Of a stretch of 64,000 bases of DNA, positions 1-64,000 are shown one piece after another. The notes below the pieces were generated by a model. The model made no database searches. It saw only the letters and a program-made list of their open reading frames with translations, and was not told where the DNA came from. The stretch spans positions 744,001-808,000 of the forward strand of contig NZ_CP078076.1 of the NCBI RefSeq assembly GCF_023101165.1, written 5' to 3'. The DNA comes from Microbacterium sufflavum (lineage in GTDB: Bacteria; Actinomycetota; Actinomycetes; Actinomycetales; Microbacteriaceae). The position numbers were made by a program, and so were the translations under genes. Every line of letters starts with the position of its first letter. The first letter of the stretch is position 1.

Positions 1-1031
1 TTGCGCTGCTGCTTCGCGCGGGCGCGGTCGAGCATCTCGGCCTCGTCCTCCGGCGTCTCCGCGGCGAACGCGATCACGAGCTGTCCCGCGCGCCGAGCGG
101 CCGCGAGCCCGGCGACGATGTCCTCGTTCTCCACGAGCTCGATCGGCGGCACGCCCCCGGTGTCCTTCGTGAGCTTGCGCGCCGACACCTCGACCGGGCG
201 ATAGTCGGCCACCGCCGCCGCCATGACCACGACCTGGGCGTCCGCGCCCGCCTCGGCCATCGCGGCGGACAGCTCCGCGGCCGTGCCGACCGTGACCACC
301 CGGATGCCCGGATGCCGCGCGGCCTCGCGCACGTCGCCCGACACGTTCGCCGCCACCAGGGTCACCTCGGCTCCGCGGGCGGCGGCTTCGGCGGCCAGGG
401 CGACCCCCTGCCGCCCGCTGGAACGGTTGCCGAGGAAGCGCACCGGATCGATCGGCTCGCGCGTGCCACCCGCCGACACCACCACGCGGACGCCGGCGAG
501 GTCGCCGGGCGTGAGGAGGGCCTGCGCCGCCGCGAACACCTCCTCCGGCTCCGCCATCCGCCCCGGACCGCTGTCGCCACCCGCCAGCTCGCCGTCGGCC
601 GGACCGACCACGTGCACGCCGCGCTCACGGAGCGTGCCCATGTTCGCCTGCGTGGCGGGGTGCCGCCACATCTCCGCGTGCATCGCCGGGGCCACCAGCA
701 CCGGCGCCTCGGTCGCGAGCAGGGTGGTGCCCAGGAGGTCGTCGGCCAGCCCTGCGGCCATCTTCGCGAGCGTGTTGGCGGTCGCGGGCGCCACCACCAC
801 GAGCTCCGCGGCCTGCCCGAGCGCGACGTGGCGCACCTTCGCCACATCGTCGTGCACGCTCGTGGTGACCGGGTGCCTGCTGATCGCCTCCCACGTCGGC
901 AGCCCCACGAAACGCAGGGCGTCCGCCGTGGGCACCACTGTCACGTCGTGACCCGCCTTCGTCAGCAGGCGCACCAGGTGCACCGTCTTGTAGGCGGCGA
1001 TGCCGCCCGTGACCCCCACCACGATGTTCAC
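1..1031 (-). CDS. coaBC: Bifunctional phosphopantothenoylcysteine decarboxylase / phosphopantothenate-cysteine ligase, C-terminus cut by window edge
   Basis: This cytosolic coenzyme A enzyme joins cysteine to phosphopantothenate (CoaB part) and decarboxylates the product (CoaC part). Reading from GTG at 1031 the protein begins MNIVVGVTGGIAAYK, the flavin-binding start of CoaC. It continues with the PATANT segment and a PAMHAEMW motif, the actinobacterial form of the CoaC PxMNxxMW motif. The CoaB half starts near residue 190 with GGTREPIDPVRF and the NRSSGRQG signature. The gene runs off the left edge, so the last roughly 70 residues are missing. GTG 1031 is the only sensible start, since the flavin-binding loop begins directly after it. 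Confidence 0.95.
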   Translation of the reverse strand, partial: MNIVVGVTGGIAAYKTVHLVRLLTKAGHDVTVVPTADALRFVGLPTWEAISRHPVTTSVHDDVAKVRHVALGQAAELVVVAPATANTLAKMAAGLADDLLGTTLLATEAPVLVAPAMHAEMWRHPATQANMGTLRERGVHVVGPADGELAGGDSGPGRMAEPEEVFAAAQALLTPGDLAGVRVVVSAGGTREPIDPVRFLGNRSSGRQGVALAAEAAARGAEVTLVAANVSGDVREAARHPGIRVVTVGTAAELSAAMAEAGADAQVVVMAAAVADYRPVEVSARKLTKDTGGVPPIELVENEDIVAGLAAARRAGQLVIAFAAETPEDEAEMLDRARAKQQR

Positions 1032-1167
1032 GTCTCGATTCTGCCCCAGCCCGCCCCCGCCCGGGCCTGCAGGATCGCAGAGGGGCCGGGCACGCCCGGT
1101 CCCGCGCACGTCGTCGACGCCGCGCCGGGAGGGCCCCGGCGCGCGCGGGCGACCTAGACTCGGGAGG

Positions 1168-1866
1168 GTGTGCACGGTCGTGATCGATGTCGAGACTGCC
1201 GGTTCGGCACGGCTCCTGGCCGTGCGAGACGAGGATCCTCACCGCGAGTGGGACGCGCTCGGCCCGTGGTGGCCGGAGCAGTATCCGGGGGTGATCGGCA
1301 TCCGCGACCGCCGGGCGGGCGGGGCCTGGCTCGCGGTGAACCCGCAGGAGCGCCGCCTCGCGGTGCTGCTCAACCGTGCCGACGTGAACGACCTCCCCGG
1401 CCCCGCGGCATCGCGCGGATCGCTGCCGCTCGAATCGGTGTCGGGCCGTTCGCCGCAGGGCCTCCCCCGCATGCACGGGTTCAACCTGCTCGAGGTGGGG
1501 CCCGACGGCGCGCGGGTGGTGTCGTGGGACGGCGCGGCGCTGCGCGAGACCCCGGTGACGCCCGGAACCCACATGATCGCGCACGACGACCTGGACGACG
1601 AGCAGACGCCGCGCATCACCGCGTGGCTGCCGGAGTTCCGCGCCCTCGGGCCCGCCGCGGCGAGCGCCGACTGGGTCGCGGAGTGGACGGCGCTGCTCGG
1701 GGCCTCCGCGGAGCTGTCACCCGAGGACGACCGCGCGATCATCCGCGACAACCGTCCGCACGGGTATCCGACGCAGTCGCTGCTGTACGCCGTGGCCGCG
1801 GTCACCCCCGCGGGGGTCGAGGTGCGCGACGTCACCCTCCCGTCCCCCGCGCACTGGACCGCCTGA
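1168..1866 (+). CDS. NRDE family protein (TANGO2-like)
   Basis: A 232-residue protein of the NRDE/TANGO2 family, whose biochemical role is poorly defined; heme or amino-acid related roles have been proposed for relatives. GTG 1168 gives the N-terminus MCTVV, and a cysteine at position 2 is a hallmark of the family. The usual NRDE motif reads VRDE here, so the Asn is lost, while GGAWLAVN and LLNRAD downstream are typical. A TAGACT box at 1155-1160 lies 7 nt before the GTG, and the purine-rich stretch abuts the start, so translation is probably leaderless. Read divergently from coaBC. Confidence 0.8.
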   Translation: MCTVVIDVETAGSARLLAVRDEDPHREWDALGPWWPEQYPGVIGIRDRRAGGAWLAVNPQERRLAVLLNRADVNDLPGPAASRGSLPLESVSGRSPQGLPRMHGFNLLEVGPDGARVVSWDGAALRETPVTPGTHMIAHDDLDDEQTPRITAWLPEFRALGPAAASADWVAEWTALLGASAELSPEDDRAIIRDNRPHGYPTQSLLYAVAAVTPAGVEVRDVTLPSPAHWTA

Positions 1867-1907
1867 CCCGCGGCACCCTGACCCACGGCACCCTGACCCA
1901 CGGCGCC
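1863..1907. repeat. Three tandem 15-bp units at the end of the NRDE gene
   Basis: Three head-to-tail copies of ctgacccacggcacc (units 1863-1877, 1878-1892, 1893-1907) begin within the last codons of the NRDE gene and run past its stop. They differ at one or two bases. Each unit contains TGA, so the array offers extra stops. It is probably a slippage product; no function is suggested. Confidence 0.7.
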
Positions 1908-2009
1908 CTGGCCTTCCGGATCGAAACCGCGCCTCCCCGCGCCTCCCCCGGCACGCCATCCACGCCGCACGACCCGCACCGCCCGGCACCGACCCGGCGC
2001 GCCCGCGAC

Positions 2010-2981
2010 TCAGGCCGCGGGCACCGCGTCGTCCGCGCAGGAGAACCGCGCCCGATAGGCCGTGGGCGTCACGCCGAGCACCCTGGCGAAGTTCTGCCGC
2101 AGCACGGCCGCCGAGCCGAAGCCGCACTCGCCGGCGATGTGCTCGAGCGGCAGGTCGGTGCGCTCCAGCAGACGCTGCGCGTGGATGATGCGCTGCCGGG
2201 CGAGCCACGCGGCGGGTGTCGCACCGTACTCGGCCTTGAAGCGCCGCGCGAACGTGCGGGGCGACATGAGCGCTCGGCCGGCGAGGTGGTCGACGCTGAG
2301 CTCCTCGCGCAGGTTCTCCACGGCCCAGTCGGCGACCGCGGCGAGGGAGTCCGACGGCGCCACCGGGATGGGGCGGTCGATGAACTGCGCCTGACCGCCG
2401 TCGCGCTGCGGCGGCACGACCATGCGGCGGGCGATGCGGTTGGTGATCTCGGCCCCGAGCTCCTGGCGCAGCAGGTGCAGGCACGCGTCGATGCCCGCGG
2501 CGGTCCCGGCGCTGGTGATGATGCGGTCGTCCTGCACGAACAGCACGTCGGGGTCGATGTCGATCCGCGGGTACATCTCGGCCATGGTGTGCGCGTACAT
2601 CCAGTGGGTCGTGGCACGGCGCCCGTCGAGCACCCCGGCCGCCGCGAGGATGAACGATCCGCTGCACACGCTCATGACCCAGGCGCCCCGGTCGACCGCG
2701 GCGCGGGCGAGATCGGTCAGGCGCTCGTCGATACGACCCCAGGTCGAGCGGGGCACGGGGCAGAACACCACGAGGTCGGCTTCGTCGGCGAAGGTCAGGT
2801 CGTGCTCGACATTGACCGAGAAGCCGATCTTGGAGCGCACGACCCCGGGCTCCGGCGCGACGATGCGGAAGTCGAAGTTCGGCACGCCGTCGTCCGAGCG
2901 GTCGAGGCCGAACGCCTCGCACGCGACACCGAACTCGAAGGGGGCGAATCCGTCCTGGATGACGCAGGCGACCGTCTTCAT
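2010..2981 (-). CDS. GlxA-type transcriptional regulator (DJ-1/PfpI domain plus AraC HTH)
   Basis: A 323-residue regulator. Residues 1-165 form a DJ-1/PfpI-like domain with the nucleophile-elbow cysteine in SVCSGSF (Cys106); in GlxA regulators this domain senses ligands rather than acting as an enzyme. Residues 220-315 are a double AraC helix-turn-helix (ALMSPRTFARRFK, then IAGECGFGSAAVLRQNF). ATG 2981 has a GGGAGAG ribosome site. The next gene upstream is a divergent 53-residue membrane protein, and TTTCTG repeats between them may be its operators. The ligand and regulon cannot be told from the sequence. Confidence 0.88.
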   Translation of the reverse strand: MKTVACVIQDGFAPFEFGVACEAFGLDRSDDGVPNFDFRIVAPEPGVVRSKIGFSVNVEHDLTFADEADLVVFCPVPRSTWGRIDERLTDLARAAVDRGAWVMSVCSGSFILAAAGVLDGRRATTHWMYAHTMAEMYPRIDIDPDVLFVQDDRIITSAGTAAGIDACLHLLRQELGAEITNRIARRMVVPPQRDGGQAQFIDRPIPVAPSDSLAAVADWAVENLREELSVDHLAGRALMSPRTFARRFKAEYGATPAAWLARQRIIHAQRLLERTDLPLEHIAGECGFGSAAVLRQNFARVLGVTPTAYRARFSCADDAVPAA

Positions 2982-3000
2982 GCACTCTCCCGGTTGGCAG

Positions 3001-3064
3001 TTTTCTGTCGTAGAGGGTCGTTTCTGCCACTCGTGGCCGTAACCCGCTGCGCGTAGCTTTTCTG
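3001..3064. promoter_or_regulatory. Three TTTCTG direct repeats in the glxA-type intergenic region
   Basis: TTTCTG occurs at 3002-3007, 3021-3026 and 3059-3064. The spacings are 19 and 38 bp, i.e. one and two units of 19. A TGGCAG...CTGCCA inverted pair also spans about 2995-3029. AraC-family proteins commonly bind direct repeats about two helical turns apart, so these are candidate sites for the adjacent GlxA-type regulator. The third copy overlaps the TAGCTT box of the divergent small gene. Inference from spacing only. Confidence 0.4.
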
Positions 3065-3066
3065 CC

Positions 3067-3228
3067 ATGATACTCATCATCGCGCTTCTCGCCATCGCCG
3101 GGTGGGCGGTCGTCGCCACGATCGTCGAACTGCGCCGCGACGGCTACCGCCCCACCCCGACCGACTGGAGCCGGGTCTCCGGTCGCGACGTGCACCAGCA
3201 GGCCGAGCCGGGTCACGGCTACCGCTGA
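3067..3228 (+). CDS. Small single-pass membrane protein (53 aa)
   Basis: A short ORF encoding one N-terminal hydrophobic helix (MILIIALLAIAGWAVVATI) followed by a charged tail rich in Arg, Asp and Pro. I recognise no family. ATG 3067 has no ribosome site but lies exactly 7 nt after a TAGCTT box (3054-3059), which fits leaderless translation as seen for other genes in this window. It is divergent from the GlxA-type regulator and may be controlled by it. Codon use is normal for the window. Confidence 0.65.
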   Translation: MILIIALLAIAGWAVVATIVELRRDGYRPTPTDWSRVSGRDVHQQAEPGHGYR

Positions 3229-3279
3229 CCGTCGCACAACCCCCTCGTCGCGCCACGGCGGCGCGGCTACGCTCGGGGC

Positions 3280-3921
3280 ATGAGCGACCCCCAGCAGCCC
3301 GCCGAGTCCGCACCCGTGCCCCCGGCACCCACCCCTCCCCTGACGGCCGAGCCGCGCTACCCCGCCGCGCCGCCCCCGGGGTACCCGAGCTCCGCGCCCT
3401 CCTTCCCCCACCCCGCCGCATCGCCGGCCGCCCCCGCCTCGACGACCGCGGCTCCCGCGGCTCCCGGCGCGACCGCGAACCCGTACGCCACCGCCCCGTC
3501 CGCGGCCCCCGACGGCACCCCCTACCCGCCCGCGTACCCCACGGCCGTCACGCCGGGAGGCCCCGGGTACCCGCAGTTCCCGGTCGGCACCCCGCCCCGC
3601 ACCGCCGCCGACCGTGGCAGCTCGCTCGGCCGGGTGGCGTTCATCGTCGCGGTCGTGGTGTTCGCCCTCGACCTGCTCCTGATCCTCGGGCGCCCGTTCC
3701 TCTACATGGGCGACCGCGGCTACTCGCTGATCGGATTCGTCGAGGGCGCGTCGTCCGTCGTCGGCTTCCTGGGCTACGCGGTCGCGCTCGTGCTGGGCAT
3801 CGTCGCCGCGCGCCGCCCCGGCTCCCGGCTGTTCGCGGGGATCGCGATCGGCATCTCCGGCGCCGGACTGCTCGGGATCGTCACCGTCTGGCTGGCCTCG
3901 ATGTTCTACCGCTTCGTCTGA
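3280..3921 (+). CDS. Proline-rich multi-pass membrane protein
   Basis: A 213-residue protein. Residues 1-105 are a low-complexity Pro/Ala/Tyr-rich cytoplasmic tail with PAYPTAV-like repeats, followed by a stretch with three hydrophobic helices (about 112-135, 148-172 and 180-205). This layout is common among actinobacterial DUF4190-like proteins of unknown role. ATG 3280 follows a TACGCT box at 3268-3273 by 6 nt, suggesting a leaderless transcript. No enzymatic motif is visible. It ends 19 nt before the convergent glycosyltransferase. Confidence 0.75.
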   Translation: MSDPQQPAESAPVPPAPTPPLTAEPRYPAAPPPGYPSSAPSFPHPAASPAAPASTTAAPAAPGATANPYATAPSAAPDGTPYPPAYPTAVTPGGPGYPQFPVGTPPRTAADRGSSLGRVAFIVAVVVFALDLLLILGRPFLYMGDRGYSLIGFVEGASSVVGFLGYAVALVLGIVAARRPGSRLFAGIAIGISGAGLLGIVTVWLASMFYRFV

Positions 3922-3940
3922 TCGACGCCGAGGGTCCCGC

Positions 3941-5173
3941 TCACCGGCCGTCCCGCACGCGCTCGTACACCGCGACCATGGCGGCGGTGCGCGACGACTG
4001 GCGGAACGCCTCGGCGACCGCCGGAACGGGGGACGGAGCGGCGCCCGCGGCGATGTCGGCGGCGGCACGACGCAGCGTCTCCGCGAGGGCGGCGGTCCGG
4101 TGCGCCTCGCGCTCGCGCTCCGACGCGGTGGGGTCCGCCTCCGGTACGGCCCACAGCCCGCCCTCGAGCTCGGCCGCGATGTCGGGGTCGCACACCACCG
4201 AGGGCGTGCCGAGCGTCGCGGCCTCGAACGGGGTCATGCCCTGCGTCTCGAAGCCGATGGAGGTCTGGACGAGCGCGTCGGCGTCGGCGATGCGCGCGAG
4301 CGTCTGCGCGTAGGTGAGGCGCCCCGCGAAGGTCACGCCGTCGCGACCGGCGACGATCCGTTCCGCGGCCGCGCGCTGCGCGCCGCCCCCGATGACCTCC
4401 AGGTCGGCGTCGACGCCCGAGGCCACGAACGCCTCCAGGAACGGCAGCAGGCGCTTCTCCGGGCTCATCCGTCCGAGCCACACGAAGCGCGGACGCCCCG
4501 GGCGGCGCTCGGCGGGCGCCGCGGCGAGGGTGCTCGCCCGCACGTCGTCGTCGATGCCGTTCCAGATCACGTCGACGTGCGGGAACACGCCGTTCTGCTC
4601 CAGACGCCGGGCGAAGTGACCGGAGGGCGCGGTGACCGCCGAGGCCCCGGCCGCGAGCCCGCGCAGGTACGACCAGCCGTCACTGCCCCCCACGCGGATC
4701 CCGATGCCCCGCAACGCGCGGCGGCGCCACGCGTTGAGCACCGCGAGCACGGGACGGTGCAGCGGGGTGACCGCCGCGAGGCCCACATCGACGCGGTTGT
4801 GCATGGTGTGCACCACGGGGAGCCCGTGCCGCTGGGCGTAGCGGTGTCCGATGAACGCCCCCCAGAAGTCGGCCTGCACGTGCACGAGGTCGACGGGAGG
4901 GCGCTGCGTCATGGCGCGGTCGAGGGCGCGGTCGGTGGCGCGGCCCGGCCAGCTCATCGCGTACTCGCGGTCGAGTGTGATCGGGACGGACGGGAGGTCG
5001 ACGTAGGCACCGGCCGGCACGTCGCCCTCGGGAACGCGGTGCGCGTGCATGCGCGGCGCGACCACCGTCACGGTATGCCCCGCCCTCTCCAGAAAGGTCC
5101 GCTGCAGCCGCATCGACACCTGCGCGCCGCCGAGGGAGTCCAGGTGCTGATCGCCGAAGAAGACGATGTGCAT
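3941..5173 (-). CDS. GT4-type glycosyltransferase
   Basis: A 410-residue GT-B fold glycosyltransferase of family 4 type. The N-terminal half starts HIVFFGDQHLDSLGGAQ, with the glycine-rich loop of the acceptor domain. The C-terminal half carries GRMSPEKRLLPFLEAF and an EX7E-type nucleotide-sugar site, FETQGMTPFEAATLGTP. It has no signal peptide or membrane span and probably acts on the inner membrane face. It lies 4 nt downstream of a second GT4 gene, so the two are probably co-transcribed and may add successive sugars to one lipid or polymer acceptor. Donor and acceptor cannot be assigned from sequence. Confidence 0.88.
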   Translation of the reverse strand: MHIVFFGDQHLDSLGGAQVSMRLQRTFLERAGHTVTVVAPRMHAHRVPEGDVPAGAYVDLPSVPITLDREYAMSWPGRATDRALDRAMTQRPPVDLVHVQADFWGAFIGHRYAQRHGLPVVHTMHNRVDVGLAAVTPLHRPVLAVLNAWRRRALRGIGIRVGGSDGWSYLRGLAAGASAVTAPSGHFARRLEQNGVFPHVDVIWNGIDDDVRASTLAAAPAERRPGRPRFVWLGRMSPEKRLLPFLEAFVASGVDADLEVIGGGAQRAAAERIVAGRDGVTFAGRLTYAQTLARIADADALVQTSIGFETQGMTPFEAATLGTPSVVCDPDIAAELEGGLWAVPEADPTASEREREAHRTAALAETLRRAAADIAAGAAPSPVPAVAEAFRQSSRTAAMVAVYERVRDGR

Positions 5174-5177
5174 GCGG

Positions 5178-6404
5178 TTACTCCGGCAGCGGCTCGTCGC
5201 GGTACAGCGCCTCGAAGGTGTCGAGCGTGCGGTTGATGTCGTGGATCGCGACGCCGTCGAGCGAGGCGTGCTGCATCCGCTCGTACTCGCCCGGCGAGGC
5301 GGTGAGGACATCGGTCAGTCGCGCGGCGAGCTCGTCGACGTTGCCCGGCTCGAACAGGTGGCCGTTCTCGCCGTCGTGCACCAGGTGCGGCAGGGCCACC
5401 GCGTCCGCGGCGACGATCGGCAGCGCCGACGCCATCGCCTCCATGGTCGCGATCGACTGCAGCTCGGCGATCGACGCGATCACGAACAGGCTCGCGCGCG
5501 ACAGCAGGGCGCGCAGCTCCTCGTCGGTCGTGCGGCCGTGGAACGTGACCCGGTCGGCGAGACCGAGCTGCGCGGTGAGGCTCTCGAGCTGCTTGCGCTG
5601 ATCTCCGCCGCCGACGATGTCGAACGTCGTGTTCAGCGCGGGGTCGAGCTTCGTCATCGCCTTGAGGATGACCTCGACCTGCTTCTCGGCCGTGAGGCGC
5701 CCGACGAACACCAGGCGGTTCTCCTCGCGCGGCGCGATCACCGGCGTGTACTGCGAGCGGTCGATGCCGCAGCTCACCGGGATGACGTTGCGTACCTCGA
5801 CCGTCTTCTCGAGGAAGTCGGCGGCGCGGCGGGTCGGGGTCGTGATGGCGCGGGTGAGGTCGAACGTGCGCTTCGCATCGGCCCAGGCGAACTTCAGCAC
5901 CAGGTCGTCGATGAACTTCGGCATGGTCGTGTGATCGAGGATGTTCTCGGCCATGACGTGGTTGGTCGCGATGACCGGGATGCCGCGCTGCTTCGCGATG
6001 CGCGCGAGGCCGCGCCCGATCACGATGTGCGACTGGATGTGCACGACGTCGGGCTGCACGCGGTCGAGCACCTTCCGCGCGTAGTGCTTTGAGCGCCACG
6101 GCCACACGAAACGCAGCCAGTCGTGCGGGGCCCAGCGCACGGACGGCAGCCGGTGCAGCGTCATCGGCTCGCCCTCGATCACCTCGGTGTGCGGTGCCGA
6201 GCGGCGGTACGCCTGGTTGGGGGCGACCACGTGCACGTCGTGTCCGCGCTGGACGAGGCCGGCCGCGAGACGCTCGGCGAAGCGGGCGGCACCGTTGATG
6301 TCGGGCGCGAAGGTGTCGCAGCCGATCAGGATCTTCAGCGGGCGGGGGGCTTCGGCGGCGTCGGGGGACGCCTCGGTCGGATCGTCGGAGGGGGTCACAG
6401 ACAT
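5178..6404 (-). CDS. GT4-type glycosyltransferase, first gene of the pair
   Basis: A 408-residue GT-B glycosyltransferase. After a charged 20-residue leader it begins KILIGCDTFAPDINGAARF, the typical GT4 N-domain. GRLTAEKQVEVILKAM and the EX7E region AELQSIATMEAMA form the donor site. It resembles actinobacterial mannosyl- and glucosyltransferases that act on diacylglycerol or phosphatidylinositol, but specificity is not readable here. The ATG at 6404 is preceded by AAGG. It is followed after 4 nt by the other GT4 gene. Confidence 0.88.
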   Translation of the reverse strand: MSVTPSDDPTEASPDAAEAPRPLKILIGCDTFAPDINGAARFAERLAAGLVQRGHDVHVVAPNQAYRRSAPHTEVIEGEPMTLHRLPSVRWAPHDWLRFVWPWRSKHYARKVLDRVQPDVVHIQSHIVIGRGLARIAKQRGIPVIATNHVMAENILDHTTMPKFIDDLVLKFAWADAKRTFDLTRAITTPTRRAADFLEKTVEVRNVIPVSCGIDRSQYTPVIAPREENRLVFVGRLTAEKQVEVILKAMTKLDPALNTTFDIVGGGDQRKQLESLTAQLGLADRVTFHGRTTDEELRALLSRASLFVIASIAELQSIATMEAMASALPIVAADAVALPHLVHDGENGHLFEPGNVDELAARLTDVLTASPGEYERMQHASLDGVAIHDINRTLDTFEALYRDEPLPE

Positions 6405-6529
6405 GCTGCCTTACGATGGGGCGGCCAAGGGAAAGCCCTGGTCGGGCGCACGCAACTCTACCCGAGGGCCCTGGCCGGGCCGCCGAGGCATACCGGCATC
6501 CGCCCAGCCGGAGCCGTTAGCGTTGGCGC

Positions 6530-7117
6530 ATGCGACTGACTGCCGACGCCGACCCCCAGCTGTGGATCCCCGTCACCGACTCCCTCGGTTGGAAGGGGCG
6601 CCGGCACCGGAAGGCCGCGATCCGCATGCTGCTGGGACAGGTGAACGCGGCGGTGGGGGCGACCGAGCGCCCTGGATCGCGCTTCGGCGCGTGGGCCATG
6701 AGCCAGGCCGCCCCGATGCTCATGAAGAAGGCCGACGGCCGCGTGCTGGTGTGGACGTGGAAGGCCGAGCCCGAGCTGGTGGTGGCGATGGCGACCGCCC
6801 AGGTGCTGACGCCCGATGTGCGCATCGCCCGGGCATCGATGCCCATGGAGTACGACGACACCACCTCGTTCCCGACGCGGCTCGGGGTCGGCGAGAAGCT
6901 GGTGGTCGCGATGCCGCCCTCGCCCGCGACGCCCCCGTTCACGACGTACACGTGGGACACCGGCACGCACCTGATCACGCTGACGGCGGTGTGCGCCGAC
7001 CGGGAGCGCTTCGGCACGCTCGGCACCGCGCTCGACGACCTCGCCCGGAGCATCCGCATCGCCGACGACCTCACCGGCGGCGAGTCGCCCGACGTGCTGC
7101 GGCTGCCTCCGGCCTGA
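6530..7117 (+). CDS. Conserved hypothetical protein
   Basis: A 195-residue soluble protein that I do not recognise. It is rich in Trp and Thr near the start (DPQLWIPVTDSLGWKGRR), lacks a signal peptide or membrane helix, and shows no catalytic motif. The fold looks mixed alpha/beta from its alternating hydrophobic pattern. ATG 6530 follows a TAGCGT box (6518-6523) by 6 nt with no ribosome site, so it is probably leaderless. It is divergent from the glycosyltransferase pair and convergent with the YjbR-like gene. Confidence 0.7.
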   Translation: MRLTADADPQLWIPVTDSLGWKGRRHRKAAIRMLLGQVNAAVGATERPGSRFGAWAMSQAAPMLMKKADGRVLVWTWKAEPELVVAMATAQVLTPDVRIARASMPMEYDDTTSFPTRLGVGEKLVVAMPPSPATPPFTTYTWDTGTHLITLTAVCADRERFGTLGTALDDLARSIRIADDLTGGESPDVLRLPPA

Positions 7118-7152
7118 CACCCTCGACGTCCACCGCCGGGTGCGGGAAGGAC

Positions 7153-7563
7153 TCACGCGAGGCCGTGCGCAGCGAGCCAGTCCTTCGCGACAGTGGCCGG
7201 AACACGCACGAGCCAGGCGTCGGTGACGAGCTCCGCCAGCCGCTCCGCGTCCACCACGTCCAGGCGTACGAGCAGCGCCGGGTAGCCGTCGAAGTGCGGG
7301 ATCGAGAACAGCGCCTCCGGCTCCGCGGCCAGCAGCGCCTCCTTCTCGCCCTGATCCGCCACGCGCACCGACAGCACCTCGCCGTCGGGCCACTGCCGAC
7401 CGAGCTCGGCCAGCTGGCGCAGATCGGCGCCGGTCGGGCCGCGCAGCCCCGCGAACTGCCCCTGCGTCACGCGCCACCCGGGCAGACCCGTGTGACCGTT
7501 GACGGCCTCGGTGACCCCGGGCAGCGCGAGCGCGATCCGCCGCACGTCGTCGATCGTCGCCAT
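7153..7563 (-). CDS. YjbR/MmcQ family DNA-binding-like protein
   Basis: A 136-residue protein matching the small YjbR/MmcQ family (CyaY-like fold): it starts TIDDVRRIALALPGVTEA, has a central GWRV...FAGL strand segment, and ends with a VTDAWLVRVPATVAKDWLAAH helix. Members often sit as single genes in Actinobacteria and their function is not established; a DNA-binding role is suggested only by fold. ATG 7563 gives the conserved start. Convergent with the hypothetical gene and 55 nt from the GH38 stop. Confidence 0.75.
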   Translation of the reverse strand: MATIDDVRRIALALPGVTEAVNGHTGLPGWRVTQGQFAGLRGPTGADLRQLAELGRQWPDGEVLSVRVADQGEKEALLAAEPEALFSIPHFDGYPALLVRLDVVDAERLAELVTDAWLVRVPATVAKDWLAAHGLA

Positions 7564-7618
7564 CCCGTCATGCTCCCGCACGCCCCGCCCGCGCACAACG
7601 CCCGGGCCCGCGCGGGGG

Positions 7619-10612
7619 TCAGCGCGCGATGCGGAGGGTGCGCACCTCGAACGGACGCAGGTGCAGCGCTCCACCCGTCCGCGCGTCGCCGAGGTCGTCC
7701 TCGATCAGGCTCACCTCGCGCACCTCGCGATGCTCGAAGCCGACCGCCAGCTCGCCCGTGGTCCGACGCCCGAGGGCTTCGTACACGCGCACGATCACGT
7801 CGCCCGAGCCGTCGTCGGCGAGCTTGACCGCCGACACCACGATGCCCTCGCCCGACACGCTCACCAGGGGCTCGACCTCGCGGGCACCGCGCACGACGGT
7901 GGGCAGCGCGTTGAACCGGATTCCCTCGGCCGTGGCGATCGCGGCGTCCGCACCGATCACGAAGCCGACCTCGATGGCGTGGTGCCCGTGGTCGGTGTCG
8001 GGGTCGGGGAACCGCGGCGCGCGCAGCAGCGAGAGCCGCACGGTCGTGGTCACCCCGTCGTCACCGACCTCGCGCGAGGTGTCGTAGCCGTAGATCGAGT
8101 CGTTGACGAGCGCGGCGCCGAAGTCCTGCTCGCGCACCAGCACGAAGCGGTGCATCGAGGTCTCGAACTTCGCGGCCTCCCAGCTCGTGTTCGTGTGGGT
8201 GACGCGGGCCTGGTAGCCGAACTGGGTCTCGGCCTCGGTGTGCGACGCCTGGATGTCGAGCGGGAAGGCGAGCTTGAGCAGCTTCTCGGTCTCGTGCCAG
8301 TCGACCTCGTTGCGGAGTACCACGGTGCGCGAGTCGGGAGCGAGGAGGATGGTCTGCGTGATCGTCGACTCCGAGAACCGCCGCTCGACCACGATCGTCG
8401 CAACACCGTCCACCACCGAGGCCTCGATCGACGACACCGCGGTGAGGTCCTCGACGCTGTTGCGGTAGTAGCGGTCGATGTCCCACGCGTCCCACATGTT
8501 GGGGAAGTCCTGGTGCAGCTGGAACAGGTTCGCGGCCCTGCCCGGCGCGACCGTCTCGCGGCCGGACGCCCTGTCGACCGCCGACACGATGAGGCCCTCC
8601 GCCGACACCACGACCGACACGAGCTCGTTCTCCAGGCGCCAGCCGCCGTCCGCGTCGGTGAGCGTCACCGGGCTCGCGGTCGGCTCCCCGACGAACGCCG
8701 CGCCCAGCGCCCGTCCTCCCGCGACCGAGGTCGGCTCGAACCGCAGTGCGCGGTCCCCGTCGCCCGCGAGCGACCGGCGTGCGCGCTGCGCGATGTCGCG
8801 CGCCTCCGACAGCACGTCGGAGAGCACGGCGACGGCCTCGCGGTGCACCCAGGCGATCGAGGTGCCGGGGAGGATGTCGTGGAACTCGTGCAGCAGCACG
8901 GCCTGCCAGAGCCGGTCGAGCTCCGCCTGCGGGTACGCGGCCCCCGTGCGCACGGCGTCGGTCGCGGCCCACAGCTCCGCCTCGACGAGCGCGTGCTCGG
9001 CCCAGCGGTGCAGCGCCTTCGTGGCGTGCTGGCTGGTGAGGGTGCCGCGGTGCAGCTCGAGGTACAGCTCGCCCACCCACACGGCGGGGTGCGGCAGCTC
9101 GGCCTTCGCGGCGTCGAAGAAGTCGTCCGGGTGCTCCCAGACGACCTGCGCGCTGCCCTCGAGGTCGCGCAGGCGCGCGGCCTTGCCCGTCATCTCCCGG
9201 GTCGTGCCGCCACCGCCGTCACCCCAGCCGACCGGAGCGATCGATCGCGACGTGACACGGTTCTCCTTGAACTGCCGCGCGGCCTTGGCGACCTCCATGC
9301 CGCTGAGCTGCGAGTTGTAGGTGTCCATCGACGGGAAGTGCGTGAACACCTGGGAGCCGTCGATGCCCTCCCACAGGAACGAGTGGTGCGGGAAGACGTT
9401 CTGCTGGTTCCACGAGATCTTCTGCGTGAAGAACCACTCGAACCCGGCGCGGCGCATGAGCTGCGGCAGCGCGGGCGAGTAACCGAAGCTGTCGGGCAGC
9501 CACACGCCCTTCGACCGGATGCCGAACTCGCGCTCGAAGAAGCGCTGGCCGTGCGAGAACTGCCGCACGAGCGACTCGCCGGTGGGCATGACGGTGTCGG
9601 ACTCGACCCACATGCCACCCAGGGGCAGGAAGCGCCCCGCGGCGACCGCGGCTCTGACCCGCTCCCACACCTCGGGGCGGTGCTCCTTGATCCAGGCGTA
9701 CTGCTGCGCGCTGGACATGCCGTACTGGAACTCGGGCTGCTCCTCGATGAGCGTGGTCATGGACGAGGTGGTGCGGGCGACCTTGCGGATGGTCTCGCGC
9801 ACGGGCCACAGCCATGCGGAGTCGATGTGCGCGTGGCCGACCGCCGAGATGCGGTGCGCGCTCGCCTCGGCCGGGGCCGCGAGCACGTCGGCGAGTCGGG
9901 CGCGGGCGTCGGCGGCCGTCTCGACGATGCGCTGGAGGTCGAGCACGTCGAGGGCGTCGTCGAGCGCCTGGAGGATGCGCATGCGCCGCGGCGAGGTCGC
10001 CGGCAGCTCGGCCTGCAGCTCGAACAGCACCTCGATGTCGAGGGACAGGTCGAACACCTCGGGCTCGAACACCGCGAGGTCCATGCGGCGCAGGCGGTAC
10101 AGCGGCTCCTTCGACGAGGTGAGGATGTCGCCCTCCTGCGTCGGAAGGAAGGGGTGGTAGTCGAGCAGCACCGGGTTCGACGCCCCCTCGAGGTACAGCT
10201 CGACGGGCTCGTCGCCGTGGGCGTTCTCGGCGATCGGCACCCACTGGTTGCGCGGGTTGATGCTCTTGATCGGGGTGCCGTCGGGGCGGTACGCGAGGGC
10301 CTCGCACTGGAAGCCGGTCATGTTCACGTCGAAGCCGAGGTCGATCAGCGCCTCGACACGGCGCCCCTTCCAGTCGGCCGGCACGCGCCCCGTGAGCTTG
10401 AACCACGTGGTGCCCCAGGCCGGGCCCCACAGCGACCCGACCGCGCCCGGCGCGTAGTCGAGCGCCAGCCCCTCGGCCGGCGGGATCGGCTCCCCGGGCA
10501 GTTCGTGCAGCTCGACGGTCAGCGGCACGGAGGCCGAGTGGATCGCGGGACGGATGCGCTCTTCCAGCACGCGCTTGACGCGGCCGACGGTGAGCGAGGT
10601 GTCGTCATGCAT
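7619..10612 (-). CDS. GH38 alpha-mannosidase, intracellular
   Basis: A 997-residue class II alpha-mannosidase, the usual length for bacterial GH38. Residues 1-250 are an N-terminal beta domain. The catalytic domain opens with GHAHIDSAWLWP (residues 259-270), holding zinc ligands. The nucleophile aspartate lies in WLPDSFGYSP (Asp374), and WFFTQKISWNQQN follows. There is no signal peptide, so it acts in the cytoplasm on imported oligosaccharides, trimming alpha-mannosyl residues. The gene is divergent from the LacI regulator; a shared intergenic region holds two of the five 14-bp operators. With GH92, GH5 and the EndoH-like enzyme it forms an N-glycan pathway. Confidence 0.93.
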   Translation of the reverse strand: MHDDTSLTVGRVKRVLEERIRPAIHSASVPLTVELHELPGEPIPPAEGLALDYAPGAVGSLWGPAWGTTWFKLTGRVPADWKGRRVEALIDLGFDVNMTGFQCEALAYRPDGTPIKSINPRNQWVPIAENAHGDEPVELYLEGASNPVLLDYHPFLPTQEGDILTSSKEPLYRLRRMDLAVFEPEVFDLSLDIEVLFELQAELPATSPRRMRILQALDDALDVLDLQRIVETAADARARLADVLAAPAEASAHRISAVGHAHIDSAWLWPVRETIRKVARTTSSMTTLIEEQPEFQYGMSSAQQYAWIKEHRPEVWERVRAAVAAGRFLPLGGMWVESDTVMPTGESLVRQFSHGQRFFEREFGIRSKGVWLPDSFGYSPALPQLMRRAGFEWFFTQKISWNQQNVFPHHSFLWEGIDGSQVFTHFPSMDTYNSQLSGMEVAKAARQFKENRVTSRSIAPVGWGDGGGGTTREMTGKAARLRDLEGSAQVVWEHPDDFFDAAKAELPHPAVWVGELYLELHRGTLTSQHATKALHRWAEHALVEAELWAATDAVRTGAAYPQAELDRLWQAVLLHEFHDILPGTSIAWVHREAVAVLSDVLSEARDIAQRARRSLAGDGDRALRFEPTSVAGGRALGAAFVGEPTASPVTLTDADGGWRLENELVSVVVSAEGLIVSAVDRASGRETVAPGRAANLFQLHQDFPNMWDAWDIDRYYRNSVEDLTAVSSIEASVVDGVATIVVERRFSESTITQTILLAPDSRTVVLRNEVDWHETEKLLKLAFPLDIQASHTEAETQFGYQARVTHTNTSWEAAKFETSMHRFVLVREQDFGAALVNDSIYGYDTSREVGDDGVTTTVRLSLLRAPRFPDPDTDHGHHAIEVGFVIGADAAIATAEGIRFNALPTVVRGAREVEPLVSVSGEGIVVSAVKLADDGSGDVIVRVYEALGRRTTGELAVGFEHREVREVSLIEDDLGDARTGGALHLRPFEVRTLRIAR

Positions 10613-10664
10613 GGCTGTTCTCCGGGCTCGACGGTGAGGGGGCGTTCTGATGCTATCCGATTTA

Positions 10665-10678
10665 CTAAAACGATCTAG
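10665..10678. promoter_or_regulatory. LacI-type operator 1 (N-glycan regulon), GH38 side
   Basis: CTAAAACGATCTAG, centred on CG, is one of five related 14-bp sites in this locus. Read toward GH38, its right end runs into TTTAGT, a -10-like box, so a bound repressor would block polymerase. The sites at 13151 and 20956 overlap TATAGT in the same way. Confidence 0.7.
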
Positions 10679-10718
10679 CGATTCGAGTCTACGGCACACC
10701 CACGACGCTCCCGCGAGG

Positions 10719-10732
10719 CTAAACCGATCAAG
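10719..10732. promoter_or_regulatory. LacI-type operator 2 (N-glycan regulon), regulator promoter
   Basis: CTAAACCGATCAAG abuts the TAGGGT box at 10733-10738 of the regulator gene. It matches the site at 10665 in 12 of 14 positions. This suggests autoregulation by the LacI protein that starts at 10746. Confidence 0.7.
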
Positions 10733-10745
10733 TAGGGTGATGCCT

Positions 10746-11771
10746 ATGGCCTCGGGGAAACGCGTCACGATCGCGGACATCGCGCGACTGGCCGGCGTCT
10801 CCCCCGGGGCCGTCTCCTTCGCCCTGAACGGTCGCCCCGGCGTGAGCGAGGAGACCAGGCAGCGCATCCTCGCGATCATCGAGGAGCACCACTGGCAGCC
10901 CAGTTCCGCGGCACGCGCCCTGGTCGGCGCCCGTGCCAACGCGGTCGGCTTCGCACTCGCCCGCCCCGCCCGCTCGCTGGGCTCCGAGGCCTTCTTCACC
11001 GATCTGATCGCCGGCATCGAGTCGCGGCTGTCGGAGAGCAAGGTCAGCCTGCAGCTGCGCCTGGTCGCCGACATCGACGAGGAGATGGAGGTGCACCGCC
11101 AGTGGCGGTCGTCGAACCAGGTCGACGGCATCATCTACATCGATCCGCGCGACGACGACCCGCGCGCGGCGAACATCGCGTCGCTGGACGCCCGCGCCGT
11201 GATGATCGGGTCCGAGCCGTCCGCGGAGGGCGACGTGCCGAGCGTGTGGATCGGCGACGAGGAGGTGGCCGAGACGCTGTTCTCCTACCTCGCGGCCCTC
11301 GGGCACACCCGCATCGCCTACGTCGCCGGACCCGCCGAGCTCGAGCACACGCGCCTGCGCGCCGAGGTGCTGGAGCGCCTCGCGGCGGACGGCATCGCGG
11401 GCGAGGTCATCGCGACCGACTTCTCCCCCGCACGCGCCTCGGCGGTCACGCGCACTCTGCTCTCCGGCAAGCAGCGCCCGACCGCGATCGTCTACGACAA
11501 CGACGTGATGGCGGTCGCCGGACTCCGCGTCGCCCAGGAGATGGGGCGCACCGTGCCGCGCGACGTCTCCCTCGCCTCCTTCGACGACTCGGTGATCGCC
11601 GGGCTCATCAACCCGTCCATCACCGCCATGACGCGCGACACGTTCGAGCTCGGCGAGCAGGCGGCCACCCTCCTGCTGCAGCAGATCGAGGCGGGCGCGA
11701 CCCTGCCCAGCGTCGCCGGTCCCACGCCCACCCTCACGGCGCGCGAGAGCACGGCGCCGCCCGCGTCCTGA
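10746..11771 (+). CDS. LacI family transcriptional regulator of the N-glycan locus
   Basis: A 341-residue LacI/GalR regulator. The N-terminal helix-turn-helix and hinge read VTIADIARLAGVSPGAVSFALNG, and residues 60-335 are a periplasmic-binding-protein-like sensor domain with GRTVPRDVSLASFDDS near its end. Two in-frame ATGs exist (10740 and 10746). The TAGGGT box at 10733-10738 leaves a 7-nt gap to 10746, so I chose that one as a leaderless start. Five matching operators across 10.6-21.0 kb are its probable targets, which include GH38, GH5, the transporter-GH92 operon and the EndoH-like gene. The inducer is probably mannose or a Man-GlcNAc oligosaccharide (inference). Confidence 0.9.
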   Translation: MASGKRVTIADIARLAGVSPGAVSFALNGRPGVSEETRQRILAIIEEHHWQPSSAARALVGARANAVGFALARPARSLGSEAFFTDLIAGIESRLSESKVSLQLRLVADIDEEMEVHRQWRSSNQVDGIIYIDPRDDDPRAANIASLDARAVMIGSEPSAEGDVPSVWIGDEEVAETLFSYLAALGHTRIAYVAGPAELEHTRLRAEVLERLAADGIAGEVIATDFSPARASAVTRTLLSGKQRPTAIVYDNDVMAVAGLRVAQEMGRTVPRDVSLASFDDSVIAGLINPSITAMTRDTFELGEQAATLLLQQIEAGATLPSVAGPTPTLTARESTAPPAS

Positions 11772-11790
11772 CGCGCGCCGACGGATGGTG

Positions 11791-13101
11791 TCAGGCGTCG
11801 ACGACGGTGTTGACCGAGCCGTAGCGGCCGACCGCGTCGCCCGCGAGGTCGGGGCGGATCAGCTCACGGATGCCCCGAGCCTCCAGCGCCGCGGGGTCTG
11901 CCGCGTCGGCCGAGGTGACCAGGGCCGGGTCGAGTCCGGCTGTGCACGCATCAACCCACGCCTGGAACACCGCCCCTCCCGGGCTCAGCGCGGCCCGGCT
12001 CACCGGCACGTCGCGCTCGTCCACCTCGACCACGATCCCGGTCGGCCGCGCCGGGGCAGCCGTGCGCGCGCGCAGCTCGGGGATCAGCTCCGCGAACCGT
12101 CGGCCGATCGGCTTGGCCGCGCCGGACTGGTCGACCAGGCCGAGCGAATACTCCAGGTCGGGGAAGTCGCCCAGGTCGCGGCTCACGTCGTGGGAGCACC
12201 ACCACGTGACGCCCCAGAGGTTCTCGGTCCGCGCCGAGGAGCGCAGCGTCGCCTCCAGGAACCCGGGCATCTCGTCGGCCTCCAGACAGTTCGACGGCGC
12301 CCCCACCTCCTGCAGCCACACCGGACGCTGCGGGTCGGTCGCGAACGCCCGCGACAGCTCGATCAGATACTCGGCGTGCCGGTCGGCGGCGACGGAGCGA
12401 CCGCCGTAGCGCTGCGCCGTGCCGTTGAAGATCCACGAGTGGATCGTGGTCATGGCGCCCAGGCGCGAGGCGTGCGCCGGGGTGAACCCGTGCTCGTCCA
12501 TGTACCAGACCGCGTCGTACTCGCTGTGCACGTGAGGAAGTCCGGGAGCGGCCTCCCCCGCGGCCGCGAGCAGGGTCTCGATCCACGCCCCGGCCTCGTC
12601 GACCGTGACCGGCCACGGCGCGGGGTGCGTGTGCGCCGAGAACTGGTTGACCTCGTTGCCGAGCGTGAGGCCGAGGAAGTTCGGGGCATCGCGCAGCGCC
12701 TCCGCGAGCCGCTGCACCAGGGCGACCTGCCCGTCGAGCGCCCTCGGATCGGTGAACATGTTGCGGTCGTGCCAGGTGTACAGCCAGGCGGGCACGAAGT
12801 CGAAGCTCGACAGGTGGCCCTGGATCACGTCGACGCTCGCGTCGAGCTCGAACTCGGCGGCGATGTCGACCATCGCCCGCACGTCGTCGAGAGCCTTCGG
12901 GCGGATGAGGGTGCGGTTCGGCTGCAGCACGGTCCACAGCGGGAACACGCGCACATGGTCGAGGCCCAGTTCGGCGAGGGCGGCGAAGTCGCGGCGCACG
13001 TCGTCGGGCGTGAAGTCGAGCCAGGAGTGCATCCAGTCCTTCGACGGCGTGTAGTTCGCCCCGAACCTCAGGGGAGCGTCGAGAGCGCCACGCTGCGTCA
13101 T
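11791..13101 (-). CDS. GH5-type beta-mannosidase candidate, intracellular
   Basis: A 436-residue clan A glycoside hydrolase without a signal peptide. The (beta/alpha)8 fold shows the acid/base in [10 protein letters not shown] (Glu150) and the nucleophile in [10 protein letters not shown] (Glu265), plus [11 protein letters not shown] before strand 7. It resembles GH5 subfamily 18 proteins; bifidobacterial members cleave the Man-beta-1,4-GlcNAc core left after alpha-mannosidases. I assign that step by context: it lies between the LacI gene and the transporter and has its own copy of the operator. A beta-mannanase or beta-glucosidase is possible but fits less well. ATG 13101 has GAAAGG upstream. 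Confidence 0.8.
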
Positions 13102-13149
13102 GTGTTCGCACCTTTCGGACAGAGCCCCCCGACGAGGGCGGATCGCACC

Positions 13150-13164
13150 ACTATAACGCTTGAG
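13150..13164 (-). promoter_or_regulatory. Promoter -10 box and LacI-type operator 4, upstream of GH5
   Basis: On the minus strand TATAGT (plus-strand 13150-13155) is a strong -10 box. It overlaps the 14-bp operator at 13151-13164, which reads CTATAACGCTTGAG on the plus strand. No clear -35 box is visible. Same layout as at 20955-20969. Confidence 0.7.
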
Positions 13165-13219
13165 CAGCGAGACCGCGGCACGAGATTCCGCTCGCCGCCT
13201 GCGCTCCGCGCGCCCTCTC

Positions 13220-13266
13220 TTGACACCGATGGATTCGGATGGTTTCATCAGCTAAAGCGCTGTAGT
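13220..13266 (+). promoter_or_regulatory. Promoter and LacI-type operator 3 of the transporter-GH92 operon
   Basis: A perfect TTGACA at 13220-13225 is followed after 17 bp by TTTCAT (13243-13248). The operator CTAAAGCGCTGTAG lies just downstream at 13252-13265, over the expected +1. An alternative -10 is TGTAGT at 13261-13266, in the same overlap with the operator as the TATAGT boxes of sites 4 and 5. Either arrangement gives repression by the LacI protein. Confidence 0.7.
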
Positions 13267-13316
13267 CCGGTCTTGTCGGACCCGCGCCGAATCGCCCGCC
13301 TCGAGGAAGAAGCACG

Positions 13317-14618
13317 ATGAGAGTTCCCGCACGCATGGCTGCACTGGCAACCTTCACAATCGGCGCCCTCGCGCTCGCCGGCTGCACCGGCGGTGGCGCC
13401 GGCGCCGGAGACGCCGGGCCGATCGACACCTCCGGCGACCTGAGCGGCACGATCCAGTTCCAGACCTGGTCGCTCAAGAACGAGAAGTTCACGCCGTACT
13501 TCGAAGACCTGATCGACGCGTTCGAGAAGGAGCACCCCGACGTGAAGGTCGAGTGGCTCGACCAGCCCGGCGACGGCTACCAGGAGAAGATCCTCAGCCA
13601 GGCCAACGCCGACACCCTGCCCGACGTGCTCAACCTGCCGCCCGACATCGCCTACCCGCTGGTCGCCGCGGGCAAGCTGGTCGACCTCGACACGGCCGAC
13701 CCCGACCTGAAGTCGGCGTACAACACGGGCGCGTGGGAGGCCTACAGCCAGTACCCGGGCGTCGACGGCACCTATGGTCTGCCGTGGTACCTGTCGAGCG
13801 ATGCGTCGTGGTGGAACCTGGCCCAGCTCGCCCCCTACGGCGTCACGGAGCAGAGCCTGCCGACCACGGTCGACGAGCTGCTCACGCTCGCCACCGACGT
13901 GGCCACCGAGTCGGGCGGCAAGGTGCAGCTGCTCTCCTCGATCCCCGCGCTCGACACGTTCACGGCCGCGGGCATGGAGGTCATCAACGACAAGGGCGAG
14001 TTCGACTTCAACACCGACGAGGCCGCCGCGATCATCCAGAAGTACGCCGACGCGTACGCCGCGGGTGCCATGCCCGCCGAGGCGCTCACCGGCGACTACG
14101 GCGGCAACGCGGAGGCCTACATCCAGGAGAAGGTCGCCTTCACGACCGGCGGCACCGGCTTCACGACCGATCTGCAGAAGGACGCCCCGTCGCTGCTGGC
14201 GAACACCGTCGCCACCCCGCGCCTCGGCATCGCACCGCTCTACGTGCAGGGCCTGAACGTCTCCGCCGACTCCGACAACAAGGAAGCCGCGCTCGCGTTC
14301 GCCGAGTTCGCGACGAACCAGGAGAACCAGGTGGCGTTCTCGTCGCTCGCGGTCGGGACCGCGCCCGGAACGGCCGAGGGCGGCGACCAGGTCGTGGAGA
14401 ACATCGCCTCCTCCGTCACCGACGAGAAGCAGCTCGCCGCGATCGACACGGTGTTCGGCGCGATGAAGGACGCCAAGGCCCTGCCGTTCCAGTGGACGTC
14501 GGACATGGCGACCTACATGACGCAGCAGATCGCGCTCGCGGTCAACGGCGAGGCCGACCCGAAGGCCCAGCTCGACAAGATCGTCGAGTACGCCAACGCG
14601 AACCGCGTGGACCAGTGA
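13317..14618 (+). CDS. ABC sugar transporter, solute-binding lipoprotein (N-glycan locus)
   Basis: A 433-residue family 1 extracellular binding protein. A short signal peptide ends in the lipobox LALAGC, with Cys23 as the lipid anchor. The mature part shows the usual two-lobed pattern, including TLPDVLNLPPDIAYPLVAAG and the aromatic-rich YGLPWYLSSDASWWN likely to line the sugar site. It should capture oligosaccharides released by the secreted EndoH-like enzyme and pass them to the two permeases encoded directly downstream (2-nt gap). Exact ligand is inferred from the neighbours only. No ATPase gene is present, so a shared MsiK-type ATPase elsewhere must energise import. Confidence 0.92.
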   Translation: MRVPARMAALATFTIGALALAGCTGGGAGAGDAGPIDTSGDLSGTIQFQTWSLKNEKFTPYFEDLIDAFEKEHPDVKVEWLDQPGDGYQEKILSQANADTLPDVLNLPPDIAYPLVAAGKLVDLDTADPDLKSAYNTGAWEAYSQYPGVDGTYGLPWYLSSDASWWNLAQLAPYGVTEQSLPTTVDELLTLATDVATESGGKVQLLSSIPALDTFTAAGMEVINDKGEFDFNTDEAAAIIQKYADAYAAGAMPAEALTGDYGGNAEAYIQEKVAFTTGGTGFTTDLQKDAPSLLANTVATPRLGIAPLYVQGLNVSADSDNKEAALAFAEFATNQENQVAFSSLAVGTAPGTAEGGDQVVENIASSVTDEKQLAAIDTVFGAMKDAKALPFQWTSDMATYMTQQIALAVNGEADPKAQLDKIVEYANANRVDQ

Positions 14619-14620
14619 CC

Positions 14621-15547
14621 ATGAGCGCGAGCACCGGCACCCGGCAGCGAAGGACGACGATGAGGTCCCACCGGTGGTTCACCCCGTGGCTGCTCCTCGC
14701 CCCCGCCGTGATCTGGGTGCTGGTGTTCGCGCTGTGGCCGTTCCTCAACACCGTCGTCCTCAGCTTCACGAACGCCCGCCCGCTGCGCACCCCCGAGTTC
14801 GTGGGCGGCGCGAACTACGAGCGCATGTTCGGCGACGAGATGTTCTGGAACGCGCTGACGACGTGCCTCATCTATGTGGTCGTGTGCGTGCCGCTGCTCA
14901 CGATCCTGCCGCTGCTGCTCGCCCTGCTGGTGCAGAAGAAGCTGCCGGGCATCTCGTTCTTCCGCACCACCTTCTACTTCCCCGTGATCGCCTCGGTCGT
15001 GGTGGTCGCCCTCATCTGGACCTGGCTGTTCGACAGTCGCGGCATCATCAACCAGACCCTGGAGTTCCTCGGTCTGATCGACAAGCCGATGGCGTTCCTC
15101 GTCGACCGCTGGCTGCTGCTGGGCTGCGCCATCCTGCTCACGGTCTGGAAGGGCCTGGGCTACTACATGGTCGTGTACCTCGCGGCGCTGGGGAACGTGG
15201 GCAAGGAGCTCCACGAGGCCGCGATGCTCGACGGTGCCGGCTCGTTCCGTCGCTTCCTCTCGGTGACGATCCCGTCCGTGCGCGGCGCCATGCTCCTCAT
15301 CTCGGTGCTGATCGCGGTGTCGGCCATGCGCGTGTTCGCCGAGCTCGACGTGCTCTCCAAGAGCACCGGCGGCCCCGGCGGCTACGACATGTCGCTCGTG
15401 ATGCTGATCCGCCAGGTGGGCTCCGGACTCAACGGCAACATCGGCTACGCCTCCGCGATCAGCGTGGCCCTGTTCCTCCTGACGCTCGTGCCCCTGGCCG
15501 CGATCGCGTTCATGAACCGCGAGAAGAAGGCGAAGGTCTCCGCATGA
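14621..15547 (+). CDS. ABC sugar transporter permease 1 (N-glycan locus)
   Basis: A 308-residue MalF/LacF-type permease with six membrane helices, the first at about 22-42 (WLLLAPAVIWVLVFALWPF). The cytoplasmic EAA loop reads ELHEAAMLDGAGSFRRF, which docks to the ATPase. It starts 2 nt after the binding-protein stop and overlaps the next permease by 4 nt (ATGA), so translation is coupled. Confidence 0.93.
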   Translation: MSASTGTRQRRTTMRSHRWFTPWLLLAPAVIWVLVFALWPFLNTVVLSFTNARPLRTPEFVGGANYERMFGDEMFWNALTTCLIYVVVCVPLLTILPLLLALLVQKKLPGISFFRTTFYFPVIASVVVVALIWTWLFDSRGIINQTLEFLGLIDKPMAFLVDRWLLLGCAILLTVWKGLGYYMVVYLAALGNVGKELHEAAMLDGAGSFRRFLSVTIPSVRGAMLLISVLIAVSAMRVFAELDVLSKSTGGPGGYDMSLVMLIRQVGSGLNGNIGYASAISVALFLLTLVPLAAIAFMNREKKAKVSA

Positions 15548-16473
15548 CCACGCTCACCCCACCGCGCGCCGACGACCGCGCCGACGACGCCCCGGTCCGC
15601 CCCGCGCGCGAGCGCATCTTCCGGCACCGCGGCTCCGGCGACTTCAGCAAGCCGACCCTCGGCGGGCTGATCGGCCGCTACGCGCTGCTCCTCCTGGTGC
15701 TCTTCCTGGTGATCGGGCCGTTCGTGTGGCAGCTGTCCACGTCGTTCAAGGGTCCGCAGGAGAACATCTACTCGTTCCCACCGGAGCTGATCCCGCGCGA
15801 CCCCACCCTGCAGAACTACACGCGCGTCGCCGACATCGTGCCGGTGTACCTGTACGCGTGGCACTCCCTGCTCGTCTCGCTCGGCACGGTGCTGAGCAAC
15901 GTGATCCTGGCGACCTTCGCGGGCTACGCGCTGGGCTGCATGCGGTTCCGCGGCAAGTGGATCGTGATGGGCATCCTGCTCTCCACCCTGCTGTTCCCCG
16001 GTGAGGTGACCGTGACCAGCAACTTCCTCACCATCCGCGCCCTCGGGCTCGCGGACACGCTGTGGGGCGTGTTCCTGCCCGGAGCGATCAGCGCCATGAA
16101 CGTGCTGCTCGTGGCCACCGCGTGCCGCATGATCCCGAAGGACGTGCTCGACGCGGCGACCGTCGACGGCGCGACCACGTGGCAGCGCATCCGGCACATC
16201 GTGTGGCCCAACATCCGCGGCATGGTGTCGGTCGTCGCGATCTTCGCGTTCATCGGCGCGTGGGACGACTACCTGTGGCCGCTGATCGTGCTCTCCGACC
16301 CCGCGAAGTACACGCTCACGGTCGGCATGGCGTACCTGAACAGCAGCTTCTCGGTCGACCCGCGCCTGATCGCCGCGGGCACCATGATCGCCCTCGTGCC
16401 GATCATCATCATGTTCTCCTTCACGCAGCGGTTCTTCTTCAAGGGCGTGCAGGAGGGTGCGCTGAAGGGGTGA
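15544..16473 (+). CDS. ABC sugar transporter permease 2 (N-glycan locus)
   Basis: A 309-residue MalG/LacG-type permease. A 45-residue charged N-terminal tail precedes the first helix (YALLLLVLFLVIGPFVW). The EAA-type loop reads VLDAATVDGATTWQRI. It overlaps permease 1 and the GH92 start by 4 nt each, so the whole unit is translationally coupled. It pairs with permease 1 to form the channel. Confidence 0.93.
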   Translation: MTTLTPPRADDRADDAPVRPARERIFRHRGSGDFSKPTLGGLIGRYALLLLVLFLVIGPFVWQLSTSFKGPQENIYSFPPELIPRDPTLQNYTRVADIVPVYLYAWHSLLVSLGTVLSNVILATFAGYALGCMRFRGKWIVMGILLSTLLFPGEVTVTSNFLTIRALGLADTLWGVFLPGAISAMNVLLVATACRMIPKDVLDAATVDGATTWQRIRHIVWPNIRGMVSVVAIFAFIGAWDDYLWPLIVLSDPAKYTLTVGMAYLNSSFSVDPRLIAAGTMIALVPIIIMFSFTQRFFFKGVQEGALKG

Positions 16474-19400
16474 CCGCGGCGCCGCTGACCCCGGCCGCCG
16501 GTCCGGCCGATCCCCCGTCGTCGCGCCCGCACGCCGGGGTGCTCCCCGGCGACGTGTTCGCGTTCGCTTTCGATCCCGCCCTGGGGCCGCAGCGGCTGGA
16601 CGTGCCGGGGCTCTCCGACCTCACCGTCACCCCCGAGACCGTGCTGCACTGGGCGTTCTACGCCGACGGGGCGGACGCGACCCTGGCTCCGCACGCGGCG
16701 CTCGCGGTGACGGTGGACGTGCGAACGGCGGACGGGACGCGGCTGAGCGACCACGCCGCCGTCCGCGACCGCTACGACGTGCCGCTCACGCCCGAGGCGC
16801 AGTTCGCCGCCCGCTGGAGCCTCCCGGAGCAGTGGAACGCCGATACGGTCGCGCTCGCCCCTCTGTCGACCGGAGGCGCGGTGCGGGCCACGGTCGAGCT
16901 GGTGCTGGGCGCGCCGTCGCTCACGGGCGCGGAGGGTCTGCCCGCCCGCGCGACCGGATTCGTGCAGGTCCGTGTGGAGGAACGCCGACCGGCGGACCCC
17001 GACCTGCCGCCGGTCGAGCGCGTCGACACCCGCCGCGGCACGCACTCCGGACCGCGGTTCTCGCGCGGCAACACGATCCCGGCGGTGGCGGTGCCGCACG
17101 GCTTCACGTTCGTCACGCCGGCGACCGACGCCGTGGACGCCCGCTGGCCGTACCGCCCGTTCGTGCACGACGATCCGCAGGGCCGCCGCCTGGAGGCCCT
17201 GCAGTTCTCGCACCAGCCGAGCCCGTGGATCGGTGATCGCTCGGTGCTGCAGCTCATGCCGTTCCTCGGCCGCGCCCGCTCGGGGCGCGCGGCACGGCGA
17301 CGGTGGATCGTGCCGGGCAGCGAACGGGCGCGCCCCCACGAGTACGCCGCCGACCTTGGCGACGGACTGCACGTGGCGATGACCGCGACCTCGCACGCGG
17401 CGGCGTTCCGGGTGGCCGCCGACGACCCCACGGCCACCGTCGGCTTCGTGATCGATCAGCTCACCGACGACGGCCGCCTGACCTGGACGGACGACGGCGA
17501 GTTCGAGGGCTGGATCCCGGAGGGCGCGGAGGACTGGGGCAACGCGCCGCGCTGCTACTTCGCCGGGGCGACGGTCGGCGCGACCGAGGCGCGCGGCCGG
17601 CTCGACGACGACGGGCGCGGGCGCGTCGCCGGGCACCTCGACGGGCGCGGCAGCCTGGAGGTCCGCATCGCGGTGTCGTTCCTGTCGATCGCGCAGGCCC
17701 GGCGCAGCCTCGCCCAGGAGGCTCCGCCGTCCCGGTCCTTCGAGGAGCTGCGCGCCGCCGCAGCCGCCGCGTGGGACCGCCTGCTCGGCCGCGTGACCCT
17801 CCCTCCGCTCGACCCGCGGCAGCGGCCGTACCGCGGTCTCGCCGACGAGGAGCATCGCGCCCGGATCGCGGCGACCCTGCACCGCATGCACCTGTACCCG
17901 AACACGGCGAGCGAGAACGCGGGCACCACCACCGCGCCCGACCACCGCTTCGCCGACGTGTTCGCGCCGCGCGCGCCGTTCGGGGAGACCGAGACCAGTG
18001 CGCCCGTGCCCGGGGGCGAGCTCGTGGTGAACAACGGCTACTGGGACACCTACCGCACGGAGTGGCCCGCGCTGGCGCTGCTCGACCCCGCCCTGACCGG
18101 GCAGCTGCTGGACGGCCAGCTCGCCCAGTTCCGGCGGGGCGGGTGGATGGCGCGGTGGAGCGCCCCGGGGTACGTCGACAGCATGGTGGGCACGTCGAGC
18201 GACCAGATCTTCGCCGACGCCGCGCGCTGGGGTGTGGCGTTCGACCGGGAGGCCGCGTTCGAGAGCGGCTGGCGCCACGCGTGCGAGCCGGGGCCGGACG
18301 CCCGTCGCGGCCGCAAGGGCATCGGTCGCGGGCGCTTCACCGGGTACATCTCCTCCGACGTGCCGGAGGGCATGAGCTGGAGCATCGAGAACGCCGTGAG
18401 CGACGCGGCCCTCGGGCGGTTCGCGCGGCAGCTCGCCGATGACGCCGCCACCGCCACGGACGCCGCCCGCTACCGCGCGTTCGCCCGCTACCTCGCCAAC
18501 CGCGCCCGGTCGTACCGCACCCTGTTCGATCCCGACTCGGGCTTCTTCCGCGGCCGCGACGCGCACGGGTCGTTCGCGCCCGGCTTCGACCCCCGGGTGT
18601 GGGGTGGCGACAACGTGGAGACCAACGCGTGGGGGATGTCGGTCGGCGCGGTGCACGATGGCCCCGCGCTCGCGACGCTGTACGGCGGCCCCGCCGGTCT
18701 CGGCCGCCACCTCGACGCGCTGTTCGCCGAGCCGGAGACCGCCGACGAACGCTTCGGCGGCGCCTACGGCACGGTCATCCACGAGCAGCGGGAGGCCCGC
18801 GCGCTGCGCTCCGGCATGTGCGCGATCTCGAACCAGCCCGCCCACCACATCCCCTTCCTGTATGCGTTCACCGACCGCCCGTGGGCGGGCGCTGCGATCG
18901 TGCACGACCTCGCGGGGCGTCTGTTCGCCGGCGCGCACATCGGGCAGGGCTTCCCCGGCGACGAGGACAACGGCGAGATGAGCGCCTGGTGGCTGTGGGC
19001 GGCGCTGGGCCTGTATCCGCTCGAGCTCGCCTCCGGGCGGCTGCGCATCGGCTCCCCGCTGTTCGACGACGTCCGCGTCGATCGCGGTGACGGGTCGACG
19101 CTGCGGATCCGCGTGCAGCGGAGCGAGCCGGGCGCCCACGTGCTCCGGTCGGCGCTGCTCGACGGCGACCCCCTCCCCACGGCCGACCTGCCCGTGGAAC
19201 GACTGACCGGCGATGCGGTGCTCGACCTGACCTTCACGCTCGACCCCGCGGAGGCGCTGGAGGCCGCGGCGCCCGACGTCGCCGTCGAGCCGTGGCACCC
19301 GGACCTGACCTCGGAGGCGGGCGAGTCGATCGCCTCCCGGGGCCTCGACCACGCGGCGCGACTGTTCGACGACGGCGACCCCGCGGGGGCCGACGGCGTG

Positions 19401-19703
19401 AGCCTGCGGCCGGGCGAGTGGGTGGGGTGGCGCTTCCCCGCGGCGCGCGACATCACCGACGTGAGCGTGACCGCGGTCACCGCGGCGCCCGCGTCCGGGT
19501 GGCACTGGGAGGTCGAGCGGGCGGACGGCGGGTGGGAGCGGGTGGCCGCGACCCATGCCGAGGCGCTGCGGCCGGATCGCACGACCCCGTTCACCCTGGC
19601 CGCACGGACCGTGACCCCGGCGATCCGCCTGTGCGCGGACGCCGAGGTCACGATCCGTCAGCTCGAGCTGTTCGCCCTCGCGCCGGTCACTTCGTCAGCG
19701 TGA
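16470..19703 (+). CDS. GH92 alpha-mannosidase, intracellular
   Basis: A 1077-residue GH92 enzyme, a calcium-dependent inverting exo-alpha-mannosidase family, most often alpha-1,2-specific. GTG 16470 overlaps the permease stop (GTGA) and no signal peptide follows, so it is cytoplasmic. The catalytic domain carries NNGYWDTYRTEWP, the substrate motif NQPAHHIPF (about residue 788) and the base region GDEDNGEMSAWW (about 830-841). The last roughly 140 residues look like a beta-sandwich domain. As the last gene of the transporter operon it should trim imported high-mannose chains before GH38 and the beta-mannosidase act. Its end overlaps the convergent EndoH-like gene by 17 nt. Confidence 0.93.
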   Translation: MTAAPLTPAAGPADPPSSRPHAGVLPGDVFAFAFDPALGPQRLDVPGLSDLTVTPETVLHWAFYADGADATLAPHAALAVTVDVRTADGTRLSDHAAVRDRYDVPLTPEAQFAARWSLPEQWNADTVALAPLSTGGAVRATVELVLGAPSLTGAEGLPARATGFVQVRVEERRPADPDLPPVERVDTRRGTHSGPRFSRGNTIPAVAVPHGFTFVTPATDAVDARWPYRPFVHDDPQGRRLEALQFSHQPSPWIGDRSVLQLMPFLGRARSGRAARRRWIVPGSERARPHEYAADLGDGLHVAMTATSHAAAFRVAADDPTATVGFVIDQLTDDGRLTWTDDGEFEGWIPEGAEDWGNAPRCYFAGATVGATEARGRLDDDGRGRVAGHLDGRGSLEVRIAVSFLSIAQARRSLAQEAPPSRSFEELRAAAAAAWDRLLGRVTLPPLDPRQRPYRGLADEEHRARIAATLHRMHLYPNTASENAGTTTAPDHRFADVFAPRAPFGETETSAPVPGGELVVNNGYWDTYRTEWPALALLDPALTGQLLDGQLAQFRRGGWMARWSAPGYVDSMVGTSSDQIFADAARWGVAFDREAAFESGWRHACEPGPDARRGRKGIGRGRFTGYISSDVPEGMSWSIENAVSDAALGRFARQLADDAATATDAARYRAFARYLANRARSYRTLFDPDSGFFRGRDAHGSFAPGFDPRVWGGDNVETNAWGMSVGAVHDGPALATLYGGPAGLGRHLDALFAEPETADERFGGAYGTVIHEQREARALRSGMCAISNQPAHHIPFLYAFTDRPWAGAAIVHDLAGRLFAGAHIGQGFPGDEDNGEMSAWWLWAALGLYPLELASGRLRIGSPLFDDVRVDRGDGSTLRIRVQRSEPGAHVLRSALLDGDPLPTADLPVERLTGDAVLDLTFTLDPAEALEAAAPDVAVEPWHPDLTSEAGESIASRGLDHAARLFDDGDPAGADGVSLRPGEWVGWRFPAARDITDVSVTAVTAAPASGWHWEVERADGGWERVAATHAEALRPDRTTPFTLAARTVTPAIRLCADAEVTIRQLELFALAPVTSSA

Positions 19704-20892
19704 ACGTCACCTCGGTGCTGTTGCCGGCGACGTCGACCACCTGCAGCGTGTTGACCCCGAGGACGGCACCGAGCACGCCGGGCTTCAGCACGTCGAGGTC
19801 GCGGGACTCCCCGTTCTCCAGGTCGGTCGGCACGCCGTTCAGCACGACCCGGTCGATGAGCCCCTCGTCGTGCAGCCGGAAGCTCACCCGCTTGTAACCG
19901 TCGTCCTTCTGCTTGGTGAACTGCGCGCCGCTCTTGAACGTCACGGTGGGCGCGGTCGTGTCGGCCGGAGGCGCCTGGAAGACCGTGGCCTCTCCCTTCA
20001 ACGCCTGCGTGATCCCGGACAGGTAGGCGGACTGGTCGGTCGCCGTGAGGTTGTAGGCGACGTAGACGCCGTACCCGTCGGCGACCGTGCGCTGCGCGAA
20101 GTCTGCCGCGGTGGCGGCGCTCGTGTTCGACAGGTCGATCGCCGCGGCGCCGAGCCGCGCGCGATCGTCCAGGCCCGGCACGGTCGGGGCGTCGTACGTC
20201 GGGTAGTACGGGTTCCAGGCGTGGTCGAGCACCCCGTCGACGTCGAACTGCGTGAAGTCGGTGGTGGTGTACGACGGGCCGATCGCGTAGAGCGTGATGA
20301 GCTTGTCGGGGCCGAGCCGCTCGCGCAGCGCGGTCGCCAGCCACCCGAACGACTGGGTATTGGGCTGCGGTGTGCCGTTGGCGCCGTACTCCGTCCACTC
20401 GTCGTCGAAGTCGATGCCGTCGAGGCCGTACGTGGTCACCGCGTCCTCGAGCTGCGCGGCGAAGGCGTCGGCGGCGGCGAACGAGGTGAAGTTCGCGAAC
20501 CCGGCCCCCTGGTGGTTGCCGAGCACGGAGAGCAGCACCTTCGTGCCCTGCGCCTGCAGCGGCCGGATCTGGTTCTCCGCATCCTGCAGGGTCTCGGTCA
20601 CCCGCTCGTTCAGGTGCAGGTACGCCTGCTGGCCGTCGTAGTTGATGTTCGCGGCGAAGATCATCGCGAGATCCACGGCGGGGCGACCCGAATCGGCCAG
20701 GGTGTAGTCGGCGACGTTCGCTAAATCGTTCGAGTTGACCTCGACGTAGACCGCCAGCTTCGCCTCGTCGACGGTGGCGTCCGCAGCGGCCGGGCCCGTC
20801 GCGGCGACCGCGGTGAGGGCCACCGCAGCGGCGGAGAGGGCGGCCGGGAAGGCGCGCCGATGGCGGTGACTTCTGGATGAGGACGGATACAT
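19687..20892 (-). CDS. Secreted EndoH-like endo-beta-N-acetylglucosaminidase (GH18)
   Basis: A 401-residue secreted enzyme very similar to Streptomyces EndoH as I remember it. It has a Sec signal (Arg-rich start, hydrophobic 17-32, cleavage likely after AAADA). KVLLSVLGNHQGAGFANF precedes the GH18 motif GLDGIDFDDEW, with catalytic Glu165 and the assisting Asp163. NPYYPTYDAP and GYGVYVAYNL follow. Residues 310-401 are an extra Ig-like beta domain common at the C-terminus of actinobacterial carbohydrate enzymes. EndoH cuts the chitobiose core of high-mannose N-glycans, releasing ManxGlcNAc, and this is the only extracellular hydrolase of the locus. It has its own promoter and operator. Confidence 0.92.
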   Translation of the reverse strand: MYPSSSRSHRHRRAFPAALSAAAVALTAVAATGPAAADATVDEAKLAVYVEVNSNDLANVADYTLADSGRPAVDLAMIFAANINYDGQQAYLHLNERVTETLQDAENQIRPLQAQGTKVLLSVLGNHQGAGFANFTSFAAADAFAAQLEDAVTTYGLDGIDFDDEWTEYGANGTPQPNTQSFGWLATALRERLGPDKLITLYAIGPSYTTTDFTQFDVDGVLDHAWNPYYPTYDAPTVPGLDDRARLGAAAIDLSNTSAATAADFAQRTVADGYGVYVAYNLTATDQSAYLSGITQALKGEATVFQAPPADTTAPTVTFKSGAQFTKQKDDGYKRVSFRLHDEGLIDRVVLNGVPTDLENGESRDLDVLKPGVLGAVLGVNTLQVVDVAGNSTEVTFTLTK

Positions 20893-20954
20893 GGGGGTTC
20901 GTCTCCTTCGGCATCGTTGTCGAGCGCGAGCCGCATCGGCGCGACTCGCGGCCG

Positions 20955-20969
20955 ACTATATCGCTTAAG
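20955..20969 (-). promoter_or_regulatory. Promoter -10 box and LacI-type operator 5, upstream of the EndoH-like gene
   Basis: TATAGT on the minus strand (plus-strand 20955-20960) overlaps the operator CTATATCGCTTAAG at 20956-20969. The layout is identical to the one before the GH5 gene. A weak TTTCAC lies 17 bp upstream of the -10. This places the secreted enzyme in the same regulon although it sits 10 kb from the regulator gene. Confidence 0.7.
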
Positions 20970-21036
20970 TTCTGCGGGTGAAAGAGTGGACGATCCGCCC
21001 TTGGCCTCCGCCGCCGTTCCGCGGGATGCTGGGGGC

Positions 21037-22956
21037 ATGCGTTCGCTCGGCCTGCTGTGGCGGTATCCGGTCATCACCCTCACCGTGCTGGCGTTCGCCC
21101 TGGTGGGCGTGCTGCACGCGGTCGATCAGCAGCAGGTCGGGCGCTGGATCGCGACGGTGTACGTCGCCGCGGTCGTGGTGTGGACCCTGATCGGGATGGT
21201 GCGCGACGTGCTCCGCGGCCACGTCGGCCTCGACATCCTCGCGGTCGTGGCGATGGTCGCGACACTCGCCGTCGGCGAGTACATCGCGGCGCTCATCATC
21301 GTGCTGATGCTGTCGGGCGGGGAGGCGCTGGAGGACTTCGCCGGCCGCCGCGCCCGCCGCGACCTGTCGGCCCTGCTCGACCGGTCGCCGCGCATCGCCC
21401 ACGTGCTGCACGACCCCGGCGACGCGCAGTCGGACGAGGCGCACGACGTGCCGGTCGACGAGGTCGCGGTCGGTGATGTGCTGCTGGTGCGTCCGGCCGA
21501 GATCGTGCCGGTCGACGGCACGCTGCTGACGGCCGAGGGCGAGTTCGACGAGTCCTCGCTCACCGGTGAGAGCCTGCCGGTCTCGCGGCACGCGGGCGAG
21601 GAGGTGCTGTCCGGCGCGATCAACGGCAGCCGGGCGATCCGCCTCCGCGCCCTTCGCACCGGAGCCGACAGCCAGTACCAGCAGATCGTCGCCCTCGTGC
21701 ATCAGGCCGAGTCCTCGCACGCGCCCATCGTCCGTCTCGCCGACCGGTTCGCGATCCCCTTCACCGCCGTCGCGCTCGTCCTGGCCGGCACCGCGTGGGC
21801 GCTGTCGGGCGATGCGACGCGCTTCGCGGAGGTGCTCGTGCTCGCCACCCCGTGCCCGCTGCTGATCGCGGCACCCGTGGCGTTCCTCGGTGGCCTGTCC
21901 CGGGCCGCGAAGTCGGGCGTGATCATGAAGAGCGGGGCCGTGGTCGAGCAGATCGCGCGCGTCCGGTCGGCCGCGTTCGACAAGACCGGCACGCTCACGC
22001 AGGGCCGCCCGGAGCTGGTCGAGGTCCGACCGGCGCCCGGCTTCGACGCGGACGAGGTGCTGCAGCTCGCCGCCTCGGCCGAGCAGTACTCGTCGCACGT
22101 GCTGGCCGCGGGTATCCGCACCGCCGCCGAGGCGCGGGGGCTGCCCCTCGAGGCGGCCGCGGAGGCGAGCGAGACCGCGACCAACGGCGTCTCCGCGACG
22201 ATCCGGGGCCGCACGGTCGTGGTCGGCAAGCCCGCCTACGTCGCGTCGCTGGCGCCAGACACCGTGCGCGCCGAGCTGGGCACGGGCGAGGCGGCCGCCT
22301 ACGTCGCGGTGGACGGTCGCTTCGCCGGAGCGCTCCTGCTCGCCGATGCGGCGCGGCCGGAGGCCGCCGCGGTCGTCTCGTGGCTGCGGCTGCACGAGGT
22401 GGAACGGGTCGCGATGCTCACCGGCGACGTGCGGTCGACGGCGGAGTCGGTGGCGCACCAGCTGGGCATCGAGGAGGTCCACGCCGAACTGCTCCCGCCG
22501 GAGAAGGTGCGGCTCGCGGCCGAGCTCGAACCCCGGCCCGTGCTGATGGTCGGCGACGGCGTCAACGACGCCCCGGTGCTCGCGGCGGCCGACATCGGCA
22601 TCGCGATGGGCGCCAAGGGGGCGACCGCGGCGGGCGACGCGGCCGACGTGGTGATCCTCGTCGACTCGCTCGCGAAGGTCGTCGACGCGGTCGCCATCGG
22701 CCGGCACACCCTGCGCGTCGCGCTCACGGCGATCTGGATCGGCATCGGGTTGAGCGTCGGGCTCATGGTCGTGGCGATGACGGGCCTGATCCCCGCGGTC
22801 GCCGGGGCGCTCGTGCAGGAGCTCGTCGACCTCGCCACGATCCTCTACGCCCTCCGCGCGCTGAGCGGTCCGCCGAGCGGACTGCGCCCCGGTGCCGACG
22901 GCACGGGTGCGGACGCGGTCCCTGCGGTCGCCGCGACGCCCGCGCCCGGCCGCTGA
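21037..22956 (+). CDS. P1B-type heavy-metal-translocating ATPase
   Basis: A 639-residue metal-transporting P-type ATPase. It has the actuator motif SSLTGES, the phosphorylation motif DKTGTLTQG and the hinge GDGVNDAPVLAAADIG. The membrane metal site reads TPCPL instead of the CPC or SPC of copper, zinc or cobalt pumps. There is no N-terminal heavy-metal-binding domain, only six to eight helices, so the metal cannot be named. TTGGCC (21001-21006) and GATGCT (21025-21030) with 18-bp spacing precede the ATG by 6 nt, suggesting a leaderless transcript. It is divergent from the EndoH-like gene and has no obvious link to it. Confidence 0.9.
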   Translation: MRSLGLLWRYPVITLTVLAFALVGVLHAVDQQQVGRWIATVYVAAVVVWTLIGMVRDVLRGHVGLDILAVVAMVATLAVGEYIAALIIVLMLSGGEALEDFAGRRARRDLSALLDRSPRIAHVLHDPGDAQSDEAHDVPVDEVAVGDVLLVRPAEIVPVDGTLLTAEGEFDESSLTGESLPVSRHAGEEVLSGAINGSRAIRLRALRTGADSQYQQIVALVHQAESSHAPIVRLADRFAIPFTAVALVLAGTAWALSGDATRFAEVLVLATPCPLLIAAPVAFLGGLSRAAKSGVIMKSGAVVEQIARVRSAAFDKTGTLTQGRPELVEVRPAPGFDADEVLQLAASAEQYSSHVLAAGIRTAAEARGLPLEAAAEASETATNGVSATIRGRTVVVGKPAYVASLAPDTVRAELGTGEAAAYVAVDGRFAGALLLADAARPEAAAVVSWLRLHEVERVAMLTGDVRSTAESVAHQLGIEEVHAELLPPEKVRLAAELEPRPVLMVGDGVNDAPVLAAADIGIAMGAKGATAAGDAADVVILVDSLAKVVDAVAIGRHTLRVALTAIWIGIGLSVGLMVVAMTGLIPAVAGALVQELVDLATILYALRALSGPPSGLRPGADGTGADAVPAVAATPAPGR

Positions 22957-23052
22957 CCGGCGCGCTCACCCCTCCTCCACGACGCCGTCCGACGACGGTC
23001 ACCGCACCGATGGGGTCTTCGCGCGCGGGCGCCTGCGGAATACCGTGACACC

Positions 23053-23358
23053 GTGGACGTCCTGGCAGACACTGGAGGCATGCCCGTGAACGACCCGCAG
23101 ATCTGGACGCTGCTCGGCGTCTTCGCCGCCGTGATGCTCGGCGGGATGACCCTCCTGACGACGCAGCTCAGTCGTGTCATCCGCTCCGAGGTCGGTCGCG
23201 TCGAAGGCACCCTCTCCGCCCGCATCGACCGCGTCGAAGGCACCCTCTCGGCCCGCGTCGACGGGATCGACGCCCGCCTCGGTCGGATCGAGTCGAAGGT
23301 GGAAGACCTCGACAAGGAGCTCACGAACCTCGCCGTGCGGTTCTGGCGCTCGCAGTGA
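23053..23358 (+). CDS. Small membrane-anchored coiled-coil protein
   Basis: About 101 residues: one N-terminal membrane helix (IWTLLGVFAAVMLGGMTLL) and a C-terminal coiled coil built from 11-residue repeats (RVEGTLSARID, RVEGTLSARVD, GIDARLGRIES, KVEDLDKELTN). Two nearly identical 33-nt units encode the first two repeats. The start is uncertain: GTG 23053 follows TACCGT by 6 nt (leaderless pattern), while GTG 23086 has GGAGG 7 nt upstream and would remove 11 residues. Similar short proteins of unknown role are scattered through Actinobacteria. It may act as a spacer or scaffold, but that is a guess. Confidence 0.7.
   Translation: MDVLADTGGMPVNDPQIWTLLGVFAAVMLGGMTLLTTQLSRVIRSEVGRVEGTLSARIDRVEGTLSARVDGIDARLGRIESKVEDLDKELTNLAVRFWRSQ
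23197..23262 (+). repeat. Two tandem 33-bp units coding for 11-residue coiled-coil repeats
   Basis: Units 23197-23229 and 23230-23262 differ at only two or three bases, far less than needed to conserve the protein repeat. This indicates a recent duplication, so copy number could vary between strains. Confidence 0.75.
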
Positions 23359-23373
23359 CGCCCCGCGCCCGGC

Positions 23374-25008
23374 TCAGACGCGCACGTCCCCCACGAGGTT
23401 CACCCGGATCCCCATCCCGTCGAACATGGCGGCCTTCGCGATGAGGGCCCGGTCCGCGGTCTCGGCGTCGGGCGCATAGACGAGCTGCGCGTGGTTGGCC
23501 TTGTGCCGCGCCATGAACTGGTCGCGCGAGATGCCGTGCAGCACCACGTGGGCGATCGGCCACTCCGGGTTGGTGGCGTCCTTACGGCGCTGCGTCTCCT
23601 CCTCCGGCAGCTCGACGACCGAGGCGCGGAAGATGTCGGCCTGCAGCACACCGTCCGCGATGAACACGCGCGACAGCACGACCTCGCCGGGCTTCGAGAC
23701 GCCGTTGATGGTGGCGCCGCCCGCGGGGAAGAACACATGGCCCTGGCGCCAGCCCTCCGCGTGCTCCCAGCCGCCGAGGTGCGAGGCGGGCACGGAGCCC
23801 GAGATCTCGTACACCCACACGAACTGCCCGTCGAAGTCCTCGCCCCAGCGCACGTCGTGCAGCGTGTTGTCGGGCACGAGGCCCATCGCCCGCCAGACCC
23901 GGTCGGTCACGAGTGCGTCGACCGCGACGCCCTCGTCGGCCTCGTTGAAGTGCGGGAACGCGCGGCCCTCGTGCAGCACGCGGGAGCCGTCGCGCGACGT
24001 GACCGGCGGGCGCTCCGTGGTGTTGAGGATGCCCTCGGCGAGGTCGGACGCGGGCACCAGATCTTTGAGACCCTGCTGGTACTGGATGCCGACGGCGTCG
24101 AGCCCGAAGTCGTCGGCGATGCGCAGCGCGGCGATGTACATCTTGAGCTGCCACTGCACCTGCTCGCGCGTGAGCTCGGTCGCGGCGTCGTCGCCGTAGC
24201 GGAAGGTCATGCCGTGGTCGATCAGCCAGTCGTACGCGGCGTCGGCCTCGTCCTCCGTCACGGTCAGCATCTCGGCGTACAGCGCCGACTGCGACAGCCG
24301 CTCCTTGTAGATGCCGGTGTGGTTGAGCAGTTCGTCGTCGAAGATCGCGTTGTACATGCCCATGCAGCCCTCGTCGAACACGCCGATGATGGCCTTGTCG
24401 GCGCGCAGCTGCGCGGCCAGGGCCTCACCGAGCTGCTTCTCCGGGCTGTCCGGCAACGCGGGCAGCGGACGCACGTGCGACTGGTCGTGCGTGATCGCGC
24501 CGGTCTCGGTCCACTCGCGGATGCCGTCGATGAACCAGTCGTCGGTGTAGTCGACCGACCAGGTGGTGGCGTAGGGCTTGCCCATCTTCGTGAGCCCGGC
24601 GTTCAGGCCGAGCAGACCGACCAGCCCCGGCCAGTCACCGGCGAAGTTGGCGACCGTGAGGATCGGGCCCTCGTGCGTGCGCAGCCCGGCGAGCACGTGG
24701 TGCGAGTACTGCCAGTTGGCGATCGCGACCACCAGCGGGGCATCGGTGGGGATGTCGCGGAACACCTCGAGGCCCATGCGCTGGCTGGAGATGAAGCCGT
24801 GACCAGTCTCGGGGTCGACGCCGAACGGCCGGATCACCTCCCAGCCGAGGTCGTTCAGCACGCCCGTCACACCGGCCTCGAGCTCCACCTGGGTCGGCCA
24901 CCCGGCGACGTTCGCCGACTCGCGCAGATCGCCCGAGGTGATGAGGTACGCGGTCTTCGGTGCCGCGGTCGGGCGCGCGGCGGGCGCGGGCAGGGTGTAC
25001 GTGGTCAT
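23374..25008 (-). CDS. L-fucose/D-arabinose isomerase-like sugar isomerase
   Basis: A 544-residue cytoplasmic protein of the L-fucose/L-arabinose isomerase-like group. Recognisable parts include ANWQYSHHVLAGLRTHEGPILTVANF in the N-domain, GVFDEGCMGMYNAIFDDELL in the middle and a beta-rich C-domain (GGWEHAEGWRQGH). Classical FucI also acts on D-arabinose, giving D-ribulose. Next to a sugar kinase and D-arabinan-type hydrolases, D-arabinose isomerisation is the best guess for this protein (inference). Its ATG at 25008 overlaps the kinase stop (ATGA), so the two are translationally coupled. An L-fucose or other pentose substrate remains possible. Confidence 0.78.
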   Translation of the reverse strand: MTTYTLPAPAARPTAAPKTAYLITSGDLRESANVAGWPTQVELEAGVTGVLNDLGWEVIRPFGVDPETGHGFISSQRMGLEVFRDIPTDAPLVVAIANWQYSHHVLAGLRTHEGPILTVANFAGDWPGLVGLLGLNAGLTKMGKPYATTWSVDYTDDWFIDGIREWTETGAITHDQSHVRPLPALPDSPEKQLGEALAAQLRADKAIIGVFDEGCMGMYNAIFDDELLNHTGIYKERLSQSALYAEMLTVTEDEADAAYDWLIDHGMTFRYGDDAATELTREQVQWQLKMYIAALRIADDFGLDAVGIQYQQGLKDLVPASDLAEGILNTTERPPVTSRDGSRVLHEGRAFPHFNEADEGVAVDALVTDRVWRAMGLVPDNTLHDVRWGEDFDGQFVWVYEISGSVPASHLGGWEHAEGWRQGHVFFPAGGATINGVSKPGEVVLSRVFIADGVLQADIFRASVVELPEEETQRRKDATNPEWPIAHVVLHGISRDQFMARHKANHAQLVYAPDAETADRALIAKAAMFDGMGIRVNLVGDVRV

Positions 25009-26522
25009 GGTGCCTCCGGGGTCGGGGTGGTCGGGGTCGCGCCGCGCTGGTCCGCGGCGAGGTCGTGGACGACGGATGTGGTCCCCTCGTACAGCCGCAC
25101 GTAGCGGTCGAACAGGGCGTCGTAGAAGGGGCGCAGCGCCGCGTCGGGCCGCACGGTCTCGGCGATCGGGTTCCAGGCGTCGATGGCGGGAGCAGCACCC
25201 GGGGCCGCGGTGGCTCCGGCGGCGAGGAACGCGGCGCCGTAGCTCGCGCCGATGGTCGTCTCGGGCACCTCCTGCACGAGTCCCGTGACGTCGGACACGA
25301 TCTGGAGCCACAGGCGCCCCTGGGTGCCGCCGCCGACCGCGACGATGCGGCGGATGTCGGCGCCGGCGGCCCGCATGGTCTCGACGTTGTGGCGCACGCC
25401 GAGTGCCGTGGCCTCGAGCGCCGCGCGGTACAGGTCGCCGCGGGTGTGCTCCAGCGTGAGGCCGGCGATCACGCCCCGCGCATCCGGGTCCTGGATGGGC
25501 GTGCGCTCGCCCGCGAAGTACGGCAGCATCAGGAGCCCGCGGGCGCCGGGGCCGGACGTGGCGGCCTCGCCGAGCAGCTCCGGGTAGTCCGCGCCGGTGA
25601 GGTCCTTCAGCCAGGCGGTGAGCGCGCCGGAGGTCGAGAGTCCGCCGGCGAGGTTGCGCGTGCCGGCGAAGGCACCGGCGGTCGTCCACATCGAGGGCGT
25701 GCGCAGGGTCTCGGCGCCGGTGGCGACGAGGAACATCGTGGTGCCGTACATCAGCATCAGGTCGCCGAGCTCGTGCGCGCCCACGCTGACGGCCTCGGTC
25801 CAGGCGTCGATGGTGCCGGTGACCACGGGGGTGCCGGCGGGGATGCCGGAGGCGGCGGCGGCCGCGTCGGTCACGGTGCCCGCGACGTCGCCCGCCCACC
25901 GCAGCTCCGGGGCCTCGACCGTGCCCGCGTAGCGCTGCCACCACGGCTCGTGCCAGCGCTCGTGCTCGATGTCGTACAGGGGCGACACCTGGCTGGCGGA
26001 CTGGTGGTCGAGCACGTAGGCGCCGGTCAGCCTGCGGGCGAGCCAGGACGCGGGCATGTAGAGGCGGCGGGCGCGCGACCACGCCTCCGGTTCCTCGTCG
26101 GCGACCCAGGCGATCTTGGGGCCGCCGGCCTGCGACGTGAGCGTCGAGCCGCCCACGCGGGTGATGTCCTCGTCGCCCAGCTCCGCGGTCATCCGTGCGA
26201 TCTGCGCAGTGGAGCGGGTGTCGACGCCGTAGAGGATGGCGGGGCGGACGGGGTGGTCGTGCTCGTCGGCGAGCAGGATGCAGGGACCCATGCCGCTGAC
26301 GCCGACCCCGGCCACCTCGGCCTCCGGCACTGCGGCCAGGAGCTCACGGGCCAGGCCGACGAATTCGTCCCACCAGACCTCGCCGTCCATCTCGACCCAG
26401 CCGGTGCGGGGGCGGCTCACCTCGTGCGCGCGCGTCGCGGTCGCGAGGATCGTCCCCGCCTCGTCGACGAGCACGCCCTTGCTGCTGGACGTGCCGATGT
26501 CGACACCGATGGTGCAGCGCAT
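25005..26522 (-). CDS. FGGY family carbohydrate kinase, D-ribulose kinase candidate
   Basis: A 505-residue FGGY kinase of xylulokinase/ribulokinase type. The N-terminal phosphate loop reads GVDIGTSSSKGVLVD, the sugar site includes GVSGMGPCILLAD, and the second ATPase lobe has FAGERTPIQDPDARG and VAVGGGTQGRLWLQI. It is first in a two-gene operon with the isomerase. If the pathway is D-arabinose to D-ribulose, this kinase should give D-ribulose 5-phosphate for the pentose phosphate pathway. The operon has a promoter with the TGAAATCGATTTCA-type operator in its spacer. Confidence 0.85.
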   Translation of the reverse strand: MRCTIGVDIGTSSSKGVLVDEAGTILATATRAHEVSRPRTGWVEMDGEVWWDEFVGLARELLAAVPEAEVAGVGVSGMGPCILLADEHDHPVRPAILYGVDTRSTAQIARMTAELGDEDITRVGGSTLTSQAGGPKIAWVADEEPEAWSRARRLYMPASWLARRLTGAYVLDHQSASQVSPLYDIEHERWHEPWWQRYAGTVEAPELRWAGDVAGTVTDAAAAASGIPAGTPVVTGTIDAWTEAVSVGAHELGDLMLMYGTTMFLVATGAETLRTPSMWTTAGAFAGTRNLAGGLSTSGALTAWLKDLTGADYPELLGEAATSGPGARGLLMLPYFAGERTPIQDPDARGVIAGLTLEHTRGDLYRAALEATALGVRHNVETMRAAGADIRRIVAVGGGTQGRLWLQIVSDVTGLVQEVPETTIGASYGAAFLAAGATAAPGAAPAIDAWNPIAETVRPDAALRPFYDALFDRYVRLYEGTTSVVHDLAADQRGATPTTPTPEAP

Positions 26523-26565
26523 GGTCCTCCTCGACGCAGGGCGGCCGGTGATCCGACCTTTCGCC

Positions 26566-26595
26566 ATGGTAAGCGAAATCGATTTCAAGCCGCAA
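26566..26595 (-). promoter_or_regulatory. Promoter and operator of the kinase-isomerase operon
   Basis: On the minus strand TTGCGG (plus 26590-26595) and TACCAT (plus 26566-26571) are separated by 18 bp. The palindromic operator CGAAATCGATTTCA (26574-26587) sits inside the spacer, which is a classic site for LacI-type repression. Confidence 0.78.
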
Positions 26596-26644
26596 GCCGA
26601 TGCGTGGGCGTTTCCCCGGCAGAGCCCGCCCGTCCGCAGGGGCG

Positions 26645-27631
26645 TCAGGCGCGGGGCGTGCTCGCGGACTGCACCTCGTTGCGCAGCACCACCGTGCGCG
26701 CGGGCTGGGTGTCGCCCTTGATCCGCTCCAGCAGCATGCGCGCCGCCGTGACCCCCATGTGCCGCGCCGGGAGCCGGACGACGGTGACCGCCGTGGGCGA
26801 GAGCGTGGTGAAGGGCAGCGATCCGATCACCGCGACCCCGACCGCGGGCGGCGTGAGCCCCCGCTCGGTGAGCACCTGCAGGGCGCCGACCCCGATGAGG
26901 TTGTTGCCCGCGACCACCGCATCGGGCGGCTCGGGCAGCGCCAGCAGCTCCTCCATGGCCGCGCGGCCGCCGTCGACCCGGAACGTCGCGAAGCGCACGA
27001 GCTCGTCCAGGTCGAGGTCGGGCTCTGCGGCGGAGAGCGCGGAGCGCCAGCCGGCCGCGCGCTCGGCCGCGGTGTCGATGTGCTCGGGCCCGCCGATGTA
27101 GGCGATGCGGCGATAGCCCGCGGCGATGAGGTCTTGCGTGGCGGAGGTGCCGGCGGCCCGGTTGGCCATCACCACGCCGTCGATGTCGTACGTGGTGCTG
27201 CGGTCGACCGCGACGACGGGTCGCCCGGTGGCGAGGATGCCGCCCAGATCGCTGTGCTCGTCGGCGGTCGCGATGATGACGCCCGACATGTGCTCGGCGA
27301 TCGCGATGCGCAGGTACGTGGCCTCCTTCTCCAGCTGGGCGTCGGAGTTGCACAACACCACCGAGTACCCGACCTCGGAGGCGACGTCTTCCACGCCGCG
27401 CGCCATCTCGGTGAAGTACGGGTTCTCGATGTCGGGGATGACGAGCGCGATGACCTCGGAGCTCTGGGTGCGCAGGGTGCGGGCCGCGCGGTTCGGCGTG
27501 AAGTGCAGCTGGGCGGCGGCCTCGCGCACCGCGGCCACCTTCTCCTCCGAGACGCTCGTGCCGTTGAACACGCGGGAGACCGTCGCGGGCGAGACGCCCG
27601 CGAGCTCCGCGACGTCGTAGATCGTGGCCAT
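26645..27631 (-). CDS. LacI family transcriptional regulator of the D-arabinan-type locus
   Basis: A 328-residue LacI/GalR regulator. The HTH and hinge read ATIYDVAELAGVSPATVSRVFNG, followed by a sensor domain with VIALVIPDIENPYFTEMARG. ATG 27631 is the only sensible start. Four near-identical 14-bp palindromes (26574, 27711, 35387, 36621) precede the kinase-isomerase operon, GH172, the ABC operon and the GH183 gene, and this protein is their most likely binder. It lies between two of the target promoters. The inducer is probably D-arabinose or an arabino-oligosaccharide (inference). Confidence 0.9.
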   Translation of the reverse strand: MATIYDVAELAGVSPATVSRVFNGTSVSEEKVAAVREAAAQLHFTPNRAARTLRTQSSEVIALVIPDIENPYFTEMARGVEDVASEVGYSVVLCNSDAQLEKEATYLRIAIAEHMSGVIIATADEHSDLGGILATGRPVVAVDRSTTYDIDGVVMANRAAGTSATQDLIAAGYRRIAYIGGPEHIDTAAERAAGWRSALSAAEPDLDLDELVRFATFRVDGGRAAMEELLALPEPPDAVVAGNNLIGVGALQVLTERGLTPPAVGVAVIGSLPFTTLSPTAVTVVRLPARHMGVTAARMLLERIKGDTQPARTVVLRNEVQSASTPRA

Positions 27632-27710
27632 GCACCCTCACTGCCTGTCCGGTGACCCCGGACGTGAAGCAACAGTATCGCGCGCTCGCGATGTCTCTGG
27701 TGCATCCATC

Positions 27711-27726
27711 TGAAATCGATTACATT
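27711..27726 (+). promoter_or_regulatory. Operator and -10 box upstream of GH172
   Basis: TGAAATCGATTACA (27711-27724) overlaps TACATT (27721-27726), which lies 8 nt before the GH172 start codon, so the transcript may be leaderless. It has one base less symmetry than the other three operators. It also lies upstream of the divergent regulator gene. Confidence 0.68.
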
Positions 27727-27734
27727 GGCGGCCA

Positions 27735-28867
27735 TGACGCCTGCCCCCTCCTCTCTGTCGACGCTCGCAGCGCTGCGCACCGTGCAGACCCGGTCCATCT
27801 CGCCCGAGAACTTCGACGGCTCGCCGGGCGGCGGCGGCCGCGCCACCGAGGGCACCGGTGCGGCGAGCGCGCGCGACCTCGGCCCCGGCTGGAAGATCTC
27901 CCCCAGCGTCGACATCCCGGCCGGAGAGACCTTCGAGCTCGCCGCGATCGAGGGTCCGGGCAAGATCACCCACATCTGGATCACCACCCACACCGACAAC
28001 TGGCGCACCCTGCTGCTGCGCGCGTACTGGGACGGCGCCGCGGAACCCGCGGTCGAGGTGCCCTACGGCGACTTCTTCTGCAACGGATGGGGCGTGTTCG
28101 CCCAGGTGAACTCGCAGACCATCGCCGCGAACCCGCACGGCGGCTTCAACTCCTACTGGCCGATGCCGTTCCGCGACGGCGCCCGGCTCACGCTCGAGAA
28201 CACGTCGACCGTCGACGTGCGCGTCTACTACCAGGTGACCTACGAGGTCGGGGGCGATCACTCCGACGACGCCTACTTCCACGCGCAGTGGCTGCGCTCG
28301 AACCCGCTGGAGGACCGCACCCCGCACGTCCTGCTGGAGGGCATCGAGGGGCGCGGGCAGTACGTCGGCACCTACATCGCGTGGGGCGTGAACTCCAACG
28401 GCTGGTGGGGTGAGGGCGAGATCAAGTTCTACCTCGACGACGACACCGACCACCCCACGATCTGCGGCACCGGCACCGAAGACTACTTCGGCGGCGCGTG
28501 GAACTTCGACATCCCCGGCCAGGGCTACACCGCCTTCTCCACGCCGTATCTGGGGATGCCGCAGGTGATCCGGCCCGACGGCCTCTACGTGTCACAGCAG
28601 CGCTTCGGCATGTACCGCTGGCACGTGCTCGACCCGATCCACTTCGCCACCGGCATCCCGCGGGTCGACATCCAGGCGCTCGGCTGGCGCAGCGGCTGGC
28701 GATACCGGCCACTGCGGGACGACATCGCCTCCACCGCGCTGTTCTACCTCGATCGGCCGACCGCGCGCCGCCCGCGCACACCGAGCGCCGACGACCTGGA
28801 GGTGCACCTGGGCAGCGCGGCCGTGCCCGACATCGGCGCCTCCCCGTCGCGCCCGCCGCAGGGCTGA
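27735..28867 (+). CDS. GH172 (DUF2961) glycosidase, alpha-D-arabinofuranosidase candidate
   Basis: A 377-380-residue protein of the DUF2961 family, now classified GH172. Hallmarks are NGWWGEGEIKFYLDDD (Glu227/Glu229) and GTGTEDYFGGAWN (Glu249). The family includes difructose-anhydride-forming enzymes and exo-alpha-D-arabinofuranosidases, and a Microbacterium member acts on mycobacterial D-arabinan. No signal peptide is present, so it acts on imported oligosaccharides. It is divergent from the LacI gene and under the same operator. The co-occurring GH116 and GH183 genes strongly favour the D-arabinofuranosidase role over the fructosidase role. Confidence 0.85.
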
Positions 28868-28880
28868 CACCGAGCACGAC

Positions 28881-28911
28881 GAAGGGCGCCTGCTTCCCGC
28901 GGGCGCCCTTC
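28881..28911. terminator. Bidirectional hairpin terminator between GH172 and GH116
   Basis: GAAGGGCGCC (28881-28890) pairs perfectly with GGCGCCCTTC (28902-28911) across an 11-nt loop. It fills the 51-nt gap between two convergent genes and could serve both. No long T tract follows. Confidence 0.75.
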
Positions 28912-28918
28912 GGTGCGT

Positions 28919-31405
28919 TCACTCCGCGCGCACCACGGTGAACGGGCAGTCGCCCTCCACCACGTCGACCTCCACCTGCTCCCCCACGGTGACGGTGCCG
29001 TAGCCCGCCGCGCTCACCCACGGCCAGCGGCCCTCGGCGCCGACGTGCAGCTCGCCCGTCCCCTCGTCCACGCGCACGCCGGAGCGCGCCTGCAGCAGCG
29101 TCCACCCCGCCATGGCCCTGGCGTAGTGATCGCCGCACTCGATCTCGTTGTAGGGGTTGCGGTGGCGGCCGTCGTGCCGGTCCCACAGTCCTTCGAGCAC
29201 CGCACGACCCTCCTCCTCCAGCCCCTCGAAGAAGCAGTGCGCCGCGACCTGCCACTCGATGCCCGTCCACACCTCGTCGGCGTAGCGCGTGGGCACCTCG
29301 GGTCGTCCGCCCTCGGGCCACGTGCACATCAGCAACCCGACGTCGTCGGCCGTGTCGGCATAGACGCGATACGGGTGCGCGAAGTCCGCGAAGCCGTGCC
29401 GCAGATTCGAGGCGACCACGTGCCGGAGGGCGCTGCGCACGTGCTCGGGCGGCAGGATCGGCCCGAGCCCGAGCTGATGCGCCCACCACTGCCCGATCAC
29501 CTGATCGGACAGCACACCCGTGCGCCACTGGAAGTCCTCCGGGTCGCCCTCGTCGAGCACCTGGATGTAGTGGGTGCCGTCGAACAGCAGCTCGTCGTAC
29601 CCCGCCGAGCCGGAGCGGAACCTCTCGGCCGCCTCCGCCGCGGCGTCGGTGTCGCCCACCCGCCGCGCGAGCTCCTCGTACGCCCGCAGCGCCGCGAGCC
29701 ACAGCGTGCCCATGAACGGGTTGACCCCGGCGAGGTCGATGTCGTGCGTGCTGGGCTGGATGCCGCGCAGCACGCCATCACCGTCCGCGTCCCACTTCTC
29801 GCGGATGTGCGTGTACAACCGCACGAGCTGCGGCCAGCGGCGTTCGAGCCACTCCGATCCCGCCCCGCGCTGCACGTCGCGCAGCGACTTGAGGATCGTG
29901 GCGAGCATGCCGTCGAGCGCGGGCTCCTCCGGTCCGCCGATGAACTCGTCCGTCATCTGGTGCAGATACGTGGGCACGCGCAACCGGTGCGGGATCGACC
30001 CGTCGGCCGCCTGCATCACGTCGAACTCGGTGTCGCGCATGTTCCGCTCCAGGCTCGGCCACAGCCCGGCGAGCGCGGCCTCGTACTGCCACACGTGCGT
30101 GCAGTTGAGCGGGCAGGACCCGCCGAAGACGCCCGACCACATCCAGGTCGAGTCGCCGAGCGAGCCCTCGTAGCCGTAGAACCGGCCGTCGGCGCCGATG
30201 AAGCACGTGGGGCTGCGCACGTACGCGGCCTGGGCGGCCAGGTGCTCGACCTCCTGCGCGTCGAGGCTCGACCCCGTGAGGGTGCCGGTCCACCGGAGCG
30301 TGCGCTCGACGAGCTCGTCCCACCGGCGCTCGACCGTGGCCTGCACGTCGAGCGCGTCGAGGTAGCGCCGGCCGTACGCGTTGCCGAGGTAGAAGGTGGA
30401 CGCTCCCCACTCCGGGTGCGGCGCCCCGAACTGCTCGATGTCGACGAACCGGTTGGGCAGGTGCCATGACATCGAGAAGCGGATCGTCCGCGAGGCGCCG
30501 GGGGCGAGGGCGAAGGGCACGCCGACCACCCCGAGCCACGACCGTCCCTGCGGGCTGGGGCCGGACCCGCCCTGCGGGGCGTTGAGCTGCGGGTCGCCGA
30601 TGGTGGGGGCGAGCGCGAGCCGGGAGCGTCCGTCGTTCCCGGCGCGGGAGCGGAGGAACGCGTCGAGGTGCTCCAGACCGCTGCACCGCGTGAGCACGGC
30701 CGCTGTCTCGTCGTCGGCGGCGAGCACGAGCTGCCCGGCCAGGCGGTCGCTCTCGTCCAGGCTCGGGTTGTCCATGACCACGCGCGACCAGCCCCTGCCG
30801 CGGCGCAGGCGGTTGACGTTGCCGCCCAGCCCCGGAGTGCTGTCGGCGATGGGCGTGATGCCGTCCCACCCGATCGCGTTGAGCAGCGACCCCGCGAGCG
30901 TGCCGTGCACCCCGATCGAGCCGGTGTTGGTGAGCGTGAACTCGAACATCCCGGTCGGGATCGAGCTGAACTCGACGTCGCGCGGGGCCATCGGGTTGAG
31001 CACGCGCATGCGCACCTCGACCGGATGCCGCGGATCTGTCAGCTCGACCTCGGCCACCGGGTACGTGCCCCGGAACGCGGCGCTGTCGAACGTGCTGAAG
31101 CTCTCGGCCGCCGCGGTCATCCACTCGGGCACGAAGCCGTCGGTGGTGAGCGAGGCCTGCGGATCCGGGACCGGGGTGCCCTGCACCATCGAGATGACGT
31201 TGAGCGGCGGCTCGACCTGCGTGACCCGCAGCCAGAACCCGGTGCCGGGGAGAGCGCCCAGGTGGTTCGGCATGCCCTGCAGCTGCCACTGGCGCAGCGA
31301 CCCGTCGGCGTTCACCGCGAAGCCGCCGGTGCCGATGCCACCCACGGGCATCGCGAGCGCGGGGGCCTCGGTGTGCGGACGGGACGGGGACAGGCGGTCG
31401 GTCAT
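28919..31405 (-). CDS. GH116 (DUF608) glycosidase, beta-D-arabinofuranosidase candidate
   Basis: An 828-residue GH116-family protein: an N-terminal beta domain opening with PVGGIGTGGFAVNADGS and a C-terminal (alpha/alpha)6 catalytic domain. The latter contains NCTHVWQYEAALAGLWPSLE, QPSTHDIDLAGVNPFMGT and SDQVIGQWWAHQLGLG, whose Asp (about residue 630) matches the acid/base of GBA2-type enzymes. I could not place the expected nucleophile Glu: the matching segment reads GGSCPLN. Besides beta-glucosidases, GH116 includes an exo-beta-D-arabinofuranosidase from Microbacterium, which suits the locus. No signal peptide. It overlaps the upstream membrane-protein gene by 4 nt and is last in the ABC operon. 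Confidence 0.85.
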   Translation of the reverse strand: MTDRLSPSRPHTEAPALAMPVGGIGTGGFAVNADGSLRQWQLQGMPNHLGALPGTGFWLRVTQVEPPLNVISMVQGTPVPDPQASLTTDGFVPEWMTAAAESFSTFDSAAFRGTYPVAEVELTDPRHPVEVRMRVLNPMAPRDVEFSSIPTGMFEFTLTNTGSIGVHGTLAGSLLNAIGWDGITPIADSTPGLGGNVNRLRRGRGWSRVVMDNPSLDESDRLAGQLVLAADDETAAVLTRCSGLEHLDAFLRSRAGNDGRSRLALAPTIGDPQLNAPQGGSGPSPQGRSWLGVVGVPFALAPGASRTIRFSMSWHLPNRFVDIEQFGAPHPEWGASTFYLGNAYGRRYLDALDVQATVERRWDELVERTLRWTGTLTGSSLDAQEVEHLAAQAAYVRSPTCFIGADGRFYGYEGSLGDSTWMWSGVFGGSCPLNCTHVWQYEAALAGLWPSLERNMRDTEFDVMQAADGSIPHRLRVPTYLHQMTDEFIGGPEEPALDGMLATILKSLRDVQRGAGSEWLERRWPQLVRLYTHIREKWDADGDGVLRGIQPSTHDIDLAGVNPFMGTLWLAALRAYEELARRVGDTDAAAEAAERFRSGSAGYDELLFDGTHYIQVLDEGDPEDFQWRTGVLSDQVIGQWWAHQLGLGPILPPEHVRSALRHVVASNLRHGFADFAHPYRVYADTADDVGLLMCTWPEGGRPEVPTRYADEVWTGIEWQVAAHCFFEGLEEEGRAVLEGLWDRHDGRHRNPYNEIECGDHYARAMAGWTLLQARSGVRVDEGTGELHVGAEGRWPWVSAAGYGTVTVGEQVEVDVVEGDCPFTVVRAE

Positions 31406-32133
31406 GATTCTCCTCGTGCGGGTCGGCGGCCGGGGACGAGCGGCGGCAGCGCCACTCCGGATGCCGCGGCGACCGGCCAGGCCGCGGCGACGGACAGCAG
31501 CACGAGCAGGGGTGCCGCGAGCAGCAGCAGCCCGCCGAACCAGGTGAGCCCGAGCCATGCGACCGCGGCCGACGCGGCGAGCGCGGCCAGCGGTCCGAGC
31601 GGGCGACGCACCGCCGCGACGGCACAGACGACCGCGACCGTGCGCAGCCCCACGTCGTCGCGGAGGGCGGCGACGGGCACCGCGACCACCGCGACGAGGG
31701 CGACCGCGGCGGACAGCAGCAGCGCCGCGAACCCGAGCACGGCGAACAGGGGCACCGCGGCGGAGGCGGCGATCGCGCTCGTGACCTGCGACCACGCCAG
31801 CAGCACCGCGGGCGCACCGGCACCGACCGCGACCGCGAGCACGCGGCGGCGGAGGCGCGCGGCCGCGTGGTCGAACATCCGGTCGTGCAGCGCGCCGAGG
31901 GCCCACGCGGCCGGAACCACGCACGCGGCGACCACGAGCAGCGGCACCAGCGGCGACGCCGGCCCGAGCAGCGCCGCCCCGAACGCCCAGGCCGCGAGCG
32001 CCGCGGCTCCGGTCACCCCGAGCGGCGCGAGGGCCCGCCACGCCGCGGCCGGAAGGCGCAGCAGCACCGGGTCGACCGCAGCGGGAGCGGAACCGGCGGC
32101 ACGGGCGGCCGCCGTCGCGTCCACGGCACTCAT
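31402..32133 (-). CDS. YesL/DUF624-like membrane protein
   Basis: A 243-residue protein with five or six hydrophobic helices and a cytoplasmic HDRMFDHAAARLRRR segment. Size and setting match YesL-like DUF624 proteins, which often sit between sugar ABC permeases and glycosidases in Gram-positive bacteria; their function is unknown. Sequence is too Ala/Val-rich for a firm family call. It overlaps both the permease upstream and GH116 downstream by 4 nt, so it is fully embedded in the operon. Confidence 0.65.
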   Translation of the reverse strand: MSAVDATAAARAAGSAPAAVDPVLLRLPAAAWRALAPLGVTGAAALAAWAFGAALLGPASPLVPLLVVAACVVPAAWALGALHDRMFDHAAARLRRRVLAVAVGAGAPAVLLAWSQVTSAIAASAAVPLFAVLGFAALLLSAAVALVAVVAVPVAALRDDVGLRTVAVVCAVAAVRRPLGPLAALAASAAVAWLGLTWFGGLLLLAAPLLVLLSVAAAWPVAAASGVALPPLVPGRRPARGES

Positions 32134-33032
32134 CCCTTCAGCCCCGTCGATGCGACGCTCTCCACGATCTGCCGCTGGAACGCCAGGAACACCACGAGCA
32201 GCGGCACCACGACCATGGTGATGGCGGCGAACACGATCACCGCGGGGGCGGCACCGAAGCCGTTCTGCAGCGTGACGAGCCCGAGGGGCAGGGTCATGTT
32301 CTCTGGGCTGGACAGGAAGATGAGCGGCCCGAAGTACCCGTTCCACGAGGCCTCGAACCCCAGGATCGCGAGGGCCGCGACCGCGGGGGCCGAGAGCGGG
32401 ATGAGCATCCGGAACAGGATCCACAGGTGTCCGGCGCCGTCGAGCCGCGCGGCCTCGTCGAGTTCGCGCGGGATCGTCTTGAAGTACTGCGACAGGAAGA
32501 AGATCTGGAACACGTTGATCAGCGCGGGCAGCCACAGAGACGCGAGCGTGTCGACGAGCCCGAGCTGCCGCATCATGATGAAGATCGGGATGATGACGAG
32601 CTGTCCCGGCACCATGAGCGCCGACAGCATCACGACCAGCAGCACGCGGCTGCCGCGGAAGTCGATGCGGGCGAACGCGTAGGCGGCGAGCACCGAGAAG
32701 AACAGCGCTCCGACGGTGGAGATGAGCGCGAGCGCGAGCGAGTTGCCGAACTGCTGGAAGAACGGCATGTACTCGAACACGTCGGCGAAGTTCTGCGTGG
32801 TGAACGGGATCGGCAGCCAGCGCGGCGGATCGGCGAACGCGAACTCCGGCTCGGTGAAGCTCTGCACGATCAGCCAGAACAGCGGCGACAGCATCAGGAT
32901 GCCGAACACCACGAGCACCACGTCGACGATCACGCCGCCGACGGTGGGGCGGTGACGACGGCGGCGGCGCTGTCGTTCGACGCGGGTGAGCACGTCGGTC
33001 CGCGGCTCCACGGTGGGGGGAAGGACGGTCAT
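32130..33032 (-). CDS. ABC sugar transporter permease 2 (D-arabinan-type locus)
   Basis: A 300-residue MalG-type permease with six helices, the first at about 33-55 (VIVDVVLVVFGILMLSPLFW). The EAA loop reads ELDEAARLDGAGHLWIL. It overlaps the neighbouring genes by 4 nt on both sides. Together with permease 1 and the binding lipoprotein it should import oligosaccharides freed by the surface GH183 enzyme. Confidence 0.93.
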   Translation of the reverse strand: MTVLPPTVEPRTDVLTRVERQRRRRRHRPTVGGVIVDVVLVVFGILMLSPLFWLIVQSFTEPEFAFADPPRWLPIPFTTQNFADVFEYMPFFQQFGNSLALALISTVGALFFSVLAAYAFARIDFRGSRVLLVVMLSALMVPGQLVIIPIFIMMRQLGLVDTLASLWLPALINVFQIFFLSQYFKTIPRELDEAARLDGAGHLWILFRMLIPLSAPAVAALAILGFEASWNGYFGPLIFLSSPENMTLPLGLVTLQNGFGAAPAVIVFAAITMVVVPLLVVFLAFQRQIVESVASTGLKG

Positions 33033-33955
33033 GATTCGTGCACCCACTTCCGTCGGCCGAGGAACTGCAGCACGGTGACGCCCATGATGATGACGAACAC
33101 GAGCAGGGCGACCGCGGCCGCGTATCCCATGTCGAAGGCCTGGAAGCCCTTCTCGTAGAGGTACATGATGATCGTCGTGGTGGAGTTCTGCGGTCCGCCC
33201 TTGGTGATGATCTGGATCGGATCGAAGATCTGGAACGCACCGATGAACGTGATGATCGTGGCGAAGAACATGGTGGGCGACATGAGCGGCAGCGTCACGT
33301 TCCAGAAGATCTGCCACGAGGTCGCGCCGTCGGTGCGGGCGGCCTCGACGAGCTCGGTGGGCACGGTCTGGAGCCCGGCGAGCATGATGATGAACGTGAA
33401 GCCGACCGTGTGCCACAGGTCGATGAAGATGATCGCGGGCATGGCCCAGGCGGGGTCGGCGAAGAAGTTGGGCAGCTCGATGCCGAACGTCGCCGCGTAC
33501 TGCGCCACGTAGCCGAACGTCGGGTCGAGCACGTACTTCCACAGCAGGGCGACCGCGGCCCAGGAGATCAGGAACGGGAAGAAGATCGCGACGCGGGCGA
33601 AGTAGCCGAGCACGCGGCTCGCGACCCGGTTGACCGCGAGGGCGAGCAGCAGCCCGAACACCAGGTGGGTGACGATCGAGGCGAACGCGAACACGAACGT
33701 GTTCAGCAGCACCTGCGGCAGGATCGGGTCGGAGAACAGGCGCACGAAGTTGTCGGCGCCGACGAACTCCGGGGTGGTGAGCATGTCCCACTTCAGGAAC
33801 GCCAGGGCGATCGCGAACACGAACGGCCCGGCGACGAAGACGAGGAACAGCAGCAGCGCGGGACTGACGAACATCCAGCCCGCGGTCGCGGTGCGACGCC
33901 GCAGGAGCTCTGCTCCCGGGCGCCGCACCGTGGGGGCGGCGGCGATGCTACTCAC
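33029..33955 (-). CDS. ABC sugar transporter permease 1 (D-arabinan-type locus)
   Basis: A 308-residue MalF-type permease with six membrane helices, starting at about 25 (AGWMFVSPALLLFLVFVAGP). The EAA loop reads ELVEAARTDGATSWQIF. The start is GTG 33955, overlapping the end of the binding-protein gene by 8 nt, which implies coupled translation. No ATPase gene accompanies it. Confidence 0.93.
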   Translation of the reverse strand: MSSIAAAPTVRRPGAELLRRRTATAGWMFVSPALLLFLVFVAGPFVFAIALAFLKWDMLTTPEFVGADNFVRLFSDPILPQVLLNTFVFAFASIVTHLVFGLLLALAVNRVASRVLGYFARVAIFFPFLISWAAVALLWKYVLDPTFGYVAQYAATFGIELPNFFADPAWAMPAIIFIDLWHTVGFTFIIMLAGLQTVPTELVEAARTDGATSWQIFWNVTLPLMSPTMFFATIITFIGAFQIFDPIQIITKGGPQNSTTTIIMYLYEKGFQAFDMGYAAAVALLVFVIIMGVTVLQFLGRRKWVHES

Positions 33956-35270
33956 CGACCAGCTGCTCCAGCTCCGCCTGCGCCGCGTCGAGGGTCTTCT
34001 GCGCCTCGCCCTGACCGGCGATGATCGTGCCCCACGCCTCCTCGATGACCTTCTGCGCCTCGGCGCCCTGGTCGATCGAGGGGATCGGGGTGGCGAAGTC
34101 CATCGCCTCGCTCAGCCGGATGGTGCCCTCGGGGGCGTTGTCGGTGAAGGCGGGCGAGTTCGCGACCGACTCCCGGGCCGGCACGATGGTGCCGCCGATC
34201 TCGGCGAAGTAGCTGCCGGCCTCCTCCGACATGAGGAACTTGATGAAGGTCCACGCGGCCTGCTTGTTGTCGCTGTTCTTGGCGATGTTCCAGGCGTCCC
34301 AGCCGACCGGCGAGCCGTTGCCGGTCTTGGTGGGCCAGTTCACGACCACGGTCTTGTCGACCATGTCGAGCTCGCGCACACCGAGCACGGGCCAGCGTCC
34401 GCCGCTGAGGATCGCGAGCTTGCCCTGCTTGAACGCGGTGTTGCCGTCGAACTGGCCGCCGGGCTTCGGGGCCAGGCCCATCTCGACGAGGCTGCGGGCG
34501 AACTCGGCCGACTCGACCGCCTCCGGGGAGTTGTAGGTGGGCTCGCTCCAGTCGGCGTTGAACGTGCTGCCGCCGTTGGTGGTGAGCCACGGCATCACGT
34601 CGACGAAGTAGCCGGAGCCGGCGCCGACGAGGTAGGCGCCGGTCTTCTCCTTGATCTGCTTCCCGGCCGCGACGAACTCGTCCCACGTCCAGTTGCCGTC
34701 TTCGGGGATGGCGACTCCGGCCTTCTCGAACACGTCTTTGTTGAGGTACATGGCCATGGTGTTGAACCCGCCGGGGATGAAGACGGTCTCGCCGTCGGGG
34801 CCCGCCGCGAACTCCTCGTTGAACTTCTGCAGGTTGGGGCTGATGTCGTCCCAGTAGTCGTCGACGACGTCTTGGTCCTGCTCGATGTAGGGCGCGAGGT
34901 CGGCGAGGATGCCCTTCGAGGCGAACAGCCGCTGGCCCTCGGTGGCGACCTGGATGATGTCGATCTTCTGCCCGCCGGCGAGACGCGTCGCGACCGTGGT
35001 GGAGAACGTGGCCCAGTTGCCGCTGGGGATGCCGACGGCCTTGAGCTTGATGTCGGGGTACTGCTTGTTGAACTCGGCGAACAGCGCGTTGAACGCCTTC
35101 TGCTGGTCGGCGTCTCCCATGTAGACGAAGTTGAGCTCGCCGCTGTCCGGCTCCCCCTCGGCTCCGGCGCCTCCGCCCCCGCCGCCGCCCCCGGAGCATC
35201 CGCTGAGGGCGATGCCCGCCACCACCACGGATGCTGCGACCTTCCACATGCGACTGCGTGTCTTGCGCAT
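33948..35270 (-). CDS. ABC sugar transporter, solute-binding lipoprotein (D-arabinan-type locus)
   Basis: A 440-residue family 1 binding protein. The signal peptide ends in the lipobox IALSGC with Cys25 as anchor, followed by a Gly-rich linker. Motifs typical of sugar-binding lobes include PSGNWATFSTTVATRLAGG and WDAWNIAKNSDNKQAAWTFI. It is the first gene of an operon with two permeases, the YesL-like protein and GH116. Its promoter carries the regulon operator in the spacer. The ligand is probably an arabino-oligosaccharide (inference from neighbours). Confidence 0.92.
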   Translation of the reverse strand: MRKTRSRMWKVAASVVVAGIALSGCSGGGGGGGGAGAEGEPDSGELNFVYMGDADQQKAFNALFAEFNKQYPDIKLKAVGIPSGNWATFSTTVATRLAGGQKIDIIQVATEGQRLFASKGILADLAPYIEQDQDVVDDYWDDISPNLQKFNEEFAAGPDGETVFIPGGFNTMAMYLNKDVFEKAGVAIPEDGNWTWDEFVAAGKQIKEKTGAYLVGAGSGYFVDVMPWLTTNGGSTFNADWSEPTYNSPEAVESAEFARSLVEMGLAPKPGGQFDGNTAFKQGKLAILSGGRWPVLGVRELDMVDKTVVVNWPTKTGNGSPVGWDAWNIAKNSDNKQAAWTFIKFLMSEEAGSYFAEIGGTIVPARESVANSPAFTDNAPEGTIRLSEAMDFATPIPSIDQGAEAQKVIEEAWGTIIAGQGEAQKTLDAAQAELEQLVGE

Positions 35271-35378
35271 TGGTCCTCCTCAGGACGTCACTCGTCTTCG
35301 AGTCATGCTGTGTCCCGGCTGCCGCCGGGTGGGGGTGCCGACCAGCTCGCGTCGATCCACTCTGATCGGGTATGCGCC

Positions 35379-35407
35379 AGGTTAGGCGAAATCGATTTCA
35401 TGCGCAA
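35379..35407 (-). promoter_or_regulatory. Promoter and operator of the D-arabinan-type ABC operon
   Basis: On the minus strand TTGCGC (plus 35402-35407) and TAACCT (plus 35379-35384) are exactly 17 bp apart. The operator CGAAATCGATTTCA (35387-35400) fills the spacer. The architecture matches the kinase operon promoter. Confidence 0.8.
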
Positions 35408-35425
35408 TAGTCGGCGACGGGCTGC

Positions 35426-36577
35426 TCATCCGTCGGCGCGGTCGAGGTCGGCGGCGAACCAGAACACGTTGTACGGATCCCAGAGCGAGAGCGTGAAGTA
35501 GATGCGCCGACCGTCGTCCGAGACGTACCGCGGGTCGAGGTAGGGGCCGTAGAGCCCCGGGTAGTCGTCGCCGGGCACGAGCTCGATCGGCTCGCCCCAG
35601 GGGCCCCACGGGGTGATGCCCTCGCGGATGTAGGCGTTGCCGGCGTCGGAGTAGGTCATGATCCAGCGCTCCAGGTACGTCGACCACATCACCGACAGCT
35701 CGCCGATCGTGCCCTCGACCACGACCTGCGCGTCGTCCAGATCGTCCGACCACACCGGTTCGTCGTCGTCGAGGCCCGCGAAGTACGAGTAGGAGCCCTG
35801 GTCCTCCACAGCCTCCTCGGTGGCCGGCACCCGCATCAGCCGCACCTCCCCGAACCGCCCGGAGGGGATCGCCCACAGGTAGATCCAGTCCTCGCCGTCG
35901 GCCGTGACGGGGGCTGTCGCGAACTGCACGAAACCGGAGTCACCTGGCCACTCGATGCCCTCGACGGGAGCCCAGGTCTGCCCGTCATCCCGCGAGACGA
36001 CGAGGGCGGAGCGGTTCGCATCCCACGCGCCGGGGTCACCCCAGTAGCTCACTGACATGCAGGAGACGTAGATCGTGTCGCCGATCGCGAAGCCCGCAGT
36101 GGGGATCTTGGTGACCTCGCCGGAGCCGTCGTTGGGGTCGTGGTCGCCCTCGATCAGCGGGGCCGCGAGCCCGATCCCGTCGGCCACCCAGCCGTCGAAG
36201 AAGATGCCGTCGGTCGGGTCGTCGTCGGTCGTCCAGGCGGCCACGTTGGAGCGCCACTGCCCGCCCTGACCGCCGGTCGTGCCCGGTGCGCGCTCGCCGA
36301 ACGTGTCGCCGAAGAAGAACCAGGTGCGGTCGCCCACGGTGGTCATCGAGCCGAGGTCGGTGCCGGCGACACCGACCGCCTCGGTGTCGTTGATGCCCGC
36401 CGGTCCGGTCAGCTGCGCGACCTCGGTGAGCCCGGAGATTCCGGTCAGCACGAACGGCTTGTCGGGATCGGGATCGAGCTCCACGGGCGCCCCTCCCCCG
36501 GCGCACGCGGCGAGGCTCGAAGCCAGTGCGGCGGCGGCGAGCAGGGTGGTCGAGCGACGGGCACGGGTGCGGGACAT
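35426..36577 (-). CDS. GH183 (DUF4185) lipoprotein, endo-D-arabinanase candidate
   Basis: A 383-residue surface lipoprotein: signal peptide with lipobox LAAC (Cys25), then a five-bladed-propeller-like DUF4185 domain. This family is now GH183, whose known Microbacterium members are endo-D-arabinofuranases that cut mycobacterial arabinogalactan and lipoarabinomannan. The two acidic motifs GTDLG (Asp74) and FGDTF (Asp91) match the family's catalytic aspartates as I recall them. Later blades show ERWIMTYSD and GLYGPYLDPRYV. It is the only exported hydrolase of the locus and should release oligosaccharides for the ABC importer. It is monocistronic with its own operator. Confidence 0.88.
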   Translation of the reverse strand: MSRTRARRSTTLLAAAALASSLAACAGGGAPVELDPDPDKPFVLTGISGLTEVAQLTGPAGINDTEAVGVAGTDLGSMTTVGDRTWFFFGDTFGERAPGTTGGQGGQWRSNVAAWTTDDDPTDGIFFDGWVADGIGLAAPLIEGDHDPNDGSGEVTKIPTAGFAIGDTIYVSCMSVSYWGDPGAWDANRSALVVSRDDGQTWAPVEGIEWPGDSGFVQFATAPVTADGEDWIYLWAIPSGRFGEVRLMRVPATEEAVEDQGSYSYFAGLDDDEPVWSDDLDDAQVVVEGTIGELSVMWSTYLERWIMTYSDAGNAYIREGITPWGPWGEPIELVPGDDYPGLYGPYLDPRYVSDDGRRIYFTLSLWDPYNVFWFAADLDRADG

Positions 36578-36620
36578 GCGGCTCCTCGGCGAGCGACAGG
36601 GGTATGGAGGCCGACGATAC

Positions 36621-36634
36621 CGAAATCGATTTCA
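36621..36634. promoter_or_regulatory. Operator upstream of GH183
   Basis: CGAAATCGATTTCA lies 44 nt before the GH183 start. On the minus strand TATCGT follows it by one base and can act as -10, with a weak TGGTGT 17 bp upstream, repeating the promoter layout of the other regulon members. Confidence 0.75.
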
Positions 36635-36913
36635 GTACACCAGGCCCTCTGCGTGGGGGTCGGCCGCGTCACGCACGGTCAGCGGCGTCGCGGCTCCACC
36701 AGCCGCCGCGGGGGCATGACATAATCTCCCCGTCCAGGTTCGCCGATCCTGGATCCGAGCTCTGCCTCAGTCCGAACCTGGCCGCCGACGACGACGTGGC
36801 GGCGTCCTCACCCGAAGGGCTACGCATTCGATGACCAGACACGCGCAGGCGGTCGCGCCCTTCTCCAAGCATCTGACACCGCACTCACACTCCGTCGCAC
36901 CGATCGCTTCCCC
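36635..36913. other. Intergenic stretch with no clear gene; decayed coding remnant possible
   Basis: No convincing gene starts here. The frame of the following gene stays open upstream back to a TAA at 36722 but has no start codon before GTG 36914; part reads KGYAFDDQTRAGG. A 28-codon ORF at 36831-36917 (MTRHAQAVAPFSKHL...) ends in a GTGA overlap with that start. The stretch may be the remains of a longer upstream gene, for instance a toxin, but nothing recognisable is left. A CATAAT box lies at about 36719-36724. Confidence 0.4.
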
Positions 36914-37432
36914 GTGATCACGCTCAGTGAGCTGCTTTTCGCCGACGTTCCAGAAGACACGAAGGACGAAGACCCCTTCATTTCCGAAGAGGATGCGTTT
37001 GTCGAAGCCCAGGTGAATGCCGTGCACTTCGACGCCATCACCGCCACTCTGGGCATCCTGTGCGATCTGCGGACCGCTCTACAGCTCGACGAAACGAACA
37101 CGGGGCTTCTCGTTCTGAGAGGCGTGGGTCTGCTGGAGTGGTCCGGTGTCACCGACCGTCACAGGACGTCGCGGAAAGTGGTGGGCTCTTCGGCCCGGTC
37201 ACTCGACGCGGGACTGGAACTTCATCTCGCATTGACTCCGGGGGCAGATCTTCGGGTCCGTGGGAGGAGCGCTGTCTTCCACTCGCTCGACGTGGCGGCG
37301 CTCGGAGAGATTCCCGACTTCGGCTCGCATACGGATCAGGAGGTGCGCAGCATGTCCCCACGGTGGGACTCCGCCGCCCGCGTCGTCCGTACGACACCGT
37401 TGGCGCTGGGACCCGGCAGGGCTCCCCGTTGA
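36914..37432 (+). CDS. Hypothetical protein, orphan immunity-type candidate
   Basis: A 172-residue acidic-start protein (MITLSELLFADVPEDTKDEDPFISEEDAFVEAQV...). I know no characterised member, but this style of protein, paired with the small gene 14 nt downstream, recurs next to polymorphic-toxin genes in Actinobacteria as I recall, hence the tentative immunity label. GTG 36914 is the only available start and overlaps the stop of a 28-codon upstream ORF. GC is lower than in neighbouring genes and codon choice is less biased, which suggests transfer. No toxin gene is visible. Confidence 0.55.
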   Translation: MITLSELLFADVPEDTKDEDPFISEEDAFVEAQVNAVHFDAITATLGILCDLRTALQLDETNTGLLVLRGVGLLEWSGVTDRHRTSRKVVGSSARSLDAGLELHLALTPGADLRVRGRSAVFHSLDVAALGEIPDFGSHTDQEVRSMSPRWDSAARVVRTTPLALGPGRAPR

Positions 37433-37446
37433 GTGAAGGGTACGCA

Positions 37447-37674
37447 ATGCCGGAAGGGGAACTGAAGCTCTACCTGAGCTCGAGCGAAGCACTGGTTCTT
37501 TACGATTGGTTGGCGTCGACCCATGAGAGAGGCCTACCCGGCCTCGATGATGCCAGCGCTACCGTGCTGTGGGATCTTGAATCTCAATTGGAGCCACTCC
37601 TGGTCGCCATCGTGCAAGCGGACTATTCCCTTCAGGTTGAGAATGCGAGGGCACGAGTCTTGGGCTTCGAGTGA
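37447..37674 (+). CDS. Small hypothetical protein (75 aa), partner of the preceding gene
   Basis: A 75-residue protein, MPEGELKLYLSSSEALVLYDWLAS..., with a conserved-looking middle TVLWDLESQLEPLLV. Small proteins with EALVLFDWL and VLWDLE motifs are widespread hypotheticals in Actinobacteria, often beside immunity-like genes. ATG 37447 lies 14 nt after the preceding stop, so the two are co-transcribed. Function unknown. Its 3' end overlaps the non-homologous tail of the broken PIN gene on the other strand, so this region is a junction. Confidence 0.6.
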   Translation: MPEGELKLYLSSSEALVLYDWLASTHERGLPGLDDASATVLWDLESQLEPLLVAIVQADYSLQVENARARVLGFE

Positions 37675-37966
37675 CCATTCCAGCTGCGACGGGCGCCTCA
37701 GCGACACTTGCGGTAGGCAAGCTTCGCTGGTTATCGCGGGCCACTTGGCAGTGGCCGATCACGAGCACGTCCCAGCCGAAGCGCTTTCGAAGATCAGAGA
37801 TCTTCGCCGCTCGCTCGTGCTGGTGCCGCTCTGCCTCAGCCTCTCCGAGCGCAGACCAGCACACGCGGAAGTCCGATGTCACGGCGCCGATGATCAGCAG
37901 ACCCCGAGTCACCGAAGGAGTGAGGACGTTGGCGTCCAGGTAGACGAGGCTCTTTGCTCCCACCAC
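37559..37966 (-). pseudogene. Truncated PIN-domain toxin
   Basis: Residues 1 to about 70 match the start of PIN toxins of the type MVG..LVYLDANVL, including the first acidic residue of the nuclease site and the SDFRVCWSALGEAEAERH helix. After VLV (near plus-strand 37750) the reading frame continues for 65 residues unlike any PIN protein and stops at 37559. Full-length relatives run to about 190-220 residues, so the remaining acidic residues are missing and the RNase is probably inactive. GTG 37966 starts 5 nt after the antitoxin stop. The breakpoint lies just downstream of the small gene on the other strand. Confidence 0.65.
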
Positions 37967-37971
37967 GGCGC

Positions 37972-38283
37972 TCAGAAGTCGTCGGCGAGCGCGGTGCCGA
38001 GATCGCCGAGGTAGGCGGCCCGGAACCTTTCGAAGTCTGCGACCGTGATGACATTGCGGTTACCGCGCTTCGACGCTCGGAGCTCTCCCGATTCGATCCT
38101 GCGCAGCACGGTCGTGCGGGAGAGCCCCAGTTCGCGGGCGACCTGCTGCGGGGTCATGACCGGCGTCTGCACGTCGATCGTGACGATTCTGCCCGCGTCG
38201 AGCTCTGCTGTGATCTTCGTGAGGAGTTCTTCGCGCCACTTCGCCCCTGCTGGCTTCTTCTCGATCTTCATCAAGGTGCTCAC
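37972..38283 (-). CDS. HTH antitoxin of a PIN toxin-antitoxin pair
   Basis: A 103-residue protein with an excisionase-like helix-turn-helix (MTPQQVARELGLSRTTVLRRIESGELRASKRG, residues about 43-75) and an acidic C-terminal tail for toxin binding. Its position directly before the PIN gene is the standard antitoxin-first order. GTG 38283 has AGGGAGG 5 nt upstream; ATG 38271 is an alternative. An inverted repeat across its promoter is a likely autoregulatory site. The antitoxin is intact although the toxin is broken. Confidence 0.75.
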   Translation of the reverse strand: MSTLMKIEKKPAGAKWREELLTKITAELDAGRIVTIDVQTPVMTPQQVARELGLSRTTVLRRIESGELRASKRGNRNVITVADFERFRAAYLGDLGTALADDF

Positions 38284-38294
38284 GACGGCCTCCC

Positions 38295-38321
38295 TGGTCA
38301 GTTCGCAACTCTATCTGACCA
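38295..38321. promoter_or_regulatory. Inverted repeat around the antitoxin promoter
   Basis: TGGTCAG (38295-38301) and CTGACCA (38315-38321) form a perfect 7-bp inverted repeat. A minus-strand TAGAGT box (plus 38308-38313) lies between the arms, so binding would block the promoter. It is a typical antitoxin operator. Confidence 0.6.
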
Positions 38322-38343
38322 TTTTGACACACTCGACACAACC

Positions 38344-38373
38344 GTGGGAGGGGGCGAAGCCGCCCCCACCCAC
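38344..38373 (-). terminator. Hairpin terminator of the third ABC operon
   Basis: On the minus strand GTGGG-T-GGGGGCG pairs with CGCCCCC-T-CCCAC around a GCTT loop, with two T residues opposed. It starts 14 nt after the binding-protein stop codon and separates the operon from the antitoxin gene. Confidence 0.75.
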
Positions 38374-38386
38374 GCCCCTCCGGGGT

Positions 38387-39751
38387 TCAGCCCGCCGTGG
38401 CGTTCTCGTAGGCGCGCATCGCGGCGTCCTGCGCATCCTTCAACGCGTCCTCGGGAGACTTGTCGCCGAGCAGCGCCGCGGTGATGGCGTTGTTCAGCTC
38501 GTTCTGGATCTCCTGCCCCGCGGGCGAGGAGCCGAACGACTTCCCGTAGTCCACGACGTCGTAGTACGTGGAGATCACCTGGTCGAAGCCCGCGTTGCCG
38601 CTCTCGGTCACGAACTTCTCGCGGATGGCCTGGTCGGCCGAGGGCGAGCCGGTGAACAGCCCGGTGTTGATGCCACCCTCCTCCTCGATGGTCATCGCCC
38701 GCGCGTCGCCCGCCGCCATCCACGCGTCGTCCGAGGTGAGGTTCACCATCCACGCGCACGCTGCCGCGGGGTTCTTCGCCCCGACGGGGATCACGAACGC
38801 CGTGCCGGACGCGACCGAGAACGGCTCCCCGTCGCTGTTGAGGAACGGCACCGCCTCCAACTGGATCTGGTCGGCGTAGGGGCTGAGCACGTTGGGGTAC
38901 CACTGGGCGTTCACCTGCGAGCCGACCTGCTGCGCCACGAACTGGTTCTGGTCGCCGAACGCGTCGAACGAGTCGGTGAAGCTCTTCACCGCCGCGAAGC
39001 CGCCCTGCGCGTCGGTGATCTGCTTGAGCATCTCGATGCCCGCGACGTTGCTTGGGTCGTCCAGGGTGGGGGCGCCGTCGGCGTCGTTGAGCTGACCGCC
39101 CATGCCGAGGATCCACAGCCCCGCCTGTCCGGTGGCGACCGGGTCGAAGCCGAGCCGCGACGGCACGCCGCCCGACTCCTGGTACATCTTGGCGATCGCG
39201 CCGAGCAGCACGTCGGGCTGCGAGGTGTCGATCTCCTCCGCGGTCACCCCGGCCTCGTCGAGCACGGCCTTGTTCAGCAGGATCGCCGGCGGCTGGTAGA
39301 ACTGCGGCACGGCCCACACCGCATCCTCGTAGGTCACGTCGTCGACCACGAACGGGTACCAGTGGTCGCGCGGCGTCACGTCCTGCGCGGCGAAGCACTC
39401 GTCGAGCGGCATGATGAGGTCTTGCGCGGCGTAGGTCGTGACGTAGCGGCGGTCCATCTGCACCACGTCGGGCACGTCACCGCTCGCGATGCGGGTGGTG
39501 AACTTCTGCGCGTCGAAGGCCGTCGCGTCGAGGTCGACCTTCACGTCGCTCAGCTGCTCTGCCGCATAGTCCATGCGCGAGGTGCCGACGTCGTCGGCGT
39601 TCTCGAACCCCCACGCCTTCAGCGTGCCGCTCGGCTCCGCACCGAAGTCGGCGTCGGCGGCCTGGTCTCCCCCTCCTCCCCCGCCGCAGCCGGCGAGGAC
39701 GAGGACGGATGCGGCGGTGACCGCGGTGATTCCCCACGTGCGTGTGCGCAT
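38387..39751 (-). CDS. ABC sugar transporter, solute-binding lipoprotein (third ABC operon)
   Basis: A 454-residue family 1 binding protein. The signal peptide ends in LVLAGC (Cys22). QKFTTRIASGDVPDVVQMDR and the aromatic-rich WAVPQFYQPPAILLNK are typical of oligosaccharide-binding lobes. Here it is last in its operon, after both permeases, the reverse of the other two systems. No hydrolase or regulator gene accompanies it, so the ligand is unknown. Confidence 0.92.
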   Translation of the reverse strand: MRTRTWGITAVTAASVLVLAGCGGGGGGDQAADADFGAEPSGTLKAWGFENADDVGTSRMDYAAEQLSDVKVDLDATAFDAQKFTTRIASGDVPDVVQMDRRYVTTYAAQDLIMPLDECFAAQDVTPRDHWYPFVVDDVTYEDAVWAVPQFYQPPAILLNKAVLDEAGVTAEEIDTSQPDVLLGAIAKMYQESGGVPSRLGFDPVATGQAGLWILGMGGQLNDADGAPTLDDPSNVAGIEMLKQITDAQGGFAAVKSFTDSFDAFGDQNQFVAQQVGSQVNAQWYPNVLSPYADQIQLEAVPFLNSDGEPFSVASGTAFVIPVGAKNPAAACAWMVNLTSDDAWMAAGDARAMTIEEEGGINTGLFTGSPSADQAIREKFVTESGNAGFDQVISTYYDVVDYGKSFGSSPAGQEIQNELNNAITAALLGDKSPEDALKDAQDAAMRAYENATAG

Positions 39752-39780
39752 GACTGCTCCTTTCGATCGGTGGTGCGTTG

Positions 39781-40734
39781 TCAGCCCTTGCGCCCCTGGG
39801 TGGCGACGCCCTCGATGAAGGAGCGCTGCCCGAAGGCGAAGAGGATGAGCATGGGCAGCGTCACCAGCAGCGACGCGACCATGACGTACTGGTAGTCGCC
39901 GTGGCCTCCCGCTGTGGGGCTGTACTTGGTCATGGCGTAGGCGATGCCGAGCGGGGCGGTGAACTGGTCGACCGACCCGGCGTTGAGGTAGATGAGGGCG
40001 GCCTGCAGGTTGTTCCAGCTGGCCTGGAACTCGAACAGGAACACGATCACGAACGACGGGATCGACAGCGGCATCGCGATCCGCCAGAACAGCCCCCACG
40101 CGCTCGCCCCGTCGAGCCGCGCCGCCTCGAACAGCTCCCGCGGCAGCCCGAGGAAGAACTGCCGTTGCAGGAAGATGTAGAACGCCGACCCGAACAGGTT
40201 CATGCCCCACAGCGGCACCCACGTGCCCAGTAGCCCGGTCTCCTTCCAGATCAGGTAGATCGGGATCATGGTCACCGCGCCGGGCAGCATCATGGTCGCG
40301 AGCACGAGGCCGAACAGCAGGCCGCGGCCGGGGAAGCGGAAGTACGCGAAGCCGAACGCCACGATCGAGCTGGAGATCGCCACAGTCCCCGCGGCCAGCA
40401 GGGCGATGGCGATGCTGTTGCCCATCCAGCTCAGCAGCGGCAGCTGGTTCCACACCTCGACGTAGTTCTCCGGCACGAACGTCTTCGGGATGAGGGCGTT
40501 GTCGAACACCTCGCCGCGCGGCTTGAGGCTCGCCGCGATCAGCCACACGAACGGGTAGAGGAACAGCAGACCGAACAGCACGAGGATCACGTTCAGCACG
40601 ATCCGGCCGGCGAGGCTCTTCGGCTGGTGGAGCCGGCGGCGCCAGCGCCCGCGCGTGGGGACCGTGGTGGTGAACGTGCCGGGGCTCTTCTCCCGCTCGA
40701 CCTCGACGGGTTCCGGGCGCAGTGTCTGCGACAT
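39781..40734 (-). CDS. ABC sugar transporter permease 2 (third ABC operon)
   Basis: A 317-residue MalG-type permease. A 45-residue charged N-terminal tail precedes six helices, the first at about 48-70 (VLNVILVLFGLLFLYPFVW). The EAA loop reads ELFEAARLDGASAWGLF. Its start overlaps the permease 1 stop (TGATG), so translation is coupled. Confidence 0.93.
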   Translation of the reverse strand: MSQTLRPEPVEVEREKSPGTFTTTVPTRGRWRRRLHQPKSLAGRIVLNVILVLFGLLFLYPFVWLIAASLKPRGEVFDNALIPKTFVPENYVEVWNQLPLLSWMGNSIAIALLAAGTVAISSSIVAFGFAYFRFPGRGLLFGLVLATMMLPGAVTMIPIYLIWKETGLLGTWVPLWGMNLFGSAFYIFLQRQFFLGLPRELFEAARLDGASAWGLFWRIAMPLSIPSFVIVFLFEFQASWNNLQAALIYLNAGSVDQFTAPLGIAYAMTKYSPTAGGHGDYQYVMVASLLVTLPMLILFAFGQRSFIEGVATQGRKG

Positions 40735-41654
40735 CAGCGGTCTCCCTCGTAGTAGACGAAGCGGTTGCCGACCTTCACCTGGATCAGGGTGATCAGCATG
40801 ATGATCACGAACAGCAGCCACGCCATCGCCGCCGCGAATCCGAAGTTGAACTGCCGGAACGCCTGCTGGAACAGGTAGATGGCGTAGAACAGCGACGCCT
40901 CCGGCGAGGAGTTGCTCTGGTCGCGCCAGAACAGCAGGTACGCCTGGTCGAAGATCTGGAACGCGGCGATCGATAGCACGATCACGTTGAAGAACATCGC
41001 CCCGGAGATCATCGGCAGGGTGATCGAGAAGAACTTGCGGACGGGCCCCGCGCCGTCGAGCGACGCCACCTCGTACAGCTCGACGGGCACGTTCTTCAGC
41101 GCCGCGAGGAAGATCACCATCGTCCCAGCGACCGTCCACAGCGTCATCATCACGATGCTCGGCTTCACCCACGCCGGGTCGACGAGCCACTGCGGCCCCT
41201 CGATGCCGAACAGCCGGAGGAACTGGTTCACCGCGCCGGAGTTGCCGTTGAGCAGCAGGAAGAACACCGCCGCCGTCGCGACCGCCGGGGTCATCTTCGG
41301 CAGGTAGTACAGCACCCGGAAGAACCCGGCGCCCCGGCCGACGCGGTTGAGCAGCATCGCCAGCACCAGCGCGAACACGATCTCCAGCGGCACGGCCATC
41401 ACCACGTAGAAGAGGGTGTTCGCGAGCGAGACCCCCACCCGCGGGTCGTCGAACAGGTCGGCGTAGTTGTCGATGCCGATCGGGCGGGCGGTGTTCGTGG
41501 CCAAGTTGTAGCTGCTGAACGAGATGTAGAGGCTGTAGATCATCGCACCGGCCGTGAACACCAGGAACCCGATGATCCAGGGCGAGATGAACAGGTACCC
41601 CGCGAGGGCCTCGCGGCGGTTGTAGCGATCGCGTGTGCGTGGCGTCCGTGCCAT
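40734..41654 (-). CDS. ABC sugar transporter permease 1 (third ABC operon)
   Basis: A 306-residue MalF-type permease with six helices, beginning at about 17 (LAGYLFISPWIIGFLVFTAG). The EAA-type loop reads ELYEVASLDGAGPVRKF. It is the first gene of the operon. Two LacI-style sites lie 160-200 nt upstream. Confidence 0.93.
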   Translation of the reverse strand: MARTPRTRDRYNRREALAGYLFISPWIIGFLVFTAGAMIYSLYISFSSYNLATNTARPIGIDNYADLFDDPRVGVSLANTLFYVVMAVPLEIVFALVLAMLLNRVGRGAGFFRVLYYLPKMTPAVATAAVFFLLLNGNSGAVNQFLRLFGIEGPQWLVDPAWVKPSIVMMTLWTVAGTMVIFLAALKNVPVELYEVASLDGAGPVRKFFSITLPMISGAMFFNVIVLSIAAFQIFDQAYLLFWRDQSNSSPEASLFYAIYLFQQAFRQFNFGFAAAMAWLLFVIIMLITLIQVKVGNRFVYYEGDR

Positions 41655-41816
41655 CCACCCGCTCCTTCCCTGCGATGATCCGGCGTGCGAGGGCACGCCG
41701 GAGAGACCGTGGTGCCCGGCTGCCGGGCACGCGCGATGCCGGATCGGGGCTGCCCGTGCTGCGCGACGGGGGAGGTGCAGTCGGCGGTCCGAGCCTTGAA
41801 TCGGACAGTAGGACCG

Positions 41817-41853
41817 GAGAAGCGTTTCGCCACGGGGCTTGCGCAGAACCGTT
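41817..41853. promoter_or_regulatory. Two LacI-style sites upstream of the third ABC operon
   Basis: GAAGCGTTTC (41817-41826) and GAACCGTTTC (41844-41853) are near-palindromes centred on CG, with centres 27 bp apart. They differ from both other operator sets in the window. No LacI gene lies nearby, so the regulator would be encoded elsewhere. They lie between this operon and the divergent GAF-PP2C gene and could affect either. Confidence 0.45.
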
Positions 41854-41947
41854 TCCTGTGGTTCACCTGGACGCGCCTTCGACGGCCGCACCACGCCGCC
41901 GATATTCCGCCTAGGATGACCGGAAGTGACCGTAGGAGGGGCGGGCG

Positions 41948-43105
41948 ATGTTCGACGAGCGACGGCGCCAGGCAGCGCTCGAGGAACTGGGGATCCTTGA
42001 CACACCACCGGACGAGCGAGTGGACCGGGTGGCGCGACTGGCGAAAGAGATGTTCGGGGTACCGATGGTCAGCGTCTCGCTGATCGACCGGGACCGGCAA
42101 TGGCGCAAGGCGCAGATCGGCCTCGGGGGGAACGAGGCCCCGCGCGAGGACTCGTTCTGCGACTACACCGTGTCGCAGGACCGGACGGTGGTGGTGGAAG
42201 ACGCGAGCGCCACCGACCTGTTCGCCGAGAACCCGTTCGTCACGGGCGACCCGCACCTGCGGTTCTACGCCGGGCACCCGCTGCACGCCCCGGGCGGAGA
42301 GCCCATCGGCACCCTGTGCGTGCTCGACACCGAGCCGCACGTGCTCACCGACTCGCAGCAGGACCTGCTCCGCGACCTCGCGTTCTGGGTGCAGACCGAG
42401 CTCGCGCAGGACGCCGACATCGACCACGCGGCGGTCGTGCAGCGGGCGCTCCGGCCCCGCGTGCTCCCCGAGGTCGAGGGCTACACGATCGCGGCCGGCG
42501 CGGCCCCGCGCGGCATGCTCGCCGGCGACTACTTCGACTTCTCGCGGCACGGCGACGCCCTGCGCGTGACCCTGGCCGACGCGATGGGCAAGGGCACCGG
42601 TCCCGCGCTCGTGGCGGCCACGGTGCGCGCGTCGCTGCGCACGGCCCCGGAGCGTCCGCTCACCACGGCCGTCGCCGACGTCGACCGGCTCCTGGAGGAC
42701 GACCTCGCCGACACCTCGATGTTCGTCACCGCGGTGGTCGCCGAGCTGCAGCCCTCGACCGGTGACCTGCAGGTGATCGATGCGGGCCACAGTCTCGCGT
42801 TCGTGATCCGCGCCGACCGCTCCTGGACCCCGCTGCGCTCCACCAACCTGCCGCTGGGCATGGGCATGGGCGTCGCCGACCCGCGGGAGCCGATCACGAC
42901 GACGCTGGAGGCGGGCGACACCTTCATCTGCTGCAGCGACGGCCTGCTCGACGTGCTCGACGAGGACGACCCCTTCGCACACGTCGACCGCGTGCTCGCC
43001 GCACTCGGCCCCGACGGCGCGGTGCAGGAGGCGCTGCGGCTGGCGAACTCGGACGAGCGCGCCACCGACGACATCACCGTCGTGGTGGTGCGGAGGGACT
43101 CGTGA
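41948..43105 (+). CDS. GAF domain plus PP2C-type (SpoIIE) serine phosphatase
   Basis: A 385-residue RsbU-like signalling phosphatase. Residues 1-155 form a GAF sensor domain (FGVPMVSVSLIDRDRQWRKA; IGTLCVLDTEPHVL). Residues 165-385 form the SpoIIE/PP2C domain with the metal-binding segments AGDYFDF, LADAMGKGTGPAL and SDGLLDVLDEDD. It probably removes phosphate from the STAS protein encoded in the same operon and so controls an anti-sigma or anti-target kinase. A strong AGGAGGGG ribosome site precedes ATG 41948 and a TAGGAT box lies at 41912-41917. It overlaps the next gene by 4 nt. Confidence 0.88.
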   Translation: MFDERRRQAALEELGILDTPPDERVDRVARLAKEMFGVPMVSVSLIDRDRQWRKAQIGLGGNEAPREDSFCDYTVSQDRTVVVEDASATDLFAENPFVTGDPHLRFYAGHPLHAPGGEPIGTLCVLDTEPHVLTDSQQDLLRDLAFWVQTELAQDADIDHAAVVQRALRPRVLPEVEGYTIAAGAAPRGMLAGDYFDFSRHGDALRVTLADAMGKGTGPALVAATVRASLRTAPERPLTTAVADVDRLLEDDLADTSMFVTAVVAELQPSTGDLQVIDAGHSLAFVIRADRSWTPLRSTNLPLGMGMGVADPREPITTTLEAGDTFICCSDGLLDVLDEDDPFAHVDRVLAALGPDGAVQEALRLANSDERATDDITVVVVRRDS

Positions 43106-45066
43106 CCGCCCGGTTCGCGACCATCCGCATCCTCGCGCTGCTGTCGGTGCTGCTCGGCGTCAACTACGTCGCCTGGCGCTGGCTGGAGTCGGTGAACTGG
43201 TCGGCGTGGTGGATCGCCGTGCCGCTCGTGATCGCCGAGACCTACAGCCTCATCGACACGTTCCTGTTCTGCCTGACGATGTGGCGCGCCAAGGAGCGCC
43301 CGGCCCCGGTGTCGCCGCCGCAGGGCACGGTCGACGTGTTCATCACCACGTACGACGAGCCGATCGAGCTCGTCATGACCACCGCGCGGGCGGCGAAGCG
43401 CATCGCCTACCCGCACACGACGTGGATCCTCGACGACGGGGCGCGCCCCGAGCTCGAAGCCGAGGCCCGCGCCGCCGGTGTCGCCTACCTCACCCGCTCG
43501 GAGGACTGGACGGGAAAGCCCCGGCACGCCAAGGCCGGCAACCTCAACAGCGCCCTGTTCCAGACCGACGGCGAGTTCCTGCTCATCCTCGACGCCGACC
43601 AGGTGCCCGACCCGCTGATCCTGCACCGCACGCTCGGCTACTTCGCCGACGACCCCGAGGTCGCGCTCGTGCAGACGCCGCAGTGGTTCGTGAACGTCGA
43701 CGAGGCCGACCCGCTCGGCAGTCAGGCACCGCTGTTCTACGGCCCCATCCAGCAGGGCAAGGACGGCTGGAACGCCGCGTTCTTCTGCGGCTCCAACGCT
43801 GTGCTGCGACGTGAGGCGCTCATGCAGCTCGGCATCGTCGGTTACGTGCGCGAGGTGACGGAGTCGGCCGCGAAGGCGCTCAAGACCTCCGAGACCCTGA
43901 TGGCGAAGGAGGCGGAGGCCGCGACCGACCCCGCCCTGGCGACCGAGCTCGGGGCGCTGCGCATCGCGATCTCGCGCGGCCGGAAAGACCTCGCCGCCGG
44001 GGAGTCGGTCGCCGAGGTGGCGGCACGCGTGGGTGACGCCGTCGACAACGCCTCCCGCATCCTGGTCGCGCACGACCTGGACGGCATCCGCGCCGACCTG
44101 GCCGAGATCGGCGCGCTGCCGATGCAGCACGATGCCGAGCTCGGGCTCGTCGTGGTCGACGAGGCCGGGCTCGACGCCCTGGCGGCGTCGGACCTGTCGC
44201 CCATCACCGCGGTGGAGGCCGTGCGCGGACTGCTCGACACGCTGCGGCTCGACCGCGGTGACGAGGCGCAGCCGATCCTCCCGCTCGCCACGATCTCGGT
44301 CACGGAAGACATGGCGACCGCGATGCAGCTGCACGCCCTCGGCTGGCGCAGCGTCTACCACCACGAGATCCTGGCCCACGGGCTCGCCCCGGAAGACCTG
44401 CGCACCATGCTCACGAAGCGCCTGCGGTGGGCACAGGGCACGTTGCAGGTGATGCTGCGCGACAACCCGCTCGCCAAGCGCGGCCTCTCGGTCGGGCAGC
44501 GGCTGATGTACTTCGCCACGATGTGGAGCTACCTGTCGGGCTTCGCGGCGATCGTCTACCTCGCCGCGCCCGTGATCTACCTGGTGTTCGGAGTGCTCCC
44601 GGTGACCGCGTGGTCGGTGGACTTCTTCGCGCGATTCCTGCCGTACTTCCTCATCAACCAGGCGCTGTTCCTCGTGGTCGCGAAGGGCGTGAAGACCTGG
44701 CGCGGCCAGCAGTATTCGCTCGCCCTGTTCCCGGTGTGGATCCGTGCCTGCTGGACGGCCTTCGCGAACGTCGTGCTCGGCCGGCCGCTGTCGTTCGCCG
44801 TCACCCGCAAGGACGGCCGCGACCCGCGCGGCGTGCCGTGGGGCGAGATCTGGCCGCAGCTCACCGCCATGATCGTGCTCGCCGTCGCGCTCGTGATCGG
44901 GGTGGTGCGGGTGTTCCTCGGCACGGCCGACGGCACGGGCACCCTCGTCAACACCGCCTGGGTGCTGTACGACCTCGTCGTGCTCAGCGTGATCATCCAG
45001 GCCGCCCGGTACCGCGGTCCCGCCGCGGCCATCCTCGAGAAGGAGTCGAATGAACGTCAGCACTGA
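43102..45066 (+). CDS. Cellulose-synthase-like processive family 2 glycosyltransferase
   Basis: A 654-residue membrane GT2. Two N-terminal helices precede the catalytic domain with the D,D,D,QxxRW-type set: WILDDGARPE, LILDADQVPD, SVTEDMATAM and KRLRWAQG (Lys replaces Gln). Four or five C-terminal helices form the export channel. Unusually, about 145 residues rich in Ala, Glu and Asp separate CGSNAVLRREAL from TED (residues about 245-395), where relatives have about 25. The product is probably a beta-linked exopolysaccharide; no BcsB or cellulase gene is present. GTG 43102 overlaps the phosphatase stop, and the 3' end overlaps the STAS gene by 17 nt. Confidence 0.88.
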   Translation: MTARFATIRILALLSVLLGVNYVAWRWLESVNWSAWWIAVPLVIAETYSLIDTFLFCLTMWRAKERPAPVSPPQGTVDVFITTYDEPIELVMTTARAAKRIAYPHTTWILDDGARPELEAEARAAGVAYLTRSEDWTGKPRHAKAGNLNSALFQTDGEFLLILDADQVPDPLILHRTLGYFADDPEVALVQTPQWFVNVDEADPLGSQAPLFYGPIQQGKDGWNAAFFCGSNAVLRREALMQLGIVGYVREVTESAAKALKTSETLMAKEAEAATDPALATELGALRIAISRGRKDLAAGESVAEVAARVGDAVDNASRILVAHDLDGIRADLAEIGALPMQHDAELGLVVVDEAGLDALAASDLSPITAVEAVRGLLDTLRLDRGDEAQPILPLATISVTEDMATAMQLHALGWRSVYHHEILAHGLAPEDLRTMLTKRLRWAQGTLQVMLRDNPLAKRGLSVGQRLMYFATMWSYLSGFAAIVYLAAPVIYLVFGVLPVTAWSVDFFARFLPYFLINQALFLVVAKGVKTWRGQQYSLALFPVWIRACWTAFANVVLGRPLSFAVTRKDGRDPRGVPWGEIWPQLTAMIVLAVALVIGVVRVFLGTADGTGTLVNTAWVLYDLVVLSVIIQAARYRGPAAAILEKESNERQH

Positions 45067-45382
45067 CACCAGGGACGGCTACGCCGTCGTCGCCATCACG
45101 GGGCGCCTCACCGCGTCCGGCGCACCCCTGCTGCGCAACGCCGTGAGCGACCTCGTCGCCGCGGGGCAGCCGCGCATCGCGATCGACCTCAGCGGCACCG
45201 AGTTCGTCGACTCCTCGGGCCTCGGCGCCCTCGTCGGCGGGCTCAAGAGCGCCCGCGTGGCCGGGGGCGACCTGCGGATCGCGGCCGTGCCGGAGGCCGT
45301 GCGCACGGTGCTCCACCTGACCAACCTGGATCGCGTGCTGCGCGACTACCCGACGCCGGAATCGGCGTTCGATGGCCGCTGA
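45050..45382 (+). CDS. STAS-domain anti-anti-sigma-type protein
   Basis: A 110-residue single STAS domain like SpoIIAA/RsbV. The phosphorylatable serine lies in IDLSGTEFVDSSGLGAL. Its unphosphorylated form should sequester the kinase encoded next. The gene begins inside the glycosyltransferase gene and overlaps the kinase gene by 11 nt, so all four genes are tightly coupled. Confidence 0.88.
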   Translation: MNVSTDTRDGYAVVAITGRLTASGAPLLRNAVSDLVAAGQPRIAIDLSGTEFVDSSGLGALVGGLKSARVAGGDLRIAAVPEAVRTVLHLTNLDRVLRDYPTPESAFDGR

Positions 45383-45800
45383 GGTCCGGGCATTCCACGT
45401 CGACGGGCCCGCCGGGCTCGCCCTGGTCGACAGCGCGCTCGACGCGCTCGACCGGCTCTGGGCCGACGGCCCGGAGATCCCCGCCGAGGACCAGGTGCTG
45501 TTCGCGCTGGCCGTCAGCGAAGTGACCACCAACATCGCGCAGCACAACGAGCGCACCGACGTGGTGTTCAGCGTCGACGTGCGTGTCTCGGCGGACGAGC
45601 TGCGCGCCTACATCCGCGACACCGCGCCGCCCGCCCCGATCGACTGGGACACCGTGTCCATGCCGGGCGAGGACAGCGAGAGCGGGCGCGGCCTGGCGCT
45701 GTCGCAGGCCGCGCTCGACGAGTTCCGGCACGTGCCGGGCGACGCCGGAAACACGTGGGTGCTGGTGCGGCGGGTCGGCGTCGACCGGGGCGAGGGCTGA
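45372..45800 (+). CDS. RsbW-like serine kinase / anti-sigma factor
   Basis: A 142-residue GHKL ATPase of the RsbW/SpoIIAB type (HATPase_c_2). The N-box reads ALAVSEVTTNIAQHN and the G1/G2 region DTAPPAPIDW and SESGRGLALSQAALD. It should phosphorylate the STAS protein. No sigma factor gene is in the operon, so its output may be a sigma factor elsewhere or the glycosyltransferase itself. Ends 4 nt before the convergent DoxX gene. Confidence 0.85.
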   Translation: MAAEVRAFHVDGPAGLALVDSALDALDRLWADGPEIPAEDQVLFALAVSEVTTNIAQHNERTDVVFSVDVRVSADELRAYIRDTAPPAPIDWDTVSMPGEDSESGRGLALSQAALDEFRHVPGDAGNTWVLVRRVGVDRGEG

Positions 45801-45804
45801 GCGG

Positions 45805-46245
45805 TCAGGCGAGCCAGGCGGGAGCTCGGCCCCGCAGCACGGCCCCGTCGATCGAGAAGCGCCCGGCACCGGTGAGCGCGAGGGCCAGAGCGGCCGCGCC
45901 CAGCACGGCCACGAACTCGTAGCCGCCCTCGCCCACCCAGAGACCGGCGGGCAGGTGCACGAGCACGAGCGCGACCAGCATGTCGATCGCGAGCACCACG
46001 CCGACCGGGCGGGTGAACAGTCCGAGCATCAGCAGGATGCCGCCGATCAGCTCGACGAAGGCGACCACTGGCGCGGCGATCTCCGCGAACGGCACACCCA
46101 TGCCGGCGAAGCTGCCGATAGTTCCGGGGATCGTGTACTCGAAGATCTTCTGGGCGCCATGGGCGGCGAAGATCGCACCGGTGACGACCCGGAGGATCAG
46201 GAGTCCCAGCGAGGGGGCGGGGCGGTGGGCAGTGGTGTTCGTCAT
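45805..46245 (-). CDS. DoxX family membrane protein
   Basis: A 146-residue protein with four helices and the DoxX pattern: LGLLILRVVTGAIFAAHGAQKIFEY at the start and VAFVELIGGILLMLGLFTRPVG in the middle. Some DoxX proteins pair with oxidoreductases and respond to thiol stress; nothing here shows a partner. ATG 46245 has GGAAG 9 nt upstream. It follows the heat-shock operon but is separated from hspR by 111 nt. Confidence 0.85.
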   Translation of the reverse strand: MTNTTAHRPAPSLGLLILRVVTGAIFAAHGAQKIFEYTIPGTIGSFAGMGVPFAEIAAPVVAFVELIGGILLMLGLFTRPVGVVLAIDMLVALVLVHLPAGLWVGEGGYEFVAVLGAAALALALTGAGRFSIDGAVLRGRAPAWLA

Positions 46246-46356
46246 GAGGAGTTCTTCCGTCGTGGCAGGACACCCGCGCGCGGCGCGGACCAGGGGGTTC
46301 CCTGCCTCCACGCTAGGAAGAGCGGCTTTCCATCCCCTGAACGTGTCGGGCGCAGG

Positions 46357-46770
46357 TCACGCCGAGCCGCGCGGGTGCCACAGCACCAGCTCGGTCGAGC
46401 GACGCAGCCGTCGTCCACCGGGCATCGGGACCACGCCGGACGAGCCGGCCGCGAACACCCGCACGCCCGGGCGGTTCTCCCGCTCGGCGCGCAGCGCGGC
46501 CTCGAGCGCGACGACGCGCCCGCGCAGCATCCGGTTCTCGTCCTCCAGGTCGAGGAGCTTGGCGATCGCGGGCAGGCTCATCCCCTCGGAGGAGAGCTGC
46601 GCCACCTCCCGCAGCTGCTCGATGTTCCGCGACGAATACCGCCGGGAGCCGCCCGGCGTGCGGCCGGGCACCACGAGCCCGATGCGGTCGTACTGGCGGA
46701 GGGTCTGCGGGTGCAGGCCCGACAGCTCGGCGGCCGCGGCGATCGCGAAGACGGGGGTGTCGGCGTCCAT
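46357..46770 (-). CDS. hspR: Heat-shock repressor, MerR family
   Basis: A 137-residue MerR-type regulator, HspR. It has the winged helix PVFAIAAAAELSGLHPQTLRQYDRIGL and RRYSSRNIEQLREV, followed by a coiled-coil dimerisation helix (LEDENRMLRGRVVALEAAL). HspR binds HAIR operators with DnaK as co-repressor and shuts off its own operon. Last gene of dnaK-grpE-dnaJ-hspR. I chose ATG 46770 with GGAG 6 nt upstream; GTG 46782 is possible. The C-terminal tail LVLWHPRGSA is typical. Confidence 0.92.
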   Translation of the reverse strand: MDADTPVFAIAAAAELSGLHPQTLRQYDRIGLVVPGRTPGGSRRYSSRNIEQLREVAQLSSEGMSLPAIAKLLDLEDENRMLRGRVVALEAALRAERENRPGVRVFAAGSSGVVPMPGGRRLRRSTELVLWHPRGSA

Positions 46771-46804
46771 CACGCACTCCACCCCCGTCCCTCGGCGTTC
46801 GCAC

Positions 46805-47788
46805 TCATCGGCGGGCCTTCGCCATCAACTCCGCCCGCGGGTTCTCCTGCGGCTCCAGCTGCTGGAACTTCTCCAGCGCCTCGCGCGCGGCGTCGTCGAG
46901 GTGCGTCGGCACCGCGACCTGGAGCTCGGCGAGCAGGTCGCCCGTGCCCTTGGAGGTCGCGACACCGCGGCCCTTGACGCGCAGCACGCGCCCGGACGGA
47001 GTGCCAGGGGCGACGCGCAGCTTGACCACGTCACCGCCGAGCGTCGGCACCTCGATGGTGGCACCGAGCGTGGCCTCGGTGAACGTGACCGGCACGACCA
47101 CGCGGAGGTTGAGGCCGTCGCGCGTGAACACGGGGTGCGGTCGCACCGTGATCTGCACCACGATGTCACCGCTCTCTCCGCCGTCCGGCGACGGACGACC
47201 CCGGCCGCGCAGCCGGATCTTCTGCCCGTCGGCGACGCCCGCGGGGATCTTCACCTTGAACGGCTTGCCGTCCTCACCCTGCAGCGTGATGGTCTCACCC
47301 TGCACGGCGGTGGTGAAGTCGAGCGTGGTGCGGGCGGTCACGTCGGCGCCGCGCTGCGGTCCGCCGAAGCCGCGGAACCCGCCGCTCGGCTGACCGAACC
47401 GGCCGCCGCCGAAGCCGCTGCCCTGCCCCTGGTTGAACATCGCGAAGATGTCCTCGAAGTCGGCGCTCTGGCCTCGCCCCTGCTGTCCGAACCGGCTGAA
47501 GACGTCTTCGAACCCGCCCGCCCCGGAGCCGCTGGCCGTGAAGCGGGCGCCCGAGCCCATGGCGCGGATCTCGTCGTACTCCTTGCGCTGCTCGGGGTCG
47601 GAGAGCACCGAGTAGGCCTCGCTGATCTCCTTGAACTTGGCCTCGGCCTTCGCATCGCCCTGATTGGAGTCGGGGTGATACTTGCGCGCGAGCTTGCGGT
47701 ACGTCTTCTTGAGGTCAGCGTCGCTGACGTCCTTCGAGACCCCGAGGGTCTTGTAGAAGTCCTTGTCGAACCAATCCTGGCTGGCCAT
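46805..47788 (-). CDS. dnaJ: DnaJ-type co-chaperone without zinc finger
   Basis: A 327-residue J-domain protein. The J domain (residues 10-75) has the HPD motif in ARKYHPDSNQGD. A Gly/Phe-rich linker (85-145) follows, then two C-terminal peptide-binding domains. The CXXCXGXG zinc finger is absent, so it is the class B/CbpA type, which is normal for DnaJ in the actinobacterial dnaK operon. It delivers substrates to DnaK and stimulates its ATPase. It lies 7 nt after grpE. Confidence 0.93.
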   Translation of the reverse strand: MASQDWFDKDFYKTLGVSKDVSDADLKKTYRKLARKYHPDSNQGDAKAEAKFKEISEAYSVLSDPEQRKEYDEIRAMGSGARFTASGSGAGGFEDVFSRFGQQGRGQSADFEDIFAMFNQGQGSGFGGGRFGQPSGGFRGFGGPQRGADVTARTTLDFTTAVQGETITLQGEDGKPFKVKIPAGVADGQKIRLRGRGRPSPDGGESGDIVVQITVRPHPVFTRDGLNLRVVVPVTFTEATLGATIEVPTLGGDVVKLRVAPGTPSGRVLRVKGRGVATSKGTGDLLAELQVAVPTHLDDAAREALEKFQQLEPQENPRAELMAKARR

Positions 47789-47795
47789 CGATCAC

Positions 47796-48452
47796 CTACT
47801 CCGCAGGGACGGCGACGACGACCTTCGCGGGACGCAGCTCGACGTCGCCCAGGCGGTACCCCACCTCGACGACCTCGAGCACCGTGGCCTTCTCGACGCC
47901 GGGGGTCGGCTGCTGGAAGATGGCCTCGTGGCGCTGCGGGTCGAATTCCTCGCCCTTGTCGCCGTAGGCCACGACTCCGAGACGCTCCACCACGGCGCGC
48001 ACCTTGTCGGCGATCACGGCGAAGGGGGTGCCCTCCACCAGGTCGCCGTGCTGTTCGGCGCGGCCCAGGTCGTCGAGCACCGGGATGAGGCCCTTGGCGG
48101 CCTCGCCCTTGGCGCGCTCGATCTCGATCTGGCGCTGCTCCTCGGTGCGGCGGCGGTAGTTGGCGTACTCGGCCTGCAGGCGCTTGAGGTCGTTCAGCAG
48201 CGTCGACTCGAGGTCGGCGAGCACGGCGTCTTCCGCCGCGGCCTCGCCGGTCTGCGTCGCGCCCAGGATGTCGTCCACCGTCAGGTCGTCGGCGGCGCCG
48301 TCGACCGGCGTCTCGTCCGACCCTTCGGCGGCCTGCGCCTCGCGGGAGTCCGGGTTCTGCGGCGCGGGGCCGGACGCCTGAGCGTCCGACCCCTCGCTGC
48401 GACCTTCGGCGGACTCAGGATTCTGGTTCTCGTCGAAGTTCTTGTCGGTCAT
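47796..48452 (-). CDS. grpE: Nucleotide exchange factor GrpE
   Basis: A 218-residue GrpE. A long acidic, disordered N-terminus (1-75) leads to the coiled-coil dimer helix (LLNDLKRLQAEYANYRRRTEEQ) and the beta domain with VDPQRHEAIFQQPTPGVEKAT-like sequence (FDPQRHEAIF). It exchanges ADP on DnaK. It starts 2 nt after the dnaK stop. Confidence 0.95.
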   Translation of the reverse strand: MTDKNFDENQNPESAEGRSEGSDAQASGPAPQNPDSREAQAAEGSDETPVDGAADDLTVDDILGATQTGEAAAEDAVLADLESTLLNDLKRLQAEYANYRRRTEEQRQIEIERAKGEAAKGLIPVLDDLGRAEQHGDLVEGTPFAVIADKVRAVVERLGVVAYGDKGEEFDPQRHEAIFQQPTPGVEKATVLEVVEVGYRLGDVELRPAKVVVAVPAE

Positions 48453-48454
48453 GG

Positions 48455-50429
<1,975 letters not shown>

Positions 50430-50434
50430 ACAAA

Positions 50435-50455
50435 CTTGATATGGCTCGGCTCAAC
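50435..50455. promoter_or_regulatory. HAIR operator 2 (weaker) of the dnaK operon
   Basis: CTTGATA-N7-GCTCAAC on the plus strand keeps the 7-nt spacer and 10 of 14 consensus positions. It lies just upstream of the -35 box, so HspR could bind on both sides of the promoter. Confidence 0.65.
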
Positions 50456-50499
50456 TTTGTATCGCCGGGGTCGACGGAGTGTCCGTGCAGGATGGACGG

Positions 50500-51093
50500 A
50501 TGATCCGTGCCGTGCTCTTCGACCTCGACGGCGTCATCCGCCACTTCGACCACGACCCCGGGTTGGAGGCTCGGTACACCCTCCCGGACGGCACGATCGC
50601 CCGCACCGCCTTCGCCGCACCGCTGATCGATGCGGTGACCACGGGTCGCCTCACCCGGGAGGAGTGGATCACCCGGGTCGGCGAGATGATCGGCTCCGCG
50701 CCCGCAGCACGGGAGTGGGGTCGCACGCCGTTCGCCGCGGACCTCGACATGCTCGCACTCGTGGACGGGCTGCGGTCCCGTGGCGTGACCTGCGCCATCC
50801 TCACGAACGGCACCGACACCATCACCGCAGAACTCCGCGACAGCGGCATCGGGAAGCACTTCGACCGGGTGTTCAACTCCGCGGAGATCGGGCACGCCAA
50901 GCCCGACATCCGGGCGTTCCGACACGTGGCGGCGGTCCTCTCCGTCCCACCGGAGGAGATCCTCTTCATCGACGACTCGCCGAGCAAGCTCCGTGGTGCG
51001 CAGGACCTCGGCATGAGCACGCACGCCTTCACCAGCGTCACCGCCGTCCGCACTGCGCTCACCGATGCCGGCCTCCCCGTGTCCCGCGCGTAG
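50500..51093 (+). CDS. HAD family hydrolase
   Basis: A 197-residue haloacid dehalogenase-type phosphatase. Motif I is LFDLDGVI, motif II CAILTNGTD, motif III lysine is in GHAKPDIRAF and motif IV is LFIDDSPSKL. A small helical cap lies between residues 20 and 85. I chose ATG 50500 because MIRAVLFDLDG is the usual N-terminus; GTG 50479 would add 7 residues. Substrate unknown. Divergent from dnaK. Confidence 0.85.
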   Translation: MIRAVLFDLDGVIRHFDHDPGLEARYTLPDGTIARTAFAAPLIDAVTTGRLTREEWITRVGEMIGSAPAAREWGRTPFAADLDMLALVDGLRSRGVTCAILTNGTDTITAELRDSGIGKHFDRVFNSAEIGHAKPDIRAFRHVAAVLSVPPEEILFIDDSPSKLRGAQDLGMSTHAFTSVTAVRTALTDAGLPVSRA

Positions 51094-51166
51094 CCTCACC
51101 CCGTCAGCATCCGCGGGATTACGGCGAGCACGCGACACGTTGTCCCCAGTGACCGGAAGGACAACC

Positions 51167-51679
51167 ATGCGCGCACCCGCGGTCGACGCCGCCGAGGCCA
51201 GGGCCGGGCTCACCGCCCTGTTGGCCTCCGACCCCGGTCGACTCCGGCGTCGGAGCATCTCACTGGGCGCCCCGGTGGGCGACGCCGACGACGTGGCGCA
51301 GGACATCGCCTCGCGCGCGTGGCAGTCGGTCCCCGGCGTGCGTTCGGCCGCACCGGGATCGCTCTGCGCGTGGCTCGACGCCGTGGCCCGCAGCGTGGTG
51401 ATCGACAGCGCCCGCCGCTGCCACCGCACCCCGCTGCACGACGACATCGACACGGTCGCGATCGAAGCGCCGCAGCGCGTGGAGGACGAGGTCGCCGCGA
51501 AGGAGCAGCTGTGCGAGGTGCGAGCGGCCATCGCCCGCCTCCCCCGCAGCCTGCGCGAACCGCTGCTGCTGCGCGTGGAGCACGAGCTGAGCGCCGCCGA
51601 GATCGCGGAACGCCTCGGCATCACGGTGCTTGCGGTACGCCAGCGCCTCACGCGTGCCCGGCACCTGCTCTCAGCCTGA
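51167..51679 (+). CDS. ECF-type RNA polymerase sigma factor (short)
   Basis: A 170-residue sigma-70 family protein. Region 2 (DADDVAQDIASRAWQ) recognises the -10 box and region 4 (LPRSLREPLLLRVEH to ITVLAVRQRLTRARHLL) the -35 box. It ends directly after region 4. ATG 51167 has GGAAGG 6 nt upstream. No anti-sigma factor gene lies next to it, which is unusual for an ECF factor. Confidence 0.82.
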   Translation: MRAPAVDAAEARAGLTALLASDPGRLRRRSISLGAPVGDADDVAQDIASRAWQSVPGVRSAAPGSLCAWLDAVARSVVIDSARRCHRTPLHDDIDTVAIEAPQRVEDEVAAKEQLCEVRAAIARLPRSLREPLLLRVEHELSAAEIAERLGITVLAVRQRLTRARHLLSA

Positions 51680-51737
51680 CTCGGGCGACCCGCTCGGCCG
51701 ACCCTCCCCTCTCCGAGAGACGGGAGGGGGATCGCCG

Positions 51738-51766
51738 GTGCGGGGCGCCGCACGGGCGCCCCGCAC
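51738..51766. terminator. Bidirectional hairpin terminator
   Basis: GTGCGGGGCGCC (51738-51749) pairs perfectly with GGCGCCCCGCAC (51755-51766) over a 5-nt loop, between the convergent sigma-factor and NTF2-fold genes. No T tract follows on either side. Confidence 0.8.
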
Positions 51767-51774
51767 GCAGCCGG

Positions 51775-52155
51775 TCAGACGGTGCCGAACGGGTTGTCGA
51801 TCGCGATGCGCCAGCCGTGGGTCTCGTCGTACACCGCGACGTCGGCCGTGGCGCCCGCGAGCGACACCGGAGAGCCGTCGGGAGCGGTGCCGTCGAGCGT
51901 CCAGTCGGCCACGACGAGCCCGACCGTGCCGTTCACGAACACGTTCCGGACGGTCATGGTGATCGGACCGCCGAGGCCGACGAACTGCTCCAGGCCCGCG
52001 CGCACCTCCGCCGGCTCGGACACCGGCTGACCCGGAGCGGGCACGAGCACCACACCGGGAGCGTTGAGCGCGAGCAGTCCCTCGATGTCGCCGGCGTTGA
52101 ACCGCTCCATGAAGGCGATGTGCAGCCGGTCGAGCGACGTGACGGGTTCGGTCAT
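51775..52155 (-). CDS. NTF2-fold (SnoaL-like) protein
   Basis: A 126-residue NTF2/SnoaL-like domain: an N-terminal helix with FMERFNAGDIEGLLALNAPGVVLVP and a C-terminal strand pair ending GWRIAIDNPFGTV. Such proteins can be polyketide cyclases, ketosteroid-isomerase-like enzymes or binding proteins; no catalytic set can be assigned. It is convergent with the sigma-factor gene. Some ECF factors carry fused SnoaL domains, so a link is conceivable but unproven. Confidence 0.75.
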   Translation of the reverse strand: MTEPVTSLDRLHIAFMERFNAGDIEGLLALNAPGVVLVPAPGQPVSEPAEVRAGLEQFVGLGGPITMTVRNVFVNGTVGLVVADWTLDGTAPDGSPVSLAGATADVAVYDETHGWRIAIDNPFGTV

Positions 52156-52270
52156 GATGGTTTCCTCTCTGTGCGACGCCCGAGGCGTCGGGAACCGGGG
52201 TGGCTCCGCAGAGAAGGACGCTCCCCGCCGGGAAACGTGACATCGGATCCGGGAGAGGCCCGGATCGGGC

Positions 52271-52732
52271 TCACTTGCCGCCGGGAGGACCGATCAGCAG
52301 CAGGATCACGTAGAGCGCGACGATGCCCACGACCAGCAGCACCGCGAGCACCCACGGGCGGCGGAGGAACCAGCGCATCAGCCGGTCGTACCAGCGGCGG
52401 TCGCGGGGGTGGTCGGTGGGGTCGAGCCGCCAGTCGCCGCGCAGCCGACCGGAGCGGTGCAGCCAGATCTCCATCGGGATGGTGGCGTAGGGGATCACGG
52501 CGCTCGCCACCGCCAGTACGCCGACGCCCGGGTGCCAGCGCTGGTTGAGCGCCACCAGCACGGCGGTGGCGGCATAGGCGAGGAACACGAAGCCGTGGAT
52601 ACCGCCGCCGACCGTGACCACGACCCCGGGGGCGCCGACCGCCCTGGCGATGATCGCGGCGATCAGGATCGTCCAGGTGATCGCCTCCGCGATCGCCAGG
52701 ACACGGTACAGACGGCCAGGGGTGCGGAACAC
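52271..52732 (-). CDS. DUF3817-like integral membrane protein
   Basis: A 153-residue protein with four helices: LYRVLAIAEAITWTILIAAII, GIHGFVFLAYAATAVLVAL, VLAVASAVIPYATIPMEIW and the C-terminal VLAVLLVVGIVALYVILLL. The F..R.YR..A..E and G..HG..F.AY pattern fits the DUF3817 family of unknown role. GTG 52732 has GAGGAG 5 nt upstream. Divergent from the AraC-type regulator. Confidence 0.75.
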   Translation of the reverse strand: MFRTPGRLYRVLAIAEAITWTILIAAIIARAVGAPGVVVTVGGGIHGFVFLAYAATAVLVALNQRWHPGVGVLAVASAVIPYATIPMEIWLHRSGRLRGDWRLDPTDHPRDRRWYDRLMRWFLRRPWVLAVLLVVGIVALYVILLLIGPPGGK

Positions 52733-52838
52733 GGGACTCCTCGGGTGGGGTACCCCTCCAGAGTATCCGCGCCCCCCTCGGGCGCCGAATCGCGGCTCCC
52801 ACCGGAATACCGGACGAGGGAGGGGCGTTGCCGAAGGC

Positions 52839-53756
52839 ATGGTGACAGTGGACCCGGACGCGCTCTCGCACGTGCTCGACGCCGTGGAGCTGCGGGTCGG
52901 CGTGGCGCGGCGCATCCCGCTCGCCGCCGGAGGGCTGCTCCCGATCCCGGCCGGGCCCACGACGCTCGTCTACCTCGCATCCGGCAGCGTGCAGGGGCAT
53001 CCGCCCCTCGGCGACGGCTGCCGCCTCGGCGTCGACCCCGACTCCCGCCGCCTCACCCTCGAGACCCGCGAGCGTCGCGACCACCTGGTCGCCGGTGACG
53101 CGTTCCTCACCCTCGGCCGCACCGCGTTCGTGCTGGAGGCCGACCGCGACACCACGCTCATGGTGGTCGACCTCGAGTTCGCCGACGCCACCTCACCGCT
53201 GCCCGCCCTCCTGCCGCCGTTCCTCACCGTCACCGGATTCGACGCGCTCGAGCCCGCGGCCGCCGCGCTCGCCGAGAACATGGGCCTCGTCGACCCCGCG
53301 GCCTCCCCCGCCCGGCAGGGCGACCCCGTGATCTGCCGCATGATGGCGAAGACCGTGCTGATGTCGGTCATCCGCGCCTGGGCCGCCAACGGCTGCGCAC
53401 CCGCGGGCTGGCCCTCGCTGTCGAACGACCCGTTCCTCGACCGGGTGGTCGACGCCATTCACCAGGAGCCAGGACGCGACTGGACGGTCGAGCGCCTCGC
53501 GGCCATCGGCGCCATGTCGCGCTCCACCTTCGCCGAGCGGTTCCGCGTCGCGGTCGGCCGCTCCCCCGCCGACTACGTCACGGAGGTGCGCATCGACGCG
53601 GCCAAGCGCCTGCTCGACGCCGGGCGCTCCGTGTCGGACGTGTCGCGCGAGCTCGGCTACGCGTCCGACGAGGGCTTCAGTCGCGCGTTCCGCCGCCGCA
53701 CGGGTATGACCCCGTCGTCCTGGCGTTCCGCCGCCCGCACTCCCGCCCTGGTCTGA
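52839..53756 (+). CDS. AraC family regulator with cupin-like sensor domain
   Basis: A 305-residue regulator. The N-terminal 190 residues look like the AraC cupin_6 domain (LVYLASGSVQGHP; HLVAGDAFLTLGR). The C-terminal 100 hold two HTHs (LAAIGAMSRSTFAERF; VSRELGYASDEGFSRAF). Several start codons cluster at 52839-52854; ATG 52839 is taken. Targets may be the MFS exporter downstream on the other strand or the divergent DUF3817-like gene, but no site is evident. Confidence 0.85.
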   Translation: MVTVDPDALSHVLDAVELRVGVARRIPLAAGGLLPIPAGPTTLVYLASGSVQGHPPLGDGCRLGVDPDSRRLTLETRERRDHLVAGDAFLTLGRTAFVLEADRDTTLMVVDLEFADATSPLPALLPPFLTVTGFDALEPAAAALAENMGLVDPAASPARQGDPVICRMMAKTVLMSVIRAWAANGCAPAGWPSLSNDPFLDRVVDAIHQEPGRDWTVERLAAIGAMSRSTFAERFRVAVGRSPADYVTEVRIDAAKRLLDAGRSVSDVSRELGYASDEGFSRAFRRRTGMTPSSWRSAARTPALV

Positions 53757-53825
53757 GCGCCGACCCCCGCCGCCGATGTCCCGATGACCGATCGCGTCCC
53801 AGCCCGATCTCGATGGCGGGCTGCC

Positions 53826-53905
53826 CACGACTCCGCAGATCCGCGGCGATGCGACTGCTCGGGCTACGGGCAGGCGACACATCGCCGGGAAACTGCGGAG
53901 TTGTG
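53826..53905. repeat. REP-like imperfect palindrome
   Basis: Left arm 53826-53851 (starting CACGACTCCGCAG) and right arm 53880-53905 (ending CTGCGGAGTTGTG) are complementary at 22 of 26 positions; the 28-nt loop is itself partly self-complementary. It fills most of the gap between two convergent genes. Size and form resemble repetitive extragenic palindromes. No second copy lies in this window. Confidence 0.6.
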
Positions 53906-53939
53906 AACCGCGCGGGAGGCGGCGCCGCCCTGTGCCCCG

Positions 53940-55136
53940 TCAGCCCCGCGTGCTCAGCCGGTTCGACAGGCCGAACAGCACCGCACCCGCGAGCAGCGAC
54001 ACCGCGCCGATCATGTAGGCGAGCTCCACGCTCAGCGTGTCGACGAGCAGCCCGCCCAGACCCGCGGCGAGGGTGATCGCACCCTGGAACCCGACGACCA
54101 CGAGGCTGCCGCCCGCCTCCAGGCGATCCGGCATGCGGTGCCCGACCCACGTGTTGATCACGATCAGCCACGACGAGAAGACGAAGCCCCAGACGAGCAC
54201 GACCACGCCGACGCCGATGATCGACCCGGAGAAGAGGATCATCGAGATGACCGCGGCGGCGATCACGAGCGGCGCGAACACGGCGAAGAACGCGAACGAC
54301 CGGTCGATCACCAGCCCGATCGAGATGTTGCCGAGGAGACCGCCGACGCCGAACAGCGCCAGCAGCACCACGATGGTCGAGGCGTCGACGTCGGGGATGC
54401 GCTCGAGCGCCAGCCGCACGTAGGTGTAGGCGAGGAAGTGCCCGAGCACCACGAGGACGTGCCCGACCATGCCCAGCCCGATACCGGGGCGGCGGACCGT
54501 GTCGACGAGCAGCCGCAGGCTCGACGCCCGCTCGGCCGGCACCGACGGCAGCGCCCAGCGCAGCGCGACCGCCAGCACCACCATCAGCACGCCGGCGAGC
54601 GCGAACACCATCCGCCAGTCGACGACCTCGCTGAGCATCACGCCGATCGGCACCCCGGCGACCGTGGCCAGCGACACCCCGGCCGAGGTGAACATGACCC
54701 CGCGGCCCAGGTGCTCCGGCCCCGCGAGCCGTGCGGCGACCGTGATCGACATGGTCCAGTAGGCGCTGATCGCCGCGCCCAGCAGGAACCGGGCGGCGAG
54801 CACGAGCAGCAGGTTCGGCGCGATCGCGACCACGAGGTTCGACACGGCCGCGGCGAGCGCCATCCACACCAGCAGCGACCGGCGGTCGAGGCGCGGGAAG
54901 ATCAGCCCGATCGTGGGCGCGACGACGAGTCCCACCAGCGCCGTGACCGTGACCGTCTGCCCCGCCTGACCCGGGGTGACCCCGAGGCCGTCGGCCATCT
55001 CGGTGAGGACACCGTTGGGGAGGAACTCGGCGGTCACGAGCAGGAAGCCCATGATCATGAGCGCGATGAGTCCGCCGTAGCGGATGCGGTCGGCCCGGGT
55101 GGGCGCCGCGGTGGGGACGGGGGCAGTCGTGGTCAT
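53940..55136 (-). CDS. MFS transporter (drug/metabolite efflux type)
   Basis: A 398-residue twelve-helix major facilitator protein of the AraJ/YdhP-like DHA1 group. Helix 1 is LIALMIMGFLLVTAEFLPNGVLTEM, with the motif D1-like AEFxPxGLL pattern. A second typical segment is VSLATVAGVPIGVMLSEVVDWRMVFAL (motif C-like). It probably exports a small molecule by proton antiport. ATG 55136. A 15-bp direct repeat lies 34-69 nt upstream, shared with the divergent RIO-kinase promoter. Confidence 0.88.
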   Translation of the reverse strand: MTTTAPVPTAAPTRADRIRYGGLIALMIMGFLLVTAEFLPNGVLTEMADGLGVTPGQAGQTVTVTALVGLVVAPTIGLIFPRLDRRSLLVWMALAAAVSNLVVAIAPNLLLVLAARFLLGAAISAYWTMSITVAARLAGPEHLGRGVMFTSAGVSLATVAGVPIGVMLSEVVDWRMVFALAGVLMVVLAVALRWALPSVPAERASSLRLLVDTVRRPGIGLGMVGHVLVVLGHFLAYTYVRLALERIPDVDASTIVVLLALFGVGGLLGNISIGLVIDRSFAFFAVFAPLVIAAAVISMILFSGSIIGVGVVVLVWGFVFSSWLIVINTWVGHRMPDRLEAGGSLVVVGFQGAITLAAGLGGLLVDTLSVELAYMIGAVSLLAGAVLFGLSNRLSTRG

Positions 55137-55169
55137 GGTTCCACCCTTCCGGCGCCCGTGCGTCCGCGC

Positions 55170-55205
55170 CCGACCGGTCGTCCGCCGCGTCCGACCGATC
55201 GTCCG
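55170..55205. repeat. 15-bp direct repeat in the MFS/RIO-kinase intergenic region
   Basis: CCGACCGGTCGTCCG (55170-55184) and CCGACCGATCGTCCG (55191-55205) match at 14 of 15 positions and start 21 bp apart, two helical turns. Each contains a near-palindromic CGACCGrTCG core. A candidate regulator site for the divergent genes. Confidence 0.5.
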
Positions 55206-55209
55206 ACCC

Positions 55210-55239
55210 TGGACACGCGCCCGCGCACCCCCGTAGGCT
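55210..55239 (+). promoter_or_regulatory. Promoter of the RIO-kinase gene
   Basis: TGGACA (55210-55215) and TAGGCT (55234-55239) are 18 bp apart. The near-perfect palindrome CCGGGAGTCTCCCGG (55250-55264) lies just past the expected +1 and could be an operator or a 5' hairpin. Confidence 0.6.
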
Positions 55240-55291
55240 CGTCGTCGCACCGGGAGTCTCCCGGGAAGCCCGAGCGGAAGGAGGCGATGAG

Positions 55292-55354
55292 ATGAACACC
55301 GTCGTCGTCGCGCCCTTCGCCGACCACCTTCCCCTCGAGGCCGCCCGCTCCTGA
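55292..55354 (+). CDS. Possible 20-residue leader peptide upstream of the RIO kinase
   Basis: ATG 55292 has a consensus AGGAGG 7 nt upstream, stronger than the site of the kinase itself. It encodes MNTVVVAPFADHLPLEAARS and stops at 55354. The stop lies in the loop of a perfect 8-bp hairpin, GAGGCCGC (55337-55344) with GCGGCCTC (55362-55369), 19 nt before the kinase start. Translation could therefore open or close the hairpin. Too short for homology. Confidence 0.45.
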   Translation: MNTVVVAPFADHLPLEAARS

Positions 55355-55387
55355 TCGCCGTGCGGCCTCCCTTCCCGGAGCCACACC

Positions 55388-56260
55388 GTGACCGATCCCT
55401 CCGCTTCCCCGGAAGCCGCGTCCTTCGACGCCTCCCCCTTCGATTCCCTCGAGACCTCCCTGTCCTTCGCCGACGTCGAACCCGGTGACGGGCAGCGCTG
55501 GACCACCTGGCCCTCCGCCACCCCGACCGAACGCGGCCCCGAGCCGCGGCCCGCGTGGGTCGTGACCTCGGCGGGCGCGCTCGACACCGAGCTCGGCATC
55601 CTCAAGACGGGCAAGGAGGCCGACGTGTTCCTGCTCGAACGCGCCGTTCCCGACGACCCCGCGCAGCGCACCCTGCTGGCGGCGAAGCGGTACCGCGGCG
55701 AGGAGAACCGGAGCTTCCACCGCTCCGCCGTGTACACGGAGGGCCGCAGCACCCGGAACACCCGCGACACCAGGGCCCTGGCCCGCAAGTCGGAGCACGG
55801 GCGCGCGGTGGCTGCGGCGCAGTGGTCGTTCGCGGAGTTCGAGGCGCTGTGCCGCCTGTGGCAGCTCGGCGCCCCGGTGCCCTACCCCGTGCAGGTGAGC
55901 GGGACCGAGGTGCTGATGGAGTTCCTCGGCGATGACGACGGCACCGCAGCCCCGCGGCTCGCGCAGGTGCGCGCCGACCGCGACACCCTGCAGGAGCACT
56001 ACGCGCAGGTGGTCGAGCTCATGCGGGTGTTCGCCGCGGCGGGTTTCGCGCACGGCGACCTGTCCGCGTACAACCTGCTCGTGCACCAGGGGCGGGTGCG
56101 GGTGATCGACCTGCCGCAGATCGTGGACGTGATCGCGAACCCGCAGGGGCTCGACCTGCTGCACCGCGACTGCGTGAACGTGTGCGACTGGTTCGCGCGG
56201 CGCCGCGTGGAGTGCGACGCCGAGGATCTGTTCGCCGACCTGCTCGCGGCGCTGTACTGA
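55388..56260 (+). CDS. RIO1-type serine protein kinase
   Basis: A 290-residue RIO-family atypical kinase. After a 60-residue acidic start the core shows LKTGKEADVFLLE (ATP loop), the lysine in LAAKRYRGE, the catalytic loop FAHGDLSAYNLLV and the metal-binding VIDLPQIVD. In archaea and eukaryotes RIO1 matures small ribosomal subunits; the bacterial role is not established. GTG 55388 is the start, with GGAG 9 nt upstream. It is preceded by a small leader ORF and hairpin and convergent with the agmatinase-family gene. Confidence 0.88.
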   Translation: MTDPSASPEAASFDASPFDSLETSLSFADVEPGDGQRWTTWPSATPTERGPEPRPAWVVTSAGALDTELGILKTGKEADVFLLERAVPDDPAQRTLLAAKRYRGEENRSFHRSAVYTEGRSTRNTRDTRALARKSEHGRAVAAAQWSFAEFEALCRLWQLGAPVPYPVQVSGTEVLMEFLGDDDGTAAPRLAQVRADRDTLQEHYAQVVELMRVFAAAGFAHGDLSAYNLLVHQGRVRVIDLPQIVDVIANPQGLDLLHRDCVNVCDWFARRRVECDAEDLFADLLAALY

Positions 56261-56269
56261 CCCGTCGCG

Positions 56270-57217
56270 TCAGGAGGCCAGGCGGGCGGCCAGCAGCGTC
56301 ACGAGCTCGTACACCACGTGGCTCGCGGCGATCCCGGTCATCTGCGCGTGGTCGTAGGCGGGCGACACCTCCACGACGTCGGCGCCCACGATGTCGCGGT
56401 CGCGCAGCGCGCGGAGGATGCGCAGCAGCTCACGGCTCGTGAGTCCTCCCGCCTCGGGGGTCCCGGTGCCGGGGGCGTGCGCGGGGTCGAGCACGTCGAT
56501 GTCGATCGACACGTACAGCGGCTTGTCGCCGATGCGCGTGAGGATCCGGTCGATCGCGGCTTCCACGCCGTGCTCCTCGATGTACTCGCTCGACACGATC
56601 GAGAACCCCAGGCGCTCGTCGTCCTCCAGGTCCTGCTTGGAGTAGAGGGGGCCGCGCGTGCCCACGTGGCAGCTGGCGGTGAGGTCGATCAGCCCCTCCT
56701 CGCTCGCGCGGCGGAAGGGCGTGCCGTGCGTGATGGGCGCGCCGAAGTAGGTGTCCCACGTGTCGAGGTGCGCGTCGAAGTGCAGCACCGCGACCGGCCC
56801 GTGCTTCGCGGCCACGGCGCGCAGCAGCGGCAGGGCCACGGTGTGGTCGCCGCCGATCGTCACGATGCGCTGCACCTGCTCGCCGAGCGCCGTCGCCGCG
56901 CGCTCGACCTCGGTCACGGCCTCGGTGAGGTCGAAGGGGTTCACGGGGATGTCGCCCGCGTCGACGACCTGCGCGAGCTGGAAGGGCGACACGTCCTGCG
57001 CCGGGTTGTACGGGCGCAGCAGACGCGACGACTCCCGCACGTGCGACGGACCGAACCGCGTGCCGGGGCGGTAGCTCACACCGGAGTCGAACGGGATCCC
57101 CACCACGGCGATGTCGGCGCGCGGCACGTCTTCGATGCGGGGCAGGCGGGCGAAGGTGGCGATGCCGGAGTACCGCGGGTTCACGGAGGCGTCGACGGGG
57201 CCGATGGTGTCGGTCAT
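56270..57217 (-). CDS. Agmatinase-family ureohydrolase
   Basis: A 315-residue binuclear-manganese ureohydrolase. Metal ligands are seen in [24 protein letters not shown] and [15 protein letters not shown], and the N-terminus has [18 protein letters not shown]. Members hydrolyse agmatine, guanidinobutyrate or guanidinopropionate to an amine and urea, and sequence alone does not decide which. It is last in a four-gene operon after a TPP enzyme, an amidohydrolase and a transporter, 34 nt behind the TPP gene. Neighbours hint at guanidinobutyrate. Confidence 0.88.
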
Positions 57218-57251
57218 TTCTCGTTCCTGTTCGTTCGGGGTGTCGAAGGGC

Positions 57252-58868
57252 TCAGAGGGCGTGCTGCGGCAGGTGCACGAGCTGCACGCCGCCCGCGGCG
57301 ATGGCGGCGCGGATGCTCGGGGCGATGTCGTCGCGTCTCTCGACACGATGCCCGGTCGCGCCGAACGCGGTGGCGAGCGCGGCCCAGTCGGGCTGCACCA
57401 GATCCACGCCGATCGGGGCCATGCCGCGTTCGACCTCGTTCTGGCGGATCTCGGCGTAGCCGCCGTTGTCGACGCACACGACCGTGAGGTCGAGGCGCTG
57501 CTCGACCGCGGTGACGAGCTCGTTCACGCAGAACATGAGCGCGCCGTCGCCGATCACCGTGACCACCGGGCGCTCGGTCTGCGCGACCGCGGCGCCGATG
57601 GCGGCGGGCAGCCCGTAGCCGAGCGTGGCATAGGTGGGCGTGTAGAGCAGGGAGTGCGGATGCTCCTGTCGCAGCACGCTGCCCAGCGCCATGTACACGA
57701 TCTGCGACGAGTCGCCCGCCACGATCGCGTCGTCGGGCAGTGCCGCGGCGATCACCTCCGCGAGCGCCACCGTCTCGGGGGCCGTGGCGCGGGACTCGTC
57801 CTCGATCGCGGCCCGTTCGGCCGACAGGTCGCGCGGTGTCGGGGCCGTGTCGGGCAGCAGCGGCAGCAGGGCATCGGTCACCGCGGCCGCGTCGCCGGTG
57901 ATCCCGACGGTCGCGGTGAGGTTCTTGTCGCGCTGCGCCGGGGAGATGTCGATGCGGATCACGGCTCCGCGGGCCTCGAGGCGCGGGGCCCAGAGCTCCG
58001 CCTCCCCGAGCTTCGAGCCGACCACGAGCAGCACGTCCGCGGCCTCGGCGACGGCGCGGGCGGCGGCGAGGCGCAGGTTCGAGCCGAGCGACAGCGGGTG
58101 GCCCTCGTCGAGCACGCCCTTGCCGTTCAGGGTGGTGAGGACCGGGGCGCCCAGGCGCTCGGCGATCGCGGTCACCTGATGCACCGCGTCCACGGCTCCC
58201 CCGCCGGCGACGATCACCGGACGTTCGGCGGCAGAGAGCAGCCGGCCGGCCTCGGCGAGCGCGACCGGGTCGCCGGCCACGCGCTCGGGCATCGGACGGG
58301 GCGCCCGGGCGGCGGCGGGCACGTCGGCCGGGGCCTCCAGCACGTCGAGCGGGATCTCGATGTGCACGGGGCGCGGGCGCCCGGTGCGGAAGAGGTGGAA
58401 GGCGTCGTGCACGGCCTCCACCCCCTCGGCCGCCGTGGTCACCCGGCGCGACCACTCCGCGATCGCGCCGACCATGGCCGTGGCGTCCTTCGTCTCGTGC
58501 AGGGTGCCCACGTCGGCGAACTCCGCGCCGAGCGGCACCCCGGGCGACAGCACGATCAGCGGACGCGACTCGCAGAACGCGGTGCCGATCGCGCTCAGGG
58601 CGTTCTGCAGCCCGGGGCCCGACGTGGTGATCACGACGCCGGGGAGCCCGGTCTGCTGCGCCCAGCCGTCGGCGCCGTAGCCGGAGCCCTGCTCGTGCCG
58701 GTTGGTGACGGCGCGGATGCCGAGGTCGGCCAGGGGGCGGTACAGCTCCAGGTTGTGCGTGCCGGGGATGCCGAACACCGCCGTCACCCCGTAGCCGCGG
58801 ATGGTCTCCAGCACCGCGCGGCCCGCCGTGTCGGCGTACGGGGCGGTGGGGTTCGCGTCGGCGCTCAT
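57252..58868 (-). CDS. Thiamine-pyrophosphate-dependent enzyme (acetolactate-synthase-like)
   Basis: A 538-residue TPP enzyme with the three-domain acetolactate-synthase layout. The Pyr domain has [14 protein letters not shown] and the catalytic Glu in [13 protein letters not shown]. The PP domain has [13 protein letters not shown] and the cofactor motif [14 protein letters not shown]...DNGGY. Related enzymes include acetolactate synthase and the 2-ketoarginine decarboxylase of the arginine transaminase pathway (AruI). Beside an agmatinase-like enzyme the latter is attractive, but it is inference. No regulatory small subunit is present, which argues against anabolic acetolactate synthase. Confidence 0.83.
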
Positions 58869-58882
58869 GCTCGTATCCTCGT

Positions 58883-60571
58883 TCAGACGGCGGCCGTGGT
58901 GCGGGCGGCGACGTGGCGGCGCACGCCGTCGACCCAGGTCTCGCGCACCTCGATGGCCGCGATCTCCTCGGCGGGCACGGCCAGCGGGTCGTCCGAGAGC
59001 ACCGCGAAGTCGGCGAGCTTGCCCACTTCCAGCGAGCCCAGGTCGTCTTCCCGCCCGATCGACACGGCCCCCTCGATCGTGTGGGCGCGCAGTGCGGCGA
59101 GCGCGGAGATGCGCAGGTCGTCGGGCCCGAGCCGGTGGCCGCGGCGGGTGACGCGGGTGACCGCCGTCTGGATGGCCTCCAGCGGGATCGGCTCGGCGAC
59201 CGGGGCGTCGGAGGAGATCGTCATGGGCACGCCCGCCCGCTCGAACTCGCCGAGCGGGTTGAACCGCTCGCCCGGGGTGCCGATGGCCTCCTCCACGCCC
59301 TCGCCCCAGTTGAAGTAGTGCTGGGTCTGGTTGACGGGACGGATGCCGGCGGTCGCCATGCGCGCGATCTGCCCGGGCGTGGGCAGGCCGCAGTGCTCGA
59401 TGCGGTGCCGGGCGTCCGCATCTGGACGTTCGGCGAGCGCGGCCTCGATCGCCGACACGACCATCTCGATCGCGGTGGGCGACTGCGCGTGCGTCGCCGT
59501 CTGGAGCCCCGCGGCGTGCGCCTTGCGGATCAGCTCGGCGTAGTCGGCGGGCTCGTGGTACAGCTGGCCCGTGCGGCACGGGTCGCCCACGTAGCCGTCG
59601 GGGAAGTACGCGGTCCAGCCGCCGAGGGTGCCGTCGGCGTAGAACTTGATGCCGGCGAAGCTCAGGTGCGCGTTGCCGAACTGTCCGACGAGCCCCATCT
59701 CGAGCGCCTCGTCGAGCAGATGCGACAGCAGGTACATCGACACGCGCAGCTCGAGCCGCCCGGCCTCCGCGAGCCGCAGGTACATGTCGAACTCGCGGCG
59801 CGTGACCTGGCAGTCGCCGATCGAGGTGACACCGCCCGCGAGGAACCGCTGCGTCGCGGCGTCGAGCTGCCGCAGGTGCTCCTCCGGCTCATCGGCCAGG
59901 TGGAAGTTCGGGCCGTGGTGGCCGATCTTCACCCCGTGCACGCCCGTCAGGATGTTGCACGCCGCGTCGGACAGCTCCCCGGTGAGCTCGCCGTCGGCGT
60001 CGCGGAAGAACTCGCCGCCGTCCGGGTTCGGGGTGTCGCGGTCCACGCCGTTGACGTCGAGCGTGTACGAGTTCACGACGCCGCCGTGACCCGAGGCGTT
60101 CATGAGGTACACCTCCCGGTCGGACGCGACCTCGTCGAGCTCGAACCGGGTGGGGTGGCGCTTCTCGGCGAGGTTGCGCTGCTCGTAGCCGTATCCGCGC
60201 ACCGGGCGACCGGCGGGGAGCCCGGCCGCCGCGGCCTTCAGCAGGGCGACGATCTCGGGGATGCTGCCCGCCTTCTCCGGCCCGCAGTCCACCCACGTCA
60301 TCATCTGCCCGAACATGAGCGGGTGCGCGTGCGCGTCGACGAACCCGGGCACCACGACCGCGTCGCCGAGCTCGACGCGCTCCGGGGTCAGCTCGGCCCT
60401 GGCCGCCACGTCCTCGCACTCCGCGACCGTGCCGAGGGCGACGATGCGCCCCCGGTCGGTGAGCATCGCGGTCGCGGTGGTGTCCGCCGCGTCCGCGGTG
60501 TGGATGGCGCGGGCGGTGACGAGGGCGGGGGCGGCCTGGGCCGAGCGGTCGAAGGGGGTGAGCTTGCGCAT
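58883..60571 (-). CDS. YtcJ-type metal-dependent amidohydrolase
   Basis: A 562-residue amidohydrolase of the YtcJ-like group (imidazolonepropionase/urease superfamily). The metal site shows VDAHAHPLMFG, THAQSP and RHRIEHCGLP, with the catalytic Asp in ISSDAPV. The C-terminal LGSLEVGKLADFAVLSDDPL is typical. It probably hydrolyses an amide, N-formyl or cyclic guanidino compound taken in by the co-encoded transporter; the true substrate is unknown. It sits 14 nt before the TPP gene. Confidence 0.85.
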   Translation of the reverse strand: MRKLTPFDRSAQAAPALVTARAIHTADAADTTATAMLTDRGRIVALGTVAECEDVAARAELTPERVELGDAVVVPGFVDAHAHPLMFGQMMTWVDCGPEKAGSIPEIVALLKAAAAGLPAGRPVRGYGYEQRNLAEKRHPTRFELDEVASDREVYLMNASGHGGVVNSYTLDVNGVDRDTPNPDGGEFFRDADGELTGELSDAACNILTGVHGVKIGHHGPNFHLADEPEEHLRQLDAATQRFLAGGVTSIGDCQVTRREFDMYLRLAEAGRLELRVSMYLLSHLLDEALEMGLVGQFGNAHLSFAGIKFYADGTLGGWTAYFPDGYVGDPCRTGQLYHEPADYAELIRKAHAAGLQTATHAQSPTAIEMVVSAIEAALAERPDADARHRIEHCGLPTPGQIARMATAGIRPVNQTQHYFNWGEGVEEAIGTPGERFNPLGEFERAGVPMTISSDAPVAEPIPLEAIQTAVTRVTRRGHRLGPDDLRISALAALRAHTIEGAVSIGREDDLGSLEVGKLADFAVLSDDPLAVPAEEIAAIEVRETWVDGVRRHVAARTTAAV

Positions 60572-60619
60572 GAGGAGCCTGTTCGCGGTGGGGTCGTGCG
60601 GGTGGGGAGGCGGAGCCGA

Positions 60620-61963
60620 TCAGGGCAGGCGGTTCGCCGTGGTGTCGGTCCGGGCGGTGAACGAGGCCGTGACCGGTGCCTCGTCGGAGTGCTGCGGCGC
60701 GAGGCGCGTGCAGATCCCGGCGATCACGGCCATGCCGACGAACATCGCGATCACCGACCAGACGCTGCCGGTCCAGGCGATCAGCTGCGTCGCGAACCAG
60801 GGCGAGAAGCCGGCCCAGATCGCGGCGCCCACGCCGTAGGAGAGGGCGATCGAGGTGTACCGCGCCTGCGGGCGGAACATCTGCGCGAGGATCGCGGCGA
60901 TCGGGGCGTAGGTCGCGCTCATCGCGATGCGCACCAGCGAGGCGAGCAGGAAGATCAGCGGCTCGACCCGTCCCGGCATCACCAGCAGGAACGGCGCGAA
61001 CGTCAACACCGAGGTGATCAGGCCGATGTACATCACGTTCTTGCGGCCCCACTTGTCGCCGAGCCAGGCGACCGGCAGCGTGACCACGAACTCCACGAAC
61101 GAGGCGATCGTCATGGCGTCGAGGATCACCTGCTCGCTGATCGCGATGGGCTCGCCGGTCGCGTAGGCGGTGGCGAACGTCGTGGCCAGGTAGTAGCCGC
61201 CCGTGGAGATGGGCAGGATGCCGATGCCGAGCAGGATCGGCTTCCAGTTGACGCGCAGCGCGAAGGCGAGGGGCATGGACTGCTTGCGGCCCTCGATCTT
61301 CTCCTCGAAGACCGGCGACTCCTCCACGCGGTAGCGGACCCACAGGCCGACGGCGATCAGCACGATCGACAGCAGGAACGGGATGCGCCAGCCGCCATCG
61401 ATGATGAACGTGTCGCCGCCGCGGGCCATGATCGCGAAGATGCCCGAGGCGAGCAGCGCACCGGCGGGGTTGCCGAGCTGGGTGAAGCCGCCGTAGAACG
61501 TCTTCGACTTCTCCGGGGCGTGCTCGACGCTCATGAGCACGGCGCCACCCCACTCGCCACCGACCGCGAGGCCCTGGATGGCGCGCAGCAGGATCAGGAG
61601 GATCGGCGCGAGGATGCCGATGTTCTCGTAGGTGGGGAGGCAGCCGACGAGCACGGTCGCGGCGCCCATCAGCAGCAGGGTGATGACGAGCGAGACCCGG
61701 CGGCCGAGCTTGTCGCCGATGTGACCGAAGACGATGCCGCCGAGGGGACGGACGAGGAAGGCGACCGCGAACGTCGCGAACGCCGCGGCGGTCTCGGCGA
61801 GGGGGTCGTCGCTCGGGAAGAACAGCGGGCCGAAGACGAGGGCGGCGGCCGTGGCGTAGACGTAGAAGTCGTACCACTCGATCGTGGTGCCGACGAAGGC
61901 GGCGATGCCGGCGCGGCGTGCGCGGCTGTGGACGCCGCTTCGGGGGGTGGGGGTGGTGGTCAT
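60620..61963 (-). CDS. MFS metabolite:proton symporter (MHS type)
   Basis: A 447-residue twelve-helix transporter of the metabolite:H+ symporter family (ShiA/ProP/KgtP-like). Characteristic stretches are FVGTTIEWYDFYVYATAAA in helix 1, FGHIGDKLGRRVSL after helix 2 and RAIQGLAVGGEWGGAVLM in helix 4. It is first in the operon and should import the substrate for the following enzymes. A TTGCCG-N17-TAGCAT promoter lies upstream. ATG 61963. Confidence 0.9.
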   Translation of the reverse strand: MTTTPTPRSGVHSRARRAGIAAFVGTTIEWYDFYVYATAAALVFGPLFFPSDDPLAETAAAFATFAVAFLVRPLGGIVFGHIGDKLGRRVSLVITLLLMGAATVLVGCLPTYENIGILAPILLILLRAIQGLAVGGEWGGAVLMSVEHAPEKSKTFYGGFTQLGNPAGALLASGIFAIMARGGDTFIIDGGWRIPFLLSIVLIAVGLWVRYRVEESPVFEEKIEGRKQSMPLAFALRVNWKPILLGIGILPISTGGYYLATTFATAYATGEPIAISEQVILDAMTIASFVEFVVTLPVAWLGDKWGRKNVMYIGLITSVLTFAPFLLVMPGRVEPLIFLLASLVRIAMSATYAPIAAILAQMFRPQARYTSIALSYGVGAAIWAGFSPWFATQLIAWTGSVWSVIAMFVGMAVIAGICTRLAPQHSDEAPVTASFTARTDTTANRLP

Positions 61964-62001
61964 GGACCCGCTCCTTCGCGGATGGTGTCGGATAGCGATC
62001 G

Positions 62002-62030
62002 ATGCTAGGGACGTGACGACCCGGCGGCAA
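62002..62030 (-). promoter_or_regulatory. Promoter of the transporter-amidohydrolase-TPP-ureohydrolase operon
   Basis: Minus-strand TTGCCG (plus 62025-62030) and TAGCAT (plus 62002-62007) are exactly 17 bp apart, 39 nt before the first start codon. Confidence 0.68.
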
Positions 62031-62076
62031 GGGCAGAACTCCAGCGAGAACGGGGATTCACTGGACTTCTGGTCCC

Positions 62077-62088
62077 TTGTGCACGCAA
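62077..62088. promoter_or_regulatory. Candidate Lrp/AsnC-type site
   Basis: TTGTGCACGCAA is palindromic at 10 of 12 positions. It lies between the divergent operon promoter and the Lrp/AsnC-type gene, about 47 bp upstream of the operon's -35 box. Similar short AT-flanked palindromes are used by Lrp-type regulators. Weak evidence. Confidence 0.35.
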
Positions 62089-62182
62089 AGCGGGCCTTCC
62101 CGCCGGTCGCACGCGGGGTTACGCTGAGGTTCTGCGCGCGTCGTCGTGCAGACCGGGGAAACTGACGGATCGGGACGCAGCC

Positions 62183-63079
62183 ATGGATTTCGACGCCGAA
62201 CTCATCCGCGCGCTCCAGGAGGACGGGCGCGCGAGCATCCGCGCCCTGGCCGAGCGGCTCGGGCAGTCCAGGGCCGCGGTGGCTGCACGACTGCGCACGC
62301 TGCTGGCCGACCGCACGGTGCGCGTGGTCGCCGCGGTGGACCCGGTCTTCCTCGGCCAGCACGTCCTCGCGCACGTGTCGATCCGCACCGACGGCGCCGT
62401 CGAGGTCGTGGCCGAGCACCTGCGCGACATGAGCGAGACCGTGCTCGTGTCGGCCGTCGGCGGCGCGCACGACATCGTGACCGAGGTGCGCGTGGGGTCG
62501 ATGTCGGAACTGCACGACCTGCTCGCCCGCATCCGCGGCAGCGCAGGCGTGCTCGACATCAACACCATCATCTACTCCACCGTGATCAAGGGGTTCTTCG
62601 TGTCGGAGTACCACGGCGGGGTCACGCTCGACGCGATCGACGAAGCCCTCGTGGAGCACCTGCAGGCCGATGGCCGCATGAGCTTCCGCGCGCTCGGCGA
62701 AGAGGTGCGCCTCTCCCCCAGCGCCGTCGCGACCCGGGTGCAGCGGCTCATCGACGCGGGCGTCATCAAGATCAGCGCGGTCGAGGCACGCGGCCTCGCG
62801 CACCGGCAGCTGTCGATGGGCGTGGGCATGACCCTCGGCGACGACGACGAGGCCGTGATCGAGGAGCTGCGCCGCGGTCGCGGTGTCGACTTCGCCGCCC
62901 GCACGCTCGGCCGCTTCGACGCGGTCGCGACACTCGTCGAGCCCTCGGCCGGCGCCCTGTACGCGAGCCTGGAGCGCCTGCGCGCGCTGCCCGGGGTGAC
63001 CCGGATCGAGGCCTGGCTCCACCTCGCGGTGCTCAAGGAGGACTACGCCCGCACGCTCCGCCCGCTCCGCACGGAGTGA
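62183..63079 (+). CDS. Lrp/AsnC family regulator with two repeated modules
   Basis: A 298-residue protein, about twice the usual Lrp length. Module 1 has HTH DFDAELIRALQEDGRASIRALAERLGQ and a RAM ligand domain to about residue 140. Module 2 repeats the HTH (AIDEALVEHLQADGRMSFRALGEEVRLS, about 150-200) and a second RAM-like domain. Double-module Lrp proteins occur in Actinobacteria. It is divergent from the ureohydrolase operon and is probably its regulator, sensing an amino acid or guanidino compound (inference). ATG 62183. Confidence 0.88.
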   Translation: MDFDAELIRALQEDGRASIRALAERLGQSRAAVAARLRTLLADRTVRVVAAVDPVFLGQHVLAHVSIRTDGAVEVVAEHLRDMSETVLVSAVGGAHDIVTEVRVGSMSELHDLLARIRGSAGVLDINTIIYSTVIKGFFVSEYHGGVTLDAIDEALVEHLQADGRMSFRALGEEVRLSPSAVATRVQRLIDAGVIKISAVEARGLAHRQLSMGVGMTLGDDDEAVIEELRRGRGVDFAARTLGRFDAVATLVEPSAGALYASLERLRALPGVTRIEAWLHLAVLKEDYARTLRPLRTE

Positions 63080-63133
63080 GCGCGAAGTCGCCCGGGTCGG
63101 GGGTCACGCGGCATGCACCGCGTCGAGCCCGGG

Positions 63134-63709
63134 TCAGGCGGCGGGGTGGACCACGTCGAGCAGGGCCGACAGCGCGGGCGGCATCCGGTCGAGCGGGAGC
63201 AGGCCGACGATGTCCGCGGCGAACCGCGCCTTGCGGCCCGCGGCCGTCCCGGCGAAGCGATGCAGCTGATCCTCCACGACCCTGCCCCGCTGCGCCGGCT
63301 GCCCCTGGAACACGCGGAACCGCCCGAGCTCGCCCCGCGCCGCCAGCGCCTGCTCCACCAACGGAACCCCGGCGGCACGGATCACCTCGTCTTCGAGGTC
63401 GCGCTCACAGCCGAAGAACCCCGCATCGGCGGGCACGCCCGTGGCGTCGATCGCGCCGTCGTCGCGCAGGACCCGGGTCACGTACGCGCCCTCCGCCGCG
63501 TCGTAGAGGCCGAGCACCCGCACGGCAGGCTCGACCGCGCGGAGGGCCGCGAGCCGGGAACGGAGGTTCGTGATGCCGTCGAGGTCGACCAGGTCGAGGT
63601 CGTCGAGCGTCTCGCCGAGGCGCTGCGCCGCGGCGAGGAACGCGAGCCGGTCGCTCGCCCCCTCGAACAGCACGACCGTGCCGCCTCCTCGCCCCGCACT
63701 CGCCGCCAT
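63134..63709 (-). CDS. TOPRIM-like domain protein
   Basis: A 191-residue soluble protein. The N-terminus TVVLFEGASDRLAFLAAAQRLG has the acidic residue and turn of a TOPRIM motif 1, and RVLGLYDAAEG could be the DxD-like motif 2. Downstream FFGCERDLEDEVIRAAG resembles the region after TOPRIM in OLD-type nucleases. There is no ATPase domain, so it is a stand-alone version. Role unknown; RNA or DNA cleavage is possible. Start ATG 63709. Confidence 0.62.
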   Translation of the reverse strand: MAASAGRGGGTVVLFEGASDRLAFLAAAQRLGETLDDLDLVDLDGITNLRSRLAALRAVEPAVRVLGLYDAAEGAYVTRVLRDDGAIDATGVPADAGFFGCERDLEDEVIRAAGVPLVEQALAARGELGRFRVFQGQPAQRGRVVEDQLHRFAGTAAGRKARFAADIVGLLPLDRMPPALSALLDVVHPAA

Positions 63710-63817
63710 CCCTCGACCCTACGCACCCGGTGTCCGTCGCGCTTCGACCGCACCCGACGCGGATGGCCGCGCGTCAAGGGTCTGCCGTTGGAGGGCCCGC
63801 CGCGGCACACTGCCGAC

Positions 63818-64000
63818 ATGGAGCAGCCCGACGAGCCGGACGCGGCCACGGCACCGGAGCGCACGCCCGATGGCCACCACATCGTCGTGAACGGACGCCG
63901 GTGGCGGGCGACCGACCCGGCCATCCCGGAGAAACTGCGCCAGGAGCTGGTCGACGAGCTGATGGCCGCGCGGCGCGCCGTCAAGGCGGCAGAGCCCGAG
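63818..64000 (+). CDS. DUF3253-like protein, 3' end beyond window
   Basis: The first 61 residues of a gene cut by the window edge: after an acidic leader it reads HHIVVNGRRWRATDPAIPEKLRQELVDELM. This matches the start of short actinobacterial proteins annotated with a DUF3253 (winged-helix-like) domain, as I recall them. ATG 63818 is preceded 6 nt upstream by a CACACT box, possibly leaderless. Function unknown. Confidence 0.6.
   Translation, partial: MEQPDEPDAATAPERTPDGHHIVVNGRRWRATDPAIPEKLRQELVDELMAARRAVKAAEPE

Follow-up and report, generated by a model that had tools for sequence, protein, structure and literature searches.

Whether a free-living actinobacterium could live on the N-glycans of other organisms is the question raised by a locus of eight genes at positions 7619-20892 of the window, the whole 64,000-nucleotide stretch of Microbacterium sufflavum DNA analysed here (genome size 3.57 Mb). 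The genes encode a GH38, a LacI-family regulator, a GH5, a solute-binding (SBP) lipoprotein, two permeases, a GH92 and a secreted GH18 (Table 1). Judged from its sequence, this is very probably a LacI-controlled locus for using the high-mannose N-glycans of foreign glycoproteins.

Organization of the locus

All genes listed in an earlier sequence-only reading of this DNA were found, with corrected limits, by comparison with Pfam, NCBIfam and PDB sequences. The single block described there stands in that the genes adjoin, but by orientation they form five transcription units (GH38; LacI; GH5; SBP-permeases-GH92; GH18). Its end coordinate, 20969, is the end of the operator that precedes endoH. 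When the N-termini were read by eye, a Sec-like export signal was seen in the GH18 and a lipobox, LAGC, in the SBP, but, as had been proposed, no signal in GH38, GH5 or GH92. This apparent localisation fits the proposal that degradation is internal after one external cut. A D-arabinan-type-looking locus adjoins the N-glycan locus within the window.

Table 1 Predicted genes and operator sites of the locus (window positions)
Feature	Position	Strand	Length	Basis or context
GH38 alpha-mannosidase	7619..10612	-	997 aa	Pfam N, mid and C domains; N-domain 4e-92
Operator CTAAAACGATCTAG	10665..10678	+		Divergent promoter region GH38/LacI
LacI-family regulator	10740..11771	+	343 aa	Pfam LacI 3e-14; Peripla_BP_3 5e-30
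GH5_18 beta-mannosidase	11791..13101	-	436 aa	PDB sequence search
Operator CTCAAGCGTTATAG	13151..13164	-		Closer one to GH5
Operator CTAAAGCGCTGTAG	13252..13265	+		Closer one to SBP operon
Solute-binding lipoprotein, clade A	13317..14618	+	433 aa	SBP_bac_8 3e-26
Permease 1	14621..15547	+	308 aa	UgpA, MalF best among models listed, under equivalog cut-offs
Permease 2	15544..16473	+	309 aa	Best models MalG, UgpE, under equivalog cut-offs
GH92 alpha-1,2-mannosidase	16470..19703	+	1077 aa, GTG start	Pfam GH92 3e-93; 7nsn 8e-163
EndoH-type endo-beta-N-acetylglucosaminidase GH18, secreted	19687..20892	-	401 aa	C-terminal extension of ~95 aa
Operator CTTAAGCGATATAG	20956..20969	-		Precedes endoH

Predicted enzymes

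The GH18 scored 363.4 bits against the NCBIfam equivalog Endoglyc_H (NF045482, cut-off 300) and matched EndoH in the PDB (1edt) with an E value of 6e-85, as expected of the EndoH-like enzyme proposed earlier; its Pfam match was 2e-9, and chitinase models were much weaker than EndoH. The catalytic DGxDxDxE motif is present, DGIDFDDE aligning with DGVDFDDE of EndoH. The enzyme would cut outside the cell between the two core GlcNAc residues. After EndoH-type cleavage a single GlcNAc stays attached to the protein; no gene for this residue was recognised among the eight genes of the locus.

Three further hydrolases would act in the cytoplasm. In the GH92, which would take off alpha-1,2-mannose, the acid E717, the bases D831/D833 and the +1 residues W253 and H771-E772 align with the corresponding residues of NnGH92, for which determinants of alpha-1,2 specificity have been named (PMC10167667). 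The prediction of an alpha-1,2-mannosidase is supported, the specificity residues being kept as in Bt3990/NnGH92. The best solved relatives of the GH38 (7ufr, 7ufu, 7ufs and 7uft, each named 'Alpha-mannosidase') gave E values from 2e-241 to 2e-211, and this enzyme is expected to remove alpha-1,3- and alpha-1,6-mannose.

The GH5 was named neither by Pfam (threshold 0.001) nor by NCBIfam, and its identification therefore comes from the PDB sequence search. The closest solved chain, 9y4v, is named 'Glycosyl hydrolase' only (E 4e-259), whereas chains named GH5_18 or BlMan5B matched with 3e-130 to 2e-147, including ScGH5_18 (7lr7, 2e-147) and BlGH5_18 (7lqx, 9e-138), and 6gvb, an 'exo-beta-1,4-mannosidase', with 1e-109; after these strong matches the next was an endo-mannanase at 4e-13. 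E150 and E265, which we take to be the two catalytic glutamates, are invariant in an alignment of 8 rows. The earlier suggestion of a beta-mannosidase candidate thus agrees with both the nearest named chains and the kept residues. The expected substrate is the final Man-beta-1,4-GlcNAc; GH5_18 is given among the families that split this disaccharide (PMC10154615), and the Cutibacterium acnes GH5_18 is described as acting on the N-glycan core (PMC6160142). The enzyme assignments as a whole agree with the sequences, the catalytic residues checked being present.

Uptake and further metabolism

The freed Man(5-9)GlcNAc, the presumed ligand, would be taken in by a lipoprotein-dependent ABC importer. 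The lipobox cysteine of the SBP, Cys23, is invariant in 21 rows. A predicted model of the SBP (pLDDT 87.1) had 6wpm as its top fold match and has the fold of a generic oligosaccharide binder. The 50 fold matches listed do not include NgtS (5SWA/5SWB), which binds N-glycans in the pneumococcus, so the fold supports no particular specificity.

The sequence-only reading had described every step as encoded in the locus. This holds for the enzymes, the SBP and the permeases, but the locus has no ABC ATPase; candidate genes for the ATPase, which would be a presumed partner of the permeases, and for GlcNAc and mannose use lie elsewhere in the genome. Mannose and GlcNAc would enter central metabolism through such genes. 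No match to GH94 was found in the genome.

A shared operator

One LacI-type operator, CTNAARCGNTNTAG, precedes GH38/LacI, GH5, the importer operon and endoH, and has four exact matches in the genome, every one in this locus. As the pattern was first derived from the locus, this uniqueness describes its reach and not its function. With up to one mismatch, the window has 6 matches against 0.14 expected (highest shuffle 2), whereas genome-wide the reversed control pattern (22 matches) is commoner than the operator pattern (8). One off-locus site with one mismatch, directly upstream of an ORF resembling D-2-hydroxyacid dehydrogenases, was taken as background; another near-match lies at C1:6883.

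In relatives the sites recur before SBP, GH5 and LacI/GH38, and in close relatives also before endoH. A looser pattern, CTNNARCGNTNNAG, was found before the SBP gene in all 32 scorable relatives among 39 loci (L124-L162). No site was found even with this pattern in 15 of 60 relatives' loci, mostly those with no importer of type A, B or C close by, and endoH has no site of its own where it lies downstream of GH92 on the same strand (L070, L075, L076, L084, L086). A further site within the endoH coding sequence (20721) also recurs in close relatives, where it may be just conserved coding sequence.

Because the operator is common to the units, the set looks like one regulon, and the claim that the locus has its own regulator is strengthened by the LacI gene and by the conservation of the operator. 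LacI would presumably bind these sites and repress all units, repression being relieved by an intermediate sugar as the putative inducer.

The operator also bears on a wider role of the locus, in which fungal cell-wall mannan or O-linked mannans at large would be its substrates and N-glycans would be incidental. Assays of NnGH92, an alpha-1,2-mannosidase, included yeast mannan and fungal O-glycans as substrates (PMC10167667), and fungal glycoproteins would be a likely source of high-mannose glycans in soil. However, mannan and O-mannan require neither an endo-beta-N-acetylglucosaminidase nor a beta-mannosidase for Man-beta-1,4-GlcNAc, yet the shared operator stands at the genes for both, and the GH92 has no visible export signal; we regard general mannan use as unlikely.

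Exchangeable uptake cassettes in relatives

A GH5_18-like gene was found in 42 of 149 genomes of the genus. The relatives retain GH38, LacI and GH5_18, and the importer and outer enzymes are exchanged. In the SBP tree, clade A accompanies EndoH/GH92 and clade B accompanies EndoS-like GH18, GH20 and sulfatases. Gene presence was scored by tblastn, as some of the GC-frame gene calls were in the wrong frame, and GH20 and one sulfatase were counted with queries trimmed to domains. An SBP type was not assigned in 22 of the 60 fetched loci, which had no SBP match or were the outliers L089 and L105. The SBP of L105 is sister to clade A, from which it was excluded, and EndoH and GH92 are absent from the 20 kb fetched; one genome with a partial GH5 (G023) was left out of the fetched loci.

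GH92 was present in 18 and EndoH in 17 of the 20 clade-A loci, with L079, on a 7.7-kb contig, counted as a miss in both, whereas neither was present in any of 11 clade-B loci. For GH92 or EndoH in clade A versus B, Fisher's test gave 1.4e-7 with relatedness ignored. Independent pairs, from which L079 was excluded, agreed in 4 of 4 cases, though with only 4 pairs p is 0.125; the p of a one-clade test, run after the tree was known, is a guide only. The short L088 was excluded from the GH5 tree, which holds 10 of the 11 clade-B rows.

These counts argue against the GH18 being a chitinase-like neighbour unrelated to the importer and mannosidases. Its gene is convergent to GH92 in a separate unit, and EndoH is missing from the stretch fetched in three clade-A loci (L054 and L055, 20 kb; L079), as such an accidental neighbour might be. 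Against this, it scores as EndoH far above the chitinase models, it has the shared operator, and EndoH occurs with clade A in 17 of 20 loci, on one strand or the other, but with clade B in none of 11; a chance neighbour is very improbable.

A use of complex or hybrid glycans, or of the short core Man3GlcNAc, in place of high-mannose glycans would be compatible with GH38 and GH5_18, which are common to the EndoH versions and to those with EndoS-like GH18 and GH20, and GH20 also occurs in 4 of the 20 clade-A loci. The locus, however, has EndoH and GH92, and GH20, sulfatase, fucosidase and EndoS-like GH18 are absent among its eight genes; the genome has no EndoS-type match above the cut-off, and its two GH20 matches lie about 1.3 Mb away. 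Such a use is very unlikely, and high-mannose glycans are the more probable substrate.

Taken over the relatives, the data somewhat favour a plug-in N-glycan system in Microbacterium and its kin, with a constant core of GH38, LacI, GH5_18 and one operator code. Two exchangeable uptake cassettes would be joined to it: EndoH, GH92 and SBP clade A for high-mannose glycans, or EndoS-like GH18, GH20 and SBP clade B, with or without sulfatases, GH29 and GH2, for glycans of the complex type, which may be sulfated and core-fucosylated and would likewise be broken down intracellularly. On the GH5_18 tree, importer type and outer enzymes would have changed in concert on four or more occasions. The sister version looks built for complex glycans, and its sulfatases are probably intracellular.

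Comparison with known systems

According to the sequence-only reading, such pathways are known mainly from gut bifidobacteria and Bacteroides, and a full set in a Microbacterium-like genome looked little described; this is borne out only in part. Loci have been published for C. acnes (PMC6160142) and Streptococcus pneumoniae (PMC5215778), and the core occurs in Streptomyces; for Microbacterium none was found in the titles and abstract openings among the matches listed from the open literature.

As in loci of the C. acnes and Bifidobacterium longum kind, GH38, GH5_18, SBP and permeases and an endoglycosidase occur together here, with a regulator and, at the sequence level, a shared operator. 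C. acnes locus 1 likewise has a GH38 and a GH5_18 that lack predicted signal peptides, a GH18 called only a possible endo-beta-N-acetylglucosaminidase, an ABC SBP with permeases and a regulator, and its accessory genes differ by strain; unlike the present locus it has a GH20, GH92 is unmentioned in the section consulted, and Man3GlcNAc2 from glycoproteins of the host is the proposed substrate of the pathway (PMC6160142). The high-mannose system of B. longum is described with the same order of an outside endo cut, import and internal mannosidases including GH38, but its operon has three GH38 and a GH125, whereas here there are GH92 and one GH38 (PMC10154615). S. pneumoniae shares the GH92 alpha-1,2-mannosidase, a putative GH38 and the ABC importer, whose SBP NgtS binds Man5GlcNAc; there, however, SpGH92 trims ahead of EndoD (GH85), the mannosidase cluster, EndoD and importer lie apart by locus tag, and the cluster has GH125, GH20, GH29 and ROK, with no GH5 found in the part of the gene table consulted (PMC5215778).

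In Streptomyces the core LacI-SBP-permeases-GH5_18-GH38 is whole in 26 of 31 loci (32-63 % identity), but GH92 or EndoH occurs in none of the 31 stretches, and the looser operator pattern precedes SBP in only 6 of 33 scorable loci of this group (L163-L203). The D-arabinan locus of Microbacterium arabinogalactanolyticum is described with the same strategy of secreted endo-enzymes, presumed ABC import and signal-less exo-enzymes, for another glycan and with other enzyme families (PMC10509167).

The locus itself is thus of an already known kind, and the interest lies in the exchangeable cassettes. When loci with a clade-A and a clade-B SBP are paired, importer specificity may become predictable from the neighbouring endoglycosidase, and for glycan research the loci offer sets of predicted EndoH-type, EndoS-like and GH92 enzymes and of sulfatases that are probably intracellular. 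For the presumed inducer, the four operator sites provide a direct handle. Selfish N-glycan use would extend from host-associated bacteria to free-living actinobacteria, for which the food would be fungal, plant or animal glycoproteins.

Gene content and layout of the locus

The one-contig genome (3.57 Mb; window C1:744001-808000) carries within 7619-20892 eight genes, which cover those of the sequence-only reading and encode GH38, LacI, GH5, the solute-binding lipoprotein (SBP), two permeases, GH92 and GH18, in five transcription units as judged by gene orientation (table below). Export signals were seen only on GH18 and the SBP when N-termini were judged by eye, the same picture as before, and the lipobox cysteine of the SBP is invariant in an alignment of 21 rows. 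The predicted SBP structure resembles generic oligosaccharide binders. The description of the locus as complete held for the eight genes but not for the importer ATPase, which is not encoded within the locus; the candidates are two matches with a MalK-type OB-domain elsewhere in the genome. A NagA-like gene (220.7 bits, below the cut-off of 225.65) lies beside a GH20 gene at 2.04 Mb, and type-I phosphomannose isomerase has two genome matches. No exact operator match was found at any of the ATPase, NagA-like or phosphomannose isomerase places.

Transcription units of the locus and exact operator sites (window positions)
Feature	Position	Strand	Context
GH38 unit		-	divergent from LacI
LacI unit		+	divergent from GH38
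GH5 unit		-	divergent from SBP-permease-permease-GH92
SBP-permease-permease-GH92 unit		+	divergent from GH5
GH18 unit		-	convergent to GH92
Operator, exact	10665		GH38/LacI intergenic stretch
Operator, exact	13151		GH5/SBP stretch
Operator, exact	13252		GH5/SBP stretch
Operator, exact	20956		before endoH (GH18 gene)

Four exact copies of the operator pattern CTNAARCGNTNTAG lie in the window, and the genome has no others. With up to one mismatch there were 6 window matches against 0.14 expected, and genome-wide the reversed control pattern was commoner at this tolerance than CTNAARCGNTNTAG itself (22 versus 8), so weight was placed on exact sites only. An operator-like site at 20721-20734, within the endoH coding sequence, is kept in close relatives and is possibly a second repressor site or else conserved coding sequence.

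Adjoining the locus, 23374-42008 encodes a FucI-family isomerase, LacI, DUF2961 (which we take to be GH172), an SBP, DUF4185 (GH183) and a permease. It looks like a D-arabinan locus, a known kind, of the type described for Microbacterium arabinogalactanolyticum in PMC10509167; a record of that species (L154) also has the N-glycan locus. Several close relatives also have, next to the locus, one or both of the two GT4 glycosyltransferase genes found here at 3941-6404; these genes are probably unrelated to it.

Identity of the enzymes

The closest solved relatives of GH38 are 7ufr-7ufu, presumably B. longum enzymes. The best solved match of GH5 is 9y4v, named 'Glycosyl hydrolase' (E 4e-259, residues 1-434), followed by ScGH5_18, BlGH5_18/BlMan5B and 6gvb, an 'exo-beta-1,4-mannosidase' that we assume to be the C. 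acnes enzyme. The GH18 clears the cut-off of the EndoH equivalog model (363 against 300 bits), is matched by EndoH crystal sequences at 6e-85 and retains the DGxDxDxE motif; EndoH is grouped with EndoBT-3987 and EndoF1, the substrates treated being of high-mannose type, in PMC8374693. Residues 50-922 of GH92 align with 7nsn, whose length (1411) and residue numbering are consistent with NnGH92 of PMC10167667, and GH92 retains the residues named in that paper: the acid, the two base aspartates and the trio of Trp and His-Glu.

Distribution among relatives

A GH5_18-like gene was found at E <= 1e-40 in 42 of 149 genus genomes, own genome counted (identity down to 38%), and in 19 of the 299 family genomes drawn, own genus counted. 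Of the 41 other positive genus genomes, all but G023 supplied loci for comparison (42 loci from 40 genomes), and the 16 positive family genomes from outside the genus supplied a further 18. GH92 and EndoH both lay within the stretch in 16 of the 42 genus loci, 15 of which had the full set of eight. A relative of the GH5 (E <= 1e-3) is encoded by at least 573 of the 591 pattern matches in the named collection, from which 80 loci were kept, 35 titled Microbacterium and 31 Streptomyces. All eight components occurred in 13 of the 80, every one Microbacterium, some contigs being short. LacI, SBP, both permeases, GH5 and GH38 were present in 26/31 Streptomyces loci, and GH92 or EndoH was matched in none of the 31.

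A third GH5_18-like context (L090-L092, L098-L102) has GH3, GH125 and another SBP and LacI, and occurs also in Promicromonospora (L177), Umezawaea (L169) and Curtobacterium (L193); no GH38 match lay within its stretches.

The reading had called such a locus little described. This stood for Microbacterium, for which no N-glycan locus was found among the matches listed, in titles and abstract starts of the open-access literature, but did not stand for the kind of locus: comparable ones are published for C. acnes (PMC6160142), S. pneumoniae (PMC5215778) and, via the review PMC10154615, B. longum. PMC10167667 refers to a GH92 of Microbacterium sp. M-90. We regard this kind of locus as already known; what deserves further attention is the proposed cassette exchange.

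Operator sites in relatives

Relatives were scanned with the looser pattern CTNNARCGNTNNAG, sites of which recur in the GH38-LacI and GH5-SBP gaps and, in close relatives, before endoH; in L076, L081 and L096 a site precedes a GH38 gene located elsewhere. Counter to this, fifteen of the 60 fetched loci had no CTNNARCGNTNNAG site, mostly those without a nearby importer of SBP group A, B or C. The endoH genes of L070, L075, L076, L084 and L086 lack a site of their own and lie downstream of GH92 in the same direction. Among the 39 Microbacterium-like and Arthrobacter loci of the named collection (L124-L162), a site preceded the SBP gene in 32/32 scorable loci (chance level 0.11 per stretch, from site density in the same loci), which overlap partly with the fetched set and are not an independent sample. 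The remaining 41 loci gave 33 scorable ones, 6 with the site.

Importer groups and proposed exchange of outer enzymes

The SBP tree covers 41 SBPs (the one in the window, those of the 38 typed fetched loci, and L089 and L105 as outliers) and has three starred groups. Group A comprises the window plus 19 further loci, all from the genus, and has GH92 in 18/20, EndoH in 17/20, GH20 in 4/20 and an EndoS-like GH18 in none. Group B (11 loci, 10 from the genus) has neither GH92 nor EndoH in any locus; EndoS-like GH18 occurs in 6, GH20 in 10, GH29 in 2, GH2 in 1 and each of two sulfatases in 4. Group C comprises eight loci, one from the genus and seven from other genera, with EndoH in 7 and GH92 in 4.

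In the EndoS-like GH18 the Pfam EndoS barrel was found at 1e-85, and its nearest solved chain is 6kpl (Endo-CoM in PMC8374693), followed by a corynebacterial CP40 protein, 7puj and EndoS chains. PMC8374693 credits EndoS2, too, with high-mannose activity, so that reading group B as complex-type relies on the presence of GH20, the sulfatases and the fucosidase. In the examples inspected, gene starts being partly uncertain, the EndoS-like protein had a signal-like N-terminus, and no export signal was seen by eye on GH20, sulfatases, GH29 or GH2. L066, L067, L068 and L071 carry the sister version of presumed complex type that encodes two sulfatases; both sulfatase sequences inspected have the CxPSR motif and no visible export signal, which suggests that imported N-glycans are desulfated inside the cell.

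Groups A and B interleave on the 60-row GH5 tree, with five changes, at least four of them forced by starred branches; placing all of A in a single clade was rejected (p-AU 4.5e-5, from a test run once the tree was known). The association of A versus B with GH92/EndoH gave a Fisher p of 1.4e-7, which ignores relatedness; importer type and GH92/EndoH agreed in 4/4 independent pairs (p 0.125, too few for significance). We read these patterns as importer and outer enzymes that may travel together around a constant core of GH38, LacI and GH5_18 with its shared operator, and the association supports the view that the window importer takes EndoH products.
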